The notes beneath the pieces are model-generated. The model was not told the DNA's origin. It ran no database searches and worked only from the letters and a program-made list of their open reading frames with translations. From assembly GCA_026710105.1 (NCBI GenBank), contig JAPORR010000056.1, positions 1-55,659 on the forward strand: a stretch of DNA of 55,659 nucleotides, written 5' to 3'. The stretch is from Alphaproteobacteria bacterium (GTDB lineage Bacteria > Pseudomonadota > Alphaproteobacteria > Bin95). Shown piece after piece: positions 1-55,659 of the stretch. The position numbers and the translations under genes are program-made. The number at the start of each line of letters is the position of its first letter. Position 1 is the stretch's first letter.

Positions 1-192
1 GACGAACTCCCAGATATCGCCTGCGCAGCCGTCGCACATCGCGTCGAGCCAGCAGACTTCGTCCGGATGAGCGTTTGCCCATGCGTGGCTTGTGCGTCGC
101 CATACCTGGTCGCCCGGCTCGACAGGCGGCAGGAATAGCTCGCCCCGAGCGATCACGATGGTGTGCGGCACCTTTTCCGGCAGCTTCCTCAT
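1..192 (-). CDS. Hypothetical phage protein, 3' end cut by window edge
   Basis: A leftward frame opens at the ATG at 190-192 and is still open at base 1 (64 codons visible, beginning MRKLPEKVPHTIVIARGELF). Its ATG overlaps the TGA of the upstream gene (ATGA), the junction used throughout this operon, which is the main reason to accept it. The visible C-terminal part has clustered cysteines (CWLDAMCDGC), possibly metal-binding. I recognise no family. It is the last visible gene of the leftward early operon. Confidence 0.7.
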   Translation of the reverse strand, partial: MRKLPEKVPHTIVIARGELFLPPVEPGDQVWRRTSHAWANAHPDEVCWLDAMCDGCAGDIWEFV

Positions 193-461
193 TTCGGCTC
201 CGCCTTCTCAATCGCTCGCTCCGCCTTATTTATCGATTCCTGCACCCTTCGAGTTAGCCATCGGTTGTCGATAATCGCCTTGAGCGCCTCCAGCATGTCA
301 GGCGAGGCGGCGATAAGGCGCGCGTTCGCCTCACACTGCTCCGGCTCTGATTCGTAGAGCGCGCCGCAATCGGCAATGTCGCAGCCGTCCCGGTCGACGA
401 CCGCGCATTCGTCGGACAGTGAGACCCGCCACGGGCCGGGGGTAAACTTGGGCGTCCTCAT
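189..461 (-). CDS. Conserved small phage protein (TPGPW...ANARLIAASPDML type)
   Basis: 90 aa. It opens with TPGPWRV and carries ANARLIAASPDMLEALKAI, the signature of a small protein family very common in phages and prophages, of unknown role. A GGAGGTGGC ribosome site sits just upstream of the ATG. It overlaps the next gene by ATGA. About 98 bases separate it from the gene upstream. In that gap the stretch 474-491 nearly repeats a stretch at 5356-5373. Family identity is recognised; function is unknown. Confidence 0.85.
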   Translation of the reverse strand: MRTPKFTPGPWRVSLSDECAVVDRDGCDIADCGALYESEPEQCEANARLIAASPDMLEALKAIIDNRWLTRRVQESINKAERAIEKAEPK

Positions 462-559
462 ACTGCCACCTCCGTTGTAGTGCCGCTGTTTCCAGTCTCG
501 GCACGCGGCGCTCCGAGGCTTGGTGCCGGGGATGACTCCCGGTTACTGGATTGCTCTGT

Positions 560-751
560 CTACCGCCCCACCCTCATCGCCGGATGCCCCTCGCCATCGT
601 CCGCCGCGCCCGCGAAATGCACGAGGCGGGGCTGGTCGTGCGGCCGGGGCTCCCAGGGAATGACGCGCTCGCCCCGTGCTGCCTCCATCGCGGCGCGGTG
701 CTCGGCCAGGCGGTGGCGGGCGCGCTCGCGCCAGACTTGCGCGAAAGTCAC
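560..751 (-). CDS. Small hypothetical protein, GTG start
   Basis: 63 aa, rich in Arg, Glu and Ala in its first half (FAQVWRERARHRLAEHRAAM), probably one amphipathic helix. It starts with GTG at 751-749, which overlaps the TGA of the hexapeptide gene (GTGA). The coupling and the operon position support it; the sequence itself gives no family. It could be a DNA-binding or regulatory helix, but that is a guess. Confidence 0.6.
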   Translation of the reverse strand: MTFAQVWRERARHRLAEHRAAMEAARGERVIPWEPRPHDQPRLVHFAGAADDGEGHPAMRVGR

Positions 752-1233
752 GATTGAGCCTCTAGCCAGTCGAGCCCGGCTAGGTACTGGTCACCCGTCC
801 AGCGGCTGCCCTTGTACGCGTCGCCCCAGTGCTGACGAGCCTCCGCAATCGTGAATTGGCGGCATCCCGCGCGGATAATCCACTCGCCGCCCTTCTTCTT
901 CGCAGCATACGCCACATATCCACGAGGGTCGGTCACCGGGAGCACGCGCCAGCGTTTCGCTCTGACTCCGTCGATCTTCGCGTCGCCGAACACCCGCGCG
1001 TCGCCGAACACCCGCGCGTCGCCGGACACCCACGCGTCGCCGGACACCCGCGCGTCGCCGAACACCCGCGCGTCGCCTTCGATCAGTGCCGATTTATCGA
1101 CAGTGGCCGTATCCGCGACCCACCCGTCACCGTTCGGATGCTGGTGCGCAGGCACAGGACCAGCACCATCCTCGAAATCGAACGTGGTCTGCGTGGGTGC
1201 TGTTTCCGCGTCAACTTTCTTTGACTTGCTCAT
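748..1233 (-). CDS. Hexapeptide-repeat (left-handed beta-helix-like) phage protein
   Basis: 161 aa from MSKSKK, chosen because this ATG overlaps the stop of the ATPase gene (ATGA). Residues about 40-85 contain VADTATVDKSALIEGDARV followed by six-residue repeats of the form GDARVF/GDAWVS, seen in the DNA as an 18-bp repeat around 978-1076. Such repeats normally fold as a left-handed beta-helix. The C-terminal part (KRWRVLPVTDPRGYVAYA...EARQHWGD) is shared with other phage hexapeptide proteins that I know only as hypothetical. It lies in the early DNA-metabolism operon; no acyltransferase active site is evident, so a structural or scaffold role is as likely as an enzymatic one. Confidence 0.8.
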   Translation of the reverse strand: MSKSKKVDAETAPTQTTFDFEDGAGPVPAHQHPNGDGWVADTATVDKSALIEGDARVFGDARVSGDAWVSGDARVFGDARVFGDAKIDGVRAKRWRVLPVTDPRGYVAYAAKKKGGEWIIRAGCRQFTIAEARQHWGDAYKGSRWTGDQYLAGLDWLEAQS

Positions 1234-1994
1234 TGCGTCACCTCCAGCGGCCAGGCATCCGGCGTCCACGTCCTCCGCCCGTCCAGCCATGCAAACCGGC
1301 TCTTGGTCGGCGCGACCACCGTATCGACATCGAAAAACCACTGCCCATCGGCCGACGCCGTGACGCGCTGCCCATCGCCGCCGAGGTCGACAATCTGCGA
1401 TCCGCGCTCGATGAGCGCTACCACGTCCGCGGCCTCGATAAGCGCGGCCGTCTCGCTGCCCTGGCGGCGCTCCGTCTTGGCGAGCCCGCGCGGCACGTAC
1501 TCGCGGTAGCTCGGCCGGTCCGGCAAGTCCACCGTGCGTACGTCCACGTGTGCCGTCACCACGACGTTCATGCTGCGCTCTCGGGCGAGGAAACGGAGTG
1601 CAGGCACGAGCAGCGCCAATTCGTCTGCGACCACCTGGTAGGCCCGTCCGTAGCCACCACAGGCCGTTTCCATGCTGCCCCCGCCCTCGGTCAGGCGAGC
1701 GCGCTCGACGTGCTGGAGGGCCGTCCAGGAGTCCAGGACGTAGGAGCGAAACTCATGGCGCTGCCGGGCGAGCTCCCGGAGCTGGTTCAGCACGTCGCTC
1801 GCGGACTTTACGGCAGGCAGGGCGCGCGTCTCCGGCCCCAGGAGCTCGGAGCCGGATTCGAGGGTGGAGGCGACGCGGGGGCCGGGCCAAGTGCTGGCGC
1901 ACGTCGTCTTGCCGGAGCCCGGCGTGCCGAGCAAGACGGTGAGCGACCCCTGAATGGCGGGGACGGGCGCGAGTGATGTGAGGTCGAGGCTCAT
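1230..1994 (-). CDS. RecA-fold ATPase, Sak4-like single-strand annealing/recombination protein
   Basis: 254 aa. Walker A is GTPGSGKTT at residues 23-31 (Lys29). A Walker B-like YVLDS lies at about residue 85, and a sensor-like strand VVVTAHVD follows at about 145. This short RecA core with an N-terminal P-loop is the form of phage AAA_24/Sak4-like ATPases, which work with a phage SSB in recombination. The next gene upstream looks like such an SSB (ATGA overlap at 1991-1994), which supports the assignment. The alternative is another RecA-like NTPase of the same clade. Confidence 0.8.
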   Translation of the reverse strand: MSLDLTSLAPVPAIQGSLTVLLGTPGSGKTTCASTWPGPRVASTLESGSELLGPETRALPAVKSASDVLNQLRELARQRHEFRSYVLDSWTALQHVERARLTEGGGSMETACGGYGRAYQVVADELALLVPALRFLARERSMNVVVTAHVDVRTVDLPDRPSYREYVPRGLAKTERRQGSETAALIEAADVVALIERGSQIVDLGGDGQRVTASADGQWFFDVDTVVAPTKSRFAWLDGRRTWTPDAWPLEVTQ

Positions 1995-2707
1995 GGCCGG
2001 AGCTCCGTCGTGGCCCGGTAAGCGAACGGTATGGGGTCCGAGAAGTCATCGTGCTCCGTCGGCGGTCCGCCCCGACGCGCTCCGCTCGCGGCCGCGTAGG
2101 CATCCGCGCTCGACCCGCCGCCCTGAGGCTCCGTCACCCCGGGCCACCTCGGCTGTGTCGCACCCGGCTCGTTCGCCTCGGGCGGGTCAACCCATCCCTG
2201 TTCGCCTATGACCGCGTCAGGACGCTCGCCAGAGCCGTCAGGGCGCGCTGTGACGAGATTCTCCTTCGACGGGGCGCGGTACTGGGTGGGGCGCATGGTC
2301 GCGGCGTAGGTGCCGTTCGGCGGCTCCTCGACGAGATAGGCGTCCAAGTCGAAGCCGATGAGTCGGGGGAGGTCGCGCCCGGCGTTGAACGTCTTGCGCT
2401 CGTCCCACCCGCAGGCGTCGGCAATCGCGGCCTGCTCCTTGTCCCCGATGTGCTCCGAGAGGCGGGCCTTGCGCACGTCGTCTTCGGAGCGGCTGCGGGG
2501 CGGGACGACGAAGTTGATGTAGGTGCGGCAGGTCTGGTTGCCCATGTCGATGAGGGTTAGGGCCACCTTCCACCCCCGGCCACCACGCGCGTTGTCGTGG
2601 TGCTCGGCGTTGGCCAGGCGGCAGCGATACCACCCCTCCGGCATGACGGGGCAAGTCGTCCCTATCTTGTGCTCGGCGGCCAGCTTCTTCACTTGCAGGT
2701 CACGCAT
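1991..2707 (-). CDS. DUF669-type probable single-stranded DNA-binding protein
   Basis: 238 aa from MRDLQVKK. This start is six bases after GGGAGG; an in-frame ATG two codons earlier (2713) abuts that site too closely. The core (residues about 20-145: PEGWYRCRLANAEHHDNARG, then WKVALTLIDMGNQTCRTYI) follows the DUF669 pattern of phage SSB-like OB-fold proteins. A proline/glycine-rich linker leads to DDFSDPIPF close to the C-terminus, resembling the acidic tip of bacterial SSBs that recruits partners, here followed by ten more residues. It is coupled to the Sak4-like ATPase. The SSB role is inferred from fold pattern, tip and context. Confidence 0.75.
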   Translation of the reverse strand: MRDLQVKKLAAEHKIGTTCPVMPEGWYRCRLANAEHHDNARGGRGWKVALTLIDMGNQTCRTYINFVVPPRSRSEDDVRKARLSEHIGDKEQAAIADACGWDERKTFNAGRDLPRLIGFDLDAYLVEEPPNGTYAATMRPTQYRAPSKENLVTARPDGSGERPDAVIGEQGWVDPPEANEPGATQPRWPGVTEPQGGGSSADAYAAASGARRGGPPTEHDDFSDPIPFAYRATTELRP

Positions 2708-2930
2708 CTTCATCCTCCCATTCTTCGGTGAGCTCCTCGCCCAGCACCGCGGCCTCCTCGATGACCTCGCGGGCCAGGAGGGCACGGCGGCGCGTCAGGT
2801 CGCGGTCGCTCGGGGTGTGCTCGCGCTTCGGCGTGGCCGGGGTGCGCACGATGGTCCCGCCGGGACCGTGCCAGGACTCGGGGCTCGGGCGAAACCCCGT
2901 CGCCTGGCGGGCCATGTCGAGCGGGGTCAT
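2700..2930 (-). CDS. Small acidic-tailed hypothetical protein
   Basis: 76 aa from MTPLDMARQATGF, whose ATG overlaps the stop of the upstream gene (ATGA at 2927-2930). The middle is proline-rich. The C-terminal half is a charged helix ending in an acidic run (EELTEEWEDEDA). The ribosome site of the DUF669 gene lies inside its 3' end, so the two are translationally linked. No family recognised. Confidence 0.65.
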   Translation of the reverse strand: MTPLDMARQATGFRPSPESWHGPGGTIVRTPATPKREHTPSDRDLTRRRALLAREVIEEAAVLGEELTEEWEDEDA

Positions 2931-3205
2931 GGCTGGCTGTCTCGCACGAGGTACATCCCGCCCTTCCAGGCCTTCATCGGGCGAAACCCGTGCCGCATGT
3001 AGTCGTTGATGGCCTCCCACCAGTCTCCGCGCGACACCCCGCGCTCTGAATCCCAGTAGGTGTCGCCGCGCTCGTGCGAGACGATGACGAAGCGAAGGTC
3101 GTCGGGCGGCCCATTGTCGTCATCAACGATGATGGGCTTGCCGTCCTCGTCTTGCGCTATTCGCAGACTGGGCTTCCAGTCGCCCTTGTACGGTGTGCCC
3201 GTCAT
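2927..3205 (-). CDS. Hypothetical protein, paralogue of the next gene upstream
   Basis: 92 aa. The C-terminal 55 residues (VIVSHERGDTYWDSE, then WWEAINDYMRHGF, then MYLVRDSQP) align by eye with the gene at 3202-3471 (IVVKCVMGDAIYTDT, then WIERVNAYMGLGY, then AALVREIQL). The two lie in tandem with an ATGA overlap. Domain function is unknown; strands followed by a helix suggest a small alpha/beta fold. A tandem duplication followed by divergence is the simplest origin. Confidence 0.75.
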   Translation of the reverse strand: MTGTPYKGDWKPSLRIAQDEDGKPIIVDDDNGPPDDLRFVIVSHERGDTYWDSERGVSRGDWWEAINDYMRHGFRPMKAWKGGMYLVRDSQP

Positions 3206-3471
3206 AGCTGAATCTCCCGCACCAGCGCCGCCTCGCCATTGTTCATGTCGAGCGAGTGAAGGCGGTAGCCGAGGCCCATATAGGCGTTCACGCGCTCAAT
3301 CCACGAGCCCGAGATGTGGGTCTGCCCCGGATTCTCACCCACCGCCGTATCGGTGTAGATGGCGTCGCCCATGACGCACTTCACCACGATGAAGGGCGGA
3401 AGGCTGGCCTCGGCCTCCGCAGCCGCCTCCGCCTCCGTCGTCGCCGCCGGTCGTTCGTCTGTACCGCTCAT
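3202..3471 (-). CDS. Hypothetical protein, first of a tandem paralogous pair
   Basis: 89 aa from MSGTDERP; GGAGGACAGCGAC precedes this ATG. The N-terminus is Ala/Glu/Thr-rich low complexity (residues 7-23). The rest (FIVVKCVMGDAIYTDT...WIERVNAYMGLGYRLHSLD...AALVREIQL) is homologous to the downstream gene. It is first in the compact leftward run to the window edge, so the promoter should lie in 3472-3586, shared with the divergent RHH gene. Confidence 0.75.
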   Translation of the reverse strand: MSGTDERPAATTEAEAAAEAEASLPPFIVVKCVMGDAIYTDTAVGENPGQTHISGSWIERVNAYMGLGYRLHSLDMNNGEAALVREIQL

Positions 3472-3586
3472 GTCGCTGTCCTCCTGGTATTCGTGCTGGT
3501 GCATTCTGGTGCATGAAGCCGTCGTTTGACGACGTGATGCGACGATGGCACACTCATCAACACGAGTCAATACCGGATGATACGAA
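3472..3586. promoter_or_regulatory. Divergent intergenic region between leftward operon and RHH gene
   Basis: 115 bases between two divergent starts. Weak promoter-like pairs are present: leftward TTGACT at about 3569-3564, and rightward TTGACG at about 3527-3532 with CACACT 17 bases later. Short direct repeats (TGGTGCAT twice near 3500-3515; ACGAAA twice near 3582-3597) could be operators for the adjacent RHH protein. None of these is strong by itself; position is the main argument. Confidence 0.35.
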
Positions 3587-3766
3587 ATGACACGAAAGGA
3601 CGATGGGTTGCCGACGGTGCAGTTTCGTTGCCCCGCAAGCCTGTTCGAGCGTCTGCGCGAGGAGGCCGAGCGGGATGGGCGATACCTGAGTCAGCAGGTG
3701 GCTTGGATTGTGAGGCAGCACTTCGAGCGGCAGGACGCGCAGAAGAGGCGCGTAGGGAAGGGCTAG
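3587..3766 (+). CDS. Ribbon-helix-helix (Arc-like) DNA-binding protein, 59 aa
   Basis: 59 codons starting MTRKDDGLPTVQFRCPASLF. The layout is an RHH protein: a short strand (TVQFRCP) that would pair with its twin and enter the DNA major groove, then helix ASLFERLREEAERDG, a turn, and helix SQQVAWIVRQHFER, with a basic tail. It is the only rightward gene in the first 5.7 kb and stands divergent from the early operon, the usual place for an autoregulatory repressor of that operon. Fold is confident; the operator is unknown. Confidence 0.8.
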   Translation: MTRKDDGLPTVQFRCPASLFERLREEAERDGRYLSQQVAWIVRQHFERQDAQKRRVGKG

Positions 3767-3805
3767 ACGGGCGGGCGTGCTTCCACGTGGAACACGTGCG
3801 GGGCG

Positions 3806-3985
3806 TCAGTCGCCGCCCTGCGCTCGCCGCCGTCGCCGCGCCCGCTTCTCGGCGGCTGCGGCTATCTTCGCGTCCTGGACATCCTGCGGCACCTTGCGCC
3901 GCAGTGGCCTCCTGCTCTCGCAGTAGGCGATGAACGCCCCTGCCAAGAGGGGCGTGAGGATATGGCTTCTCCTGGGGTGATTCAC
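3806..3985 (-). CDS. Small single-pass membrane protein with basic tail, GTG start
   Basis: 59 aa. Its GTG at 3985-3983 overlaps the TGA of the upstream gene (GTGA). The N-terminus is VNHPRRSHILTPLLAGAFIA, a short hydrophobic helix after a basic patch. The rest is strongly charged and ends in a run of arginines (AEKRARRRRRAQGGD). The form suits an inner-membrane peptide with a cytoplasmic basic tail. A holin-like or membrane-anchoring role is possible but unsupported. It and the RHH gene converge, 39 bases apart. Confidence 0.6.
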   Translation of the reverse strand: MNHPRRSHILTPLLAGAFIAYCESRRPLRRKVPQDVQDAKIAAAAEKRARRRRRAQGGD

Positions 3986-4221
3986 GCCGTGTCGTCCTCT
4001 TTCTCCCGCGCCGCCAGCATGGCGTCGGCAATCTTGTAAGCGGCGTCGGCTATGTGTTCAATGTCCCCGACCCTAAGCTCTCCTATTGGCATGGAAACGC
4101 CCGCAAGCGCCATGCCCGCAAACCACTCGCGCTTGGTAAGCCCTGGCACATCAGTATCTTGCCATTCACTGGTGAAGCGGTACGGAAACGCCGAACCGCC
4201 GTCTTTCGATTTCGTGCTCAT
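3982..4221 (-). CDS. Conserved small phage protein (DGGSAFP...GLTKREWFAG family)
   Basis: 79 aa from MSTKSKDGG; AGGAGG lies 7 bases before this ATG, so the in-frame extension into the repeats upstream is rejected. The motifs DGGSAFP, GLTKREWFAGMALAG and AYKIADAML mark a small protein family found in very many phages, of unknown role. Its upstream region holds three tandem copies of a 12-bp unit, possibly regulatory. Confidence 0.85.
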   Translation of the reverse strand: MSTKSKDGGSAFPYRFTSEWQDTDVPGLTKREWFAGMALAGVSMPIGELRVGDIEHIADAAYKIADAMLAAREKEDDTA

Positions 4222-4232
4222 GCTCGCCTCCT

Positions 4233-4268
4233 GATGTATCAATCGATGTATCAATCGATGTATCAATA
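4233..4268. repeat. 12-bp tandem repeat (GATGTATCAATC x3) upstream of a leftward gene
   Basis: Units start at 4233, 4245 and 4257; the third differs at its last base. A related TTATCAAT follows at about 4270-4277, and an inverted ATTGATAG occurs at about 4287-4294. The array abuts the ribosome site of the gene starting at 4221, so it would lie in or beside its promoter. It is AT-rich in a GC-rich genome. An operator array or repeated -35/-10-like boxes (TTGATA) are the likely readings. Confidence 0.8.
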
Positions 4269-4306
4269 TTTATCAATGCGAAGGAAATTGATAGAGTGAC
4301 AGATTC

Positions 4307-4798
4307 TCAATCTTTGCCGTCGTTAGGCAACGGCGGTGGCCACCCACCCCTCCTCCATGCCACCTTGCCATCATTGTAAATCCGCACTGCATACTCACAA
4401 GGTATCACCTCACCGAACTTGTAAATGACCATCACCGATGAAGGGCAATAGCCTTGCGTCGGCATAGGGACTCTCTTGCAGTCACGAGTCACCATATACC
4501 CTCGGCCATCCCAGTGGAAAAACGCCCCCATAGGCCACGGCCTCATGCCATCGTATGGCTGGAACTCCAAGCAAACGCCCGGCTTCTCGTCTTCGTCGGA
4601 CTCATTGTACGTAGGGCCTATGATGTCGGATATCGCACTGGACACCGCAGCGAAAAGCAGCATCAAGGAATCCCCGACCTCCTGGTTAGGCTGACCAGGC
4701 CCCATGCTGGCGAGCGTATCCTTGAAGTTATCAAAGCGTTCAATCTGATATGTTGCATTGTCCACCACGTATTTGAAAGTGTCCAAAGGCATTCCCAT
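4307..4798 (-). CDS. Hypothetical protein in a lower-GC segment
   Basis: 163 aa starting MGMPLDTFKYVVDNATYQIE; GAGGAG precedes the ATG at suitable distance. The N-terminal half is helical (KDTLASMGPG, then SLMLLFAAVSSAISDIIG). The C-terminal half is strand-rich (GAFFHWDGRGYMVTRDCKRV). Codon use is more AT-rich than in the flanking genes, suggesting separate acquisition. It stands apart from the tightly overlapped genes (85 bases below, 36 above). No family recognised. Confidence 0.75.
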   Translation of the reverse strand: MGMPLDTFKYVVDNATYQIERFDNFKDTLASMGPGQPNQEVGDSLMLLFAAVSSAISDIIGPTYNESDEDEKPGVCLEFQPYDGMRPWPMGAFFHWDGRGYMVTRDCKRVPMPTQGYCPSSVMVIYKFGEVIPCEYAVRIYNDGKVAWRRGGWPPPLPNDGKD

Positions 4799-4834
4799 TT
4801 CATTTCTCCTCGATGCGTTAACCGGGGTCCAGCG

Positions 4835-5341
4835 TCAACCCGCCTCCTCCATCTTCGCCTTCACCGCCCGAAACTTCGCGGTGACCAGTTGGGCAGCGAG
4901 CTTCTCCACCTCGGCCTTGACATAGGGAATGTCCCGATATTCCCCTTCACAGTGCCCCAGGAACAAGCCCGTCGGCCCCTTGTCGAGGTAGTGCGCGCAG
5001 TCAAAGCCGAGCCACCAGACGCGGTCAGGCTCACCCGACCCCGGCGCATGGCAGACGCCTTTCGCTTCGTCGTTTGAAGCCTGGCAGAAGCCCGAGAAGG
5101 TCAAGCCGCCATGCACATCGATGCCATCAATAAGGACATCGGAATCATCATCCACGCGAAAGTACGGGTGTCCTTCGGCGACGCCGACATAGCCACAGAG
5201 CGTCCCGGGGTGGTCGGCACGCAAGATAAGGCAAGGCAGCCCCGTCGCCTCGTCCGTCCACTGGATCTTGTCCGGCTCGTTCATCCACGGACCCTCGCCC
5301 CAGGTGGACTTGTCGAGGGTGTGGTACTCGCGTCGTTCCAT
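4835..5341 (-). CDS. Conserved phage hypothetical protein (EPDKIQWTDEATGLPCLI family)
   Basis: 168 aa. REYHTLDKSTWGEGPW, EPDKIQWTDEATGLPCLILR, HGGLTFSGFCQ and VWWLGFDCAHYLD are hallmarks of a protein family widespread in phages of GC-rich bacteria and often found in host genomes. Its function is not known to me. Conserved Cys, His and Trp residues give it the look of a compact enzyme or binding protein. The ATG is 14 bases upstream of a second in-gene start region and is preceded by AGAGGACGCAAGC. Confidence 0.85.
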   Translation of the reverse strand: MERREYHTLDKSTWGEGPWMNEPDKIQWTDEATGLPCLILRADHPGTLCGYVGVAEGHPYFRVDDDSDVLIDGIDVHGGLTFSGFCQASNDEAKGVCHAPGSGEPDRVWWLGFDCAHYLDKGPTGLFLGHCEGEYRDIPYVKAEVEKLAAQLVTAKFRAVKAKMEEAG

Positions 5342-5355
5342 GCTTGCGTCCTCTA

Positions 5356-5373
5356 GTTGTAATGCCGCTGTTT
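5356..5373. repeat. Second copy of an intergenic 18-bp near-repeat (first at 474-491)
   Basis: The two copies differ at one position (GTTGTA then G or A, then TGCCGCTGTTT). In both places the match resumes after a few bases with GGCACGCGG and CGCTCCG, and a leftward gene start follows shortly (461 and 5341). On the minus strand both can be read as ...KQRHYN. It may be a regulatory leader or the remnant of a duplicated gene end. Confidence 0.5.
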
Positions 5374-5455
5374 CACAAGAGCCGGCACGCGGTCACCCGC
5401 TCGCGGCGCTCCGGTGTGACGACCCCGAGACGGTACACAGGGTCCTTGTTCGGTG

Positions 5456-5662
5456 TCAGCGCTGCCCTCGCGCCAACCGGTGCCGCTCAAGCTCCCGCCC
5501 TTCCATCGCCTCGCTCACGCGATACCAGGGCTCCGGGTCGACAGTGCAGACCCAGGCGTCTCGGATGAGCGCAATCAGCACCCGGTCGAGGCGCCCGTGG
5601 TCGCGGCCGAACAAGCGTCGTGCGGCCTGCGCGGCGCGGGCGAGGTCGTCTAACGTCGTCAT
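5456..5662 (-). CDS. Small hypothetical helical protein
   Basis: 68 aa beginning MTTLDDLARAAQAARRLFG, almost entirely helical with one aromatic segment (WVCTVDPEPWYRVSEAM). The ribosome site AGGAG lies 7 bases before the ATG. It is the first leftward gene after the divergent promoter at 5690-5715. No family recognised. Confidence 0.75.
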   Translation of the reverse strand: MTTLDDLARAAQAARRLFGRDHGRLDRVLIALIRDAWVCTVDPEPWYRVSEAMEGRELERHRLARGQR

Positions 5663-5676
5663 GCTCGTCTCCTGTG

Positions 5677-5715
5677 TCTTGCGCTCGATGTGACCTGGAG
5701 CATATTATATGCGTC
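5677..5715. promoter_or_regulatory. Back-to-back promoter on a 13-bp palindrome
   Basis: The palindrome GCATATTATATGC (6+1+6) carries a -10 for both directions: TATAAT at 5709-5704 leftward and TATTAT at 5703-5708 rightward. Rightward, TTGCGC lies about 18 bases upstream of TATTAT. The leftward -35 is poor (CTGTTG-like region). It divides the leftward early operon from the rightward replication genes, so a dimeric repressor on the palindrome could silence both. The RHH-like gene starting at 5741 is an obvious candidate. Confidence 0.55.
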
Positions 5716-5740
5716 ACGGTTTCGCAACAGGTGATAATTA

Positions 5741-5935
5741 ATGCCGGAAGAAATGAAGGACCGATTCACCATCATCCTGACCGATGACGACAAGCGGCAC
5801 ATCTCGATCATCCGGGAGCGGATGGCGCAGGCGTACCTGCCGGGGGCATTCGAGCCGCGATTCCCGACGAGTGATGTGGTGCGGTATGCGCTGGCGAAGG
5901 CGGCGGAAGCGGCGGAAGGGCGCACCGACGCATGA
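5741..5935 (+). CDS. Probable ribbon-helix-helix regulator
   Basis: 64 aa. A short strand (DRFTIILTD) is followed by helix DDKRHISIIRERMAQAY, a loop, and helix TSDVVRYALAKAAEAAEG, the order of an RHH repressor. It starts 30 bases from the divergent palindromic promoter and overlaps the next gene (ATGA, 5932-5935). Autoregulation at that palindrome is inferred. The ribosome site is weak (AGGTGATAATTA). Confidence 0.7.
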   Translation: MPEEMKDRFTIILTDDDKRHISIIRERMAQAYLPGAFEPRFPTSDVVRYALAKAAEAAEGRTDA

Positions 5936-7437
5936 GTGGAGCGCGCGTCACTGTCGATGAGGTAGTGGCGGCACATGGGGATCTGGAGAAGCGCGGCAGC
6001 CAGTGGGTTGGCGCGTGCCCGAACTGTGGCGGGGATGACCGGTTCTGGGTGAAGGAAGGGCGCGACGGGAAGGCCCTCATCGGGTGTCGCGGGTGCATGA
6101 CTCGGGGAGATCCAGAAGCCCCCCGGAACTACGGTCGGGTGATGGGCGAGCTGTTCCCCGACCGCGACCGACCCCACCGGACCATCACCGTGAACGGCCG
6201 CGCACCGGCGGTGTCGGACGAACAGCCGAAGACGCCGGGCGGGCTCCAGGCGTGCCTCGATGCGCTCGGCTACACCATCCGCTACAACGTCAGGAACTCT
6301 CGCCCCGAGGTGCGCGCACCCGGCACCGAGACGTGGCAGGGTATGACCGACCGGATTGCCGCGCGCATCCGGGCCGAGGAAATCCCCGCGCGATTTACCG
6401 AGGCCGGGAGCAACAAGACGCTGAATTTTCGGTCGACGATTTGGGAGGACTGCCTGAACGCGCGGCTCTCGCACGTTGAGGTGGACCCCTTTCTCCAGTG
6501 GCTGGAATCGCTCAAGTGGAACGGGGAGAGCCGCCTGCAATGGAGCAGCCCCTGGCTCGCGCATATCTTCGACATTGCCCCGGAACATCTTGCGCTGGCG
6601 GCATGGATTGGCCGCTTCCTCGTCTTGGGCGCCGTCTGGCGGGCGTACAAGCCCGGCACGAAGCTCGATGAGATGCCGGTCCTCATCGGGCACAAGCAGG
6701 GCGACGGCAAGTCCACGATGCTCGCGCACTTGTTTCCCGAGGAATACCGCGATACGTGGTTCGACGACGGTTTGCGCTTCTCGGCAGATGACAAGACCCG
6801 TGCCGAGGCACTCCAAGGGCGGGTGATTGTCGAGGCCTCGGAGATGGTGGGCTCGACCCGTGCCGAGCGCGAGAGCATCAAGGCGTTCGTGAGCCGCACG
6901 AACGATGGCGCAGTGCGGCTTGCGTACCGGCGCAACCCCGAGCCGCTCCCGCGCCGGTGCATCATTGCGGGCACCTCGAACGACCCGCACTGCCTCCCGG
7001 CCGACCCCTCCGGCAACCGTCGATTCGTCCCCATCACCGTCAAGGCCGGGCCGGACGGCATGGCGGGGGTGCGCATGTATCTGCGCGAGTTCCGTGAGCA
7101 GCTTTGGGCCGAGGCCGTCCACCTGTATCGGCAGGGGGAGACGGCGTGGCTGCCCGAGTCGTTGGCGCGCGACCAGAAGAAGGCCACCGACGCCGCGGTG
7201 AGCGTGGACGAAACGCTGGAGGACGCCGTGGCGTCGTTCCTGGCGACGCGCGAGGGCAAGGCGTTCCGGGCGGCGGAATGCTTGCATCACGTTGAGGCGA
7301 AGTTCGGGCAGGCCCGGCGACTACCAAGCACGAAGGGGCTGGCAGTTGAGCTGCAACGGCTGGGATGCGAGCCAATGGGATTGAAGTCGGTCCAGGGGAA
7401 GAAGATGCGATTGTGGAGGCCACCTAGTATCGGTTAG
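5932..7437 (+). CDS. VapE/VirE-type primase-helicase with N-terminal zinc finger
   Basis: 501 aa. The N-terminus has a primase-type zinc ribbon (C29-x2-C32 ... C52-x2-C55). The middle is a P-loop ATPase of the virulence-associated E family: Walker A GHKQGDGKST at 253-262 (Lys260), an acidic strand GRVIVEASEM at about 297, and arginine-finger region GNRRFVPI. Residues about 425-501 form a winged-helix-like domain that recurs as a separate protein at 7521-7772. These proteins act as phage replicative helicases or primase-helicases. Low-copy repeats lie just downstream, so this may be beside the origin. Confidence 0.9.
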   Translation: MSGARVTVDEVVAAHGDLEKRGSQWVGACPNCGGDDRFWVKEGRDGKALIGCRGCMTRGDPEAPRNYGRVMGELFPDRDRPHRTITVNGRAPAVSDEQPKTPGGLQACLDALGYTIRYNVRNSRPEVRAPGTETWQGMTDRIAARIRAEEIPARFTEAGSNKTLNFRSTIWEDCLNARLSHVEVDPFLQWLESLKWNGESRLQWSSPWLAHIFDIAPEHLALAAWIGRFLVLGAVWRAYKPGTKLDEMPVLIGHKQGDGKSTMLAHLFPEEYRDTWFDDGLRFSADDKTRAEALQGRVIVEASEMVGSTRAERESIKAFVSRTNDGAVRLAYRRNPEPLPRRCIIAGTSNDPHCLPADPSGNRRFVPITVKAGPDGMAGVRMYLREFREQLWAEAVHLYRQGETAWLPESLARDQKKATDAAVSVDETLEDAVASFLATREGKAFRAAECLHHVEAKFGQARRLPSTKGLAVELQRLGCEPMGLKSVQGKKMRLWRPPSIG

Positions 7438-7440
7438 AAT

Positions 7441-7498
7441 GGATGCTCTCGGATGCTCTCGGATGCTCTCGGATGCTCTCGGATGCTCTCGGATGCTC
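7441..7498. repeat. 10-bp tandem repeat GGATGCTCTC, five exact copies plus a partial
   Basis: Exact copies start at 7441, 7451, 7461, 7471 and 7481, followed by GGATGCTC. The array fills the gap between the helicase stop (7437) and the ribosome site of the small paralogue. A 10-bp period places each unit on one face of the helix, as in iterons or operator arrays. An in-frame upstream extension of the next gene through the array is possible but lacks a ribosome site. Confidence 0.9.
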
Positions 7499-7520
7499 CG
7501 GGATAACAGGAGGCATTGCC

Positions 7521-7772
7521 ATGATTGACTGGGTCGATCTCGATGAGAAGATTCGAGACAGAGTCGCGGAGTTTCTTCTGACGCAAGAGACTTTTTTCCG
7601 TATTGCGCACGTTCAGGCGTACTTGAAAAAGCACCTGGATTGCCCTGATGAATACATGCCATCAGACAAGGGGGTTGCCGTCATGCTGCGTCGACTAGGC
7701 TGTCAACCGCTACCATTACGCTCGATTCGCGGGAAGAAGTTACGACTGTGGCAACTACCCTCTCGGGGGTAA
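7521..7772 (+). CDS. Stand-alone winged-helix-like paralogue of the helicase C-terminus
   Basis: 83 aa from MIDWVDLDEK; AGGAGG sits 8 bases upstream of the ATG. Its last 65 residues parallel the end of the helicase: FLLTQETFFRIAHVQAYL against FLATREGKAFRAAECLHH, then SDKGVAVMLRRLGCQ against STKGLAVELQRLGCE, then GKKLRLWQLPS against GKKMRLWRPPS. So the presumed DNA-binding or regulatory domain of the VapE protein exists a second time as its own gene immediately downstream. It may compete with or modulate the helicase at the origin. The gene is more AT-rich than the helicase. Confidence 0.8.
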   Translation: MIDWVDLDEKIRDRVAEFLLTQETFFRIAHVQAYLKKHLDCPDEYMPSDKGVAVMLRRLGCQPLPLRSIRGKKLRLWQLPSRG

Positions 7773-7837
7773 CGCATAGGGCATACCGAGGTATCGGGTA
7801 ACGGTAACGTAATGTGTTAGTAACGTATCCTCTAACG
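7770..7837. repeat. Five TAACG direct repeats in a 142-bp gap
   Basis: TAACG occurs at 7770, 7799, 7805, 7821 and 7833; three are extended to TAACGT. The gap 7773-7914 otherwise holds no gene; it also has a GC alternating run (CGCGCGCGCG, about 7879-7887). Together with the 10-bp array 270 bases upstream this may mark a replication origin or regulatory region. TAACGT is also the half of the palindrome found at 8320. Confidence 0.5.
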
Positions 7838-7914
7838 TGGGGTTTTTCATGTCCATGAATATGGGGCTACATTAGATCGCGCGCGCGAGGAAGGGAAGAG
7901 GGGGAAATAGTGCT

Positions 7915-8304
7915 ATGGGGGAACACGTGTCAGACGTTACCCGTGCCCGTACGTGTTACTCCGACGTACCGTGGTCGCTCTGGGAGGCGCAGGACCGACA
8001 GTGTCCGCTCTGCCGCGAGCCCCTAGATTTGGTCGCCTTCCCCGAGGGCATCACAGTTGAGGCCGGGCGCGTGGTGCATCGTGTGTGCGTGCAGGAGCAG
8101 CAGGCGCGCATCGAGGGCAAGCCGGACGATGCGCTCACCGATGCCGAGGTCGCGCACGTCCGGCAGCCGAGCCTGTTCGGGCGGGGCTCGGGCGGCAAGG
8201 ATGCGCCCCGAATCCGGTGCGACCGCTGCGGCGCGCGGGTGTTGGTGCGGCACGCGGTCCGGCACGGCATCGGCTACTGGTGTCGGCAGTGCGCCGCCCG
8301 TTGA
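7915..8304 (+). CDS. Zinc-binding protein with two Cys clusters
   Basis: 129 aa. CPLC at about residue 31 with HRVC near residue 58 form one probable zinc site, as in HNH-like or ribbon domains. CDRC near residue 102 with CRQC near residue 124 form a second. The N-terminus may begin at a GTG four codons later. It lies between the replication genes and the tail chaperone. An endonuclease of the HNH/His-Me type is possible, but the catalytic HN pattern is not clear, so I leave it as zinc-binding. Confidence 0.7.
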   Translation: MGEHVSDVTRARTCYSDVPWSLWEAQDRQCPLCREPLDLVAFPEGITVEAGRVVHRVCVQEQQARIEGKPDDALTDAEVAHVRQPSLFGRGSGGKDAPRIRCDRCGARVLVRHAVRHGIGYWCRQCAAR

Positions 8305-8319
8305 CCCGCGACCATGCAA

Positions 8320-8338
8320 TGACGTAACGTCACCCCAC
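8320..8338 (+). promoter_or_regulatory. Palindrome-bearing motif TGACGTAACGTCACCCCAC, copy 1
   Basis: Lies between the zinc-binding gene and the tail chaperone gene. The 13-bp core TGACGTAACGTCA is a perfect palindrome around one central base. The CCCC flank makes the site asymmetric. The same 17 bases occur at 36517 (plus), and the same 19 bases at 46220-46238 (minus). Confidence 0.8.
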
Positions 8339-8363
8339 CACGACCCTACGAGGCACCACCGCC

Positions 8364-8840
8364 ATGTTCGACCTGTCCAAAGCCGTCGGCCACGCCAAGC
8401 GGAACGCGACCGCCAAGATTCAAATCGAGCTCGGGGCGCTGCGGGTCATCCTGCACTGCAAGCCGGCGACCGAGGACAATCCGGCGTACCACAACGCCTG
8501 GGCACGTCGGAACACCCGGCGCTTCTCGCGGGGCACGCCCCAGGTCACCGCGCGGTTCATGGACGAGACGCGGCGCGAGGACGCCGAGCTCTTTGCCCAC
8601 CACTGCGTGACGGGGTGGGACGCCGAGAGTCTCGCGCCCTTCACGACCGACGGGAAGCCGCCGAAGTTCAGTCCGACCGAGTGCATGAAGTTCTTCGAGT
8701 CGCTGCTGGACGAGCCCTCCGGCGACGGACGCGAGGCGTTCGACACCTTCCGCAGCGACATCCGCGACCGCCAGATGTTCGTCGAGCAGGTGGACCCGGC
8801 CGAGGTGGCGGAGCAGGCGGGAAACTCGCAAGGCGCCTGA
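8364..8840 (+). CDS. Tail assembly chaperone, short (G-like) form
   Basis: 158 aa. The core ELFAHHCVTGWDAE...FSPTECMKFFESL and FRSDIRDRQMFV follows the small tail assembly chaperone family encoded just upstream of tape-measure genes in siphoviruses. It ends 10 codons into a slippery heptamer region: the zero frame reads GCG GGA AAC TCG CAA GGC GCC TGA. Chaperones of this type coat the tape measure during tail assembly. The position immediately before the 5.4-kb tape measure supports the call. Confidence 0.8.
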   Translation: MFDLSKAVGHAKRNATAKIQIELGALRVILHCKPATEDNPAYHNAWARRNTRRFSRGTPQVTARFMDETRREDAELFAHHCVTGWDAESLAPFTTDGKPPKFSPTECMKFFESLLDEPSGDGREAFDTFRSDIRDRQMFVEQVDPAEVAEQAGNSQGA

Positions 8841-9226
8841 TTTGGGAAATCAAGTGCCACGACCTGCGCGTGGTGCTCGACAACGCCGAAGCGCGAGCCC
8901 GGCGGGACAAGACGGCGCCGAAGTACCCGAGCTGGTACACCGACGCGCCGGACCTGCGGACCGAGGATGACTGGTATCTGGAGGCGTTTCAGCGGCTCTC
9001 GACGGGCCGTCCGCAGGGGTCGGGGCCGATTGCCTGGCGCAGCATGGTCGAGTACGCGGCCTGGATGGGGCTCGACCGCGGCAACACGGATGCGCTGGTG
9101 GTGATACTGGAGCAGATGGACGCGGCGTGGATGGAGCACCACCGCAAGCAGAACGAGCCAAGCAAGGCCGGCAAGCCCGCCCCGAAGATACCGAGACCCC
9201 CGAAGCGACCGACGAGGCGACGGTAG
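8364..9226 (+). CDS. Tail assembly chaperone, -1 frameshift fusion (GT-like form)
   Basis: A -1 slip on G GGA AAC (8819-8825) joins codons 1-154 of the short form to the frame that runs to 9226, giving about 287 aa. The downstream frame has no start of its own in a sensible place and reads as real protein: RRLIWEIKCHDLRVVLDNAE, then DDWYLEAFQRLS, then WRSMVEYAAWMGLDRG, with a basic Lys/Pro tail. This is the lambda G/GT arrangement; lambda itself uses GGGAAAG. The slip is inferred from sequence, not shown. Confidence 0.75.
8819..8825 (+). other. Predicted -1 ribosomal slippery heptamer GGGAAAC
   Basis: The heptamer is in the X XXY YYZ register relative to the zero frame (G GGA AAC), so P- and A-site tRNAs can both re-pair one base back on GGG AAA. 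It lies 13 bases before the zero-frame TGA (8838-8840). I did not find a convincing downstream pseudoknot by eye. Confidence 0.75.
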
Positions 9227-9242
9227 CCCTATCGCGGAAATG

Positions 9243-9270
9243 ACAAGGCCGGAGTTGCCCCCGGCCCTGT
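9243..9270 (+). terminator. GC-rich hairpin between chaperone and tape measure
   Basis: GGCCGG (9247-9252) pairs with CCGGCC (9261-9266), extended by ACA/TGT across one mismatch, with an 8-base loop. There is no T-run, so it is at best a weak terminator or an RNA processing/attenuation structure. It directly precedes the pentanucleotide tract. Confidence 0.4.
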
Positions 9271-9275
9271 CCCTC

Positions 9276-9340
9276 GCCTCGCCGGGCCCGGCCACGCCTA
9301 GCCACGCCTCGCCATGCCCGGCCAAGCCTCGCCGCGCCAT
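9276..9340. repeat. Degenerate pentanucleotide tract (GCCNN), copy 1
   Basis: GCC recurs every 5 bases at 9276, 9281, 9286 and so on to 9336: thirteen in phase, with the two following bases varying freely. The phase continues as GTC at 9341 and 9346. It occupies the gap between the tail chaperone and the tape measure. The same design, much longer, lies at 43502-43760. Confidence 0.9.
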
Positions 9341-9376
9341 GTCGCGTCGTGACATACTGCACGCCGATTATACCCC

Positions 9377-12300
9377 GTGGCAGGGTGTCGCGTGGCGGAA
9401 TTCAGAATCGATGTCAGGGTCGACCCGTCGGGCGCGGTCGCCGGCGCCCGGCGTGTGCGCACGGCCCTCACCGACACCGGACGCACGGCCGAGCGGCTGC
9501 GCTCGATTCTGACGCGGGCGTTTGCCGTGGTGGGTGGTGCGGCCGCACTTGGAGGCTCGGTCCGCACGCTCGCGCAGTTCGGCCAGGCGATGTCCGAGGT
9601 CCGCGCCATCACGGGGGCGACCGAGATGCAGTTCAGCCGACTCCAGGACACGGCCCGGCGCCTCGGGGCGGAGACGCGCTTCTCCGCGACCGAGGCCGCG
9701 AGCGCGATGGGCTTCCTTGCGCGGGCTGGCTTTGACACCAACGAGGTGCTGGGCTCGGTCGAGGGCACGCTTCGCCTTGCGCAGGCCGGGGCGCTCGACC
9801 TCGGCCGTGCGGCGGACATCGCGTCGAACGTGTTGACGGGCTTTCGCTTGGAGACGAGCGAGACGGCGCGCGTGGTCGACGTGCTGGCAGCCGGGGCGGC
9901 CAACTCCAACACGAGCGTCAACCAGCTCGGCGAGGCCATGAGCTTCGCCGCCCCCGTGGCGGCCGGACTCGGGCTCACGGTCGAGGAGACGGCGGCCGCC
10001 ATCGGCACGCTGTCCGATGCTGGCATTCAGGGGTCACGGGCGGGCACCGGCCTCAACCGCGTGCTGGCCGAGCTCGAGTCCCCGAGTATGCGGACCCGTG
10101 AGGCCTTCGAGCGTCTGGGGGTGTCGCTTGACCAGGTGCGCCCGAGCTCGGTGGGGCTGACGGCGGCGCTCGAAATCCTTGCCGCGGCCGGCATCGACAC
10201 GGGGCTTGCGTTCGAGCTCTTCGGCCAGCGCGGCGGCCCCGCGTTCGAGGTGCTCTCGAGCGGCATCCCGCGGGTGCGGGAGCTCACGGGCGTACTGAAC
10301 GCCTCGGCGGGCGAGGCGGACCGCATCGCGCGCATCATGGACGACAACCTGAACGGGGCGTTGCTGCGGGTGCGCTCGGCCATTGAGGCCGTGGTGCTGG
10401 CGTTCGGTGAAGCCGGGGCGGACTCCGCGCTCCAGCGCGTCCTCGACGGCATTGCGGCAAGCCTGCGGGTGGTCGCGGCGAACATGGACGTGGTGATACG
10501 CGTGTCCACCGCCTTCATTGGCGCCTTCGCAATCGGCCGCATCCTCCCCTTCGCGGGCGCCCTCGCAGGCATCGTGACGACGCTACTTCGCCTTCCCGTA
10601 GCTGTGGCGCGCGGGGGTGCGGCGGTGCGCTCGCTGTTGACGGGAGCGACGGCGGCGACGGCGGCGTTCGGCGGGCTTGCGCGCGCGGTGGCGCTGCTCG
10701 GGCGGGTGTCGGGCTTCCTGCTGCTCGTGCAGGCCGTGGACCTCGTGATACGGGCATTCACCCGGCTCAACCGCATTGTCTCGGAGACGCCGACCACGTG
10801 GGGCGATGTGGCAGCGGTGGCGGCGGACCGCTTCGTGAACGGGCTCATCGGCTCGTTCGGCCTGCTGGTGCGCATCCTGCCGGGGCTCTTGCGCACCGTC
10901 ATTAACCCGATAGGCGCGGCGTTCAGTACGCTCGGGCGGAACCTCCCGGCCCTTATCACCGGCCAAATCACCTTCGACGAGGTGGCCTCGGAGCTTGGGC
11001 AGAACGTCGGGCGGAGCTTCCGCGCGGCCTTGAGCGACACGCTCGACGCCGGATTCGATGCGCTGACGACCCGCTACGTGAATATTGCGAGCGATGCGCA
11101 GATTCAGGCGCTGGAGAACTTCCGCTTCATCGAGCTTGAGGACTTGGCGTTCGGGGCGTTCAACATTCCCGAGGTCGAGCTGCCCGAGGTCGCGCCCATC
11201 AACGTGCCGGTGACGCTCGACACAGCGCCCATCGAGGCCGCGCAACCGGCGCTCCGCGAGACGACGCGCTTGACCCAGGAGCAAGCAGATGCGTTCGATG
11301 CGCTCCAGTCTCGTCTCGACCCGGTGGGTGATGCAGTGCGCTCGCTCCAGCGCGAGGAGGAGCTGCTCGGCACCGCGTTCGAGATTGGCAACATCTCCGC
11401 TGCGGAGCACGCGAGGCTCCTAGAGCAACTCCGGGCGAGCTACGCCGACACGATTGACCCCTTGTCCGCGCTCACCCGCGAAATCGAGCGCGAGATTGGC
11501 CTCGGGAGCCAGCGCATTGACCAGCGCCAGGTCGAGATTGCCTTCCAGCGCGAGGTGCAGGCGCTCCAGATGCAAGGCGTGACGCTCACGCAGCAGGAGG
11601 CGGCGGCGCTGCGGACCGCGCTTCAGACGCAGATGGAGGCGACGGCCGCGCGCCAGCTCGAAGCGATGGCGTACCGGAACTTGCAAGATCCACTCATCGC
11701 CTACCAGATGAACCTCGACGCGCTCAACAACGTGCTTCGGCTCCACCCCGAGCTCTCGGGCATGGCGGTGCGCGCCGCCGAGGACTTGCGCCTCGCCTAC
11801 CTCGACACACAGAACGACTTCGCTTCCGGCATCGAGCGCGGCTTCATCCGGGCGCGACGCACCGCGCTTGACTTCGCGTCCGTGGCCGAGGCGGGCGTGG
11901 TCCGCGCTTTCCAGGGCATGGAAGACGCGATTGTGAGCTTCGTCACGACGGGGCGGCTCGACATCGGCAACCTCGTGGACGGCATCATTGCCGACTTCAC
12001 CCGGTTGGCGACGCGCGAATTCGTGACGCAGCCGCTGTTCGATGCGCTGACGAACATCTTTGGCGGCGGGAACAATCGGGGCGGAGGCGGAGGCGGCTTC
12101 TTCGGCAACCTTGTCGGCAGCATCTTCGGTGGTGGCGGAGGCGGGGGTGGTGGCTTCATTGATGGGGTGCTGGATTTCTTCGGATTCGCGCAAGGCGGCG
12201 TGATTCGCGGTCCCGGTACGGGCACCTCGGATAGCATCCTCGGGCGCTTTCCCTCGGGTTCCTACATCGTCAACGCACGCTCGACCCGGCGCTTCCGGCC

Positions 12301-14752
12301 GTTGCTCGACGCCATCTCGGGGCGGGCGCAGGGTGGGCCGGTCTTGGCGCGGGTGTCGAATGGCGAGTACGCGGTGGGGCCGATTGCGGCAGCGCGACAT
12401 GGTGCCCTGCTGGAGGCCATCAACAGCGCGCCACGGTTCCAGGAGGGCGGCGAGGTCACGGCGCCGGGCGGCGGAGGCAACCAGCTCGGCATCTTCGCCC
12501 CGCTCTACTTCGCCCTCCAGCGAGCCGCGGGCATCATCTCCGGCGGTCTGCAATCCTCGGCGGATTCCATCATCGCGTCGGTGGGTGGCGTTGCGGCGGA
12601 CGAAATCGCGGCCATCGCGGCCAATGTCCCCGAGGCCTTCCGTCCCCTCTACGCGCAACTTGCCGAGGCGGTGCAGATACTGGCGATGGGCAACCGCGAC
12701 GGCGCGATTCAACTCCTTGCCGCAACGGCTCAAGCCGCCGACGCGCTGGATCAGAACCTCGTCGGCACGCCCGAGTACGCGCAGTTCGTGGATGCGTTCC
12801 GCACCGTGGCCCAGACGGTGCAGCGGGGGTTGATGGAGGTCACGACGTCTATCGTTACGGGCGGGGACGGGGCCGACCAAGCGGCGCGCGAGACCAGCCA
12901 CGTCCTCGACGCGGTGTTCGACCAGCTCGACGAGAATATCCGCGGCGCCCTGACCGAGTTCGAGGCTTCGCAACGCGCACGTGCCGACCGGGGGATGCTC
13001 GGGGCGGCGATTCGCGCCGGATTCAGCGTTCTCACCGGCAACATCTTCGGCGCGTTCACGGCGGTCGCGCGCGAGGCTGGCGAGCAACGCGCCCGGACCG
13101 AGCAGGCCCTGTCCGACGTGCTGGCGCAGGTGGACACCTACTCCGAAATCTCAAATCAGACCAACGGATTCTTCGGCGACATTGCGATGGGCCTCGGGCG
13201 GGGGCTGACCGATTTCAGCGCCGCTGTCGCCAACGCCGCGCGGACCTTCCCCGAGGCGTTCGGCACTGGCGTCATCGACGAGGCGGCGGCGGCCATCGAG
13301 GCGGACGCGGCGGCGTTCACGGCGGCGGCCGAGCGCGCGGCCAATGCGTTCAGGACGGGCTTCGAGGCGAACGCGGCCGCGATTGCGACCGCCGCGCCGG
13401 ACTTCGAGGTGGCGGTTCAGGTGCTGGAGAATGCCATCACGGAGGGGCTCGCTACCGTAGCCGTGACCGCCGAGGACGACGCCGCCGCTTTCATGGCCGC
13501 TGCCGTGCGAGCCGCCGAGGCCGTCAGCGCCGGGCTCGCGCAAGCGGCCGCCGAAAGCATCGAAGCGGACGCCGCGGCCTTCGCTGCGGCTGCCATGCGC
13601 GCCTCTGAAGCCATCAACGCGAGCCTCGCGCAAGCCGCAGCGCAAGCGGTCGAAGCCGACGCCGCCGCGTTCACCGCTGCCGCCATGCGGGCCTCAATGG
13701 CCATCAGCGAGAGCCTCGCCAACGCCGCTGCGGCGAGCATTGAGGCCGATGCGGCTGCGTTCCAGGCGGCGGCGGCGCGCGCAAGCCAGGCCATTACGGA
13801 CAGCCTCGCCAATCAGGCTGCGGCTGCCATTGAGAATGACGCTGCCGCGTTCCGGGCTGCGGCGGACCGCGCAAGTCAGGCCATCACCGTCAGCATCACC
13901 ACCGGGGCGCAGGCCGTAGCGAGCGCGGCCCCGACGCTGGAGGTGTCGGTGGTGGAGCTCGGCAACGCAGCCATCACCAGCACGGGTGTCGCCTCGCAGC
14001 GCATTGCCGATGCGCGGAACCTCATCGCGGCGGCCTTCCAGAACGCAGGCATCAGTGTCGCCAACGCCGCCACGTCGGCGAGCGGGACCATCAACAACGC
14101 CACGCAGCGGGTGAGGAGCGACGCGCAGCAGTTCCGCCAAGCGGCCGAGCGCGAGCGTCAGGCGGTGCGTCAAGCGGCGGACTCCGCCCGTCAGGCGGCC
14201 GAGGCGGCACGTCGGGACGCCGAGTCGTTCCGGGCGGCGGCCGAGCGCAATGCGCGGGCCGTGCGCGAATCGCAGGACCGCGCGCGAGAAGCCGCTGACC
14301 GGGTGGCGCGCGACGCCGCCGACTTCCGGGCGGCAGCAGAACGCGACCGGCGAAGCCGAGACAGTGGCGGCGGCGGCAACGACGACGGCGGATTCGACGG
14401 CGGCGACCGAGGCGACGCTGGCCGTTCCGGTGGCCCCGGCCCGCACCGCGCGATGGGTGGCCTCATCGCCGCCCACGTCTCGAACGGTGAATACTTTGCC
14501 CCGCCCTCGGTCACCCGCCGCTTCGGTGGCCTCCTCTCCGCCATCAACGCCTTCCAGGGCGGCGGCGTGGTGGGCGCCCCCGGTAGCGGCATGACCATCA
14601 ACATCATCGACCGGCGTTCGCGTGATGCGCCGCCCATCGGCGTGACCCGCTCCGGGGGCGAAATCACGGTCGACGTGCGCGACGCGGTCGAGGACGGTGA
14701 GTTCGACGACGCGCTGGCGCGCCGCTACGGGCTCTCGCCGGTCCCGCTCTGA
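9377..14752 (+). CDS. Tail tape measure protein
   Basis: 1791 aa (GTG start at 9377; GTG 9392 is a close alternative). Residues about 30-320 match the TP901-type tape-measure core (FGQAMSEVRAITGATEMQF, SATEAASAMGFLARAGFDT, SDAGIQGSRAGTGLNRVLAE). Hydrophobic segments follow at about 370-490. Glycine-rich segments at about 895-940 lead to an NGEY-type terminal region that would end many tape measures. Here it is followed by an Ala-rich coil with five 30-aa repeats (about 1360-1510), a charged coiled coil and a second such terminal region at about 1690-1750. The protein sets tail length and may aid DNA ejection. The next gene overlaps its stop (TGATG). Confidence 0.95.
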   Translation: MAGCRVAEFRIDVRVDPSGAVAGARRVRTALTDTGRTAERLRSILTRAFAVVGGAAALGGSVRTLAQFGQAMSEVRAITGATEMQFSRLQDTARRLGAETRFSATEAASAMGFLARAGFDTNEVLGSVEGTLRLAQAGALDLGRAADIASNVLTGFRLETSETARVVDVLAAGAANSNTSVNQLGEAMSFAAPVAAGLGLTVEETAAAIGTLSDAGIQGSRAGTGLNRVLAELESPSMRTREAFERLGVSLDQVRPSSVGLTAALEILAAAGIDTGLAFELFGQRGGPAFEVLSSGIPRVRELTGVLNASAGEADRIARIMDDNLNGALLRVRSAIEAVVLAFGEAGADSALQRVLDGIAASLRVVAANMDVVIRVSTAFIGAFAIGRILPFAGALAGIVTTLLRLPVAVARGGAAVRSLLTGATAATAAFGGLARAVALLGRVSGFLLLVQAVDLVIRAFTRLNRIVSETPTTWGDVAAVAADRFVNGLIGSFGLLVRILPGLLRTVINPIGAAFSTLGRNLPALITGQITFDEVASELGQNVGRSFRAALSDTLDAGFDALTTRYVNIASDAQIQALENFRFIELEDLAFGAFNIPEVELPEVAPINVPVTLDTAPIEAAQPALRETTRLTQEQADAFDALQSRLDPVGDAVRSLQREEELLGTAFEIGNISAAEHARLLEQLRASYADTIDPLSALTREIEREIGLGSQRIDQRQVEIAFQREVQALQMQGVTLTQQEAAALRTALQTQMEATAARQLEAMAYRNLQDPLIAYQMNLDALNNVLRLHPELSGMAVRAAEDLRLAYLDTQNDFASGIERGFIRARRTALDFASVAEAGVVRAFQGMEDAIVSFVTTGRLDIGNLVDGIIADFTRLATREFVTQPLFDALTNIFGGGNNRGGGGGGFFGNLVGSIFGGGGGGGGGFIDGVLDFFGFAQGGVIRGPGTGTSDSILGRFPSGSYIVNARSTRRFRPLLDAISGRAQGGPVLARVSNGEYAVGPIAAARHGALLEAINSAPRFQEGGEVTAPGGGGNQLGIFAPLYFALQRAAGIISGGLQSSADSIIASVGGVAADEIAAIAANVPEAFRPLYAQLAEAVQILAMGNRDGAIQLLAATAQAADALDQNLVGTPEYAQFVDAFRTVAQTVQRGLMEVTTSIVTGGDGADQAARETSHVLDAVFDQLDENIRGALTEFEASQRARADRGMLGAAIRAGFSVLTGNIFGAFTAVAREAGEQRARTEQALSDVLAQVDTYSEISNQTNGFFGDIAMGLGRGLTDFSAAVANAARTFPEAFGTGVIDEAAAAIEADAAAFTAAAERAANAFRTGFEANAAAIATAAPDFEVAVQVLENAITEGLATVAVTAEDDAAAFMAAAVRAAEAVSAGLAQAAAESIEADAAAFAAAAMRASEAINASLAQAAAQAVEADAAAFTAAAMRASMAISESLANAAAASIEADAAAFQAAAARASQAITDSLANQAAAAIENDAAAFRAAADRASQAITVSITTGAQAVASAAPTLEVSVVELGNAAITSTGVASQRIADARNLIAAAFQNAGISVANAATSASGTINNATQRVRSDAQQFRQAAERERQAVRQAADSARQAAEAARRDAESFRAAAERNARAVRESQDRAREAADRVARDAADFRAAAERDRRSRDSGGGGNDDGGFDGGDRGDAGRSGGPGPHRAMGGLIAAHVSNGEYFAPPSVTRRFGGLLSAINAFQGGGVVGAPGSGMTINIIDRRSRDAPPIGVTRSGGEITVDVRDAVEDGEFDDALARRYGLSPVPL
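13456..13905 (+). repeat. Five 90-bp repeats inside the tape-measure gene
   Basis: Equivalent points recur at 13471, 13561, 13651, 13741 and 13831, exactly 90 bases apart, encoding 30-aa units of the type IEADAAAFxAAAxRASxAIx followed by SLAxAAA. The DNA has diverged while the protein pattern is kept. Changes in copy number would change tail length by a fixed step. Confidence 0.9.
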
Positions 14753-15630
14753 TGGCCGACCAGACGATTGCGCTCCTTCCGGCGTGGTACGTGGCCGACG
14801 GGGCCACGCGCCGGTGGGTGACGCCCGACAACGCCCGCCCGCAAATCCTCCAGGCACTCCGCGCCGTAATGGGCACGGACATGCGGCTCCGGGTCGTGAA
14901 TCTCCGCGTCAACAACGACCGCTTCTTCCTCAACTTCGCCACCGGCCAGACGGGCGAGGACGTGGCCGACTTGAGCGACGCTTGGGAGACGGGCGGGCAG
15001 CTCCGCCTCGCAGCCAACGACGCGACCTGGACGCTCGACTTCGACGCGCCCGGCGTCACCGGCCCCGGCACCACGGACCCCTACGGCTTCACGTTCACGG
15101 GCGATGCGTTGGCGCGCTTCGAGGCGTTCCGCGATGGGCTCTCGGGGCAGTCGGGGATGCAGGGGGGCGCGCTCACGCTCTGGGATGGGCAGGGCACCAG
15201 CCCTTTCGACCCTGCCCCGCCGCCGGTGGACCCGCCCGCCGAGCCGGTGGAGCCGTTGCCCGACTTGACCGTGGCCGTGTGGCCTGCCACGTTGCCCCAG
15301 GGGCTTGAGGTCGACGGCCATGCGCTCGGGCTGCCTGCGCCCCTCACGCGCGCGCCGCGCGGGCGTGTGTGGCCGTGGGGGCGCTTGAATGCGCGTCGCG
15401 GGCGCGAGGCGCGGGTTGAGGGCGCGATGCTCATGGACACGGATGAGTACACCACCTTCGTCACCTGGTACGAGCAGGCGTTGGGCGGTGGGGTGCTCGA
15501 CTTCGACGGACCGGCGCTCGATGGCTCGGGTGGTCGGTGGCAGATGGCGTTCGCGGCGCCGCCCGGAGCGACTCCGGTGGGCGATGGCGTGACATTTTCG
15601 GTGGACTTGCAACTGACACGATTGAGGTAA
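14752..15630 (+). CDS. Tail protein with module shared by the giant adhesin
   Basis: 292 aa; its ATG overlaps the tape-measure stop. The N-terminal half contains FLNFATGQTGEDVADLSDAW ETGG ... WTLDFDAPG ... ALTLWDGQGTSPF, a module that recurs twice in the 2071-aa protein downstream. After a Pro-rich linker, the C-terminal 110 residues (MLMDTDEYTTFVTWYEQALG ... VLDFDGPALDGSGG) match the end of that same protein. The position after the tape measure suggests a distal-tail or baseplate-hub component. The exact role is inferred from position only. Confidence 0.7.
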   Translation: MADQTIALLPAWYVADGATRRWVTPDNARPQILQALRAVMGTDMRLRVVNLRVNNDRFFLNFATGQTGEDVADLSDAWETGGQLRLAANDATWTLDFDAPGVTGPGTTDPYGFTFTGDALARFEAFRDGLSGQSGMQGGALTLWDGQGTSPFDPAPPPVDPPAEPVEPLPDLTVAVWPATLPQGLEVDGHALGLPAPLTRAPRGRVWPWGRLNARRGREARVEGAMLMDTDEYTTFVTWYEQALGGGVLDFDGPALDGSGGRWQMAFAAPPGATPVGDGVTFSVDLQLTRLR

Positions 15631-15635
15631 CGACG

Positions 15636-16472
15636 ATGCCCCTGAAACTTGCGGGCGCGAACCGCGCGCTCAATGACGCCGACGGCGGCCTGCTTGCCGG
15701 GACGCGCTACATCGGGCTGATTGACGGCTCGGACGACGAGGTGAGCGGCAACAACTACGCTCGGGAGGCGATTACCGGCTTCGGCAACACGGGCGGGTGG
15801 GTCGCCGACGGGCGCGAGTACGAGAATCGCCTTGATGTCGAGTTCAACGACCCCGAGGGCGGCGCGTGGCCCGCGATTGAGAAGTGGGGGCTGTGGGATG
15901 CGGCGACCGGCGGGAACTTCCTTGCCGACGTGACGCTGGCAACGCCCACTGCTGCGCCGCAGATTGGCGCGGCCGTCGGGGCAGCCATGATGCAGCTCGC
16001 CTACGGCTTTACCGGCGTTACCCCCGCCGGGGCGTTGGCGATGATGCGCGAGGGGCTTTTCCGGGGCACGCGGGCATGGACGCTGCACACCGACCTCGCG
16101 GCCAGCGCGAGTGCGGTGGCGAATCCCGAGCGCAACGCCATCTTCTTCGACAATACGAAGTACGACGGCACGAACGCAGGCGGGCGAACGCTCATCACCG
16201 CCTCGGTGAGCAACGCGCAAATCACGCTCTCGACGCGGAACAACACTACGCGCCGCGCGTCGAACAATGCCGACCTCTCCTTCGGCCAGCTCAACACGAG
16301 CGCGATTGACCGCCCCCGGCGCTTGGCGCTCCGGGACGGGACGCAGGCCGACTCGGCGGTGCTGTGGACCGGCGACTTCGGCTCGACGCCCGAGGTTCCG
16401 GGGCTCGGCTCGACGCTCCGGCTGCTGACTGGGCAAATCAACTTCGACCTGCCGTTCGAGCTGGTGACGTAA
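15636..16472 (+). CDS. Tail/fibre-associated virion protein
   Basis: 278 aa from MPLKLAGANRALND. The N-terminal 110 residues (YIGLIDGSDDEVSGNNYARE, then EFNDPEGGAWPAIEKWGLWD, AATGGNFLADVTL) fit a family of phage tail-fibre-like proteins with the pattern EVSGxxYAR...W...DAxxGG. The remainder is strand-rich (TLHTDLAASAS, ITLSTRNNTT). It sits between two tail proteins. Receptor-side placement is likely; exact function unknown. Confidence 0.65.
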   Translation: MPLKLAGANRALNDADGGLLAGTRYIGLIDGSDDEVSGNNYAREAITGFGNTGGWVADGREYENRLDVEFNDPEGGAWPAIEKWGLWDAATGGNFLADVTLATPTAAPQIGAAVGAAMMQLAYGFTGVTPAGALAMMREGLFRGTRAWTLHTDLAASASAVANPERNAIFFDNTKYDGTNAGGRTLITASVSNAQITLSTRNNTTRRASNNADLSFGQLNTSAIDRPRRLALRDGTQADSAVLWTGDFGSTPEVPGLGSTLRLLTGQINFDLPFELVT

Positions 16473-16538
16473 GGCCAAGCCCCGCGCCCGACTTCCCGCC
16501 TCCCCGCCTCTCGGCCCCGACCTGCGGACGCCTGACCG

Positions 16539-19500
16539 ATGGCGCGGCAAACGCTCACGCTGCCTGCGAGCTGGTGGAGCAGAGGAGCTTTTTCTCGATC
16601 TTGGGGTAGGACCATCCCGAATCCCAGTGCCGACGGCATCGAGATTGATAGCGCGCTGCTGCCGACGGGCGGGAGCGCGTTTCTCACCAACGTCTTTGTC
16701 AGCACACTCAATAGTATTACGCTCGTTTTCCAGCAGACCGCCAGCGGAAGTGTGTCTCGCGCGGACTTGAGTAGCGCATGGGAAACGGGCGGCAGCGTTG
16801 CATTTACCGTCGGCACGACGACCTGGACGTTCCAGACTGACGGCGACGACACCGCTGACAACTACGTTCTGACCCCGACGAACACGGCTGATGTGGAGGC
16901 CCTGTTCGCGGCCATCGCTTCGCGCACCGCCGCTACGCTGGTCTTGGACGACGGCGAAGACCCCCTCGCCGTCGGCGCCATCACGTCGGACAACGCGAGC
17001 CCCGTCCAGGGTGAAACCGTCACCCTGACGTGCCCCGAGCCGACGGGCGGGGCGGGCGATATCAGCTACCAGTGGCAGGCGCTGGCGGCGGGGGTCTGGC
17101 AGAACCTCCAGGGGGCCACGAGCCAGACCTACGGCGCGCGCCGGGTGACGGCAGGGGCGACGCAGTTCCGATGCGTCGTCACGCGAGGGACCGACTCGGT
17201 CAACACCGCCGCGTTCACCGTCACGTGGGCCGCAGCGACCCTGACGGCGGGCGCGGTCACCGCCGACGACACCACGCCGACTACGGACGATACCGCCACC
17301 CTGACCGCAGGCGCCCCCGGCGGGACCGCAACGGGCACCATCACCTACCAGTGGCAGGTGTTCGACCCGGGCACGTCGGCGTGGGTCGATGTCGCGGGCG
17401 AGACAGGCGCCACCTTCGGCCTGACGCGGGCGACGCCGGGCACGACCAACGCGCGCGTCGTCTACGCGCGGGCGGGCCTCACCGCGCCCTCGCAGTCGAT
17501 TGCCATCGCCTTCTCCGCCGCGCTCACCGCCCCCGGCCCCGTCGGGGGGCTGTCCGATGCGCAACTGGCGCCGACCGCCCTCACCGCGTTCTTCGATGCG
17601 CCCACCACGGGCGGCACCCCCGCCTTCTACGAGTACCGCGTCGCCGCCGGGACCGCTGCCTTCGCGGGCGCGTGGACGCGCATCACGGCTCGGAGCTTCA
17701 CCGCCACCGGCCTCACCGCCGACTCGCCCTACCGCGTGCAGGTGCGGGCCGGGAACACCGCGGGCATGTCCGCGCCGGTCGAAGCGTCGTTTCGCACCAC
17801 GCCCGCGACCGCGTGGAGTACGGCGCTGCTGGCGAGCTGGCACACCTACGCCGCCGGGGCCGTCAACCGATGGGAGTCGCCGCGCGAGGACTTGACGCCT
17901 CCGCCGCCCGCGTTCGAGCGCCGCCCGCTGGTGCCGGATGTCCTCACTCCGTCGGGTCAGGGCACGACCTACCTCTCGAACTTCGCCTTTCGCCTGGAGG
18001 GCGCGGCCGACGGGTCGAGCGCGGCCACCGTCTACCGGATGCTGCTGCACTTCGAGGCGCTGCGCACGGGCGGGGCGTTCACCGGAAGCCGGAGCCTTGC
18101 CGATGCGTTCCACTCACCGGCGACGGGGTGGGTGGGCGTCGAGCTGCTGAACGCGCAAGGCACGGTCACCGACACGTTCTTGTTCGACATCCAGAACGAT
18201 GCCGAGAACGCGGACTCCGCCGAGCCCTATGACTGGTACATGACGGCGGCGAAGCGGGCGGAGTTCATCGCCTTCCGCGGCGCCATGTCCACCGCCATCG
18301 GGACGCAGCGCGGGCGCCTGACGCTCTGGGACGGCACGGGCACCCGGCCCGCGCTCTTTGGTGCGCCGCCTGCGACGCCGACGCTCACCGTGGGCGCGGC
18401 GACGGTCACTGACGCCACGCCGGGAGCGAATCGGCAGGTCACGTTCCTCTGCCCCGACCCCGGCGGGACCGCGATGGGGGCGACCACGTTCCAGTGGCAG
18501 TCGTTCGACGGCACCAACTGGAACGACATCGCAGGCGCGACGGCCCAGACCTACCAGCGCGAGGAAGCCGGGGCAGCGGCGCTCACGGTGCGCTGCGTCG
18601 TCACCCGGCAGGGCCTGACCGCCAACTCCGGCGCGGTCACCGCCACCTGGTCCGCCCCGACCGTCACTGTAGGCGCGGCCACCGTCGATGATGCGACGCC
18701 GACCGTTGGCGACACCGTCACGTTCACCTGCCCCATGCCAGCGGGGACGGCGGAGGGGGCCATTGGCTACCAGTGGCAGGAGTTCGACGGCACGAACTGG
18801 AGCGACATCGCAGGCGCCACGAGCCGCACCTACGCCCGCATGGAGGCCAACGCCGGCGCGGTCACCGTGCGCTGCGCGGTCACGCGCCAGGGCGTTACGG
18901 CCAACTCCGGCCAGGTCACCGCCACCTGGGCCGCTGCGCCCCCGACCCTCATCGCGGGCACCGTCACTGCCGACGACCCCACGCCGGAGCCCGGCGACAC
19001 GGTGACGTTGACCGCAGGCGACCCGACGGGCACTGCGACGGGGGCGATTGCCTACCAGTGGCAGCAGTTCGACGGCTTTCGATGGCTCGGCATCACGGGC
19101 CGGACGCGCCAGACCTTCACGCGCACCCGCGCGGGCGCGGGGAGCGAAACCTACCGCGTCGTCTACACCCGCGAGGGTGTCACGGCCGTATCGCAGGCCA
19201 TCACCGTCACGTGGGAGACGGCTGCTGACCGCACGCCGCCGCGCTACGTGTCGGCGGCGCTCAACGAGGCCGGGACGCTTCTGACGCTCACGTTCAACGA
19301 GCCGCTCGACACGAGCCACATCCCGACCGGGGCCGAGCTCAACATGGAGGACACGCTCGCCGGGAACGTCGTCACCAAGGGCGCGTCGGGGCTCACCATC
19401 GTCGGGGCCGAGCTCCGCGTGACGTTCGGGATTGCGATTCGCGCGGGCGCGACCCTGACCGGCAGCTACGACCAGTCCGCGACCGCCGCTGACAACCGCC

Positions 19501-22500
19501 TCCGTGACGCGGCCGACAACGAGGCCGCCGACTTCACGTTCAGCGTCATGCGGGCCGCGCCTCCGCCCCCAACGCTCACCATCGGCGCCCCGACCGTCGA
19601 TGATGCGACCCCGCTCGCTGGCGAGACCGTCAGGTTCACCGCCGCGACGCCCGGAGGCACGGCCAGCGGGGCCATCACGTACCAGTGGCAACTGCTGTCG
19701 GGCTCCGTCTGGGGCGATATCGCCGGCGAGACAAGCGCGACGCTCGACCGCACGCGCGCGGCCGCAGGCGCGGAGACGGTGCGCGTCATCGTCACGCGCG
19801 ACGGGCAGACCGCGACCTCGGCCGGAACCACCGCGACGTGGCAGGCCCGCACGCTGACCGCAGGCGCCGCAACGGTCTCCGATGCGACCCCCGAGACGGG
19901 CGACACGGTGACCTTCACCGCCCCGACGCCGGGCGGTACTGCCGAGGGGGCGACCACCTACCAGTGGCAGAGCTTCGACGGGACGAACTGGACCAACATT
20001 GCGGGCGCGACGGCGGCGACGCTCGACCGCACGCTCACTGCGGCCGGGATGCTCACGCTCCGGGTGGTGCTCGGGCGCATGGGGCTCATGGCGACCTCCG
20101 GCGGCGTCACCGCGACGTGGAGCGACCCACCCCCGCCACCCCCGGAGGGCGAAGGCCCGGCGCTTGTGCGCGCGCTCCTCACCGTGCCGGGGACGCTGCG
20201 CTTGGAGTTCGACGAAGACCTGGACGACCAGTCGGTACCCGTGGCGGGCGATTTCACGGTCGTCGTGGACGGCATGGCGGCGCGTACCGTCTCCTCGGTC
20301 GACATTGCCGACGCGGTGGTGACGCTTGGCTTTGACGACCCGCTTCCGGCCTACGGCGCGACGGTGCGGGTTGTCTACGTGCCGGGCACGAATCCGCTCC
20401 AGAACGGAGACGGGGACGGCGTGGCGACGTTCGGCGCCTCCGCGCTTCCCGCTATCTGGGGGCTCGTGCCGTTCACGTTGCTCCTCGGCGCGAACGCGGC
20501 ACCGCTCACCATCGGCCCGAACGTGCGCGTCATCGACCGCGAGCGGCCTTACCCGGCTGGCCCCGACCCCCAGCCGACGCCGACGGTGGTGCTGCTGTCG
20601 AACATCACGGGCGGGAGCGCACTGACGGGCGATTGGACGGTGCCCGACGGGGTGAGCAGCGTGGATGTGCAGATGGCCGGGGCCGGTGGCGGCGGGGCAG
20701 GATTCAGCGGCTCGAACTCTGCGCATGGCACTGACGGCGGCGACACCACGTGGGACACGGGCGACGCGCAACGCACGGCCGGTGGCGGTCAGGGCGGCGG
20801 CGATGGGGGTGGCCGGGGCGCGGGCGGCGATGGCGACACCACCGACGGCGACGCGGGCACGGCGACGAGCAACGCCACGGGCGGCGGTGACTCCGGGGCC
20901 GAGGGCGCCACCGGGATGTCCATCACCGACGATTTCGGCGGGGTGCGGACCTTCGGGGCCGGCGGCAACGATGCCGTGCTCAACACGTCACAAGGCGGCG
21001 GTGGCGGTGGCTACACCGCGTTCACGGTCGCGGTGACGCCGGGGCAGGTCATCGCCTACAGCGTGGGTGCAGGCGGCGCGCGAGGGGTCGGCCTTGTGCC
21101 CGGTCAGAACGGCTTGGGTGGCGGCATTCGCATCAGCTACGTCGTCGCTCCGTTTCGCCGCTACACCGGCGCGGCTGACCCGGCGGTGACTTTCCAGATT
21201 CGACGCCGCCAGTCCGAAGCGCCGTTCCTGCAACTCAACATCGCTGACGCGAGCGGGGACGCCGACCCGGATTTCGTCGATGCCATCAAGCACGGCGGTG
21301 CGTTCTTCCTGGAGCTCGGCGGGATACTCCCCGACACCGCGGGCGGCGAGCCGACGCCGGGGACGCGCGTACCGACGGCCGAGGCGCTCATCCTCTCGCC
21401 GGACATGACGATGCTGGCCGAGAAGCCGTACCGCTTCGACCTGCCCGCGAGTTGGGCGACGGCCATCGCGGCGGGCACCGGCATCATCGGCATCACGGTG
21501 GACCTCGCGGCGGTCGATATCGAGATTGAGGACGCGCGCGGGACAAGCGCAGTCACGGGCGCGGTGGGTGCGCTCCGCATCATCGAGCCTGATGACGTGG
21601 ACTTGCCAGAGTCTCGCGGCACGTCAGCGGTCACGGGCGCGGTGGGCGCGGTGGAAGTGGTCGAGCCGGACGATATCGCGGTGGTGGGTCGGGGCACGAC
21701 GGCCGTGGCGTTCGACGTGGGGCTTACCATCGACGAGCCAGCCCCGGCCCCGCTCGAAGGCCGAGGCACGTCGGCGGTGTCGGTGCCGACCCCGCCCGAC
21801 TTGCAGCAGGTGATTCGCTTCGCCGGACGGGGCACGTCAGCGGTCACGGGCGCGGTGGGCGCGCTTGCCGTCCTCCAGACGGTCTCGATTCCCGTCGGGC
21901 GCGGCACGTCAGCAGTCACGGGCGCGGTGGGTGCGCTGCACATTGCGGCGGGGGTGGCCTTGTTCGGCCGGGGCACGTCGGCCTTGAGCCAGAGCCGCAC
22001 GAATGCCCGGTGGAGGCTCCGAATCATCGAGCCGGCCCCGGCGCGGCTCGCAGGGCGCGGCACCTCGGCGCTTGCGGGCGACGCCACCCGGTTGCAGGTC
22101 TCCGCGACGGTGCGATTCGCCGGGCGCGGAGCGTCGGCGGTGGCAGGTGCCGTCGACGAGCTCGACATCACCGAGCCCGACGATATCGACCTGTCGGCGG
22201 GCCGGGGCACGTCGGCCGTGACCGGCGCGGCCTTGATGCTGATGATTGAGGAGCCGGACGATATCGCGGTGGCGGGCCGGGGGACGAGTGCGCTCACGGG
22301 CGCGGTGACGGGCTTGTATATCGCGCCCCAGGTGAGGGTCGTCGGGCGTGGGCTCTCCGTGGTGACCGCCGTCCCGCCGCGCCTTGCGGTCATCATCGGC
22401 GCCGCATGGCCGGATGGCGTGCCGGACGCTCCGCTCACCCGCGCCTACCGCGAGAGCATCCTGCCCGGTTGGCGACGCTACCCGGTCGAGGAGGGCGCGC

Positions 22501-22754
22501 CGCTCCTTCGGCGCATCCACACCCGCGGCATCAAGACGGTAGATGTGAGTATCCTGATGACGGATGCGGAGTACGCCATCTTCGAGGCGTGGTACCGCGA
22601 GAACATCGAGTATGGCGCGAACTTGTTCGCCTTGCCGCTCGTCACCACCGACTCCGGTGCGGCCACCATGCGGATGCTGGAGGCGCCGACGCGCGAATGG
22701 AGCGGCGGGAACTGGGTCGTGAGCTTCCCTGCGCAAGCGATTGCCGCGCGATAG
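16539..22754 (+). CDS. Giant modular tail adhesin/fibre (2071 aa)
   Basis: Order of domains (approximate residues): DLSxAWETGG module 1-140; Ig-like 143-235 and 236-328; FN3-like 335-425; second DLS/LWDG module 427-607; Ig-like 608-707, 708-802 and 803-890; SwmB/Big-like 896-1005 (RTPPRYVSAALNEAGTLLTL); Ig-like 1009-1104 and 1105-1200; second SwmB-like 1205-1300; glycine-rich domain 1345-1537 of the kind found in fibre adhesins (WTVPDGVSSVDV ... VTPGQVIAYSVGAGG); a spacer; twelve GRGTSA repeats 1664-1945; and a C-terminal tail-attachment-like domain 1950-2071 shared with the 292-aa tail protein. Ig, FN3 and glycine-rich domains bind carbohydrates or cell surfaces, so host adhesion is inferred. 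No enzyme domain was seen. Confidence 0.85.
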   Translation: MARQTLTLPASWWSRGAFSRSWGRTIPNPSADGIEIDSALLPTGGSAFLTNVFVSTLNSITLVFQQTASGSVSRADLSSAWETGGSVAFTVGTTTWTFQTDGDDTADNYVLTPTNTADVEALFAAIASRTAATLVLDDGEDPLAVGAITSDNASPVQGETVTLTCPEPTGGAGDISYQWQALAAGVWQNLQGATSQTYGARRVTAGATQFRCVVTRGTDSVNTAAFTVTWAAATLTAGAVTADDTTPTTDDTATLTAGAPGGTATGTITYQWQVFDPGTSAWVDVAGETGATFGLTRATPGTTNARVVYARAGLTAPSQSIAIAFSAALTAPGPVGGLSDAQLAPTALTAFFDAPTTGGTPAFYEYRVAAGTAAFAGAWTRITARSFTATGLTADSPYRVQVRAGNTAGMSAPVEASFRTTPATAWSTALLASWHTYAAGAVNRWESPREDLTPPPPAFERRPLVPDVLTPSGQGTTYLSNFAFRLEGAADGSSAATVYRMLLHFEALRTGGAFTGSRSLADAFHSPATGWVGVELLNAQGTVTDTFLFDIQNDAENADSAEPYDWYMTAAKRAEFIAFRGAMSTAIGTQRGRLTLWDGTGTRPALFGAPPATPTLTVGAATVTDATPGANRQVTFLCPDPGGTAMGATTFQWQSFDGTNWNDIAGATAQTYQREEAGAAALTVRCVVTRQGLTANSGAVTATWSAPTVTVGAATVDDATPTVGDTVTFTCPMPAGTAEGAIGYQWQEFDGTNWSDIAGATSRTYARMEANAGAVTVRCAVTRQGVTANSGQVTATWAAAPPTLIAGTVTADDPTPEPGDTVTLTAGDPTGTATGAIAYQWQQFDGFRWLGITGRTRQTFTRTRAGAGSETYRVVYTREGVTAVSQAITVTWETAADRTPPRYVSAALNEAGTLLTLTFNEPLDTSHIPTGAELNMEDTLAGNVVTKGASGLTIVGAELRVTFGIAIRAGATLTGSYDQSATAADNRLRDAADNEAADFTFSVMRAAPPPPTLTIGAPTVDDATPLAGETVRFTAATPGGTASGAITYQWQLLSGSVWGDIAGETSATLDRTRAAAGAETVRVIVTRDGQTATSAGTTATWQARTLTAGAATVSDATPETGDTVTFTAPTPGGTAEGATTYQWQSFDGTNWTNIAGATAATLDRTLTAAGMLTLRVVLGRMGLMATSGGVTATWSDPPPPPPEGEGPALVRALLTVPGTLRLEFDEDLDDQSVPVAGDFTVVVDGMAARTVSSVDIADAVVTLGFDDPLPAYGATVRVVYVPGTNPLQNGDGDGVATFGASALPAIWGLVPFTLLLGANAAPLTIGPNVRVIDRERPYPAGPDPQPTPTVVLLSNITGGSALTGDWTVPDGVSSVDVQMAGAGGGGAGFSGSNSAHGTDGGDTTWDTGDAQRTAGGGQGGGDGGGRGAGGDGDTTDGDAGTATSNATGGGDSGAEGATGMSITDDFGGVRTFGAGGNDAVLNTSQGGGGGGYTAFTVAVTPGQVIAYSVGAGGARGVGLVPGQNGLGGGIRISYVVAPFRRYTGAADPAVTFQIRRRQSEAPFLQLNIADASGDADPDFVDAIKHGGAFFLELGGILPDTAGGEPTPGTRVPTAEALILSPDMTMLAEKPYRFDLPASWATAIAAGTGIIGITVDLAAVDIEIEDARGTSAVTGAVGALRIIEPDDVDLPESRGTSAVTGAVGAVEVVEPDDIAVVGRGTTAVAFDVGLTIDEPAPAPLEGRGTSAVSVPTPPDLQQVIRFAGRGTSAVTGAVGALAVLQTVSIPVGRGTSAVTGAVGALHIAAGVALFGRGTSALSQSRTNARWRLRIIEPAPARLAGRGTSALAGDATRLQVSATVRFAGRGASAVAGAVDELDITEPDDIDLSAGRGTSAVTGAALMLMIEEPDDIAVAGRGTSALTGAVTGLYIAPQVRVVGRGLSVVTAVPPRLAVIIGAAWPDGVPDAPLTRAYRESILPGWRRYPVEEGAPLLRRIHTRGIKTVDVSILMTDAEYAIFEAWYRENIEYGANLFALPLVTTDSGAATMRMLEAPTREWSGGNWVVSFPAQAIAAR
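21526..22373 (+). repeat. Twelve GRGTSA repeat units in the adhesin gene
   Basis: Units of roughly 20-27 residues each begin with GRGTSAVTG or a variant (GRGTTAVAF, GRGTSALSQ, GRGASAVAG, GRGLSVVTA) and commonly continue GAVGAL then a hydrophobic strand and EPDDI. Spacing is not constant. I do not recognise the motif. A strand-turn repeat such as a small solenoid is plausible. Confidence 0.85.
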
Positions 22755-22756
22755 GG

Positions 22757-22762
22757 TAAGAT
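22757..22762 (+). promoter_or_regulatory. TAAGAT -10-like box 7 bases before the portal ATG
   Basis: The portal start at 22770 has no Shine-Dalgarno sequence. TAAGAT ends 7 bases before the ATG, which would place the transcript start on or beside the A of the ATG. There is no -35-like hexamer at 16-18 bases. The same arrangement precedes 30194, 39166, 46031 and 46276. Confidence 0.5.
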
Positions 22763-22769
22763 TCATCGC

Positions 22770-24221
22770 ATGGCTTCCATCCGCGACACCCTCCTCGGCG
22801 TCTTTGGCTTCGGTGAGTCGCGCAAGCGCGTGTCTCCGACGCGATGGGCCGGGGCGGCGGGCTTCTCCGTCTACTCCGGCTACCTCGAAGCCGACGAGGT
22901 CGATAAAGACCTCGCCAACCACGAGTCCCGCCACCGGCTCTACCAGTCCATTCTCGCCAACACGTCCATCGTGGCGGCGTCGGTGCGCTACTACTTGAAC
23001 CTCGTCTCGCGGGTGGACTGGAAGTTCGAGCCCGCCGATGACTCGGCCGAAGCCCAGCGCTACGCCGAGCTCATCGAAGAAATGCTGATGGACGACATCC
23101 GGCGTCCCTGGCACAACATCGTGCGGAACATGGCGATGTACAGGTTCTACGGATTCTCGGTCCAGGAGTGGATTGCGGCCCGCACTGACGCGGGCTACCT
23201 CACATTCACGGACTTGCGCCAACGTCCGCAGCACACCATTGAGCGCTGGGACATGGACCTCGACTCCGGGCGTCCGCGCGGCATGGTGCAGCGCGTCCCG
23301 CAGGATTCGAGCTACTTGTACCTGCCGCGCGACAAGGTCGTGTACGTGGTGGACGACGCGCTCACCGATATGCCGAACGGGTGGGGGCTGTTTCGCCACC
23401 TGGCCGAGCCCGCGAATCGCTTGAAGCGCTTCCAGCAGCTCGAGGGCTTCGGCTTCGAGGTGGACTTGCGGAACATTCCCGTGGGCCGGGTGCCGCTTGA
23501 GCAACTTGCCGCGGCGGTGAAGGCCGGGACAATCAACGAGAAGGATGCCGAGGAGCAGATTCGGCCCATCAAAGACTTCGTGCAGAACCACGTGCGGAGT
23601 CCGAAGCTCGGTCTGCTGCTGGATTCGCGGATGCACGAGACGCAGGACGACGCCGCGCGTCCGGTGAGCAACACCCCGCTCTACAGCATGGAGCTGCTGT
23701 CGGGCTCGCAGACGAGCCTTGCGGACTCTGCGCGCGCGATAGAGCGGCTCAATCGTGAGATGGCCCGCATCATGGGGACGGAGCAGCTCCTCCTCGGCAG
23801 CGATAGTGTCGGCTCCTACGCGCTCGCCCAGGACAAGACCGGCCAGTTCTACATCCTGTGCGAGTCGAGTCTGGCCGAGATCCGCCAGTCCGTGCGACTC
23901 GACCTCGTGGAGCGGGCGTTCATCCTGAACGGCTGGCCGCTGGAGATGATGCCGGAGCCCCGCACCGCGGCGGTGCGCCAGTCCACGGTGGAGGAAATTG
24001 CCGAGGCGTTGAAGAGCATGGCGACGGCGGGCCTCGTGCTGATGCCGGGCGACCCGGTGGAGAATCAGGTCCGCGACCTGCTGGGCGTCGAGCACGTGCC
24101 GGACGAGCTCTCGATGATGCGCATGATGGACGCGATGTCGGGTGGCGCCGAGGGCGACCAGGGCGGCGGTACGGGCACGGCGGAGGGGGATGACGACCTG
24201 GAGGGGGTGCAGGACGAATGA
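22770..24221 (+). CDS. Portal protein (DUF935-like)
   Basis: 483 aa. ESRHRLYQSILANTSIVAAS, YYLNLVSRVDWKFEPADDSA, WHNIVRNMAMYRFYGFSVQE and LLLGSDSVGSYALAQDKTGQ are typical of Mu gp29/DUF935-type portals, the dodecameric DNA gate of the capsid. Length suits the family. The C-terminus ends in an acidic, Gly-rich tail. A methyltransferase fusion gene follows with ATGA overlap, and connector proteins and the terminase come after it. Confidence 0.9.
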   Translation: MASIRDTLLGVFGFGESRKRVSPTRWAGAAGFSVYSGYLEADEVDKDLANHESRHRLYQSILANTSIVAASVRYYLNLVSRVDWKFEPADDSAEAQRYAELIEEMLMDDIRRPWHNIVRNMAMYRFYGFSVQEWIAARTDAGYLTFTDLRQRPQHTIERWDMDLDSGRPRGMVQRVPQDSSYLYLPRDKVVYVVDDALTDMPNGWGLFRHLAEPANRLKRFQQLEGFGFEVDLRNIPVGRVPLEQLAAAVKAGTINEKDAEEQIRPIKDFVQNHVRSPKLGLLLDSRMHETQDDAARPVSNTPLYSMELLSGSQTSLADSARAIERLNREMARIMGTEQLLLGSDSVGSYALAQDKTGQFYILCESSLAEIRQSVRLDLVERAFILNGWPLEMMPEPRTAAVRQSTVEEIAEALKSMATAGLVLMPGDPVENQVRDLLGVEHVPDELSMMRMMDAMSGGAEGDQGGGTGTAEGDDDLEGVQDE

Positions 24222-25450
24222 ACGTCGAGCCCCGCGCCATCGACTCACTGACGCCCTACGACCGGAACGCGAAGACGCATCCGGCCGCGCAGGTGGACCT
24301 CATCCGCCGCAGCATCACCGAGTACGGCTGGACCGTTCCGGTGCTGATTGACGCGGACGGTAGCGTGATTGCGGGCCACGGACGCATCGAGGCCGCGAAA
24401 GCGCTCGGGATGGCCGAGGTGCCGACCATCCAGCTTGACCACCTCACGCCCGCGCAGGTGCGTGCGTACCGGCTCGCGGACAACAAGCTCACGGAGCTCG
24501 GCGCATGGGACGACGGGCTGCTATCCGAGGAGCTCAAGCGGCTCCTGGATGACGATTTCGACTTGACCCTGACGGGCTTCGACGATGCCGAGACGGCGCG
24601 CCTGCTGGCGATGGTCAATGGCGACGCCCCGGGCGAGGATGACGTGGCGCCCGACCCGCCCGCCGACCCGGTGACCAAGCCGGGCGACCTCTGGGTGTTG
24701 GGGCGCCACCGGCTGGTGTGCGGGGATGCGACCGATGCAGACGTGGTGGCGCGGGCGCTGGCGGGAGCGACACCGCGGCTGATGGTGACCGACCCGCCGT
24801 ATGGGATTGATTACGACCCATCATGGCGAACATCGGACATTGCGCGAAGACACGTCAGGGAAGGGACAACTGCCGAAAGCATCGTGACGGACCGCGTGAA
24901 AGGGGATACGCGCACCGAATGGATGCGCGCAATTCTTCCTCATGTTTCATCCGTCGCCGTGATCTACATGTGGCACGCCGCGACGATGGCGGCTACGCAT
25001 TACACCGCGCTTGATGCGCTGAAATTTGAGGTTCGATCCGTCATCGTGTGGCGAAAGGATTGCGCCGTGATGTCGCGCGGCCACTACAACAACCAGTACG
25101 AGCCGTGCTTGTACGCTGTCCGTAAGGGGGAGACAGCGAAATGGATGGGCGGCACCAAAGAAAGTACAGTCTGGGACATCCATAATTTGCAAGGATGGGG
25201 ACGCAAGATGGCGGGCGAAGACGCGACCGGCCACCCCACCCAGAAGCCCCTCGAATGCATGGAGCGCCCCATCCGAAATCACAAGGGCGATTGCTACGAG
25301 CCTTTCGCCGGAAGCGGAACGACCCTTATCGCCGCCGAGCGCCAGAACCGCGCCTGCTACGCCATTGAGCTCGACCCCGGCTACTGCGATGTGATTGTCG
25401 AGCGGTGGCAGCAGCACACCGGCGAGACGGCGCGGAGGGAGGCGGCATGA
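24218..25450 (+). CDS. ParB-like nuclease domain fused to DNA methyltransferase
   Basis: 410 aa. Residues 1-115 are a ParB/Srx-like domain (SLTPYDRNAKTHPAAQVD, DADGSVIAGHGRIEAAKALG, RLADNKLTEL). Residues 180-400 are an amino-methyltransferase: catalytic DPPYG at 192-196 comes first and the SAM-binding FAGSGTT at 363-369 last, the order of the beta class (N6-adenine or N4-cytosine). HPTQKPLE precedes the SAM motif. The fusion is common in phages and protects DNA from host restriction or marks it for packaging; its place between portal and connectors fits the latter idea. The stretch 24810-25230 is more AT-rich than the rest, suggesting a swapped target-recognition segment. Confidence 0.9.
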   Translation: MNVEPRAIDSLTPYDRNAKTHPAAQVDLIRRSITEYGWTVPVLIDADGSVIAGHGRIEAAKALGMAEVPTIQLDHLTPAQVRAYRLADNKLTELGAWDDGLLSEELKRLLDDDFDLTLTGFDDAETARLLAMVNGDAPGEDDVAPDPPADPVTKPGDLWVLGRHRLVCGDATDADVVARALAGATPRLMVTDPPYGIDYDPSWRTSDIARRHVREGTTAESIVTDRVKGDTRTEWMRAILPHVSSVAVIYMWHAATMAATHYTALDALKFEVRSVIVWRKDCAVMSRGHYNNQYEPCLYAVRKGETAKWMGGTKESTVWDIHNLQGWGRKMAGEDATGHPTQKPLECMERPIRNHKGDCYEPFAGSGTTLIAAERQNRACYAIELDPGYCDVIVERWQQHTGETARREAA

Positions 25451-26085
25451 GTCTGACGTACTTCGACGCCAACCGGGCCGAGCTCGACCCGCAGCCGGGC
25501 AGCCTGCCTGACGGTGGGTATTCGGCCTACGCCTCCATTGGCGAGGCCGACCGGGCGTTGGTCGTGGACCCCGTGCGCAGTGAGACGTGGGCCGGGCTCT
25601 CGGACACCGACAAGGCTGGCCGCCTCATCAACGCCTCTGACCGCCTTGACATCCTCCAGTGGTCGGGCGAGCGCGCGGGTGGGCCGACGCAGGCGCGCGC
25701 GTGGCCGCGCGAGGGGATGCGCTACGCCGACGGCTCGGCGGTGCCGGCTACGCTTGAGCCACCCTTCATCCCGGCCGCGCTGGAGCGGGCCTGCATCCTG
25801 CTCGCGGGCACCATCGCCATCACCCCGCAAGCGGCGGACCACGGCTCCAGCGCGTCGAATATCGAGAGCCTCCAGGCGGGCTCGGTGCGCATCCGCTACT
25901 TCCGCTCGACGACGGGGGCGGCCCCCACCGCCGTCGGTGTCCCGCTCCAGGACCAGAGTGCGCACCAGCTTATCGCGCTCTGGCTTGGTGGGCAGTCCGA
26001 GCAATTTGCGCCCGCGGCCTACGGCACGGATGCGCGGTCCAGCTTCTCGGATGCTGACCGCTACGACCGCGACCCGCAGTTCTAG
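25447..26085 (+). CDS. Head-tail adaptor, DnaT-like connector protein
   Basis: 212 aa from MSLTYFDAN (ATGA overlap with the methyltransferase gene). ADRALVVDPVRSETW, KAGRLINASDRLDILQW and PFIPAALERACILLAGTIAI follow the phage DnaT-like/gp6 connector family, which binds under the portal. Order (portal, adaptor, stopper-like gene, terminase) supports it. Confidence 0.65.
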   Translation: MSLTYFDANRAELDPQPGSLPDGGYSAYASIGEADRALVVDPVRSETWAGLSDTDKAGRLINASDRLDILQWSGERAGGPTQARAWPREGMRYADGSAVPATLEPPFIPAALERACILLAGTIAITPQAADHGSSASNIESLQAGSVRIRYFRSTTGAAPTAVGVPLQDQSAHQLIALWLGGQSEQFAPAAYGTDARSSFSDADRYDRDPQF

Positions 26086-26087
26086 CC

Positions 26088-26468
26088 ATGCCCGGCAACC
26101 TGTTCGGCGTCGATATTCAGGGCATCGTGGCGAGGGCCATCGCGGGTGCGGGTGGGCTGAACGCGGCGGTGCTGACCAAGACCACGGGCGGTGAGCGCAA
26201 CGCGGCCGCGCCGACGCAGCGCGAGCCCGTCTCGACTTCCCCGCATAGCTGCCAGGCGCTCATCGAGTCCCGCCAGATTCGCCGCCCCGACACGGGCATC
26301 GCGGAGACGGCGCCCGTCATTACCATCATCGGCGGGAGCGTCTCCCCGCCCGCCGAGCCCGAGGTGAACGACCGCGTCACGTTCAACATCACTGGCGAAA
26401 GCTACACCCTCGTCTCCCGCATTCGAGTAGATCCGGCACGAGCGGTGTACGAGTTCGTCGCACGGTAG
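26088..26468 (+). CDS. Probable head closure / connector protein
   Basis: 126 aa, two bases after the adaptor gene. A helical N-terminus (FGVDIQGIVARAIAGAG) leads to a strand-rich second half (PVITIIGGSVSPPAEP, DRVTFNITGESYTLVSRIRV, DPARAVYEFVAR) as in small stopper proteins that close the filled capsid. No specific family is recognised; the call rests mainly on position and fold pattern. Confidence 0.5.
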   Translation: MPGNLFGVDIQGIVARAIAGAGGLNAAVLTKTTGGERNAAAPTQREPVSTSPHSCQALIESRQIRRPDTGIAETAPVITIIGGSVSPPAEPEVNDRVTFNITGESYTLVSRIRVDPARAVYEFVAR

Positions 26469-26474
26469 GCCGTC

Positions 26475-28922
26475 GTGATGCACGACCTTGCGGAAGTGCA
26501 GCGCCGCCTCGCGGAGCTCTCCCTTTACGATTTCACTCGCATCCTGTGGGCGGAGATGGACCCCGCGCCGTTCCACTCCGGCTGGCACATCCAGGCGATA
26601 TGCGAGCACCTCGAAGCGGTGAGTCGAGGCGAGATTCGGCGGCTGCTCATCAATGTTCCTCCGCGACACATGAAGGCGCTTAGCATTGATACGCCGGTGT
26701 GGACCCTGAACGGATGGGTAGCGCATGGTGATTTGCAGCCAGGAGATTTCGTGTATTCCCCAGAAGGGTCGCTTGTCAGAGTGACAAATGTTACGCACCA
26801 CATGGTATGTGAGGGTGCGATGCGAGTTATCTTTGATACGCGAGAATCGCTTGTGGCAAGCGAAGCGCATGAATGGGACGTAGATCGTGAAAAGTGGGGG
26901 GGCGAGACCAAGAGGTACAGGGTGCCTCGCACGATTGAAACCCATGAGTTGCGCGGCTCTAAGGAAAAGGCAACTTTGAGGCCAGATCGCATTCCTGTGT
27001 CTGCTCCGGTGTATGGAGTCGAGCGTTCACTGCTAATCGACCCTTATGTTCTCGGCGCATGGTATGGCGATGGCTCCAAGCGCTGCGGGCAAATTACAGT
27101 GGGAGCAGAAGACAAGGCCGCGATGGAAGTCAATCTTGGAACGAAAGCATCAGACACTGTTTACAAACAAAGAAGCGGGGAAGGAGAAAGCTACAGAATT
27201 ACGCCGGAGGGTCTTGCCACACGCCTTCGGATTATGGGTATTGCCGACAAGTCAAATGTTCCAGTTGAGTATTTGAGGGCAAGCATTGAGCAGCGCACCG
27301 CATTTCTTCAAGGATTGATGGATACCGACGGCCATGCGACGAAAGACGGCTCATGCGTCTTTACAAACACCAACCCTGTCCTGATTGATGCTGTTTATCA
27401 CTTGATTGTTTCCCTCGGCTTCAAGCCCCATGTCAGATGGAGGCAAATCGAAATTCGAGGCGAGCCATATCGCTACGGGCAGGTCAATTTTCGCGCTCCT
27501 CGCGGGAGCAGCGTATTTCGCCTCAAGAGGAAGCTCGCAAGATTGAAGGTGCCGAAGGTTCCCCGCTCTCGCAATCGTTACGTTGAAAAGGTTGAGTCGG
27601 CTGGGGCGCACATAGTGAACTGCATCGAGGTTGAGGGCGGCAAGTACCTCGCCGGACGCGGGATGATTGCAACACACAACAGCTTGGCTACAGCCGTAGC
27701 GTGGCCTGCTTGGACCTGGGCTCAACCGCCGGGCCGAGGCTTCGTCCACGCCGGTCCCGGCGTCAAGTTCATGTCGCTCTCCTACAGCCAAGCCTTCGCA
27801 GAGCGTGACTCACGCAAGATGCTCCAGTTGGTGCGTTCCGCGCCGTATCAGCGCTGGTGGGGCAAGCGGGTGCGGATTGCGGCTGACCAGCAGGCGCGGA
27901 CCCGCTTCGAGACGACCGCGAAGGGCTTCCGTTTTCCGTCGAGCGTCGGGGGGAAGACGACGGGCGAAGGAGGCGATTTACTCGTCGTTGACGACCCGAT
28001 TTCCGCCACCGACGCCAAGAGCGAGGTCGAGCGGCAGAACGTCATCGACTGGTGGACGGAGACGATGCAGACCCGGTTGAACGACCCGAAGCGCGGGGCC
28101 TTCGTGGTCATCATGCAGCGCCTCCACGAATCCGACCTCGCGGGACACATCCTTGCGCATGAGACCGGCTGGACGCACCTGTGTTTGCCTGCGCGCTACG
28201 AGGTGGACCATCCGACGCCCTGCGCGGCCGATATCCGCACGGTGGACGGTGAGCTCCTCTGGCCGGAGCACGTGGGCGAGGAAGAGCTGTCGGCACTGGA
28301 GGAGGCGTTAGGAAGCTACGCATCAAGTGGCCAGCTCGCTCAACGGCCCGCCCCCCGCGAGGGCGGCATGTTCGAGCGCAAGTGGTTCGACGCGGTCCCC
28401 GCCGCGCCCGCGCAAGGGACGGTCGTGCGGGGCTGGGACTTGGCGAGTTCCACGAGGAAGACGAGCGCCTACACGGTCGGGGTGAAGATGCGCCGCTGCG
28501 GGGGCGAGTATTTCGTGGAGGGCGTGGTCCGCGCCCGCACGACACCGGGCGAGATGCATCGGCTCATCAAGTCGACGGCGGTGAGCGACGGCCCCGGCGT
28601 CGTCATCGACCTCCCGCAAGACCCAGGGCAAGCGGGCGTCGACCAGAAGCGCCTTCTGGTCGCGGAGCTCGCGGGCTTCAACGTCCGCTCGGCCCCGGAG
28701 ACGGGCGCGAAGGAGGTGCGGGCCGAGCCGTTCAGCGCACAAGCCGAGGCCGGGAACGTGAAGCTCGTCAAGGGCGACTGGCACAAGGCGTACTTGGACG
28801 AGCTCGTGCTGTTCCCGAACTCCGACTACGCCGACCAGGTGGACGCCTCCAGCCGCGCTTTCGCCCGCCTCGCCAAGCGCCGGATGTTTACGCCGGGCGC
28901 GGCGGGGCTGGTGGTAGGATAA
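26475..28922 (+). CDS. terL: Terminase large subunit interrupted by an intein
   Basis: 815 aa precursor. N-extein residues 1-67 end in NVPPRHMK; C-extein 403-815 begins SLATAVAWPAW. Splicing would restore the Walker A-like PPRHMKS of phage terminases, leaving 480 aa, a normal length. In the C-extein are Walker B LLVVDDPIS, the coupling region, and nuclease-domain strands VVRGWDLASSTRK and VVIDLPQDPGQAG. The protein packages DNA as an ATP-driven motor and cuts concatemers. Splicing is needed for ATPase function because the insertion splits the P-loop. Confidence 0.95.
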   Translation: MMHDLAEVQRRLAELSLYDFTRILWAEMDPAPFHSGWHIQAICEHLEAVSRGEIRRLLINVPPRHMKALSIDTPVWTLNGWVAHGDLQPGDFVYSPEGSLVRVTNVTHHMVCEGAMRVIFDTRESLVASEAHEWDVDREKWGGETKRYRVPRTIETHELRGSKEKATLRPDRIPVSAPVYGVERSLLIDPYVLGAWYGDGSKRCGQITVGAEDKAAMEVNLGTKASDTVYKQRSGEGESYRITPEGLATRLRIMGIADKSNVPVEYLRASIEQRTAFLQGLMDTDGHATKDGSCVFTNTNPVLIDAVYHLIVSLGFKPHVRWRQIEIRGEPYRYGQVNFRAPRGSSVFRLKRKLARLKVPKVPRSRNRYVEKVESAGAHIVNCIEVEGGKYLAGRGMIATHNSLATAVAWPAWTWAQPPGRGFVHAGPGVKFMSLSYSQAFAERDSRKMLQLVRSAPYQRWWGKRVRIAADQQARTRFETTAKGFRFPSSVGGKTTGEGGDLLVVDDPISATDAKSEVERQNVIDWWTETMQTRLNDPKRGAFVVIMQRLHESDLAGHILAHETGWTHLCLPARYEVDHPTPCAADIRTVDGELLWPEHVGEEELSALEEALGSYASSGQLAQRPAPREGGMFERKWFDAVPAAPAQGTVVRGWDLASSTRKTSAYTVGVKMRRCGGEYFVEGVVRARTTPGEMHRLIKSTAVSDGPGVVIDLPQDPGQAGVDQKRLLVAELAGFNVRSAPETGAKEVRAEPFSAQAEAGNVKLVKGDWHKAYLDELVLFPNSDYADQVDASSRAFARLAKRRMFTPGAAGLVVG
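26676..27680 (+). mobile_element. Ala1 intein with LAGLIDADG homing endonuclease in terL
   Basis: 335 codons starting at Ala68 (ALSIDTPVWTLNGW) instead of the usual Cys or Ser and ending ATHN before Ser+1. Splicing blocks are visible: block A; SEAHEW in block B; the C-terminal GGKYLAGRGMIATHN. Between them two LAGLIDADG-type motifs (LGAWYGDGS and LQGLMDTDG) mark a DOD homing endonuclease. The segment is clearly more AT-rich than the exteins, the mark of a separately moving element. Ala1 inteins splice without the first acyl shift. Confidence 0.9.
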
Positions 28923-28929
28923 TACGACC

Positions 28930-29265
28930 ATGCCCGTCTCCGTCCCCATCACGCGCACGCGCGCATCGAATTCCGTCCCGCCCGCCGGTCGCTACGTGGC
29001 GACGGTGGCCCGTGTCGAGACGGACGAGGACACGAGCGGCATCACCTTCTGGTGGGCGTTCCGGGCCGAGCGGCGCGACTTCACGCTCGGGCAGACGCTC
29101 GCGGAAGACGACGCGCTCGAAATCCTGGTCGACCTCGGCCTGGCCGGGCAGACCGTCGAGTGGGAGGACGCGGCGGGTCGCCGGGCCATCATCGATGTCC
29201 GCACCTTCGGCGGGCGGACCAGCGCGGGCGTGGTGGATGTCCGCCCCTACGTGCCGCCGCAATGA
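28930..29265 (+). CDS. Hypothetical protein, possible OB-like fold
   Basis: 111 aa. PAGRYVATVARVETDEDTSG, then WWAFRAE, ALEILVDLGLAGQTVEWED and AIIDVRTFGGRTSAGVVDVR form successive strands with one helix, weakly reminiscent of DUF669/SSB-type OB folds. It lies between the terminase subunits. GATAAT ends 6 bases before its ATG (TAGGAT 9 bases before), and no Shine-Dalgarno is present, so it may be leaderless. Function unknown. Confidence 0.65.
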   Translation: MPVSVPITRTRASNSVPPAGRYVATVARVETDEDTSGITFWWAFRAERRDFTLGQTLAEDDALEILVDLGLAGQTVEWEDAAGRRAIIDVRTFGGRTSAGVVDVRPYVPPQ

Positions 29266-29840
29266 GCGGCACCGGCAACTACGGCCGGTCGCCGCGGGCG
29301 AAGGTGCTCAAAGAGGAGCGCCGCGACAAGGTGATGGGGCTCGCGCGCGCAGGCGCGTCGCACCGGCAGATTGCGAAAATGCTGGAGGGGACGGAGTACG
29401 CCTGCTCCAGCCGGACCGTGGAGCGCGACGTCGCGCACCGTCTCCGGGTCGCGGGCGAGACGTGCGGCGACGCGAAGGCCGTGCGGCTCATGTACATCGG
29501 GCGACTCGAGGAGTTGCACCGCACGTTCTACCCGCTGGCGAAGGCGGGCGACTACATGGCGCTCGACCGCGTGCTGAAAATCGAGAAGGACTTGGCGGGC
29601 CTGCATGGGGTCGCGCCGGTGACGAAGGTGGAGGTGCGCGGCGACGCGGCCAACCCGATTACAGTGGATGTCCAGCACCGCCCAGGGCTCGACCTCGACA
29701 AGTTGGATGTCGACGAGCTCCGCACGCTGGAGCGACTGATGACGAAGGCGCGGCCGGGCGAGTCGGGCGAGGCGGAGGCGCGGGAGCCGATTGCCGTGCA
29801 GCCGAGCGCGCCGCCGCAACTCACGCTAGTCGAGCACTAA
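29262..29840 (+). CDS. Probable terminase small subunit (HTH protein)
   Basis: 192 aa from MSGTGNYGRSPRAK (ATGA overlap with the previous gene). Residues 15-75 hold a helix-turn-helix segment (RDKVMGLARAGASHRQIAKM, then SSRTVERDVAHRLRVAG). The middle is helical (KAVRLMYIGRLEELHRTFY), and the end is Asp/Leu- and Pro-rich. A DNA-binding N-terminus, helical oligomerisation region and adjacency to terL fit TerS, which recognises the packaging site. A different HTH regulator cannot be excluded. Confidence 0.6.
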   Translation: MSGTGNYGRSPRAKVLKEERRDKVMGLARAGASHRQIAKMLEGTEYACSSRTVERDVAHRLRVAGETCGDAKAVRLMYIGRLEELHRTFYPLAKAGDYMALDRVLKIEKDLAGLHGVAPVTKVEVRGDAANPITVDVQHRPGLDLDKLDVDELRTLERLMTKARPGESGEAEAREPIAVQPSAPPQLTLVEH

Positions 29841-30070
29841 GGGCTCGGGCGCTCTGTCTCGAACGTCCACGTCTGGCCGAGCTTTGCGGCGTACTCGTCC
29901 ACGATGGCGCTCGCGCATGACGTACAGAGTAAGCCGCTGGGGACCGGGGCACCGTTCGGGGCAAACAGAACGCCGGTAGCCCGCTCAGTGCAGCGCGCAT
30001 TCGCGGGGTAGTTCACGCAGGTCGCACCGATACGCACTGCGGCGTGGTAGCGGGCTGAAAGGTCAGTCAT
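29837..30070 (-). CDS. Conserved small zinc-binding-like phage protein on a leftward cassette
   Basis: 77 aa. ARYHAAVRIGATCVNYPANA, then RCTER, LLCTSCA and IVDEYAAKLGQTWTFE belong to a small phage family I recognise but whose role is unknown. Four cysteines (two isolated, then CxxC) suggest a zinc site. Its TAG overlaps the TAA of the rightward gene before it. It has its own upstream promoter (element at 30109-30175), so it is a moron-like cassette in the late operon. Confidence 0.8.
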   Translation of the reverse strand: MTDLSARYHAAVRIGATCVNYPANARCTERATGVLFAPNGAPVPSGLLCTSCASAIVDEYAAKLGQTWTFETERPSP

Positions 30071-30108
30071 GGTCTCGTCTCCGGTAGTGATGCAGGCCGT
30101 TCCTGCAC

Positions 30109-30175
30109 CGTGATTGATACTCTACGCCATCCCGAGAAGGAATGCAACACTTTTCGGTGAGATTATTTTCGGGGC
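30109..30175 (-). promoter_or_regulatory. Leftward promoter element, copy 1
   Basis: On the minus strand TTGCAT (30147-30142) and TAGAGT (30124-30119) are separated by exactly 17 bases. Two 17-bp blocks (on the plus strand CGTGATTGATACTCTAC and AATGCAACACTTTTCGG) and a downstream ATTATTTTC are identical to copy 2 at 38829-38890, while the 15 bases between the blocks differ. Conservation of just the -35 and -10 faces is the footprint of a promoter, probably with a shared activator or repressor. A leader with GGAGACGAGACC precedes the ATG. Confidence 0.75.
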
Positions 30176-30181
30176 AGTCAG

Positions 30182-30187
30182 TAGAAT
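30182..30187 (+). promoter_or_regulatory. TAGAAT -10-like box, leaderless-type start
   Basis: TAGAAT ends 6 bases before the ATG at 30194, and no Shine-Dalgarno sequence is present. It restarts rightward late transcription after the leftward cassette. Confidence 0.5.
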
Positions 30188-30193
30188 CACGGG

Positions 30194-30664
30194 ATGCCGA
30201 CCACCAGCGCCGCATTCCGTCAAGGCCGCTTCGCCGCCCGAAGCAGTGACACCCTGCGGGCGCTGCTCACCATCGCGCACCCCGACTTGGCGACGGTGCG
30301 GCTGGTGGATGACGTGTTTACGCCGTTGCGCTCGAACGGCCAGAGCTTCGAGAACGGGCGACGGTTCGACGCGACGCTCCCGATTGATGACGACCGCGCC
30401 CCGCGTGGGGAGATTGTCATCGACGACCGCTTTGGCAACCTCGGCCGCTCGCTGATTGCGCTTGACTCCCCACCCACCGCGCGGATTCAGATGGTGTTGG
30501 CGAGCGCCCCGGATACCGTGGAGGTCGATTTCGGGGCGCTGGAGATGCGCGACCTCGTGGCGACGCGGGTGCAGGTGTCGGCGACGCTCGGGCTCCCCGA
30601 CCTCGCGCGTGAGTCGTTCCCCGAGCACAGCTTTACGCCGGAGTTCGCGCCCGGAGTCTTCTAG
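30194..30664 (+). CDS. DUF1833-type tail protein
   Basis: 156 aa. [45 protein letters not shown] and [17 protein letters not shown] match the DUF1833 family found just upstream of the tail-tip gene in lambda-like and related tails. It probably joins the tail-tip complex. The next gene begins with a GTG overlapping this TAG (TAGTG). Confidence 0.8.
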
Positions 30665-33600
30665 TGGGCCTCTCCCGCGAGTTCTTCACGGCCTCCATCG
30701 TCCCGCCACGCGCCGGGGCGGCGTCAGGCGTCGGCAATCAGAGCGTCATCGACAACGCCGACGCGCGCGACCCCTCGTTCTTCATTGGCCGGGTGCGGAA
30801 CCAACCGACACCCTACGGCCCGATTCCGGTGGTGCTCGGCACGCACCGCATGGTGCCCCCGGCCATCTCCCGCCAGGCCGCGGCGCTCGATGGCGCAATC
30901 ACCAACATCGCGCTCACGGTGTGCTGGGGGTACGCCCCACTGACCGTGACTGACCTGCGCCTCGGTGAGATCCCGATTGGCACGTTCGACGATGTGACGG
31001 TCAACACCGAAACGGTGACGCGGGCCGGGGTCGAGGTGGTCATTACCACGCTCACCATCAAGGCCACCGACCAGCTCCTGAACTACATCGACACGCTCTC
31101 GGGGGTGGTCTCAAGCGCGTGCCTCGACTGGGACGACGCGACGGCCACGTGGGTCAACCGGGCGACGAGCAATCCGGCATCGCTCTACCGCTACGCGCTC
31201 CAGGGGCCGTGGCGGGCGCGCCGGACACCGGATGCGGATATCGACCTGTCCGCGCTCCAGGACTTCCACCGCTTCTGCGTCGCCAACGGCTACGAGTACA
31301 ACTTCATCCAGGATGCCCGCTCGACGGTGTGGGACGTGCTGCGCGATGTCTGCGCGGTGGCCCGAGCGACGCCCCGCTGGCGCCGACTCTACACCGTCAT
31401 CGTGGACCGCCCGATTGCCGAGGCCTCGGGGCAAATCACGCCGGTCAACGCGGCGGATATCGAGGTCCGCAAGCGCTACTCCCGCCGCCCCGACGGGCTG
31501 ATGGTCACCTTCGCCAACCGCGCCCAGGGCTGGCGGCGCGACCAACGCACCATCTACGCCGACGGGCGCGACGCCTCCAACGCGCGCGAAGTCGGAGAGC
31601 TGCACCTGAAAGGCGTCACTGACGCGGCGCACGCCTGGAAGTACGCCCGCTACCGCCTCGCGCAAGTGGGTGACGAGACGTGGGTGTGCCGGGTCGGAGA
31701 CGAGCACTTGGAGACGCCGCGCGGCTCGCTGGTCCACGTGCAACACGAGCTCCTGACCGTGGGCTCGGTCAGTGCGCGCGTTCAGGACGTCGAGACGGAC
31801 GGCTCGGACCGCATCACCGCGCTCATCCTCGACCAGCCGGTGGTCCTCGCGCTCTCCGTCGACTACGCGGCCCAGCTCCGCACCGTGGCCGATACCGACG
31901 TGCTGGTGAACCTGAACGTCACGGGCTCCGAGGATGAAATCACCCGGCTCCCGCTCGCCGCACCGCTCGCGGGCACGCCCATTGAGGCCGGGGCGCTCAT
32001 CAGCGTTGGCCAGCGAACGCAGGTCACCCGCCAGGGCATCGTCCGTACCGTGGTCCCCGACCCGGCGTTCGGCGCCCAGATGGAACTCGTGCCCTACGAC
32101 GCCGACGTGTACGCAGCGGAAGCCGGGCCGGTCCCCGCGTTCACCTCGCAGCTTTCGGATGCGCCGACCCGCCTTGCGATGGCGATCCGCCGGGTGGAGT
32201 CGGGCGAGGACACGCTCCGGCTGATTGGCAACGTCTACGAGCCCGCGATTCGGCTGGTCGTCACTCCGGCTGCCGACCCGCGCGCGACCATCGAGGCCGA
32301 GATTCGGGAGTCGGGACAGTCCGCGTGGGAGCCCGCGAGCTTCCGGCGTCGCGCCCGTGACGGGGCCGAGCTTGCCGATATCGACCTGCATCGCACCTAC
32401 GACGTGCGCGCGCGATGGGTGCTCCAGTCGAGCGTCGCGGATGAGACCGCGCCCGTGCCGCGCTCGGGCGTCTCGGCCATGCCGGGGCCGTGGAGTCAGG
32501 TGCTGAACCACGCGGTGCAGGCCAACGTCCCGCCACCCGCGCCGACCGACTTCGCCATCGACGCGAAGCTCGGCGAGATGCGCGAGCTCTCGTGGACGCC
32601 GCCGAGCGTCCCGGACTACGCCGGGGTCCGCATCCGGTACTCGACCGACCTCGACGCCGAGTGGAACGACATGCGGTCCCTCGATTCCGGCGTCATCACC
32701 GCGTCCCCGTACCTCACCGTCCGGCCCGAGGCCGCAGGCACCTACGTCTTCGAGGCGCGGGCGGAGGACACGTCACGGCTCCTGTCGGCCGCGGGCGCCG
32801 CGCGCGTGCAGGTCACGCTCCGGGCCGCGGTCGAGAGCCTCTCCGTCGCCACCGAGGTCCGGTTGCACCAGGTCATCGGCATCTCCGAGGCGTTCCCGTC
32901 CCCGCCCGCGGCCGCGCGCTGGAACCACGGTCGGCGCGAGATGGAGAATATCGGGTCGTGGCAGCAGGACTTCCCCGCCTACAACGCTGCGACCCAGCGC
33001 GTCGCTTGCACGCTCACCACCGCGTTCCAGGACAACACTATCTCCGGGTGGTCGACGGTGCGTGTGTGCGAGCGCGCGGGCGATATCAACGCCGTCTACC
33101 GGCGCGTCACGCCCGGCACGTCCCCGGCCCGACCGACTGCGGGCAACGCGCTTATCCCGGCCGGGTGGATTGACAACCCCGACGACCTGACGGGCGAAGG
33201 CCAAGCGTGGGTGAGCGTCGGGCACCGCCCGCCGGGCGGGACGCGCTGGAACTGGTCGTCCCCCATCCGTATCCCCGCCCTCGACGGACGCCTTGCGGTG
33301 GACGGCACGGCGGGCCGTACGGGGCTTTCCGGGTCGAGCGGGCGCATCACCCGCTCCACCCGCGTCGCCACGCAGGGCGCCGCTGACGCCGCGACCGAGT
33401 GGCACATGAGCGGCACGGCCGACTCGTGGAATGTCGCGCAGCGCGTGGCGACGCTCGGGGGAATCTCGCCTGCCGACCGTCTGCTGATTGAGCGCATCGG
33501 CGCGGGCGGGCTCATCACCCTGTTCCACGACCCCGACAACTGGGGTGATTACACGCTGCGTTCGGTGGCCTTCGCTGCGGGTCAGGCGCGACTCACGCTC

Positions 33601-34932
33601 GACTACCTGGAGCACGTCGGCGGACCGCCTCCGGTCGGTGACGGCGGCGGCACCACGCTCCACGTCCACTTCACGCCGGGCGGTGTGCCGGGGTCGCGCG
33701 AGCTCATCATCTACCGGGTGCTGGCGCTCGCGGACGCTCTGCCGAGCGCTCCGGCGTCGGCAACGTGGGACCACTCGACGGACACCCTCGGCGGGATTGC
33801 CGGGTGGTCACGCACGTTCCCCGCGTACAACCCCGAGACGCAGAAGGTCGCCTGCACGCTGGCGACCGGCTTCGGCAACGACACCCTGTCCGGGTGGTCG
33901 ACGGTGCGCACGTGCGAGTCGAGCGGTGACCTGAACGCGGTCTACCGCCGCGAGCCGTCGGGCACTACGCCCGCGCGTCCGGCGACGGGTGAGGACGCGG
34001 TGCCGACGGGCTGGACGGACATCGGCTCCGCGCTCACGGGCGCGGGGCTCGCGTGGGTGACGGTCGGGCATCGGCCCTACGGCTCGGCCACGTGGACGTG
34101 GTCGACACCATCGCGCATCGCGGCGCTCGATGGCATCGACGGCACCGACGGCACCGACGGCGAGGGCGTGGAGTACATCTTCTGCTCCTCGCCCGACGGC
34201 GTGCGCATTACTGGCGCGGGGAACCTGCCGCTCGCGTCGATGAACTACGACATCGACCAGCTGCGGACTTCGGGTGGCGTCCAGCGCGGGGCCTTCCGGT
34301 ACTACGACGGCACGCCGCCTGACCTTTCGACGACCCGTCCCTACTCCATTCGCTTCCGCCGGGGCGTCGCTGGGCAGCCCGCGCAGAACGACGACATCGG
34401 CGACGTGCCCTGGATTCAAGAAGCGTCGGTGAAGAACGTCGGCGACGACGGCGTGGCCGGCGTCGATGGCCAGCCCGGACAACCGGGTACGCCAGGTGTT
34501 GACGGGCCTCCGGGATTGCGGGGCCTCACCGGCCCTCCGGGGTCCATCGGAGGCATCGGCCCCCCTGGAGGCACGGGGCCTCCGGGATTGCGGGGCCTCA
34601 CCGGCCCTCCGGGGTCCATCGGAGGCATCGGCCCCCCTGGAGGCACGGGGCCTCCGGGAACACTAGGGCCTCCGGGAAGTCCGGGGGGGCCGGGAGCAAG
34701 AGGCGGGCCGGGGCCTCCGGGCGGCGACGGGCCGCCAGGGCCTCCGGGGCCGGGGTTGAGCGGCAGATTCGTTCAGAATGTGCGGGTTACTGCTGACACC
34801 ACAAGGACAGGCAGCGGACAGAATTGCTCGCGGCCGATGGTCAATCGTTTATCTTGGAGCGTTTCAAATCAAGGCTCAAACGGGCTTTCGGGAACCTTGA
34901 CCGTTCATGGAACCGAAACGTGCGTGCGATAG
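30664..34932 (+). CDS. Tail tip / central fibre protein (J-like) with collagen-like C-terminus
   Basis: 1422 aa, GTG start. The N-terminal 400 residues ([58 protein letters not shown]) are of the tail-tip attachment J/TipJ family. Two FN3-like segments follow at about 620-730. Then comes a duplicated module of about 135 residues (about 730-890 and 1015-1165; [20 protein letters not shown] and [20 protein letters not shown]). From about residue 1265 to 1365 there are Gly-X-Y triplets ([20 protein letters not shown]), i.e. a collagen triple-helix stalk, capped by a short Ser/Cys-containing tip. It would be the receptor-facing central fibre. Confidence 0.9.
34504..34647 (+). repeat. Perfect 72-bp tandem duplication in the collagen-like segment
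   Basis: 34504-34575 and 34576-34647 are identical, encoding 24 residues or eight Gly-X-Y triplets each. Identity at the DNA level implies a very recent duplication or gene conversion. Unequal recombination here would change stalk length. Confidence 0.9.
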
Positions 34933-34941
34933 GAGGAAGAC

Positions 34942-36519
34942 ATGGCGATATTTGATCTGACGGAGCGAGTCATTGGCTATGGCTTGAGAAACGCTCACGT
35001 CAAAGGGCTGATTGTGCTTCCTTCGGGCTTACATGAAATGTTGATGAGCAGTGACTTCATCAGCTTTGCCCCTAGATATCAAAGCGGAAATTTTTCATGG
35101 GAATACGATGGCCCTTTCGATGCTAGATGGTGGGCGGACTTTGTGAGGTGGAATCCATATGAACGGCCTGGGATTGCGCTCGGAGTTGGCACCGAATACA
35201 CCGAAGACGGGAAGCTGGTTCCATCCGTGATTCAGGTTTACGCCGCCGATCCTAACGCATCTCCGAAACCTGATTGGTCCACTGTGGAAAATTGGGCGCG
35301 CGCCGAAAATCTTGATTTGCATGGAAATGATGGATACGAATCAACCGCGATCAAAAAATCAAGAGATCGTGCGCTTGCTTCTCACATTCACAACGGGAAA
35401 ACGTTACATACAGGCGAAGGCCTTGTGCATATGCCTGCGCTAATTCAGCTCGGGGCAAACACGCAAGCCGGATCTCGAATGCCGCGCGTGGTCATGCGCG
35501 AAGAAGAATCGCACGACGCAGTAGACTTCTGGACACATAGCGCCATCGCGCCCTACATCGGCAGGATTGCCGAGCGCACGAACGAAGTTGAATCGGCACG
35601 AAACATCGTGCGGAAACGCGCCGAAGGTTTGCGGGCATTGATCCTCGACCCGAACGGCGGGCTCGCGGCGACGGCGACGGACGATGAAAAGCTGGACGCG
35701 CGTGAAGAAGCGTGGATGCAGCGTGAATCGCTGCTTGCCGAGAACAACCTCGACGCCGCTATCGCCGCCGAAGTCGAAAAGCTCCGCAACACCCTCCCCA
35801 CCGACCTCCCCACCCTCAAAGCCGTCCTCACCGAGCGCCTGGAGTCCGCCGCGACCGGCCACCAGAAGACGCTCAAGGGCGCGCTGTCGCAGCAGGCCAT
35901 CGACAACTGGGCGGCGTGCGTAGACATGGACGTGGCGCTCCAGGAGGTGTCGAAGCAGTGCGTCCTCGGAAGTATCGAGATTGACCGGGTCGAGGAAGCC
36001 ACCGCTACGTTCCGCAAGCTCTCCGGCGCATGGCAGGCGATGACGCCACCGGACGGGACGACGTTCGACCACGAGGGCGACGACCCACCCGCGACTGACC
36101 TCGGCGAGAACAACGAGTGGTATCGCCAGCGCGTCGGGAACGCCACCGCCAAGACGGCGTTCGATACGGCGGTCGCGGCCATCCAGAACGTGCGGGCCGC
36201 GAACACGCCGCACTGGACCATTGAGGGCGTGGACTACGACGAGTCGCACCCGCTTACCCCCATCGCCGTCACCGGGCGCTCGGTGACCATCATCGCGCGC
36301 CACCCGACGGGGGCGACGGTCGAGGGCAATGTCCGCCTCGGGGTGCTGGGCGCGCCGCTGTCGAGGACGACGATTGCGCTCACCGACCCGACCTCGGCGG
36401 GTGGGCGGTACAACGTGCCGTCACTGGCCGATGGTGAGTCGGTGACGTTGGAGGCGCAAAGCGGTTCGATATGCGGGCCGAGCCGGGTGTTGATAGCGTT
36501 GACTGCGCCGAGCCCGTGA
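34942..36519 (+). CDS. Accessory tail-fibre-like protein, mosaic
   Basis: 525 aa, preceded by GGAGGAAGAC. Residues 1-235 (KGLIVLPSGLHEMLMSSDFI, then GLVHMPALIQLGANTQAG) are encoded by distinctly AT-richer DNA than residues 236-525. The second part is helical (REEAWMQRESLLAENNLDAA, LPTLKAVLTERLESA) and ends with an Ig-like strand region (VTIIARHPTGATVEGNVRLG, LSRTTIALTDPTSAGG). The AT-rich half continues the AT-rich tip of the upstream gene. No family is recognised. Position after the tip gene suggests a fibre or a fibre chaperone. Its stop lies in palindromic motif copy 2. Confidence 0.65.
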   Translation: MAIFDLTERVIGYGLRNAHVKGLIVLPSGLHEMLMSSDFISFAPRYQSGNFSWEYDGPFDARWWADFVRWNPYERPGIALGVGTEYTEDGKLVPSVIQVYAADPNASPKPDWSTVENWARAENLDLHGNDGYESTAIKKSRDRALASHIHNGKTLHTGEGLVHMPALIQLGANTQAGSRMPRVVMREEESHDAVDFWTHSAIAPYIGRIAERTNEVESARNIVRKRAEGLRALILDPNGGLAATATDDEKLDAREEAWMQRESLLAENNLDAAIAAEVEKLRNTLPTDLPTLKAVLTERLESAATGHQKTLKGALSQQAIDNWAACVDMDVALQEVSKQCVLGSIEIDRVEEATATFRKLSGAWQAMTPPDGTTFDHEGDDPPATDLGENNEWYRQRVGNATAKTAFDTAVAAIQNVRAANTPHWTIEGVDYDESHPLTPIAVTGRSVTIIARHPTGATVEGNVRLGVLGAPLSRTTIALTDPTSAGGRYNVPSLADGESVTLEAQSGSICGPSRVLIALTAPSP

Positions 36520-36533
36520 CGTAACGTCACCCC
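36516..36533 (+). promoter_or_regulatory. Palindrome-bearing motif GTGACGTAACGTCACCCC, copy 2
   Basis: 15-bp palindrome GTGACGTAACGTCAC with CCC to its right. The TGA stop of the preceding gene (36517-36519) is inside it, and the next ATG is at 36536. The placement across a stop and just before a start resembles stoperator-like sites of some phages. Confidence 0.8.
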
Positions 36534-36535
36534 CG

Positions 36536-36706
36536 ATGCAGCGCCCCGAATCCAGCACCGTCGCCAAGGGCAACGCGAGCCCCAGGTACCTCCGGCTCCG
36601 GCGGGAGGTGCGGCGCAGGCACTGGATTGCGAGGCAGTCGATTCCGTGGATTGCGAAGTCCACCGGGCTCTCGACGAAGGTGGTGCGGGAAATGCTGCGA
36701 GACTGA
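36536..36706 (+). CDS. Small helix-turn-helix-like basic protein, 56 aa
   Basis: Begins MQRPESSTVAKGNASPRYLR. The second half (RHWIARQSIPWIAKSTGLST, then KVVREMLRD) reads as helix-turn-recognition helix with many arginines at the front. The start lies three bases after motif copy 2, without a Shine-Dalgarno sequence. Another small HTH gene (46031-46228) ends in copy 3, so HTH proteins and this motif keep company; direct binding is a guess. Confidence 0.65.
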   Translation: MQRPESSTVAKGNASPRYLRLRREVRRRHWIARQSIPWIAKSTGLSTKVVREMLRD

Positions 36707-36722
36707 CACGAGGAGGAAGGCG

Positions 36723-37073
36723 ATGTTGAAACAGACCATTACGGACAATCCGCTGGATCTACTCAAGATGATATGGGTAGACGGCCAGGACCAGTCTCAA
36801 GAGTACGATGGCTGGCCGCTGGAACTGCACGTGGTCAAGCACTGTCTTGAGGTGAATGGCGTCAACATGGACGACCTAGCGGCGCTCTGTGACGACTCGG
36901 AGGACGCCCGCGAGGCGCTGGCGCTGGGCAAGCCGAAGATGCCAAGCATCGCCGGCCCCGAAGGCCCGCCGGGACGGTCCGGCCCCAACGGCGAGCCCGG
37001 TGGCCGTGGCCTGCCCGGCCCGCGACCCGGCATCATGGGGCCGCAGGGGCTGGCCCACGAGGCGGCGTCGTGA
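36723..37073 (+). CDS. Small protein with short collagen-like segment
   Basis: 116 aa with a strong site (GAGGAGGAAGGCG). Residues 1-75 are helical and acidic (NPLDLLKMIWVDGQDQSQEY, LAALCDDSEDAREAL). Residues 79-112 are collagen-like (GPEGPPGRSGPNGEPGGRGL, PGPRPGIMGPQG). A short trimerising stalk on a small fibre is likely. Its GTG-coupled neighbour and a hydroxylase-like gene follow directly. Confidence 0.75.
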   Translation: MLKQTITDNPLDLLKMIWVDGQDQSQEYDGWPLELHVVKHCLEVNGVNMDDLAALCDDSEDAREALALGKPKMPSIAGPEGPPGRSGPNGEPGGRGLPGPRPGIMGPQGLAHEAAS

Positions 37074-37348
37074 TTACCCACGTCCTGTTCTGCACCACGT
37101 CGGGGCGCGAGCCTCCGCCGCTGCCGGGCATCGGCCTGACCGACAAGGCATGGCACCACCACCCGCCTCGCACGAGCACGCGCGGGCTCGCGTGGATGGC
37201 GATGTACGACGATGGCCGCTGGCAGGGGCCGTTCCTCATGCCGCTCTCGATGCGCACCGAGGGGCCGAACGGGGACTTTCGGCCGCCGTTCGAGTTCATC
37301 ACCCGCGGGAAGGAAGGCCGCGACCGCGTGCCGTCGTTCTCGGCCTGA
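37070..37348 (+). CDS. Hypothetical protein between collagen-like gene and oxygenase
   Basis: 92 aa; GTG start overlapping the previous TGA (GTGA). Compact, aromatic and Pro-rich (KAWHHHPPRTSTRGLAWMAM, YDDGRWQGPFLMPLSM). No family recognised. The coupling places it in one translation unit with the collagen-like protein and, one base later, the oxygenase. Confidence 0.7.
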   Translation: MITHVLFCTTSGREPPPLPGIGLTDKAWHHHPPRTSTRGLAWMAMYDDGRWQGPFLMPLSMRTEGPNGDFRPPFEFITRGKEGRDRVPSFSA

Positions 37349-37349
37349 C

Positions 37350-37898
37350 ATGACCGACACCCGCTGGCGCGAGTTCCCTGCGCTTCTCGACGCGGGTGAG
37401 CGCCGCCTGGTGATGGAGGCCGCCGCCGCGATGCCGGAGGTGGCCGCGGCGACCGGTGAGGACAACAACCACCGCGACCCCCGCATCCGGCAGTCCATCA
37501 TTCGCTGGCTTCCGCGCGACGACCCGACGTTCGACTGGCTGTTCGCGCGCATGGACGCGACGGTGGAGGCTGCCAACGCCGCCGAGTGGCAGTTCGACTA
37601 CATGCGCGAGGGCAACCCGAACTTCCAGTACAGCGAGTACCGCGACGCCGGGAGCCACTACGCCGGGCACCAGGACACGTTCTGGGACGGCGCAGATCTA
37701 CAACGCAAGCTCTCGTTCACGCTGCTCCTGGTGCCTGCGCTCGCGGGTGGCCAGCTCTACATCGAGCGCACCCCGCTCGCGCTGACCCCCGGCGACGCCG
37801 TGGTGTTTCCCTCGACGCTCTGGCACACGGTGGCGCCGGTGACGGTCGGGGCACGCATCAGCGTGGTCGGGTGGTATGACGGGCCGAGGTGGCGCTAG
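37350..37898 (+). CDS. 2OG-Fe(II) oxygenase, prolyl-4-hydroxylase/PiuC-like
   Basis: 182 aa from MTDTRWREFPALLDAGERRL. The iron triad is visible: H107 and D109 in GHQD, and H159 in LWHTV. R169 (GARISVVGW) fits the 2-oxoglutarate salt bridge. Flanking strands NFQYSEYRDAGSHYAGHQDT and LSFTLLLVPALAGGQLYIER are those of the P4H/PiuC double-stranded beta-helix. It uses 2-oxoglutarate, O2 and Fe(II) to hydroxylate a substrate. Two collagen-like proteins are encoded nearby, so proline in Gly-Pro-Pro is a candidate substrate; lipid, sugar or nucleobase targets remain possible. Confidence 0.85.
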   Translation: MTDTRWREFPALLDAGERRLVMEAAAAMPEVAAATGEDNNHRDPRIRQSIIRWLPRDDPTFDWLFARMDATVEAANAAEWQFDYMREGNPNFQYSEYRDAGSHYAGHQDTFWDGADLQRKLSFTLLLVPALAGGQLYIERTPLALTPGDAVVFPSTLWHTVAPVTVGARISVVGWYDGPRWR

Positions 37899-38035
37899 CG
37901 GCGAAATGGTGTAGGATGTGAGCTCAAGTGACGACAAGCGCCACTCCTCCGACTACCCCTGACCGAGGACGGACCCATGTAACCCCTACTAGGGCAGGAG
38001 CTCGTAAAGCAGTAGGAGCCAGCCGAGAAGCTCGC
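37899..38035. other. Short intergenic gap with an isolated start-stop pair
   Basis: No convincing gene. On the plus strand TAGGAT (about 37911-37916) is promoter-like and GAGGACGGACCC is followed by ATG TAA (37977-37982), a start directly followed by a stop. On the minus strand a 16-codon frame (37989-38039, MSELLGWLLLLYELLP) overlaps the next stop as ATGA but is too short to judge. Confidence 0.35.
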
Positions 38036-38230
38036 TCATGGCCTCACCCCTACCCACCTCAGTAGCTTCCTCCACCCGCGAGGGCTTCCGGTCGCAACCT
38101 CCACTGTCGTCTCGAAGCCGCGCTCAACTGCGGAGAGGAATGGCCCCGAATCTCCCGCGTACCCATACTTCCCGGCCTTCCCTTTCTTCCCCGCTGCCTT
38201 GAGTAAGGCCTTGCGTTCTGCGTAGGTCAT
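38036..38230 (-). CDS. Small basic hypothetical protein, cassette gene 3
   Basis: 64 aa, starting MTYAERKALLKAAGKKGKAG. Lys/Gly-rich N-terminus and a basic C-terminus (RGWRKLLRWVGVRP) suggest nucleic-acid or membrane association. ATGA overlap with the HTH gene upstream shows co-translation. No family recognised. Confidence 0.7.
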   Translation of the reverse strand: MTYAERKALLKAAGKKGKAGKYGYAGDSGPFLSAVERGFETTVEVATGSPRGWRKLLRWVGVRP

Positions 38231-38625
38231 CTCGACATCTCCTTGCCCTTATTCCCGTGCCCCCGCGGGCGTCTCGGAATGCCGCGCCGCACCAGCACTT
38301 GCCGGACTCCCTCGACCGTCCGATAGCCGTAGCGTGTCGCCAGCTCCCCGAGCGATGCCCCGTTGGCGTAGTCGGCCACGAGCGCATCCTGCTTTTCCAC
38401 GCTCGACTGCGGTGGCCGTGACGGCTTCTCGGGCGGTGCGTCCGGGGCCACGTCGGCCCGCGAGAGCCGCACGTCCCGGCCCTCGACTACGGCTCTCAGG
38501 TGGCCGTTGTGCTGGCGGCGGAAGCCCTCGGCCTTCCCCTGGCTGACGCGCACCAGTCCGCCCATGTCGGTCTGGACGAAGGCGCGCTTGCCTCGGAGGA
38601 CGAGGCGGAGTTCGTGAGCAGTCAT
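38227..38625 (-). CDS. Helix-turn-helix protein, cassette gene 2
   Basis: 132 aa from MTAHELRLVLRGKRAFVQTD (ATGA overlap with gene 1). Residues about 77-120 are an HTH of the Hin/Sigma-like type (VEKQDALVADYANGASLGEL, ATRYGYRTVEGVRQVLVRRG), followed by a basic tail. The N-terminal half is strand-rich. A regulator carried on the leftward cassette. Confidence 0.75.
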   Translation of the reverse strand: MTAHELRLVLRGKRAFVQTDMGGLVRVSQGKAEGFRRQHNGHLRAVVEGRDVRLSRADVAPDAPPEKPSRPPQSSVEKQDALVADYANGASLGELATRYGYRTVEGVRQVLVRRGIPRRPRGHGNKGKEMSR

Positions 38626-38780
38626 CGGGCGGTCACGGACCGGACGGTGTACGTCCGGCCCATGCGCTCGGTGAGGACTGCGGCTTGCGCGTCGGCGTCG
38701 GCGCGGGTGTCCCAAGTCCGAACTACGGCACCATCGATGGGTGAGACGACTGCGAACTGCGGGGTGGTGGACTTGGACAT
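38622..38780 (-). CDS. Small beta-hairpin-like protein, cassette gene 1
   Basis: 52 aa from MSKSTTPQFAVVSPIDGAVV; GGAGG lies 8 bases before the ATG. Pattern: strand, helix (TRADADAQAAVLTERM), strand (TYTVRSVTAR). It is first behind the leftward promoter copy 2. No known function. Confidence 0.7.
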   Translation of the reverse strand: MSKSTTPQFAVVSPIDGAVVRTWDTRADADAQAAVLTERMGRTYTVRSVTAR

Positions 38781-38828
38781 GGCGGGCCTCCTTGAGAGGT
38801 GAGCGGGCGGGATTGCCCTTGCCGTCAA

Positions 38829-38895
38829 CGTGATTGATACTCTACACGACCCCGAAAACGAATGCAACACTTTTCGGGAATTATTTTCAGGGGTA
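38829..38895 (-). promoter_or_regulatory. Leftward promoter element, copy 2
   Basis: TTGCAT (38867-38862) and TAGAGT (38844-38839) on the minus strand, 17 bases apart. The two 17-bp blocks match copy 1 at 30109 base for base, with a differing 15-bp spacer. It drives the three-gene cassette 38780-38036. Confidence 0.75.
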
Positions 38896-38900
38896 GGTCA

Positions 38901-38924
38901 CCGGGGCGACGGACGCCGCCCCGG
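38901..38924. terminator. GC-rich 8-bp hairpin without T-run
   Basis: CCGGGGCG (38901-38908) pairs with CGCCCCGG (38917-38924), 8-base loop. It lies behind the cassette promoter and before the next rightward gene. Terminator function is uncertain. Confidence 0.35.
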
Positions 38925-39152
38925 CAGGTCGTTCCCGCGATTCAGTCCGTCGTTTGATTATGCCGGCCGGACCGGTCAAGCCGCGCCACGTCTCAATCCA
39001 CGCCGTTGGGTCCGCGACGCGCCCGCATCACGAGCTGTGCAGGTGGTGACCAGCCACCCTGTGGAGACGAGCAGGGCGGGCTACGCGCGGGCGTGCCCGT
39101 CCAGTCGTTTGAGCCGACGACCAACGGCCGGGCCAGTCTACCGCGCGCCGTG
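38925..39152. other. Gene-free stretch before the neck gene
   Basis: Together with the promoter and hairpin this makes a gap of 385 bases (38781-39165). Open frames exist but are Arg-rich, without a ribosome site, and look like chance frames of GC-rich DNA. The one distinctive item is 38990-39018: GTCTCAATCCACGC, ten bases, then GCGAC, resembling the end of a type I CRISPR repeat (see findings). Confidence 0.5.
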
Positions 39153-39153
39153 C

Positions 39154-39159
39154 TAGAGT
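39154..39159 (+). promoter_or_regulatory. TAGAGT -10-like box, leaderless-type start
   Basis: TAGAGT ends 6 bases before the ATG at 39166; no Shine-Dalgarno sequence. It sits in the 11-bp palindrome CTAGAGTCTAG. Rightward transcription restarts here after a leftward cassette. Confidence 0.5.
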
Positions 39160-39165
39160 CTAGTC

Positions 39166-39573
39166 ATGGCCTCCGCCCGCGACCGTCGCCAAATCGCCGC
39201 CGCCGTTGATGGGCTGGAGCGGTTCACCGAGCGTGCGGTGATTCGCCTGACCCTCGACGTTCACGCCGGGCTCGTCCGCCGGACGCCCGTGGATACCGGA
39301 TGGGCGCGAGCGAACTGGATTCCGCGCGTCGGTCGACCGCAGGCGGCGCCGGTGGGCACGCCGCAGGACATCGGGCCGGCGACGCAGGCGACCTCGGCCG
39401 GGCGCTCGGGCGTGCTGGCGTATCGGCTCCCGCGCGGGTCGGTGTTTGTTTCTAACGCGGTCGATTACATTCAAGCGCTCAACGACGGCCACAGCCAGCA
39501 GGAGAGTCCGGGCTTCGTCCAGCGGGCCATCCAGTCCGCCGTCAACAACATCAACATCACGCCTGGAGCCTGA
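39166..39573 (+). CDS. Tail completion / neck protein (HK97 gp10-like)
   Basis: 135 aa. DVHAGLVRRTPVDTGWARAN followed later by YIQALNDGHSQQESPGFVQR and AIQSAVNN is the signature of the gp10/neck family (helix, TPVDTGxAR, then GHS...PxGFV). Such proteins cap the head-proximal tail end. The tail terminator gene follows at once. Confidence 0.8.
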   Translation: MASARDRRQIAAAVDGLERFTERAVIRLTLDVHAGLVRRTPVDTGWARANWIPRVGRPQAAPVGTPQDIGPATQATSAGRSGVLAYRLPRGSVFVSNAVDYIQALNDGHSQQESPGFVQRAIQSAVNNINITPGA

Positions 39574-39575
39574 CC

Positions 39576-40250
39576 GTGGCGGTGGACATCTCGGCGGTGC
39601 GGGACGTGGTGTACATCCGATTCATGGATAGGTTTGAGGGCGAGTACAACGCTCGGATTCGGCCGCCGCAAACCCCACTCCCCGCTCGCTTCATGCGGTC
39701 GTTCAAGGAAGGGGGGCGGCTCTCCCTGTCCGGCGAGATTGGCCCCCAGCCGAACGACATGGATTTCTGGGTGCGACTCGTGCTGCGTCACAACGGGCGG
39801 CGACAGACATCAATGGGGCGGGCGCCAAAGCGCCGATTCCGCACCGATGGCAGTATCATCTTTGCCGTTTTCGTCCCGCTCCAGTCTAACAACCAAGCGC
39901 CGATTCTCGACGTGGACACCGCGATGGGTGCGGCGTGTGCGGTGTTCGACTCGATGCGGCTAGAGTCGGAGGCGGTGTTCTGGGATGCGCGGCCGGGGCT
40001 GATTGCGCGGACGGGCCGCGAGGCACTGAAAGTGCCGTGGACGCAAGAGCGGTGCCGGATGGCCGAAGAAGCGGATGATTTCGACGCCGCCGACCCGAGC
40101 ACCTGGTCCGACGAATACAAGTGCTGGTGCATTCCCCCCGACGCCCCACTTATCACCACCTACGGCGCCGTGCCCCGCGAGGAAGCGCCGGAGGGGCAGT
40201 GGCTCCCGGCCGTCGTCGAGGTGCCATTCTCCTACGACGAGATGGCCTGA
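39576..40250 (+). CDS. Probable tail terminator protein
   Basis: 224 aa, GTG start two bases after the neck gene. Residues 1-135 show the alpha/beta pattern of tail terminators (IRFMDRFEGEYN, then DFWVRLVLRHNGRRQTSMGR, GSIIFAVFVPLQSNNQ, DTAMGAACAVFDSMR). A C-terminal extension (EEADDFDAADPSTWSDEYKC) is unusual. Order neck-terminator-tube supports it. Confidence 0.65.
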   Translation: MAVDISAVRDVVYIRFMDRFEGEYNARIRPPQTPLPARFMRSFKEGGRLSLSGEIGPQPNDMDFWVRLVLRHNGRRQTSMGRAPKRRFRTDGSIIFAVFVPLQSNNQAPILDVDTAMGAACAVFDSMRLESEAVFWDARPGLIARTGREALKVPWTQERCRMAEEADDFDAADPSTWSDEYKCWCIPPDAPLITTYGAVPREEAPEGQWLPAVVEVPFSYDEMA

Positions 40251-40308
40251 CGTGACTTGGCGTGACGCGACGCAGCGTGACGAGATTGCGACAAGACACG
40301 ACATGGCG
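40249..40308. repeat. Degenerate pentanucleotide tract (GACNN), copy 1
   Basis: GAC (or one-base variants GGC, AGC, GAT) recurs every 5 bases at 40249, 40254, 40259, 40264, 40269, 40274, 40279 and 40284, then with a one-base slip at 40290, 40295, 40300 and 40305. It fills the space between the terminator-protein stop and the stop of the convergent leftward gene. Confidence 0.85.
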
Positions 40309-40318
40309 GGTTAGGTTG

Positions 40319-40777
40319 TCAGAGACTATTCCATAAAGTATCTGCGGCCTCCACCTGCGCGTCAGACAGCGCAAGCCTGTATCGGCCAAGCCACGCGCGC
40401 AGATCCGCCTTCGCTTGCAATCGAAGTTCGGTATGCCCTTCTTCCGTATCGGCGAGAATGTAGCCGCCGCCGTCTTTTCGCTTTTCGAGTGGCGACAGCA
40501 GCATCGGGCCGACTTCCAGTTGAATGTCTCCGCCTTCGGCGATATCGACTGTCTCAATCGCTTCGCGGCGGATGCGGATGCGCGTGAACTGGCGTGCTTG
40601 CCATAACCGATACTTGCGGGCGGCTTCTGAATCGTCCCAGTCGAACCAGTGATGTGCGGGATGATTCGGTGATTGAGCGACCTGTAGAAACCCCTCCGCA
40701 GTGAATTCGCCAAACTCTACAATGTGCGCACGGACAATCTCGGCGCGTATTTCTGGCGTGTACTGTAACTTGCTCAT
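40319..40777 (-). CDS. Conserved phage hypothetical protein on a leftward cassette
   Basis: 152 aa from MSKLQYTPEIRAEIVRAHIV (AAGGAG before the ATG). NHPAHHWFDWDDSEAARKYR followed by LWQARQFTRIRIR and a helical end (LRAWLGRYRLALSDAQVEAA) is a family seen in many phages and prophages; its role is unknown to me. DNA is more AT-rich than the late genes around it. Both ends are bordered by GACNN pentanucleotide tracts. Confidence 0.75.
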   Translation of the reverse strand: MSKLQYTPEIRAEIVRAHIVEFGEFTAEGFLQVAQSPNHPAHHWFDWDDSEAARKYRLWQARQFTRIRIRREAIETVDIAEGGDIQLEVGPMLLSPLEKRKDGGGYILADTEEGHTELRLQAKADLRAWLGRYRLALSDAQVEAADTLWNSL

Positions 40778-40796
40778 GGTGTACTCCTTGATGACC

Positions 40797-40884
40797 GACG
40801 TGACTCGACGCGACACGACACAGCGTGACGTGACTTGACCCGACTTGATCCAACCGGACCCAGCACGACGAGACAGAACGCGAC
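40797..40884. repeat. Degenerate pentanucleotide tract (GACNN), copy 2
   Basis: Eighteen consecutive units in exact 5-base phase from 40797 to 40882; the core is GAC thirteen times and AGC, AAC or GAT in the others. It fills the whole gap between the start region of the gene at 40777 and the stop of the next leftward gene at 40892. Confidence 0.9.
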
Positions 40885-40891
40885 CGACGCT

Positions 40892-41626
40892 CTACAGCCT
40901 CGACTCTACTTCCGCATCAAACTCCGCCAACAATTCTGCCGATTCCAAATCAAACGGCACTGGTGTCTTGATGGCGGCCCATTGCGCGTCAGCGTCTAGC
41001 AGCGTATCGGGGATTGTGTTTGCCGGAGCAAACGTTCCCGCGCTGCCTTTCCCCTTCTCTTGTCGTTCGTCACCGATACCGCAAATCGTCCCTGCATTGG
41101 CCAGTAGCGTCAGAATCTCTTTTTTCGATAGAGACAACTTGGCAAACTGGATGCGTATCTCCGTCGCCCACTCGGCAAAGTACGGGCGGGTGCGAACATC
41201 GGGAGTCCGGTTGATGTCCGCCGAACGCATGATGGTCATGCGCAACCTCGGAATGCCGTAAATCGGTACATATTCGTCAGGGATAAATACCAGTCGAGAT
41301 ACGTCTGTTTTCCGAATCCCTGGGGTCATAAGCGCCGCCGTGCCCATCGCCGCCTTGATCGACATGGCGGGAAACCGGACGTGAGAGCGAGGATGCCAGC
41401 CGCGATCAACGTACATCGCATCGCGGTATTCGGTGCGTGGGTCGTGCTTGATAAGTTTGCGTTCGGCAAGCGTCTTCTTTTGGGCGCCAATCAATAACTG
41501 ACGCCTTGCCTTCGCCGACATGCGATTGATGTACAACCCAGTGCGACCCACGAGACGGACGTTGATCTCGTCCATCTTGAGCGGGGGGATGCTGATTACA
41601 TCGGGGGCTTTCTTGGCTGTCGCCAT
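40892..41626 (-). CDS. Phage protein of the 'LMHN...GxGDxR' family, divergent member
   Basis: 244 aa from MATAKKAPDVI (GGAGG before the ATG). INVRLVGRTGLYINRMS opens the fold; FPAMSIKAAMGTAA, RTRPYFAEWATEIRIQF and GIGDERQEKGKGSAGTF match, in order, IPEGAIRSMIETGA, RTRARFEPWGCTFRLD and GLGDWRPEKSGSHGRF of the gene at 43762. An acidic C-terminal tail follows. The family is common in phages, function unknown. The final glycine-rich loop and alternating strands/helices recall RAMP (Cas7-like) folds; this is inference. The gene is AT-richer than its neighbours. Confidence 0.75.
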   Translation of the reverse strand: MATAKKAPDVISIPPLKMDEINVRLVGRTGLYINRMSAKARRQLLIGAQKKTLAERKLIKHDPRTEYRDAMYVDRGWHPRSHVRFPAMSIKAAMGTAALMTPGIRKTDVSRLVFIPDEYVPIYGIPRLRMTIMRSADINRTPDVRTRPYFAEWATEIRIQFAKLSLSKKEILTLLANAGTICGIGDERQEKGKGSAGTFAPANTIPDTLLDADAQWAAIKTPVPFDLESAELLAEFDAEVESRL

Positions 41627-41760
41627 GGCGGATTCCTCCATCGCGCGATTGCATGGAGAGAGTGCATGGCGTACCGTGCGGACTCTCTCGACGAGACGGC
41701 CGGGGAGCGGAGGCAACCGCGTTGATCCGGCCGATATCTCAACACTACGTCGGACGGTGG

Positions 41761-41766
41761 TAAAAT
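41761..41766 (+). promoter_or_regulatory. Candidate -10 (TAAAAT) for the tail tube gene
   Basis: TAAAAT lies 37 bases before the ATG at 41804, which has a proper site (AGGAGAGAACGC). No clear -35. It restarts rightward transcription after the leftward cassette and would feed the abundantly needed tube protein. Confidence 0.4.
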
Positions 41767-41803
41767 GTCAATGGAAAATTCCTAACACCATAGGAGAGAA
41801 CGC

Positions 41804-43462
41804 ATGAGCGCCGTCGATGCCAATACCATTCAACTCGCAGTCGCGCGACAGACCGCCCTCGGTGTGCGTGCTTCCGCCGGGGTCCGACAGCTCGAACCGA
41901 ACTCTGACCCGGCCCCCACCTTCGCGCCGGACATCACCAAGATTGCCCGGACGCCGATTTCCCGACGCCTGTCTCGACGCAAGGGCACGCCGACCGCACT
42001 GGCGGCCAACGTCTCGTTCGGTGAGGACATCACCTACTCGTCGCTCCCGTATTGGCTGGAGGCCGCGCTGTACTCGACTTGGCGCAATGGTCAAGAGCGG
42101 CTGATGGACCCGGACAGCGTCGCGGCGGGCTTCACGTTTCCCAACAACTCGTTCAACGCGGGCGCTATGGCGCGCCTAACCGCGAAGCTGCCTCCCAATC
42201 GGGGATTGCTCTGGGCGGAGGGCTTTACCAGCGCACGGAACAACGGCCTCAAGCTGCGCGCAGGGGCTGTCACTGCAAACACGATTCCCGCCACCGACGC
42301 GGATGCGGCTTCGACCGCGCTCGTAGCAGAGCCCGCGCCCGCTGATGCGCGGATATCGCTTGCCGGATTTCGTCTGGCGGGGGCTGGGCAGCAGACCTGG
42401 GCATGGGACGAAGACTCCCGCCTTGCGACCCTGACCGGCGCTGCGAATGCCGTCTCGAATGGCATGGGACTTGGCGAGGGGCTGGTGAACGACGGGCAAG
42501 CGGCTAATCGGAACAAGCCACTGTCGGTCGGTCAGACCGTGCACATCGGCTCCATTCTCGCTGACGGTGGCGCGCTCGGGCGGGGACTGCGCATCGAAGG
42601 CAATGGCGGGAGCGCCGGCGTGACCGGCTTCGCTCGGCTGGTCCGATTCGAGGAAAATTCGCTTATCTTCGACCGCGTGGATACGGCGCTGCAAATGAAC
42701 TTTGCGCTTCCGAGCACGCCCGCCAACGTCATCGACATCCTGTTCGGCGACTTCCTCACCGACGAGGCAATCGACGACGACTACTACGCGCGCCACCTGC
42801 ATACCCTGGAGCTCGTCTCGCCCGACCTCGAAGGCGAGGACGCGGCGACGGCCGACGATGGCTACGAGTACGCGGAGGACCAAGTGGTAGCCACGCTCGG
42901 GCTCAATTTCCCGCTCGAAGACAAGGCCACCATGACGGTGAACCTCGTCGGCACGGACATCAGCCCGCCTTCCACCGTGCGGAGTGCGGGCTTCGACAGC
43001 CAAGCCGAGCCGCTGCACACCGAGGCCTACAACACGGCCTCGGACTTCGCCCGGCTTCGGCTGACCGACGAGAATGACGAGCTGCTGACCGAGGACTTCA
43101 CGGCGGTCACCATCAACGTCAACCCGCAGTCCGGCACCGAATCCGTGCTTGGCCAGCTCGGCCCCCGATTCCTCAACCGCGGCATCCTCCAGTGCGACAT
43201 CGACGCCACCGTGATATTCGCGGACGACGGGATTCCGAGGGCGATTCGGGACAACGAAACCACGCGATTTGATTTGATTTCGAGGAACAACGACGGGGTG
43301 TTTGTCCTGGATCTGCCAAGCCAAACGCTCGGAGGCGGCGGCAGAGAATATCCGACAAATCAAAAAGTTACGCTCTCAACGACAGGTGAATCCTTCGAGG
43401 ATGAGACGTTCGGACGAAGCCTGATGTGCTCATTGATTCCTGCCCCAATCCCGATCACGTAG
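41804..43462 (+). CDS. Major tail tube protein
   Basis: 552 aa. AVARQTALGVRASAGVRQLE at the N-terminus, the strand pattern SFGEDITYSSLPYWLEAALY, repeated TVHIGSILADGG-type segments and LNFPLEDKATMTVNLVGTDI fit the Phage_tube_2 type of tail tube protein, which stacks as hexamers along the tape measure. The insertion at about 100-330 makes it longer than usual and may form surface domains. It follows neck and terminator, as expected. Confidence 0.75.
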   Translation: MSAVDANTIQLAVARQTALGVRASAGVRQLEPNSDPAPTFAPDITKIARTPISRRLSRRKGTPTALAANVSFGEDITYSSLPYWLEAALYSTWRNGQERLMDPDSVAAGFTFPNNSFNAGAMARLTAKLPPNRGLLWAEGFTSARNNGLKLRAGAVTANTIPATDADAASTALVAEPAPADARISLAGFRLAGAGQQTWAWDEDSRLATLTGAANAVSNGMGLGEGLVNDGQAANRNKPLSVGQTVHIGSILADGGALGRGLRIEGNGGSAGVTGFARLVRFEENSLIFDRVDTALQMNFALPSTPANVIDILFGDFLTDEAIDDDYYARHLHTLELVSPDLEGEDAATADDGYEYAEDQVVATLGLNFPLEDKATMTVNLVGTDISPPSTVRSAGFDSQAEPLHTEAYNTASDFARLRLTDENDELLTEDFTAVTINVNPQSGTESVLGQLGPRFLNRGILQCDIDATVIFADDGIPRAIRDNETTRFDLISRNNDGVFVLDLPSQTLGGGGREYPTNQKVTLSTTGESFEDETFGRSLMCSLIPAPIPIT

Positions 43463-43471
43463 CGGCTGAAT

Positions 43472-43497
43472 GACTCCGGGGCTTGCGCCCCGGAGTC
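43472..43497. terminator. Strong 11-bp hairpin after the tail tube gene
   Basis: GACTCCGGGGC (43472-43482) and GCCCCGGAGTC (43487-43497) pair perfectly around a TTGC loop, 10 bases after the stop codon. There is no T-run, but the stem is very stable. A terminator for the tube transcript is likely; being symmetric it could also act on leftward transcripts. Confidence 0.65.
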
Positions 43498-43501
43498 CCT
43501 C

Positions 43502-43760
43502 GCCGCGCCATGCCAGGCCGAGCCAAGCCCAGCCACGCCGTGCCAGGCCTTGCCGAGCCATGCCATGCCTCGAAGTCCTTGCCTTGCCATGCCGCGCCAG
43601 ACCCTGCCTTGCCCCGCCATAACCCGCCATGACCCGCCATGCCTCGAAGTCCCTGCCTCGCCCCGCCCAGCCTAGCCACGCCATGCCACGAAGTCCTCGC
43701 CGCGCCATGCCGAGCCCAGCCGAACCAAGCCTTGCCGAGCCTTGCCATGCCTTGCCCAGC
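43502..43760. repeat. Degenerate pentanucleotide tract (GCCNN), copy 2, with TCGAAGTCC breaks
   Basis: About 50 units of GCC plus two free bases in 5-base phase. The phase slips three times, each time at CGAAGTCC embedded in GCCATGCC(T/A)CGAAGTCC (near 43567, 43641 and 43688), so the tract is built of super-units. It spans the entire gap between the tube gene hairpin and the stop of the convergent leftward gene (43762). Any frame through it reads as chance Trp/Gly/Arg/Ala/His peptide. Confidence 0.9.
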
Positions 43761-43761
43761 C

Positions 43762-44355
43762 TCACAACACCTTCACTTCCGCTACCTCAAACCGCCCGTG
43801 ACTCCCTGACTTCTCCGGGCGCCAGTCACCGAGGCCGATGCGTCGGCCGCCGATATCTAGCCACGTCTCCAGTTGCTCGCGGTCCACAAGCTCGTCGTCA
43901 CAGTCGAGCCGGAACGTGCAACCCCAGGGCTCGAATCGAGCGCGGGTGCGCAACACGCGAGCTTTCCCCACCACGACCCCGACCGTGAACTGGGACGCTT
44001 TGCCGAGTTCCTCGGCCGTTGTGCCCATACCCTGGTCGTAATCGAACGCAGTCACCTTCTCGACCACCAGCCCCTCGCGGACTTGCGGTCCCTGCTTGAG
44101 CTTCCGTGCCCCCGTCTCGATCATTGATCGGATGGCTCCTTCCGGGATTGTCGGCGCTCCGTCCATGTCGAGCCAAAGACTGGTCTGGCATTCGAGCTCG
44201 GCAAGTCGCTTGTCGTCGGCCTCGGTGCGGTTGCTCCCACGCTTCCGGGCAATCTGCGCCTTTTCGAGGTTGGCTGGTGAACGGGTGTCGAGTCCAGCCG
44301 CGCCGTTGTGCATGATGAGTCCGCCAAGACCCTTGATGGTGACTTCGTATCGCAT
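43762..44355 (-). CDS. Phage protein of the 'LMHN...GLGDWRP' family
   Basis: 197 aa. EVTIKGLGGLIMHNGAAG at the N-terminus, KRGSNRTEADDKRLAELECQ and SLWLDMDGAPTIPEGAIRSM in the middle, and GLGDWRPEKSGSHGRFEV near the end are characteristic of a family common in actinophages and other phages of GC-rich hosts. No function is assigned. A divergent paralogue lies at 40892-41626. RAMP-like fold is suspected from the terminal glycine-rich loop. It overlaps the HNH reading frame upstream by 235 bases; family similarity from residue 1 fixes this start. Confidence 0.85.
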   Translation of the reverse strand: MRYEVTIKGLGGLIMHNGAAGLDTRSPANLEKAQIARKRGSNRTEADDKRLAELECQTSLWLDMDGAPTIPEGAIRSMIETGARKLKQGPQVREGLVVEKVTAFDYDQGMGTTAEELGKASQFTVGVVVGKARVLRTRARFEPWGCTFRLDCDDELVDREQLETWLDIGGRRIGLGDWRPEKSGSHGRFEVAEVKVL

Positions 44356-44654
44356 TGTCGGATTGCCTCTCTGAATATGCTGGTGAACTGCCAGATATCC
44401 CCGCCACCCTCGCGCACGAATCTGCGCAGCGTGGTGGCAAGGTCATGGCAGGGCTGACACAAGCTGGTGAGGTCGTCCGGCGTGCATTCCGTATGGTCCA
44501 TGTACGGCGGCGACAACTGGCCTCCGGCCCAATGGTGCCCGCCCTTGGTGGCCATGCGGTCACCGCAGAACTGGCAGACGCCACGAGACCGTGCGCGAGC
44601 CTTGTCGCTCGCCACGTAGAAAAGAGGGCCATACGGTTTGATAGACTTAGACAT
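44121..44654 (-). CDS. HNH-type zinc-finger nuclease candidate with overlapping tail
   Basis: 177 aa as read. Residues about 26-75 hold CQFCGD, HHWAGG, DHTEC and LCQPCHD, a Cys4 zinc frame around an H-rich centre as in HNH endonucleases. From about residue 100 the frame overlaps the next gene for 235 bases, and its composition (Ser/Thr/Pro/Arg) looks like a chance frame. The true protein may be shorter through a frameshift or sequence error, or the tail is real but unselected. The ribosome site is GAGGAG. A 10-bp hairpin lies in its leader. Confidence 0.6.
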   Translation of the reverse strand: MSKSIKPYGPLFYVASDKARARSRGVCQFCGDRMATKGGHHWAGGQLSPPYMDHTECTPDDLTSLCQPCHDLATTLRRFVREGGGDIWQFTSIFREAIRQCDTKSPSRVLADSSCTTARLDSTPVHQPTSKRRRLPGSVGATAPRPTTSDLPSSNARPVFGSTWTERRQSRKEPSDQ

Positions 44655-44680
44655 GCGGTCGGCTCCTCATCAGCCGTTTA

Positions 44681-44712
44681 GCCTCGGTTGGGGCGGCAAC
44701 CTCAACCGAGGC
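44681..44712. promoter_or_regulatory. 10-bp perfect inverted repeat in the leader of the HNH gene
   Basis: GCCTCGGTTG (44681-44690) and CAACCGAGGC (44703-44712), 12-base loop. It lies between promoter-like TATAGT boxes on the minus strand (about 44725-44716) and the HNH ribosome site, so the transcript would fold here. It may attenuate or stabilise the message, or be an operator. Confidence 0.6.
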
Positions 44713-44733
44713 ACGTACTATACTATAACGCAT
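44713..44733. promoter_or_regulatory. Divergent -10-like cluster
   Basis: The AT-rich run TACTATACTATAACG (44716-44730) in GC-rich surroundings gives TATAGT boxes leftward (HNH gene) and TATACT rightward (head genes from 44752). No good -35 is apparent for either. Confidence 0.4.
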
Positions 44734-44751
44734 TCGTGGATGCAAGCCTGA

Positions 44752-44982
44752 ATGCCCACCCCGCACCCCCGCTGGCTGCCACGCGCACCGTGCCCACCGC
44801 CTCCGCCGTCCACCTACCGGATGACGATAGGCCAACTTCGCCACGTACTCTGGCTTCACGGCGTGCGCGTGACGGAGGAGGCGCCGATACGGCAACTGGT
44901 CGATGTGTGGAACGCCACCTGGCGCACGGCTGTCGCCCCGCCCCACGCGCACCCCTGGGGCCATCGCCCGCGCCAAAGCTGA
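44752..44982 (+). CDS. Small hypothetical protein upstream of the minor head gene
   Basis: 76 aa. A Pro-rich N-terminus is followed by MTIGQLRHVLWLHGVRVTEE and APIRQLVDVWNATWRTAV, a helical segment. Its TGA overlaps the ATG of the minor head gene (TGATG), which is the main support. Initiation could also be at the internal ATG of MTIGQLRH (44821). Confidence 0.6.
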   Translation: MPTPHPRWLPRAPCPPPPPSTYRMTIGQLRHVLWLHGVRVTEEAPIRQLVDVWNATWRTAVAPPHAHPWGHRPRQS

Positions 44983-46016
44983 TGCCTACCCGCCGCTTCA
45001 CCACCCGCGCCATCATGGAGTCGCGCTACGACCGCGCCGAGCGCCTCCTGCTCGCGGCAGCGGTGCGCTCGGTGCTGGCCGCCCGTGCCGCGCTCCCCGG
45101 CGAGCGGGCACTGGCCGAGGCGTTTGCCACGGGCAACATCGAGCCGGCGGTGGAGGCGAGCGCGCAGGCTGCGGCACGGGTGATTGCGCAGGCGTCGTTC
45201 GATGTGTACCTGGACTCCGGGCGCCGCACGGCACGGCTGCTGGAGGAGGCGCTGAATAAGCCAGTCCGCAAGCAAGAGGACGCCGACCCGGACGCGCTGC
45301 CGGTGGCGCCCGCCGGGGCCGCAGCCGTCGTCATCGACTTCGACGCGGTCAACGACTTCGCCATCGCCCGCCACGCCGCGAATCGCCTGGAGCGCGTGCG
45401 CGAGTGGACGGACGACCAGCGCACCATCGCGCAGCGCACCATCGCCGAGGGCATCGAGGAGGGCACCAACCCCCGGGCGCAAGCACGCCGATTCCGCGCC
45501 TCGACCGGCCTCACCGCTCGCCAGCACGCCGCCGTGGCCAACTACCGCCGTCTCCTCATGCGCGCGCACGAGGGCGACCTGGAGAGCATGACGCGCGCGC
45601 TCCGTGACCGCCGGTTCGATGCGTCGGTGCGGCGCTCGGCCCGCACCGGCCAGCCACTCACTCGCGCCCAGATTGCCCGGATGGTGGAGCGCTACCAAGA
45701 CCGCTACATCAAGTACCGGGCGGAGGTGGTGGCGCGCACCGAAGCGCTCGGAGCCGTCAACGCCGGGAGCTACGATGCGCAACGGCTCGCGGTGCAGGAG
45801 GGCGTGGTCGAGCGAGACGCCATCACGCGCGAATGGGTGGCGGCACGTGATGACCGCGTGCGCGACACACACGTTGAGGTGAACGGTCAGCGGGTCGGCG
45901 TCGATGAGCCGTTCATCGTCGGCGGGGCGCAGATGATGTTCCCCGGCGACCCGAGCGGCCCGGCGCGCGAGGTCGTGTCTTGCAGATGTACGCTCGTCAG
46001 CTCGATTCGCCTATAG
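44982..46016 (+). CDS. Minor head protein (Mu gpF/SPP1 gp7-like)
   Basis: 344 aa from MPTRRFTTRAIMESRYDRAE. A helical N-terminus (RLLLAAAVRSVLAARAALPG) and the MuF-type C-terminal domain (YRAEVVARTEALGAVNAGSY, then REWVAARDDRVRDTHVEVNG, and DPSGPAREVVSCRCTL) are diagnostic: the RDxH and final CRC motifs are the family mark. The protein enters the procapsid with the portal. Here it is 20 kb away from the portal gene but adjacent to protease, scaffold and capsid. Confidence 0.9.
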   Translation: MPTRRFTTRAIMESRYDRAERLLLAAAVRSVLAARAALPGERALAEAFATGNIEPAVEASAQAAARVIAQASFDVYLDSGRRTARLLEEALNKPVRKQEDADPDALPVAPAGAAAVVIDFDAVNDFAIARHAANRLERVREWTDDQRTIAQRTIAEGIEEGTNPRAQARRFRASTGLTARQHAAVANYRRLLMRAHEGDLESMTRALRDRRFDASVRRSARTGQPLTRAQIARMVERYQDRYIKYRAEVVARTEALGAVNAGSYDAQRLAVQEGVVERDAITREWVAARDDRVRDTHVEVNGQRVGVDEPFIVGGAQMMFPGDPSGPAREVVSCRCTLVSSIRL

Positions 46017-46018
46017 GC

Positions 46019-46024
46019 TACACT
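46019..46024 (+). promoter_or_regulatory. TACACT -10-like box, leaderless-type start
   Basis: TACACT ends 6 bases before the ATG at 46031; no Shine-Dalgarno sequence. Confidence 0.45.
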
Positions 46025-46030
46025 CTACGT

Positions 46031-46228
46031 ATGGATGCCGACGAAATCCGCCGGGTCAAGGACGAGCTCGGGTGGTCCATCGATGCGATGTCGCACAATA
46101 TGTGCGTGTCGCGCCGCTCGGTCTGCCGTTGGCTGTCCGGGCATCACGGGATGTCGGCGCCCGCCGAACGCCTGCTACGCGAGTTCCATTCCCGCCTCAC
46201 CGTTCCGCCGATGACGCCCGTGGGGTGA
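46031..46228 (+). CDS. Small helix-turn-helix protein
   Basis: 65 aa. DEIRRVKDELGWSIDAMSHN, then MCVSRRSVCRWLSGHHGMSA and PAERLLREFHSRL form an XRE/lambda-repressor-like HTH (helix, turn with SRRSVCRWLSG as recognition helix). It sits between minor head and protease genes. Its stop lies within palindromic motif copy 3, so it could regulate the head operon or itself. Confidence 0.8.
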   Translation: MDADEIRRVKDELGWSIDAMSHNMCVSRRSVCRWLSGHHGMSAPAERLLREFHSRLTVPPMTPVG

Positions 46229-46239
46229 CGTTACGTCAC
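46220..46239 (-). promoter_or_regulatory. Palindrome-bearing motif TGACGTAACGTCACCCCAC, copy 3 (minus orientation)
   Basis: Read on the minus strand it is identical over 19 bases to copy 1 at 8320. The TGA stop of the HTH gene (46226-46228) is inside it. The protease promoter box follows at 46264. Confidence 0.8.
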
Positions 46240-46263
46240 TTATAGGCAGTGCCCCTCGCGCCG

Positions 46264-46269
46264 TAGCAT
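46264..46269 (+). promoter_or_regulatory. TAGCAT -10-like box, leaderless-type start
   Basis: TAGCAT ends 6 bases before the ATG of the protease gene at 46276; no Shine-Dalgarno sequence. Confidence 0.45.
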
Positions 46270-46275
46270 TGAGCT

Positions 46276-46671
46276 ATGGCCGATTTCACCACCTACGCCG
46301 AGGTCTTGAAGGTCGATGAGTCCCTGGGGCTCGTCTTCGGCTGGGCGATTGTTTGCACCGAGAAGGGCGAGAACTACTTCGACCTCCAGGGCGACTGCAT
46401 CCCGGAGGACGCCATGCTCGAAGCCGCGACTGACTTTGCCAAGTCGGCCCGCGCGAGCTACGAGGGGCACCGGCGAAGCGACGCCGGGACCGTGGTGCAC
46501 ACCTTCCCGCTGACCGCCGACATCGCCAAGTCGTTCGGTATCGAGTGTGACCGTACCGGCCTGATGGTCGCGGTCCAGCCCGACGCAGTGATGCTGTCGA
46601 AGTTCCGAAGCGGCGAGCTGACCGGCTTCTCGATTGGCGGGATGCGCCTCGTCGACGAGGACGTGGACTGA
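46276..46671 (+). CDS. XkdF-type prohead protease
   Basis: 131 aa. VDESLGLVFGWAIVCTEKGE, FDLQGDCIPEDAMLEAATDF, YEGHRRSDAGTVVHTFPLTA and FRSGELTGFSIGGMRLV match the XkdF phage serine protease family. A His (EGH), a Ser in GFSIGG and acidic residues are available for catalysis. It would process scaffold and capsid during maturation. The scaffold gene is coupled by TGATG. Confidence 0.85.
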   Translation: MADFTTYAEVLKVDESLGLVFGWAIVCTEKGENYFDLQGDCIPEDAMLEAATDFAKSARASYEGHRRSDAGTVVHTFPLTADIAKSFGIECDRTGLMVAVQPDAVMLSKFRSGELTGFSIGGMRLVDEDVD

Positions 46672-47873
46672 TGCCTGCGAGCAACTACGGCCCCGGCGGA
46701 AAGCGCAAGCGGAAAATCATGCGCAAGCTCCGCATCCGCGAGATTTCCGGCGTGGGTGTGCCTGCGCAGGAAGGGGCGCGCGCTCTGATTATGAAGGCTG
46801 GAGAGCCGCCCGCCGACGACAAGGTGTCGAAAGACGACGTGGCGCAGGCCATCACGGGCGAAACCGACGGACACGTGCATGGCATCAGCATCATGCACTA
46901 CGACGACTGCAGGATGTCGCTCTACGTCAGCTACGCAACGTCGGATGGTGCCGACGGCAGCCACAGCCACCAGCTCTACCGTGGCCCCGACGGGTCGTAC
47001 TCGGTGCTCGAAAACGCCGGGCACACGCACACCCTGGATTCCGAGGCGCTGGCAATGGCCATCGTCTCGTGCATGAGCAAGACCCATGACAACCCCGGAG
47101 ACGCTCCGATGACTAACGATGAAAAGAAGGCCCTGAAGGATGCGACTGAAGGGCTCGAAGCCATGAAGGCGAAGGCCGAGCGGCTGGAGAAGGTGCTCGC
47201 CATGAGCCCGGCGCATCGGGCGCACTTCGACACGCTTGCCGACGCGGACGCCGACGCATGGCTGGAGAAGTCTGCGACCGACCGTGACGCGGCGCTCGAC
47301 GCGCTTGAGAAGGCGCGGAACGAGGCCGACCCGGTGGTGTACACCACTACGGGCGGTATCGAAATCCGCAAGAGTGCGGGCGAGGCGGCGGTGGCACTTG
47401 CCAAAGTGTCCGACGAGCAGGCGAAGAAGGTCGATGATTTGCAGAAGGAGAACGCCAAGCTCGCAGAGCAGCGCGAGATGGCAGTCTTCGAGAAGCGCGC
47501 GGCCGACGAGCTGCCGCACCTGCCGGGCACTCTCCAGAGCCGGGCCGCGCTCCTGAAAGCGGCCGAGAGCATCGAGGATGCCGAGCAGCGCAAGCAGGCC
47601 GTCGAGGCCCTGAAAGCGCAGAACGAGGGCATGTCGCTCGCGTTCAAGAGCTTCGGCACCGCGGGCTTCGACGCGATGGGCGTCGCCAAGAGCGGCGCCA
47701 CTGACCCTGCATCGGTCGACGGCAAGACGCCGGCCGAGAAGCTCGATGCACTGGTCAAGGCGCGCATGGAGAAGGCGGACGACAAGACGCTGACCTACGA
47801 GGCGGTGTATGCCGACGTGGTCGAGAACACCCCCGAAGGTGCGGCGCTCTACGCGGCCGTGGCCGGCGGCTAA
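46671..47873 (+). CDS. Scaffold-type protein with His-rich N-terminal domain
   Basis: 400 aa. REISGVGVPAQEGARALIMK is the usual join between XkdF protease and scaffold. Residues about 62-125 carry GHVHGISIMHY, DGSHSHQLY and AGHTHTLD, a His-rich, possibly metal-binding, strand region. Residues about 147-320 are a long coiled coil (EKKALKDATEGLEAMKAKAE, then DEQAKKVDDLQKENAKLAEQ). An in-frame ATG at 47109 has GGAG 8 bases upstream and would produce the coiled-coil part alone (254 aa), as lambda Nu3 is made within gene C. Confidence 0.8.
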   Translation: MPASNYGPGGKRKRKIMRKLRIREISGVGVPAQEGARALIMKAGEPPADDKVSKDDVAQAITGETDGHVHGISIMHYDDCRMSLYVSYATSDGADGSHSHQLYRGPDGSYSVLENAGHTHTLDSEALAMAIVSCMSKTHDNPGDAPMTNDEKKALKDATEGLEAMKAKAERLEKVLAMSPAHRAHFDTLADADADAWLEKSATDRDAALDALEKARNEADPVVYTTTGGIEIRKSAGEAAVALAKVSDEQAKKVDDLQKENAKLAEQREMAVFEKRAADELPHLPGTLQSRAALLKAAESIEDAEQRKQAVEALKAQNEGMSLAFKSFGTAGFDAMGVAKSGATDPASVDGKTPAEKLDALVKARMEKADDKTLTYEAVYADVVENTPEGAALYAAVAGG

Positions 47874-47888
47874 CAAGGAGGCTGACCG

Positions 47889-48305
47889 ATGAGCTCTTAT
47901 CAGTGCGTCAAGACGTTGAGCGTCCCGGCCGGCGAGGATCTGAATGACCGCCGGTACCACGCGCTCACCATCAACGCCAGCGGCCAGTTCGAGATGGCCG
48001 ACGCGGCTGGCGAGGTCGTCCACGGGGTGCTGTGGGAAGACCCCGGCACCATTGATGCGGGCCGCGCCGTGACCATCATGGACGTGGCCGCAGGCGGAAT
48101 CGGCCTCGTGGTCGCGGGTGCCGCCATCGTCGCTGGCCAATTGCTCGTGGCCTCGGCCACTGATGGCCGGGTCGCAGGCGTCGCCAACGTCGGGGCGCTG
48201 GCGGCCGACCAGGTCGCGTTCGGCGTGGCGCTCGAAGCCGCAGGCGCCGCGGGCGACATCATCCGCTTCAAGGCCGGCCATATCGCCGGGCCGCATTCGG
48301 CCTAA
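47889..48305 (+). CDS. DUF2190 capsid decoration-type protein
   Basis: 138 aa, AGGAGG upstream. CVKTLSVPAGEDLNDRRYHA, LTINASGQFEMADAAGEVVH and GVLWEDPGTIDAGRAVTIMD are typical DUF2190. The family is strand-rich, lies before the capsid gene in many phages and is thought to decorate or cement the capsid. Confidence 0.85.
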   Translation: MSSYQCVKTLSVPAGEDLNDRRYHALTINASGQFEMADAAGEVVHGVLWEDPGTIDAGRAVTIMDVAAGGIGLVVAGAAIVAGQLLVASATDGRVAGVANVGALAADQVAFGVALEAAGAAGDIIRFKAGHIAGPHSA

Positions 48306-48320
48306 CCGGAGGACTGACCC

Positions 48321-49421
48321 ATGACCCCCAGGGAGTTAGAAAAGTGGGCGGTGGACAACGGCTTTGGCGGCTACTTCGCCAAAGGCGGACTGATTGCCCC
48401 GTCCCCCGGCGATGTGCATGTCAATACGCCGCTGACCAACATCTCCATCGCGTACATGCAGGCGGAGGCGATGTTCGTCGCCAACCGCATCTTCCCGATG
48501 GTGCCGGTGATGAAGCGCTCGGACGTGTACTACACGTTCGACCGAGACGACTGGCTTCGCGACGAGATGCAGGAGCGGGCGCCGGGAACGGAGAGCTCTG
48601 GCAGCGGCTACAAGGTCGCCACCGAGAACTACATGACCCGCGTGTACGCGCATCACAAGGACATCGACGACCAGACCCGCGCGAACGCCGACATGCAGGT
48701 ACGGCTCGACGCCAACGCGACGCGCTTCGTCACGCAGAAGGGGCTCATCCAGCGGGAGCGACGGTTCGCGGCAGTGGCGTTGCAGGACGACGTGTGGAAC
48801 TACAAGGTGATGGGTCAGGCCGCTCCCGGCAATCTGGGGGTCAACCTGTTTTCGGACACCGCGTCCGAGCTGACGGACGCGACGATTCAGCAGTGGAGTC
48901 AGTCCACTTCAAATCCCATCGAAGACATCAAGACGATGAAGCGCGCGGTGCAGGTCCGCACGAGCTTCCGGCCCAACGTCCTCGTCATCGGACGCTCTGC
49001 CTATGATGTTCTGACCGAGCACCCGGACATCCTCGACCGGATGAACCGAGGACAGACGCGCGGCAACGTCATGGCGAACATGCAAGATCTGATGCAGCTC
49101 TTCGAGCTGGACGACATCGTGATCATGGACGCCATCTACAACACCGACGGGCCGTCGCTCGGCGCGACTCCGCTCACGAGCTACAACTTCGTGAACGACG
49201 ATGATGCGCTGCTGCTCTACCGCCCGTCGCAGCCCGGTCTCGAAGTGCCGAGCGCCGGGTACATGTTCGCCTGGACTGGCCTCGTCGGTGGGTCGAACGG
49301 AATGCGCGTCAAGCGCTTCCGCATGGAGCAAATCGAAAGCTCCCGCATCGAGCTCCAGCAGGCCTACGATTTCAAGGTGACCGGCGCCGACCTCGCGGTG
49401 TGGATGGAGGACATTGTCTAG
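48321..49421 (+). CDS. Major capsid protein
   Basis: 366 aa, GGAGGACTGACCC upstream. NTPLTNISIAYMQAEAMFVA, NRIFPMVPVMKRSDVYYTFD, FRPNVLVIGRSAYDVLTEHP and a C-terminal GGSNGMRVKRFRMEQIESSR fit the HK97-fold major capsid family of the E/DUF type that lacks a long N-terminal delta domain. Neighbours (protease, scaffold, decoration) agree. Confidence 0.9.
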   Translation: MTPRELEKWAVDNGFGGYFAKGGLIAPSPGDVHVNTPLTNISIAYMQAEAMFVANRIFPMVPVMKRSDVYYTFDRDDWLRDEMQERAPGTESSGSGYKVATENYMTRVYAHHKDIDDQTRANADMQVRLDANATRFVTQKGLIQRERRFAAVALQDDVWNYKVMGQAAPGNLGVNLFSDTASELTDATIQQWSQSTSNPIEDIKTMKRAVQVRTSFRPNVLVIGRSAYDVLTEHPDILDRMNRGQTRGNVMANMQDLMQLFELDDIVIMDAIYNTDGPSLGATPLTSYNFVNDDDALLLYRPSQPGLEVPSAGYMFAWTGLVGGSNGMRVKRFRMEQIESSRIELQQAYDFKVTGADLAVWMEDIV

Positions 49422-49443
49422 CCTCCGACCGCCTGACTGACCA

Positions 49444-49474
49444 ACCGCCGCCGCCTTCTCACGAGGGCGGCGGT
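49444..49474 (+). terminator. Hairpin after the major capsid gene
   Basis: ACCGCCGCC (49444-49452) can pair with GGCGGCGGT (49466-49474); an 8-bp alternative uses the GCC repeat nearer the loop. No T-run. The position just behind the most strongly expressed gene supports terminator function. Confidence 0.55.
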
Positions 49475-49503
49475 CGTCGTGACCTCCGACTTGGGATGAC
49501 GCC

Positions 49504-49785
49504 GTGAGTCAGCAATACACCCAACGCCACCCCGTCGGCCCATACCGCGACGCGCGCACGGTGGCCGTCGGCGGCGCGGAAGACTTCGTGCTCGACAGCG
49601 GCTTCACCTGCCAAGTGGAGACTGCGGGCGACCTCGTCTACCGCACGCTGCTCGGCACCGAAGACCAGACCGTGAGGGGCTTGGCCGTCGGCGACACCAT
49701 CACCGGCCCCGGCGGCATTCCCGTCGTGCTCCGCGCCATCCGGGCGTCCTCGACCGTTACCAGCGTCGTCATCGGGTGTAACTAG
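49504..49785 (+). CDS. Small virion-associated protein downstream of capsid
   Basis: 93 aa, GTG start. All-beta pattern (DARTVAVGGAEDFVLDSG, FTCQVETAGDLVYRTLLGTE, GIPVVLRAIRASSTVTSVVI) as in small capsid-accessory or spike proteins. No exact family recognised. Confidence 0.65.
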   Translation: MSQQYTQRHPVGPYRDARTVAVGGAEDFVLDSGFTCQVETAGDLVYRTLLGTEDQTVRGLAVGDTITGPGGIPVVLRAIRASSTVTSVVIGCN

Positions 49786-49786
49786 A

Positions 49787-49948
49787 ATGATTTCCCCGTC
49801 CGCGCGGTTCACCTGGTGGTGGCTGCAACGCGGCAACGTGCCCTTTCGCCCGCCGTCTGGCGGCGGAGGCGAGGACACGCCGGACAACGCGCTGACGTGG
49901 CGTGGCGAGCCGGTGCAGTGGATAGGTCGCGTGGTGACGTGGAGATAG
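49787..49948 (+). CDS. Small Trp-rich protein, 53 aa
   Basis: Starts MISPSARFTWWWLQRGNVPF and ends LTWRGEPVQWIGRVVTWR. Six tryptophans with a Gly-rich middle. Starts one base after the previous stop and ends four bases before the fibre gene, so it belongs to the same transcript. Perhaps a short fibre-anchoring peptide; function unknown. Confidence 0.6.
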   Translation: MISPSARFTWWWLQRGNVPFRPPSGGGGEDTPDNALTWRGEPVQWIGRVVTWR

Positions 49949-49952
49949 TGGC

Positions 49953-52900
49953 ATGACCCGCGCAATCCCCCAGACCGACAGCGCGGCCCCTGTCAACCCC
50001 GCGCACCTGCTCGCGGTTTTCGACCCGAACTCCGACGACCCGATTGCACAGACGATTGCCGACGTGCTCGCGTCCGGCACGGCGGGCGCGTTGGTCGTCC
50101 AGCGCTTCGTCCCTGGGAGTGCCTACGCGCGCGGCCAGCTTGCCAGTGACGCGAGCGACAAGATCTACGTCTGCATCACCGCCATCGCGGCTGGATCGGC
50201 CGCGAGCCGCGTCGCGCTGGACCAATCCCGCAACTGGAAACTGACGACCGGCTTCGCCGGGCAGTGGGTCAGCGGTAACCGCTACACCCAGGGAAGCATC
50301 GTCGAGCATTCCGGTGTGCCGTACCTCGTCCGGGCGGATGTCCTGAACTCCGTCCAGTCGCCGCCGAACGACCCCGCGAACTTCCTCTCGCTGGAAACGC
50401 TCGGCAACCAGACGCGCTACACGGTGCTCGGCACCGCGACGTTCGACCTCGACACCGCTGGAGATCCAAACTCCCAGGGCTACCAGTGGGCAGAAGCCGT
50501 CGCCGGGACGCCGCAGACCTTCGACGCGATCTACTTCGTGGCGGCGATTGGGACGGACGACGTGCCCCTGTTCCTCCCCCGCGCGAGCGCGCTCGCGGAC
50601 GGGCGCACGCACGACCTGCTCATGCCGGAGCAGACCTACCTCGACCGCGCTCACGCTTCGCACAGCAGCACCACGAACAGCGGGCGCCACCTGTCCCTGA
50701 CGCTCCGGCCGAGCGTGACGAACGCGGGCAACAACGCCATCGTCGTCACGGCCATCGGCATCAGCTACGGCGGCATCCCGCCGACGGCGGGCGTGACGAA
50801 CCTCGCCATCGGCAATCGCAACGCCTCGACGCTGGATATCGAATCCTCGACCGGAACGGATGTCACGCTCCCGCCCGCGACCGAGACTCAAGCCGGCCTC
50901 GCTACGGGGCCGATGACGAACAAAGTCATCAACCTCCCCGAGGTTTGGGATCCAGGTGTCTGGACGGTTGGCGAGCAGTGCCTCTACGACACCCGCATCT
51001 ACGAGTGCATCGCGGACCGGACCAACGCCGACACCGACAACCCGACGGTCGACACGACTGGCTGGGCGCAGGTCGGCACGCTGCGCGTCATCAATATCCG
51101 GCCGACACTCAACGGCACCACGCTCACAATCTCACTCGACCGCGCCACTGGCGTCGATCTGGTCGGGACGGTGGACCTTGCCGCACTGGAGGAATGGCGC
51201 GGCTCATGGGGCGACCTCGCCGGGCAGAACATCCGCGCGGGCGACATCCTGGAGCACACCGGGCGGTATTACATCTGCCGAGCCGACCACCTCCGCCAGC
51301 AGAACGGCCCGGACACGAACAGCCGACTCTTCGCGCTCATCAACAACTGGGGCGGCGCCTACAGCGCCAACGGCTTCTACCACTCCGGGACCATCGTTAC
51401 CTACAACAACGCTCTGTGGGCCAACGATTCGGACGTGCTCGACTCCGACCCCAACCCGGACGACGCGACAAACACGAAGTGGCATCGACTGTCGCCGCTT
51501 AGCTTGAACGACATCACGACGCTCCTCGAAGGCGCGAGCGGTGACGACCGGCTGGACGCGAGTGCCGCGCTGCGGAACTTCCCGGTAGCAAGTGCAGACG
51601 CCGCGGGCATCATTGAGCTTGCGACCAACGCGGAAGCCGACGCCGGTGCAGACGGCACCCGGGCCATGACCCCGGCGGCCGTGCGCAGGCAAATCGGACC
51701 GAGGATTTCGCAAGCGGAAATCGCGGCCGCCGTTCCCGAAACCAACGTTCGGCAAACGTCGCCCTCCGACATTGTTGGCCTCATTGCCGAGCACGCCGGC
51801 GGGCTGACGCAAACCCAGGTGCTGGCGCTGTTCGCGGTCTGGGCGCGAGTCGACGACAACAGCACGATTCCGGTTGCGAAGCTCCCCGCAGACGTCGTGC
51901 TCTCGGCGGAGCTTTCGGCGGCGATTGCGAATTTCCAGACCGCGATGCAGGTCAATGCGCTCATCACGACCGCGCTGAACGGCCTGGATGCCCTCACGGG
52001 CGGCGACCCGTGGAATGGGGGCACCGCCTACACCGCAGGCTCGGTCGTCCGTCACGGCGGCGCAGGGACGCAGGCGACCTATCTGTGTATCGCGGACGTG
52101 GCGGCCAACGTCGCGGCGTCAGAGCCCGGCGTGGGCGCAGACTGGCGCACCTCGTGGTGGCGCATTGGCTTCGAGGAAGGCCCGCCCAACGCGCTCGTGG
52201 GCGCAACCGTGGCTGGACGGACGGTGACCTTCCAGCGCGAGTCCACGACGAATCCGCTGGAGCTCAATTTCCCCGTCGAGGACAGGACCGAGCGCGGCGA
52301 AAGCATCACCATGCGCGCGCAGGCGAGCGCGCAGGCCGCGTTCGAGGCGCGACCGATTGCGGCCGACCCGCTCTCCGTCGTGCTCGGCGAGGGCGCGAAC
52401 AGCATCCTCTCCGGCGTCAACGGCAACGATGTGATGGTGGCGGCCGGCTTCTACTTGGTCAAAGCCATCGCCAATGTGACCCCCGCAGGCGGCACCGGCG
52501 CGATGCGCGACGGCGCGTACAAGTTCGATGTCCGGGATGCGTCCGATGATTCGGTGCTCTCGCCCTCGACCACGGGCGCCATCATCGAAGGTGGTGCGCA
52601 AGAGCTCGCCGCCATCGCCCTGCTGAACCTGCCGGCGGATACGCTCGTCAACCACCAGGTGCAGCGCACCACGCTCGCCTTCGCGGCCAACTGGACCATC
52701 ACCTACTGGCGCTACGGGGAGGCCGTCCAGACCGGCATCGGCAACGTTCAGGCGGCGCCAATCGGCGCCTACACGCCCGCAGCCCAAGTCGCTGATGCGA
52801 TATGGGCCGACACCGGAATCGCCGCGCCCGCCACTGTCGACAATGAGGACATGTTCTTTGTCGCGTTCGATGTCGGGGCGGCGGATTTCGGGCGGGGAGG

Positions 52901-54182
52901 GTTTACGGGCGCGGCTTTGAACGCGACGCCCCGCGTTGAGGCGGGAGCCGCGCTGGATGATACGGACGACAGGTTTCGGGTGCGATTCCTTCATGGGCAA
53001 AGCACCCAGGGCGAAGTGCTCCTGTCCCGCAACGCGGCGGGCAATTTCGTCATCGGAAGCTCGTTTGACTTCCTCGAAACGGACAACACGTTCTACATCT
53101 ACCAGCTCCGCGCCCCGCGCGGCGAGCGTGGCCTTCCTGGGCGCGACGGCTGGGGGCCGCCGACCCTGCTCGGCACCGCGATGTTCGACCTCGACGGGAC
53201 CGCGCAGCAGCTTGCGCTCACCGACGGCGAGGGCAACGCCATCGTCATCCCCGAAAGCGGGCGCATCATCACCACGACCTCCATCCCCACCCTCGGCATC
53301 GAGGGCAAGGTCGAGTGGTATTTGGCGGAGGACTTGCGCAACGCGGACATGAACGGGGCGCTGTCGGCGGGCTTCTACACCAACGACGACAACGAGCTGC
53401 TGGTGGAGCTGGCCGTCCAGTCAGGCATGAGCTCGGGCAACCGAATCATCGTCGAGCACATCGGCGACACCACCGAACAGTCCGATGCCGGGACTGCGAT
53501 CCTCCCGAGCATCGCCCGCTTCGACGTGACAGGCGACCTGACGCCGAGCGTCGGGAGCATCGCGGGCAACGTCTACGAGTACGACGCCTCAATCAGCCAG
53601 TCTGGACACGCGAGCGCGGCGCGCATCGTCGGCTTCCCCGGCAGCGCCATCGACCCGGCGGCAGTGACGGTGCTCGCCACGCTGGACGACCTGCATAGCG
53701 AGAGCGGGCGCGTGACGATTCCAGCGGGCGTTCAGCTCGCGGAGGCAGGCGATACCTACACAATCCGACTGGAGGTCTACACCGCCGGGCAAGACCCGGC
53801 CACGACCCAGCCACGCATCTACCACGACGCGCGCATTCGCGCGGTCGCCGCTACCGCGCGCGTGCATTTCGGTTTCGTGCAAGCAAGCGAAGATGAGACC
53901 GATATCGACTTCTCGACGGACGACATTGACACGCGCGGCGTGGTCGCGGGTGACTACATGGTGTCCGGCATCCCGGACGCGGGTGAGTTCCGTGTTTACT
54001 GGGCGGTGCCGACGAGCGCTGTCCAGCCGCGGAACTGGCTCGTGGGCGGCGTCAATTTCAACAGCACCATTGATGCGCCGGTCGAGCAGACCATCGATGG
54101 CGTGGCCTACAACGTCTACCTCTCCGTCACCGACAGCCCGTTCGATTCATCCGGCAACGGCACGACTTACGTGGTGAGTTGA
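49953..54182 (+). CDS. Large fibre protein with repeated Trp/Tyr modules
   Basis: 1409 aa. Modules of about 45-50 residues recur: WVSGNRYTQGSIVEHSGVPY near 110, WTVGEQCLYDTRIYECIADR near 335, IRAGDILEHTGRYYICRADH near 430, GFYHSGTIVTYNNALWANDS near 475 and GTAYTAGSVVRHGGAGTQAT near 690. Each has a W-x-Y-G-V-h-x-Y-x-C pattern as in carbohydrate-binding or chitin-binding-like domains of phage fibres. A phage fibre repeat (AGIIELATNAEADAGADGTR) lies at about 550. A short collagen-like RGERGLPGRDG occurs at about 1055. Strand-rich domains follow to the end. A head or tail fibre for glycan binding is inferred. Confidence 0.75.
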   Translation: MTRAIPQTDSAAPVNPAHLLAVFDPNSDDPIAQTIADVLASGTAGALVVQRFVPGSAYARGQLASDASDKIYVCITAIAAGSAASRVALDQSRNWKLTTGFAGQWVSGNRYTQGSIVEHSGVPYLVRADVLNSVQSPPNDPANFLSLETLGNQTRYTVLGTATFDLDTAGDPNSQGYQWAEAVAGTPQTFDAIYFVAAIGTDDVPLFLPRASALADGRTHDLLMPEQTYLDRAHASHSSTTNSGRHLSLTLRPSVTNAGNNAIVVTAIGISYGGIPPTAGVTNLAIGNRNASTLDIESSTGTDVTLPPATETQAGLATGPMTNKVINLPEVWDPGVWTVGEQCLYDTRIYECIADRTNADTDNPTVDTTGWAQVGTLRVINIRPTLNGTTLTISLDRATGVDLVGTVDLAALEEWRGSWGDLAGQNIRAGDILEHTGRYYICRADHLRQQNGPDTNSRLFALINNWGGAYSANGFYHSGTIVTYNNALWANDSDVLDSDPNPDDATNTKWHRLSPLSLNDITTLLEGASGDDRLDASAALRNFPVASADAAGIIELATNAEADAGADGTRAMTPAAVRRQIGPRISQAEIAAAVPETNVRQTSPSDIVGLIAEHAGGLTQTQVLALFAVWARVDDNSTIPVAKLPADVVLSAELSAAIANFQTAMQVNALITTALNGLDALTGGDPWNGGTAYTAGSVVRHGGAGTQATYLCIADVAANVAASEPGVGADWRTSWWRIGFEEGPPNALVGATVAGRTVTFQRESTTNPLELNFPVEDRTERGESITMRAQASAQAAFEARPIAADPLSVVLGEGANSILSGVNGNDVMVAAGFYLVKAIANVTPAGGTGAMRDGAYKFDVRDASDDSVLSPSTTGAIIEGGAQELAAIALLNLPADTLVNHQVQRTTLAFAANWTITYWRYGEAVQTGIGNVQAAPIGAYTPAAQVADAIWADTGIAAPATVDNEDMFFVAFDVGAADFGRGGFTGAALNATPRVEAGAALDDTDDRFRVRFLHGQSTQGEVLLSRNAAGNFVIGSSFDFLETDNTFYIYQLRAPRGERGLPGRDGWGPPTLLGTAMFDLDGTAQQLALTDGEGNAIVIPESGRIITTTSIPTLGIEGKVEWYLAEDLRNADMNGALSAGFYTNDDNELLVELAVQSGMSSGNRIIVEHIGDTTEQSDAGTAILPSIARFDVTGDLTPSVGSIAGNVYEYDASISQSGHASAARIVGFPGSAIDPAAVTVLATLDDLHSESGRVTIPAGVQLAEAGDTYTIRLEVYTAGQDPATTQPRIYHDARIRAVAATARVHFGFVQASEDETDIDFSTDDIDTRGVVAGDYMVSGIPDAGEFRVYWAVPTSAVQPRNWLVGGVNFNSTIDAPVEQTIDGVAYNVYLSVTDSPFDSSGNGTTYVVS

Positions 54183-54183
54183 T

Positions 54184-55659
54184 ATGGCGAACCTTCGCAA
54201 TCCTGCTGAACGCGGCCACGTCCCGGCTCCACTGGAGGGGATTTCGAGGTCGCAGCCGGTGGCCCAGGCAGATCGGATTCTGATTACAGGCAATCAGATC
54301 CCGAATCCAGGCAATAGCGTTCAGGACGCTCTGGAACAGCTTGATGCGCTTGGCGGACACGCCACTGGTTACGATGGGCAGTTTTCGGAATACGCCACCG
54401 AGCGAAACTATGATGAAGGGACGCGGGTGTATTACCAGAATCCTGCGGGCTACCTCCAGTTCTACGTCAGAATCGCGGCGGGCTCCGATCCTTCGGGCTC
54501 CAATCCTGCTGCGCTCACGGATGCTTGGCGTCGCTATATCGCTGACGCCGAGCTGATTCCGAGGGAAGTCGTTGACGACGGAAGCACGAGGGGCTTGGTC
54601 TACAAAGCTCCCGCAGGTGTAGGCGGCGGGCACGCTTCGAGTGAGGAACTCTACGATCAGCTTCAAGGCGCACAGTCGGAGATGCAGGTTGCGGCGGCCA
54701 TCGCTGCGGCCATCACCGCCATCACCGACCTAAGCCTCTGGAGAGGCGCGTGGGCGGCGAACACGGCCTACCAAGCGGGCGAGTACGTCTACCACCCGGT
54801 GAATGGCACGGACCAGTATTTCCGGCGCCGGACCACGGGCGCGGGCGCGACCGGACCGGCGGGCGATGCGACTAACTGGACCCAACTCAACGGCGTCGCG
54901 CGGTCCTCGGCGATTCGGCTGCGGAACATCCACGACCTGCTGGTGGGTGCGCTCGACCTCGTCCCGGCGCAGGCCAATCGCGGTCGGTGGATTGTCCGAA
55001 ACCAGGGTGACGAGGAGTACACATTCACGAATCCGCCGATGCAGTACATCGGCGTGTGGGCGGCGGCGACCACCTACTTCTTCGGCGCGGTCGTCACCCA
55101 CGAGTCCGGGCTCTGGGTGCTCACCAACGCCGCCACCATCACCGCGGGCAAGTCGGGCGCCAACACCGCGCCGGGGACCGATGGGGACTGGGAACGACTC
55201 CCGGTCACCGCGACGGGCGACAACCTCATCCTCGGCGACTGGACCGCGATCCCCGACGGGACGCAGATCCCGATCAACGCCATCGTCACGCACACGGGCT
55301 TCGTCTATATCTGCGATGTCGCGCACCCGAAAGGCGCGGCCGGACCCGACGCACAGAACAACCGCTGGACGCTACTCAACAACTGGGGCGGCGACTGGAC
55401 CGACCGCTACTACCACTCGGGCGTCTTCGTCTCGCACGTCGGCGCGACATGGGTGGCCACCGAGGATGTAGAGGCCGGCGACCCGGCGCCGGGCGCTTCG
55501 GGCAATACCAAGTGGAGCTCGGTCGGCGGCAACACGGACCACCTAGCCGCACAGATTCTGGCCTTGCAGCAGCTTGCCATCGACCTGCATCTAGGCAGTG
55601 AGGGCCATCCCTCCAACTATGTGCGGACCCAGACAAGCGGAGCGGAAATCGGTCTCGGT
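54184..55659 (+). CDS. Second large fibre protein, 3' end beyond the window
   Basis: The frame from ATG 54184 stays open to the last base (492 codons). It begins MANLRNPAERGHVPAPLEGI. From residue about 180 it contains the same modules as the preceding gene: LWRGAWAANTAYQAGEYVYH, GVWAAATTYFFGAVVTHESG and, most telling, LLNNWGGDWTDRYYHSGVFV beside LINNWGGAYSANGFYHSGTI of the other. The first about 170 codons are more AT-rich than the rest, indicating a mosaic join. Likely partner or alternative fibre. Confidence 0.75.
   Translation, partial: MANLRNPAERGHVPAPLEGISRSQPVAQADRILITGNQIPNPGNSVQDALEQLDALGGHATGYDGQFSEYATERNYDEGTRVYYQNPAGYLQFYVRIAAGSDPSGSNPAALTDAWRRYIADAELIPREVVDDGSTRGLVYKAPAGVGGGHASSEELYDQLQGAQSEMQVAAAIAAAITAITDLSLWRGAWAANTAYQAGEYVYHPVNGTDQYFRRRTTGAGATGPAGDATNWTQLNGVARSSAIRLRNIHDLLVGALDLVPAQANRGRWIVRNQGDEEYTFTNPPMQYIGVWAAATTYFFGAVVTHESGLWVLTNAATITAGKSGANTAPGTDGDWERLPVTATGDNLILGDWTAIPDGTQIPINAIVTHTGFVYICDVAHPKGAAGPDAQNNRWTLLNNWGGDWTDRYYHSGVFVSHVGATWVATEDVEAGDPAPGASGNTKWSSVGGNTDHLAAQILALQQLAIDLHLGSEGHPSNYVRTQTSGAEIGLG

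What the first reader, a model, noticed from the sequence alone, without database searches (positions are those of the whole stretch)
34504..37898. Collagen-like fibre genes beside a prolyl-hydroxylase-like oxygenase
The tail tip carries about 100 residues of Gly-X-Y with many Gly-Pro-Pro triplets; a 116-aa protein (36723) has a second such stalk; the 2OG-Fe(II) oxygenase at 37350 has intact HxD...H and Arg. P4H-type enzymes hydroxylate collagen-like prolines in Bacillus and animals, and hydroxyproline stabilises the triple helix. Phage collagen-like fibres are usually assumed unmodified, so a phage that hydroxylates its own fibre would be new.
Basis: partly seen in the sequence, partly recalled or inferred. 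Interest (0 to 1): 0.75.

Follow-up and report, generated by a model that had tools for sequence, protein, structure and literature searches.

The report
Phage enzyme paired with collagen-like tail fibres
A bacterial virus carries collagen-like tail fibres next to a gene for an enzyme built like those that hydroxylate proline in collagen, and relatives of this enzyme sit beside collagen-like fibres in several unrelated phages and in one bacterial operon, so some phages probably modify their own fibres chemically, much as animals modify collagen.

Summary
The tail-tip protein J (30664-34932) ends in 35 uninterrupted Gly-X-Y triplets. A 116-aa protein (36723-37073) has a shorter stalk of 8. A 182-aa 2OG-Fe(II) oxygenase (37350-37898) with intact HxD...H and Arg follows in the same tightly packed gene run. 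Among viral relatives with at least 2.5 kb of upstream sequence, one clade that includes the window has a collagen-like gene upstream in 18/21 loci; outside it 0/34; another 2OG family 1/66. The clade spans this phage, Kanaloavirus cyanophages, a marine tailed-virus group and a bacterial collagen-protein operon. Neighbours there include other protein-modifying enzymes: lysyl-hydroxylase/galactosyl-/glucosyl-transferase domains like human LH3 and COLGALT1, a GT2 once fused to the oxygenase, a sulfotransferase in its place. The predicted fold (pLDDT 92) is closest to protein prolyl hydroxylases. Best reading: a fibre-modifying oxygenase, most likely a prolyl hydroxylase (no Lys in the Gly-X-Y tracts, 49% Pro in Y). 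Chemistry and substrate remain unproven. The held open-access papers treat phage 2OG oxygenases as metabolic or DNA-repair genes.

The parts
30664..34932 (+). J-like central tail-tip protein (1422 aa) ending in a collagen-like stalk and a ~58-aa C-terminal head
   Evidence: phrog_31 2.5e-36 and PF01391 2.2e-6
34441..34755 (+). collagen tract of J: 35 uninterrupted Gly-X-Y triplets (aa 1260-1364), 11 GPP, 17 of 35 Y positions Pro, no Lys
   Evidence: longest run in 2000 shuffles = 6
34504..34647 (+). perfect 72-bp tandem duplication within the collagen tract
34942..36519 (+). 525-aa protein of unknown function between the two collagen-like genes
   Evidence: no Pfam or PHROGs match
36723..37073 (+). 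116-aa protein with a short C-terminal collagen-like stalk
   Evidence: PF01391 0.0017, below cut-off
36954..37025 (+). 8 uninterrupted Gly-X-Y triplets of the 116-aa protein
   Evidence: longest run in 2000 shuffles = 5
37070..37348 (+). 92-aa ORF of unknown function, overlapping the gene before by 4 nt and 1 nt from the gene after
   Evidence: sequence read; no family match
37350..37898 (+). 2OG-Fe(II) oxygenase, 182 aa, proposed fibre prolyl hydroxylase
   Evidence: PF13640 2.2e-13, phrog_61 1.3e-18; AlphaFold2 pLDDT 91.6, pTM 0.89; Foldseek
37668..37676 (+). HxD iron-binding motif (H107, D109)
   Evidence: invariant in 44 homologues
37824..37856 (+). distal iron ligand H159 and putative 2OG-binding R169
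   Evidence: invariant in 44 homologues

Best explanation
The oxygenase is a phage-encoded protein hydroxylase dedicated to collagen-like tail-fibre chains. In the infected cell it acts on unfolded Gly-X-Y tracts of J (and perhaps of the 116-aa stalk) and hydroxylates prolines, most likely including the abundant Y-position prolines. The J chains then trimerise and the tract folds into a triple-helical stalk of about 30 nm (105 residues at 0.286 nm each), stabilised by hydroxyproline, that carries the C-terminal receptor-facing head. Shown here: collagen tracts, intact active site, protein-prolyl-hydroxylase-like predicted fold, compact gene order, and clade-specific recurrence of the pair in unrelated phages and one bacterial operon, often with further fibre-modifying enzymes. 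Inferred: the substrate, that the target is Pro and not another residue, trimerisation, and the effect on stability.
For: (1) Compact gene run: stalk gene, 92-aa ORF and oxygenase with -4 and +1 nt spacing, inside the tail module. (2) Co-occurrence: collagen within 3 kb in 22/80 homologue loci against 0/80 control loci of a PiuC-like 2OG family. In the clade containing the window it is 18/21 against 0/34 outside; by 80% clusters 6/9 against 0/21. The tree places the window in that clade (UFB/SH-aLRT 83/91 and 89/84, SH-aLRT 85). (3) Reciprocal: 13 of 17 marine viral contigs with the stalk-anchor gene have the oxygenase downstream. The four without it carry a sulfotransferase-like gene in the same slot. 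(4) Other modifying enzymes in the same slot: GT2 plus oxygenase in L219/L220; methyltransferase-GT2-oxygenase fusion (685 aa) in L075/L076; cyanophage S-8S55 621-aa protein with COLGALT1-like, LH3-glucosyltransferase-like and lysyl-hydroxylase domains directly after the oxygenase homologue and a 55-triplet Lys-rich collagen fibre. (5) The nearest cellular homologue, in a MAG of the host's genus, lies in an operon with a collagen-stalk protein, an LH3-like lysyl hydroxylase, COLGALT1- and LH3-like transferases and a P3H1-like 2OG. (6) Fold: best PDB matches are protein prolyl hydroxylases: P. putida P4H TM 0.79, PHD2 up to 0.77, PBCV-1 collagen P4H 0.72, human C-P4H-II 0.68; PiuC 0.63. (7) Y-position Pro is 0.49 in the window against a mean of 0.08 in 26 alphaproteobacterial collagen-like tracts (13 high-GC ones: mean 0.10, maximum 0.29), and the Gly-X-Y tracts contain no Lys.
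Against: No biochemistry or proteomics. In most marine relatives Y is Thr (50-66%) with few Y-Pro, so a strict Y-position prolyl 4-hydroxylase does not fit all members. The closest solved fold acts on EF-Tu, not collagen. In-clade homologues L089, L077, L115 and the chromosomal G224 have no collagen nearby. One alphaproteobacterial tract (G136) has Y-Pro 0.48 with no 2OG seen nearby. The window's branch is long (1.3 changes per column) and its placement is not starred. The putative 2OG-binding residue is Arg, not the Lys of classical collagen P4Hs.
Confidence: 0.58

Rival explanations
1. The enzyme hydroxylates collagen-like fibres but not to stabilise them: hydroxyl groups are handles for glycosylation, methylation or sulfation that mask the fibre or tune receptor binding, and the residue modified may be X-position Pro or another side chain.
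For: Glycosyltransferase, methyltransferase or sulfotransferase genes sit beside or are fused to the oxygenase, or replace it, in marine relatives, cyanophages and the bacterial operon. X-position Pro is the feature common to nearly all the linked collagens, while Y varies.
Against: The window has no recognisable glycosyltransferase or sulfotransferase partner (search of the window). Its tract is rich in Y-Pro, the classical stabilising site.
Confidence: 0.2
2. The enzyme modifies a host protein such as EF-Tu or a ribosomal protein to favour infection, like the P. putida prolyl hydroxylase, and its place behind fibre genes is an ordinary moron insertion site.
For: The best fold match is P. putida P4H in complex with EF-Tu. 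Bacterial homologues mostly stand alone without collagen.
Against: Does not predict the clade-specific link to collagen genes across unrelated contexts, the association with collagen-type glycosyltransferases, or the sulfotransferase swap.
Confidence: 0.12
3. Auxiliary metabolic or DNA-repair oxygenase: lowers 2-oxoglutarate, takes up iron (PiuC-like) or repairs DNA, as usually proposed for cyanophage 2OG oxygenases.
For: phrog_61 is filed under auxiliary metabolic genes. Published proposals: nitrogen/2OG signalling (PMC3037559) and DNA repair near uvsW/uvsY (PMC9146016). Sequence profiles score PiuC slightly above P4H.
Against: The window gene is in the tail module. Those cyanophage homologues lie outside the window's clade. 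The fold is closer to protein prolyl hydroxylases than to PiuC.
Confidence: 0.08
4. Chance neighbours: fibre genes are insertion hot spots and collagen repeats are common in tail fibres, so the pairing carries no functional meaning.
For: Collagen-like tracts are common in tail fibres (several PHROGs), and not every relative has one.
Against: A control 2OG family in the same collection gives 0/80 within 3 kb and 1/66 upstream; homologues outside the clade give 0/34. The pairing recurs in a bacterial operon that is not a phage tail.
Confidence: 0.02

Closest known systems
Viral collagen prolyl hydroxylase vCPH of PBCV-1 (PDB 5c5t) and Bacillus anthracis P4H (PDB 3itq, 5hv0)
   Same: 2OG-Fe(II) double-stranded beta-helix enzymes, viral or bacterial, annotated as acting on collagen-like Pro; profile matches 2.8e-9 and 6.9e-7, fold TM 0.72 for vCPH. 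B. anthracis P4H hydroxylates (PPG)n at X and Y (PMC8968730).
   Different: Only about 15-18% identical to vCPH by structure; Arg instead of the P4H Lys for 2OG (Lys from own knowledge); encoded in a tailed phage, inside the tail module.
Mimivirus L230 lysyl hydroxylase/glucosyltransferase (PDB 6ax6) and human LH3/COLGALT1
   Same: A virus modifying its own collagen-like protein (PMC9614988); homologous LH and GT domains occur beside the window oxygenase's relatives.
   Different: The window has no LH or GT domain and no Lys in its Gly-X-Y tracts; the window enzyme is from a different 2OG branch.
phrog_61 cyanophage 2OG-Fe(II) oxygenases
   Same: Same PHROG (1.3e-18), same C-terminal GW..GP.(W/F)(R/K) signature.
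   Different: Most of those sampled are outside the collagen-linked clade and far from fibres; proposed roles are metabolic.
Pseudomonas putida prolyl hydroxylase acting on EF-Tu (PDB 4iw3)
   Same: Best fold match, TM 0.79, 25% identity.
   Different: Host gene; substrate EF-Tu; no collagen neighbour is implied.
Collagen-like tail-fibre proteins of prophages (EPclP of E. coli O157, PMC3368898)
   Same: Phage fibre stalks of Gly-X-Y.
   Different: Stated to lack prolyl hydroxylases and Y-Pro preference; the window has both a candidate enzyme and Y-Pro 0.49.

Membership tests
2OG-Fe(II) oxygenase superfamily (PF13640) | profile match above curated cut-off, HxD...H iron triad | tested here: met
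   51.4 bits against 27; H107, D109, H159 invariant in 44 sequences
phrog_61 | profile match | tested here: met
   1.3e-18
Protein prolyl hydroxylase (P4H/PHD type) | overall fold close to solved protein prolyl hydroxylases | tested here: met
   Foldseek best hits P4H/PHD, TM 0.68-0.79, prob 1.00
Collagen prolyl 4-hydroxylase (C-P4H, EC 1.14.11.2) | Lys as 2OG C5-carboxylate ligand (from own knowledge of C-P4H, vCPH, BaP4H) | tested here: not met
   the conserved residue 10 positions after the distal His is Arg169 in all 44
Collagen prolyl 4-hydroxylase (C-P4H, EC 1.14.11.2) | hydroxylates Pro in Gly-X-Y peptides | not testable with these tools
   needs enzyme assay or virion mass spectrometry
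Collagen lysyl hydroxylase (PLOD) | sequence match to LH domain; Lys in substrate repeat | tested here: not met
   profile gives no LH3 or L230 hit at 0.01; no Lys in the window Gly-X-Y tracts
PKHD/PiuC | profile match over the catalytic core | tested here: inconclusive
   core matches 5e-11 to 5e-14 but TM only 0.63
PKHD/PiuC | C-terminal extension after the core | tested here: not met
   the window protein ends 7 residues after W175 (182 aa); solved PiuC chains are 225-241 aa with the core match ending near 175-190
Collagen-like tail fibre | uninterrupted Gly-X-Y tract in a tail protein | tested here: met
   35 triplets, PF01391 above cut-off, J-type tail protein

The most novel reading that the evidence does not exclude
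Tailed phages carry an exchangeable fibre-modification slot: collagen-like fibre genes followed by dedicated enzymes (prolyl or lysyl hydroxylases, GT2, collagen-type galactosyl/glucosyltransferases, methyltransferases, sulfotransferases) that decorate the fibre, including in Kanaloavirus cyanophages the domain set of the animal hydroxylysine-Gal-Glc pathway in one polypeptide. This window is the simplest form, a single oxygenase.
Probability: 0.5. Interest if true: 0.9.

Novelty: new variant of a known kind. Interest (0 to 1): 0.78.

Why it matters
If true, tailed phages join giant viruses and animals in post-translationally modifying collagen, and a set of phage oxygenases now filed as metabolic genes gets a structural role. 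It gives a testable explanation for why some phage collagen tracts are rich in Y-position proline, and identifies cultured phages (S-8S55, S-8S56, S-CAM9) in which virion mass spectrometry could settle it. It could also supply small soluble enzymes for making hydroxylated recombinant collagen. The bacterial operon with LH3/COLGALT1-like enzymes bears on where animal collagen modification came from.

Tried and rejected
Single-protein scans of viral contigs with the oxygenase and J found no relatives; an 11-row alignment was too divergent to scan. Lysyl hydroxylation of the window fibre was rejected: no Lys in the Gly-X-Y tracts. A general family-wide link of phrog_61 with collagen was rejected: outside one clade it is 0/34. 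Y-Pro richness alone was not taken as proof: G136 has 0.48 without a nearby 2OG, and high GC favours Pro codons. The autotransporter-like C-terminal anchor suspected by eye on L119 was not confirmed by Pfam. The 92-aa ORF and the 525-aa protein gave no family matches.
Full report
WHAT THE WINDOW IS. The window is a complete contig (C1) of an alphaproteobacterial metagenome-assembled genome. It carries a tailed-phage gene set: tape measure 9377-14752, portal 22770-24221, terminase 26475-28922, J 30664-34932, neck 39166-39573, tail terminator 39576-40250, tube 41804-43462, head morphogenesis 44688-46016, scaffold 47889-48305 and major capsid 48321-49421.

OBSERVATION. J ends in 35 uninterrupted Gly-X-Y triplets (34441-34755), of which 11 are GPP and 17 of 35 have Pro in Y; shuffling J never gave more than 6. 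A perfect 72-bp tandem duplication shows that the tract has recently grown. The 116-aa protein has a shorter stalk of 8 triplets. The oxygenase (182 aa) is full length with H107, D109, H159 and R169, all invariant in 44 relatives. Stalk gene, 92-aa ORF and oxygenase are packed at -4 and +1 nt, which suggests translational coupling (inference).

CO-OCCURRENCE. A profile scan of IMG/VR gave 382 relatives, of which 80 loci were fetched. Collagen tracts (8 or more triplets) lay within 3 kb of 22/80 of them and of 0/80 loci of a PiuC-like 2OG family taken from the same collection (p = 9e-8; by 80% clusters 7/35 against 0/46, p = 0.002). A maximum-likelihood tree put 20 of the 22 collagen-linked rows, window included, into one clade with moderate support (UFB/SH-aLRT 83/91 and 89/84; SH-aLRT 85 in a second tree). 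Restricting to loci with at least 2.5 kb upstream, 18/21 in-clade loci have a collagen gene upstream on the same strand, against 0/34 outside (6/9 against 0/21 clusters). Most in-clade loci without collagen are contigs that end just upstream. The exceptions are L077, L089 and L115, and the chromosomal G224. Thirteen bacterial loci with homologues were checked in ~20 kb or shorter stretches and had no collagen. The association is therefore real but belongs to one clade, not to the whole family.

GENE ORDER IN RELATIVES. In the marine virus group the order is: giant collagen fibre (up to 63 triplets), one or two small variable proteins, oxygenase, connector genes. The small genes between fibre and oxygenase differ from locus to locus while fibre and oxygenase stay. 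Of 17 contigs found with the stalk-anchor gene alone, 13 have the oxygenase downstream. The other four keep the collagen stalk and carry a sulfotransferase-like gene in the same slot (PF03567, 1.2e-6). In L219/L220 a GT2 gene sits between stalk and oxygenase. In L075/L076 a methyltransferase domain (weak), a GT2 domain and the oxygenase are one 685-aa protein behind a 61-triplet fibre; L051 has a homologous methyltransferase-GT2 gene next to the oxygenase.

CYANOPHAGES. In the Kanaloavirus cyanophages S-8S55, S-8S56 and S-CAM9 a fibre with 55-59 Lys-rich triplets is followed by a ~125-aa protein, a 2OG, the window oxygenase's homologue, and a ~620-aa protein. The last one matches human procollagen galactosyltransferase 1 (aa 3-182, 4e-20), the LH3 glucosyltransferase domain (aa 217-415, 2.7e-34; Pfam GT_PLOD 4.5e-48) and the mimivirus L230 lysyl-hydroxylase domain (aa 448-610, 2e-9). 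Enzyme and substrate agree: Lys in 37-44% of Y positions.

BACTERIAL OPERON. The nearest homologue (34-38% identity) is on a contig of a MAG of the host's genus (L119 = G006:C521; coordinates agree) and on a second MAG (L120): collagen-stalk protein, LH3-like lysyl hydroxylase (6e-14), COLGALT1-like (9e-20) plus LH3-GT-like (2.7e-44) protein, P3H1-like 2OG (2e-5), and the homologue. The phage and bacterial GT and LH parts are homologous to each other (6e-61 and 3e-30). An exception to a simple enzyme-substrate match: the collagen part of these bacterial genes that is sequenced has no Lys, although the collagen gene is cut by the contig end.

STRUCTURE AND CHEMISTRY. The AlphaFold2 model has pLDDT 91.6 and pTM 0.89. 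Best solved matches are protein prolyl hydroxylases: P. putida P4H 0.79, PHD2 up to 0.77, PBCV-1 vCPH 0.72, human C-P4H-II 0.68; PiuC lies at 0.63. Sequence profiles rank PiuC first, then P4Hs. With no Lys in the window's Gly-X-Y tracts and Y-Pro at 0.49 against a mean of 0.08 in 26 alphaproteobacterial collagen tracts, proline is the likeliest target. In the marine relatives Y is mostly Thr and the shared feature is Pro in X, so the family may act on X-Pro as well; B. anthracis P4H is reported to use both positions (PMC8968730). Arg instead of Lys at the 2OG site argues against calling it a classical C-P4H.

PRIOR ART. Ten searches of the open-access library found no paper linking tailed-phage oxygenases to collagen-like fibres. 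Papers read propose nitrogen/2OG signalling (PMC3037559) or DNA repair (PMC9146016) for phage 2OG oxygenases, and state that phage collagens lack prolyl hydroxylases (PMC3368898). Subscription papers are not held, so priority cannot be claimed. Automatic names such as 'procollagen-lysine 5-dioxygenase' do exist for some phage proteins.

VERDICT. The finding is confirmed and stronger than first stated, because the pairing recurs across unrelated contexts with other collagen-type enzymes. What is shown is genomic association and fold. What is inferred is the reaction, the substrate residue and the benefit.

Noticed in passing
L037:8432-10294 (S-8S55); homologues in L032 and L038: Cyanophage protein of ~620 aa that joins COLGALT1-like, LH3 glucosyltransferase-like and lysyl-hydroxylase domains, directly behind a Lys-rich collagen fibre: the domain set of the animal hydroxylysine-Gal-Glc pathway in one phage polypeptide.
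   Followed up: partly
L119 (MPNF01000227.1) 1-4573 and L120 (JAPOQB010000744.1): Bacterial operon with a collagen-stalk protein, LH3-like lysyl hydroxylase, COLGALT1/LH3-type glycosyltransferase, P3H1-like 2OG and the window oxygenase's homologue; bears on the origin of animal collagen modification.
   Followed up: partly
L224:10709-11248, L225:10616-11155, also L226 and L228: Sulfotransferase-like gene in the slot behind the collagen stalk where relatives carry the oxygenase.
   Followed up: partly
L075:8432-10486 and L051:671-2299: Methyltransferase-GT2 protein fused to (L075) or adjacent to (L051) the oxygenase behind collagen fibres.
   Followed up: partly
window 49953-54182: 1409-aa tail-collar-type protein with CBM5/12 carbohydrate-binding matches (6.6e-10, three stretches), suggesting chitin or polysaccharide binding by the virion.
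   Followed up: no
window 26475-28922: Terminase large subunit of 815 aa with an apparent intein: the terminase matches are split and an insert of about 340 aa ends in HN.
   Followed up: no
window 24218-25450: ParB-like domain fused to a DNA methyltransferase next to the portal gene (phrog_498 1.4e-133).
   Followed up: no
window 961-1095 and 21537-22257: An 18-bp tandem array (period 18) and six copies of a ~55-nt repeat inside the 2071-aa virion-structural ORF.
   Followed up: no
window 32971-33143 and 33817-33989: Two 173-nt copies (71% identical) in J upstream of the collagen tract: a duplicated domain.
   Followed up: no

Follow-up and report, generated by a model that had tools for sequence, protein, structure and literature searches.

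VIPR, a recently reported CRISPR-related weapon with which a phage silences rival viruses, combines a RAMP protein encoded by the phage (Vipr) with an accessory gene and with Vipr-bound guide RNAs of ~100 nt that consist of GGY/NN repeats and read DNA with a 1-nt skip (PMC13142463). The guide core is given there as GGY or as an otherwise unspecified "related consensus". We came to this system through a literature search on pentanucleotide repeats in phages. In the type II VIPR of Escherichia phage SUSP1 (PMC13142463, PDB 36pp), as in the locus described here, the minimal locus consists of vipr, an accessory gene and pentanucleotide-repeat guides lying in the sense of vipr; the two loci also share a profile-homologous Vipr, and the guides here may likewise be decoded in codon frame with a 1-nt skip. 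Further relatives adjoin GGC/NN tracts in the mycobacteriophages Quico (gp57/gp58) and LittleE (gp34/gp33), and the backbone proteins of Class 1 CRISPR-Cas (Csm3/Cas7) offer a wider likeness in their RAMP fold with a glycine-rich loop and in RNA-guided recognition.

The window analyzed here, a stretch of 55,659 nucleotides, is one contig of a 3.35-Mb, 246-contig assembly and represents a tailed phage, with genes for portal, terminase, capsid, neck, tail terminator, tail tube and tail fibre; the candidate locus is thus encoded by a phage. It lies on the minus strand between two rightward genes, the tail terminator gene (39576-40250, phrog_179) and the tail tube gene (41804-43462, PF18906, phrog_290), and comprises, in minus-strand order, vipr2 (40892-41626), guide RNA A (vrRNA A, 40797-40886), an accessory-type (vap) gene that we call gene X (40319-40777) and guide RNA B (vrRNA B, 40249-40308). 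A second leftward VIPR block (43472-44654) stands on the other side of the tail tube gene. We consider it very probable that the block holding vipr2 is a VIPR locus with a GUC core, the second VIPR of its phage, carrying guides against rival phages. The tail terminator found no match among annotated phages, the tail tube is 32-34% identical to those of Roseobacter, Ruegeria, Shewanella and Pseudomonas phages, and IMG/VR yielded no close relative of either gene X or the tail tube.

The product of vipr2 is a Vipr (RAMP) protein of 244 amino acids, assigned to phrog_4652 and bearing an Arg145-x-Arg147 motif. Three results place it in the RAMP family: a profile led by vipr2 (profile A1) matches the SUSP1 Vipr of PDB 36pp (E=2.1e-25); an HMM of Vipr proteins recovers SUSP1 ALH47069 at 1.5e-47, at a locus that has GGY arrays, and also matches the Viprs of Quico and LittleE; and the AlphaFold (AF2) model of Vipr2 (pLDDT 94.4) adopts a RAMP fold of the Csm3/Cas7 type (best VIA Z, 9.9). 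Relatives of Vipr2 with 50% and 44% identity occur in plasmid loci of Sulfitobacter and Paracoccus, respectively (NZ_CP136687, NZ_CP040759), which share the order vipr, array, following gene and, in Sulfitobacter, the GGTCA tail motif of tract A, but have GGY as their core. The locus differs from the SUSP1 VIPR in its GUC rather than GGY core, in the family of its accessory gene, in the apparent lack of a structured 3' tail on either guide and in sharing its phage with another VIPR whose core is different, and from Quico and LittleE in that their core is GGC and the Quico array lies upstream of vipr. Unlike those of Class 1 CRISPR-Cas, its guides would be read in gapped pairs; a tandem-repeat scan found no CRISPR array of long, near-identical repeats with unique spacers, and neither Rfam nor PADLOC gave a match.

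The earlier note described a GACNN tract on each side of the leftward gene at 40319-40777, the right one with 18 units in one phase, and remarked that the core differs only in its middle base from that of the GCC tracts (9276-9340 and 43502-43763); these descriptions hold. In the right tract (40797-40884), 13 of the 18 units are exactly GAC, the remainder being AGC (two), AAC (two) and GAT, and its strict in-phase GAC score of 7.8 exceeds all of 200 first-order simulations of the window, whose maximum was 4; nowhere else does the 3.35-Mb assembly have a GACNN run of five exact units. The left tract (40249-40308) has 8 of 12 units exactly GAC and a one-base phase slip, and its score of 3 under strict GAC counting alone does not rise above chance (simulated mean, 2.7); we take the tract as real because of its place, its G-N-Y unit pattern and its decoding. 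The window contig accounts for every long GCC or GAC tract in the assembly. Read in the sense of vipr, tract A is GTCGC GTTCT GTCTC GTCGT GCTGG GTCCG GTTGG ATCAA GTCGG GTCAA GTCAC GTCAC GCTGT GTCGT GTCGC GTCGA GTCAC GTCGG-TCA, that is, 17 guide units followed by a GUC-GGUCA end, and tract B has 12 units with one extra base. The cores of both are mostly GUC, with GUU, GCU and AUC among them. Such G-N-Y cores with a period of five have the form of vrRNAs, a three-base core with a variable NN, and GUC/GUU fits only the "related consensus"; the GGY core of type II (SUSP1-like) systems is absent from tracts A and B, whereas the array beside vipr1, the other vipr gene of the phage, does have GGC. 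The end of tract A stands directly before the ribosome site of the next gene, where close relatives read GGC-GGTCA. Neither A nor B has a structured 3' tail (fold z 1.6 and 0.05).

To place these tracts among others, we surveyed 240 IMG/VR loci that had been retrieved by repeat pattern alone. A Vipr was present in 124 of the 171 loci with degenerate tracts (window included), against 1 of the 65 loci with microsatellites only. Each of the 125 typed Viprs, those with neighbouring tracts, has a single tract flavour, namely GGC in 83, GAC in 26, GTC in 14 and GCC in 2. The sense of GGC tracts follows that of vipr almost throughout (283 same, 9 opposite), and GTC tracts lie in the same sense in 43 cases and in the opposite sense, as GAC in the sense of vipr, in 90. 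In the three main flavours, the commonest core deviation is a C>T change at the third base (GGT 94, GAT 51, GTT 12); the mirror change, G>A at the first base, is rarer (AGC 16, AAC 21, ATC 0). Because C>T outnumbers G>A, by 12 to 0 in GTC tracts, we read GTC tracts in the direction of vipr, and this polarity, together with the GGTCA end common to the GGC arrays of the nearest relatives, gives GUC rather than GAC as the sense in the window. Two surveyed Viprs (L178, 3571-4341; L232, 2-385) adjoin tracts that read GCC in the sense of vipr, which reflects either opposite transcription or a fourth flavour.

The same counts bear on the possibility that Vipr2 does not use the GUC tracts, which would then be either decayed guides of the GGC kind or antisense guides of the GAC kind. 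The slip in tract B, the 5 of 18 units of tract A that depart from the main core and the lack of tail structure would all fit decay, but the one-base shift of the core is uniform across the tracts, the 12 GTT against 0 ATC fix the sense, GTC-core tracts stand beside Viprs in 14 loci, and A and B still decode to phage coding frames; we regard either reading as very unlikely. Guides A and B, with their GUC core, are most likely the partners of Vipr2.

Gene X (phrog_15946) is a probable vipr-accessory protein gene. The reality of this leftward gene is supported by a family found in 40 loci, all 40 of which also contain a vipr gene, as expected of the accessory component of a VIPR. The family includes Quico gp58 (E 2e-42), which the gene X HMM matched; the same HMM had no match to ALH47068 of SUSP1, the vap1 accessory protein of type II (SUSP1-like) systems. 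Around the 40 relatives of gene X, tracts lie on both sides in 6, only downstream in 16, only upstream in 14 and in a different order in 2, and are missing in 2. These arrangements speak to the proposal of the earlier note that the tracts are direct repeats bracketing a gene and that the gene is exchanged between phages by homologous recombination. A cassette of some kind is plausible: the gap between tail terminator and tail tube genes is 11-18 nt in five distant relatives, which lack at this very place the 1.55 kb of leftward genes seen here, and tract B abuts the stop codon of the neighbouring gene. However, the inserted block is vipr2, guide A, the vap gene and guide B, and the smaller unit that was proposed, gene X with its two tracts, is not the rule: just 6 of the 40 relatives have a tract on each side and 2 have none, while vipr is always present. 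A comparison with distant relatives found no evidence of breakpoints inside the tracts, and the tracts share little sequence on which recombination could act, because the NN positions vary freely. The sense of the tracts also tracks that of vipr, and the decoded sequences match phage genes in frame. An origin of the tracts as recombination arms is hardly credible on these grounds and is not needed to account for the locus; the tracts are best read as guide-RNA genes, since their polarity relative to vipr, their common tail motif and their decoding in coding frame are the behavior of guides.

The GCC tracts of the window, read on the strand of vipr, are canonical GGC/NN vrRNAs; they make up four guides that follow vipr1 and one orphan guide at 9.3 kb. 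The gene vipr1 (43762-44355, minus strand, phrog_4652) encodes a second, divergent Vipr, the partner of the GGC-core array (43472-43763, minus strand), whose four guides have 13, 7, 13 and 14 units as read and are joined by ..GGACTTCG(A/T). The last guide of the array ends in a hairpin (43472-43497, fold z -4.06), which the tail hairpin (9242-9271) of the 12-unit orphan guide (9242-9340, minus strand) resembles. The orphan lies 34 kb from vipr1 with a TATAAT box just upstream, and it adjoins the tape-measure gene, whose start it resembles. Just upstream of vipr1, an HNH-like open reading frame (44121-44654, minus strand; weak PHROG matches to HNH, E=1e-4) overlaps vipr1 by ~235 nt in another frame, which could be a frameshift or a real overlap; it is possibly an accessory gene, and no relatives of it were found in the surveyed loci. 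Within guide G3 of the array (43581-43645, minus strand), GGC cores stand beside GTC and GTT cores, which shows that a single guide can have mixed cores.

We decoded the guides by the published 1-nt-skip rule, with the skipped base placed at the codon wobble position (NNx codons); the tests were picked after the sequences had been read. Tract A decodes to ALSVGRG[NK]G[NK]TTVVA[ED]T, the Walker A motif of a terminase. A 20-base pattern taken from tract A matches viral contigs exactly at a single site, in frame within the Walker A of a terminase ATPase (PF03354), with which tract A agrees at 29 of 36 positions overall; in a terminase locus from the same bacterial genus, the site that fits tract A best is again the Walker A (24/36). 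The peptide alone gives a terminase PHROG match at E 0.13, and one antisense and one scrambled control give none. Four other guides resemble tail genes of the phage itself. Tract B, read antisense, decodes to ...AAV[DE]A[NK]T[IM], like the start MSAVDANTI of the phage's own tail tube, with seven consecutive units matching (1/400 shuffles). Guide G4 decodes to SA[IM][RS][DE][NK][HQ]TV[RS][FL][DE][IM][IM], to be compared with the tail-tube segment RAIRDNETTRFDLI (0/300, protein level), and guide G3 matches the C-terminus of the tail tube (1/300, protein level). The orphan decodes to A[ED][FL]R[IM][DE]VYVRP[ED], a variant of the start of the phage's own tape-measure protein, AEFRIDVRVDPS (2/300, protein level). 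Match counts at the DNA level between the window and A, B, G1, G3 or the orphan were not significant, tblastn and Pfam searches with the decoded peptides found nothing, and when 442 tracts were pooled and tested for the 1-nt skip on 2.2 Mb of fetched loci, no excess over controls appeared.

The likeness of decoded B, G3, G4 and orphan sequences to parts of the phage's own tail tube and tape-measure genes, some of which adjoin the guide itself, raises the alternative that the guides act at home, tuning or timing these genes. We think this unlikely: at the own sites, mismatches affect 8 of 24 NN positions for B, 8 of 28 for G4 and 7 of 24 for the orphan, and these mismatches look like amino-acid substitutions such as distinguish homologous proteins. 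Guide A, moreover, suggests a terminase of a different type from that of the phage itself, which falls in other PHROGs. The pattern suggests instead that the guides are aimed at related rival phages, and homologues of the tail tube gene would be the targets of B, G3 and G4. The decoded peptides point to a putative rival whose tail tube would start (M)-A-A-V-D-A-N-T-I and whose terminase would read ALSVGRGNGKTTVVAET. Searches of viral contigs, GTDB contigs and, allowing up to three mismatches, the genomes of relatives turned up no target that fits a guide along its full length. Guides that spell tail-tube, tape-measure and terminase segments of related phages support the notion of VIPR as an inter-phage weapon.

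Returning to the reading of the block as a VIPR directed at rivals, we propose that Vipr2, as a Cas7-like RAMP protein, would assemble on short minus-strand RNAs of the form (GUC-NN)n transcribed from both tracts, each GUC core being held, unpaired, by one Vipr subunit, and that the NN pairs would recognize double-stranded DNA in the pattern NNxNNx... Such a reading would let a guide tolerate synonymous changes in the target gene. The bound complex would then silence structural or packaging genes of competing phages, with gene X possibly acting as an accessory protein. In the same phage, vipr1, the GGC array and the orphan guide would work as a second VIPR, and confusion between the two sets of guides may be prevented by the middle base of their cores, U in one set and G in the other.

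A residue that could read this base emerged from the alignment of Viprs. Among well-filled columns, the strongest association with tract flavour is at the second Arg of the RxR motif, Arg147 of Vipr2. Outside a set of Phe-bearing rows, Arg occurs in all 89 rows with GGC or GTC tracts and in none of the four GAC rows (Leu, Gln, Leu, His), which gives a Fisher value of 3.4e-7, uncorrected for kinship or for the choice of column; on a quick tree, the non-Arg GAC Viprs have at least two origins. The Phe-bearing clade was left out of the rule, which is silent there; its 23 rows comprise 18 GAC, 3 GGC and 2 GTC. In nine held-out GGY-core Viprs with readable tract and residue, Arg is present in all nine, which covers one side of the rule only; a search for further GAC-core Viprs for this check found none. 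By its chemistry, arginine fits a keto group, as in G and U, better than the amino group of A. It is possible, and we advance it tentatively, that a Vipr reads the middle base of the core (G, A or U) as the address of its own system, with Arg147 accepting G or U but not A, so that two VIPRs could stand side by side without mixing their guides; the link of Arg147 to core flavour, seen in alignments, is a lead and not a proof.

The novelty of a GUC core is moderate, because VIPR itself has been published and its description mentions a "related consensus" (PMC13142463). If the interpretation given here is correct, the gapped guide code tolerates cores other than GGY, a single phage harbours two VIPRs that differ in their cores, the target genes of such guides can be read from sequence, and one amino acid and one RNA base can be named for how a primitive RAMP protein recognizes its own guides.

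The window contains other repeats as well. Nearly six perfect copies of GGATGCTCTC occur at 7441-7498, just after a primase/helicase gene; an 18-bp repeat, CGCGTCGCCGAACACCCG, is present in five and a half copies at 979-1077; and a 72-bp repeat (34504-34686; 2.2 copies, 100% identity) encodes a collagen-like stretch in a tail-fibre gene. At 24218-25450, a DNA methyltransferase is fused to a ParB-like domain.
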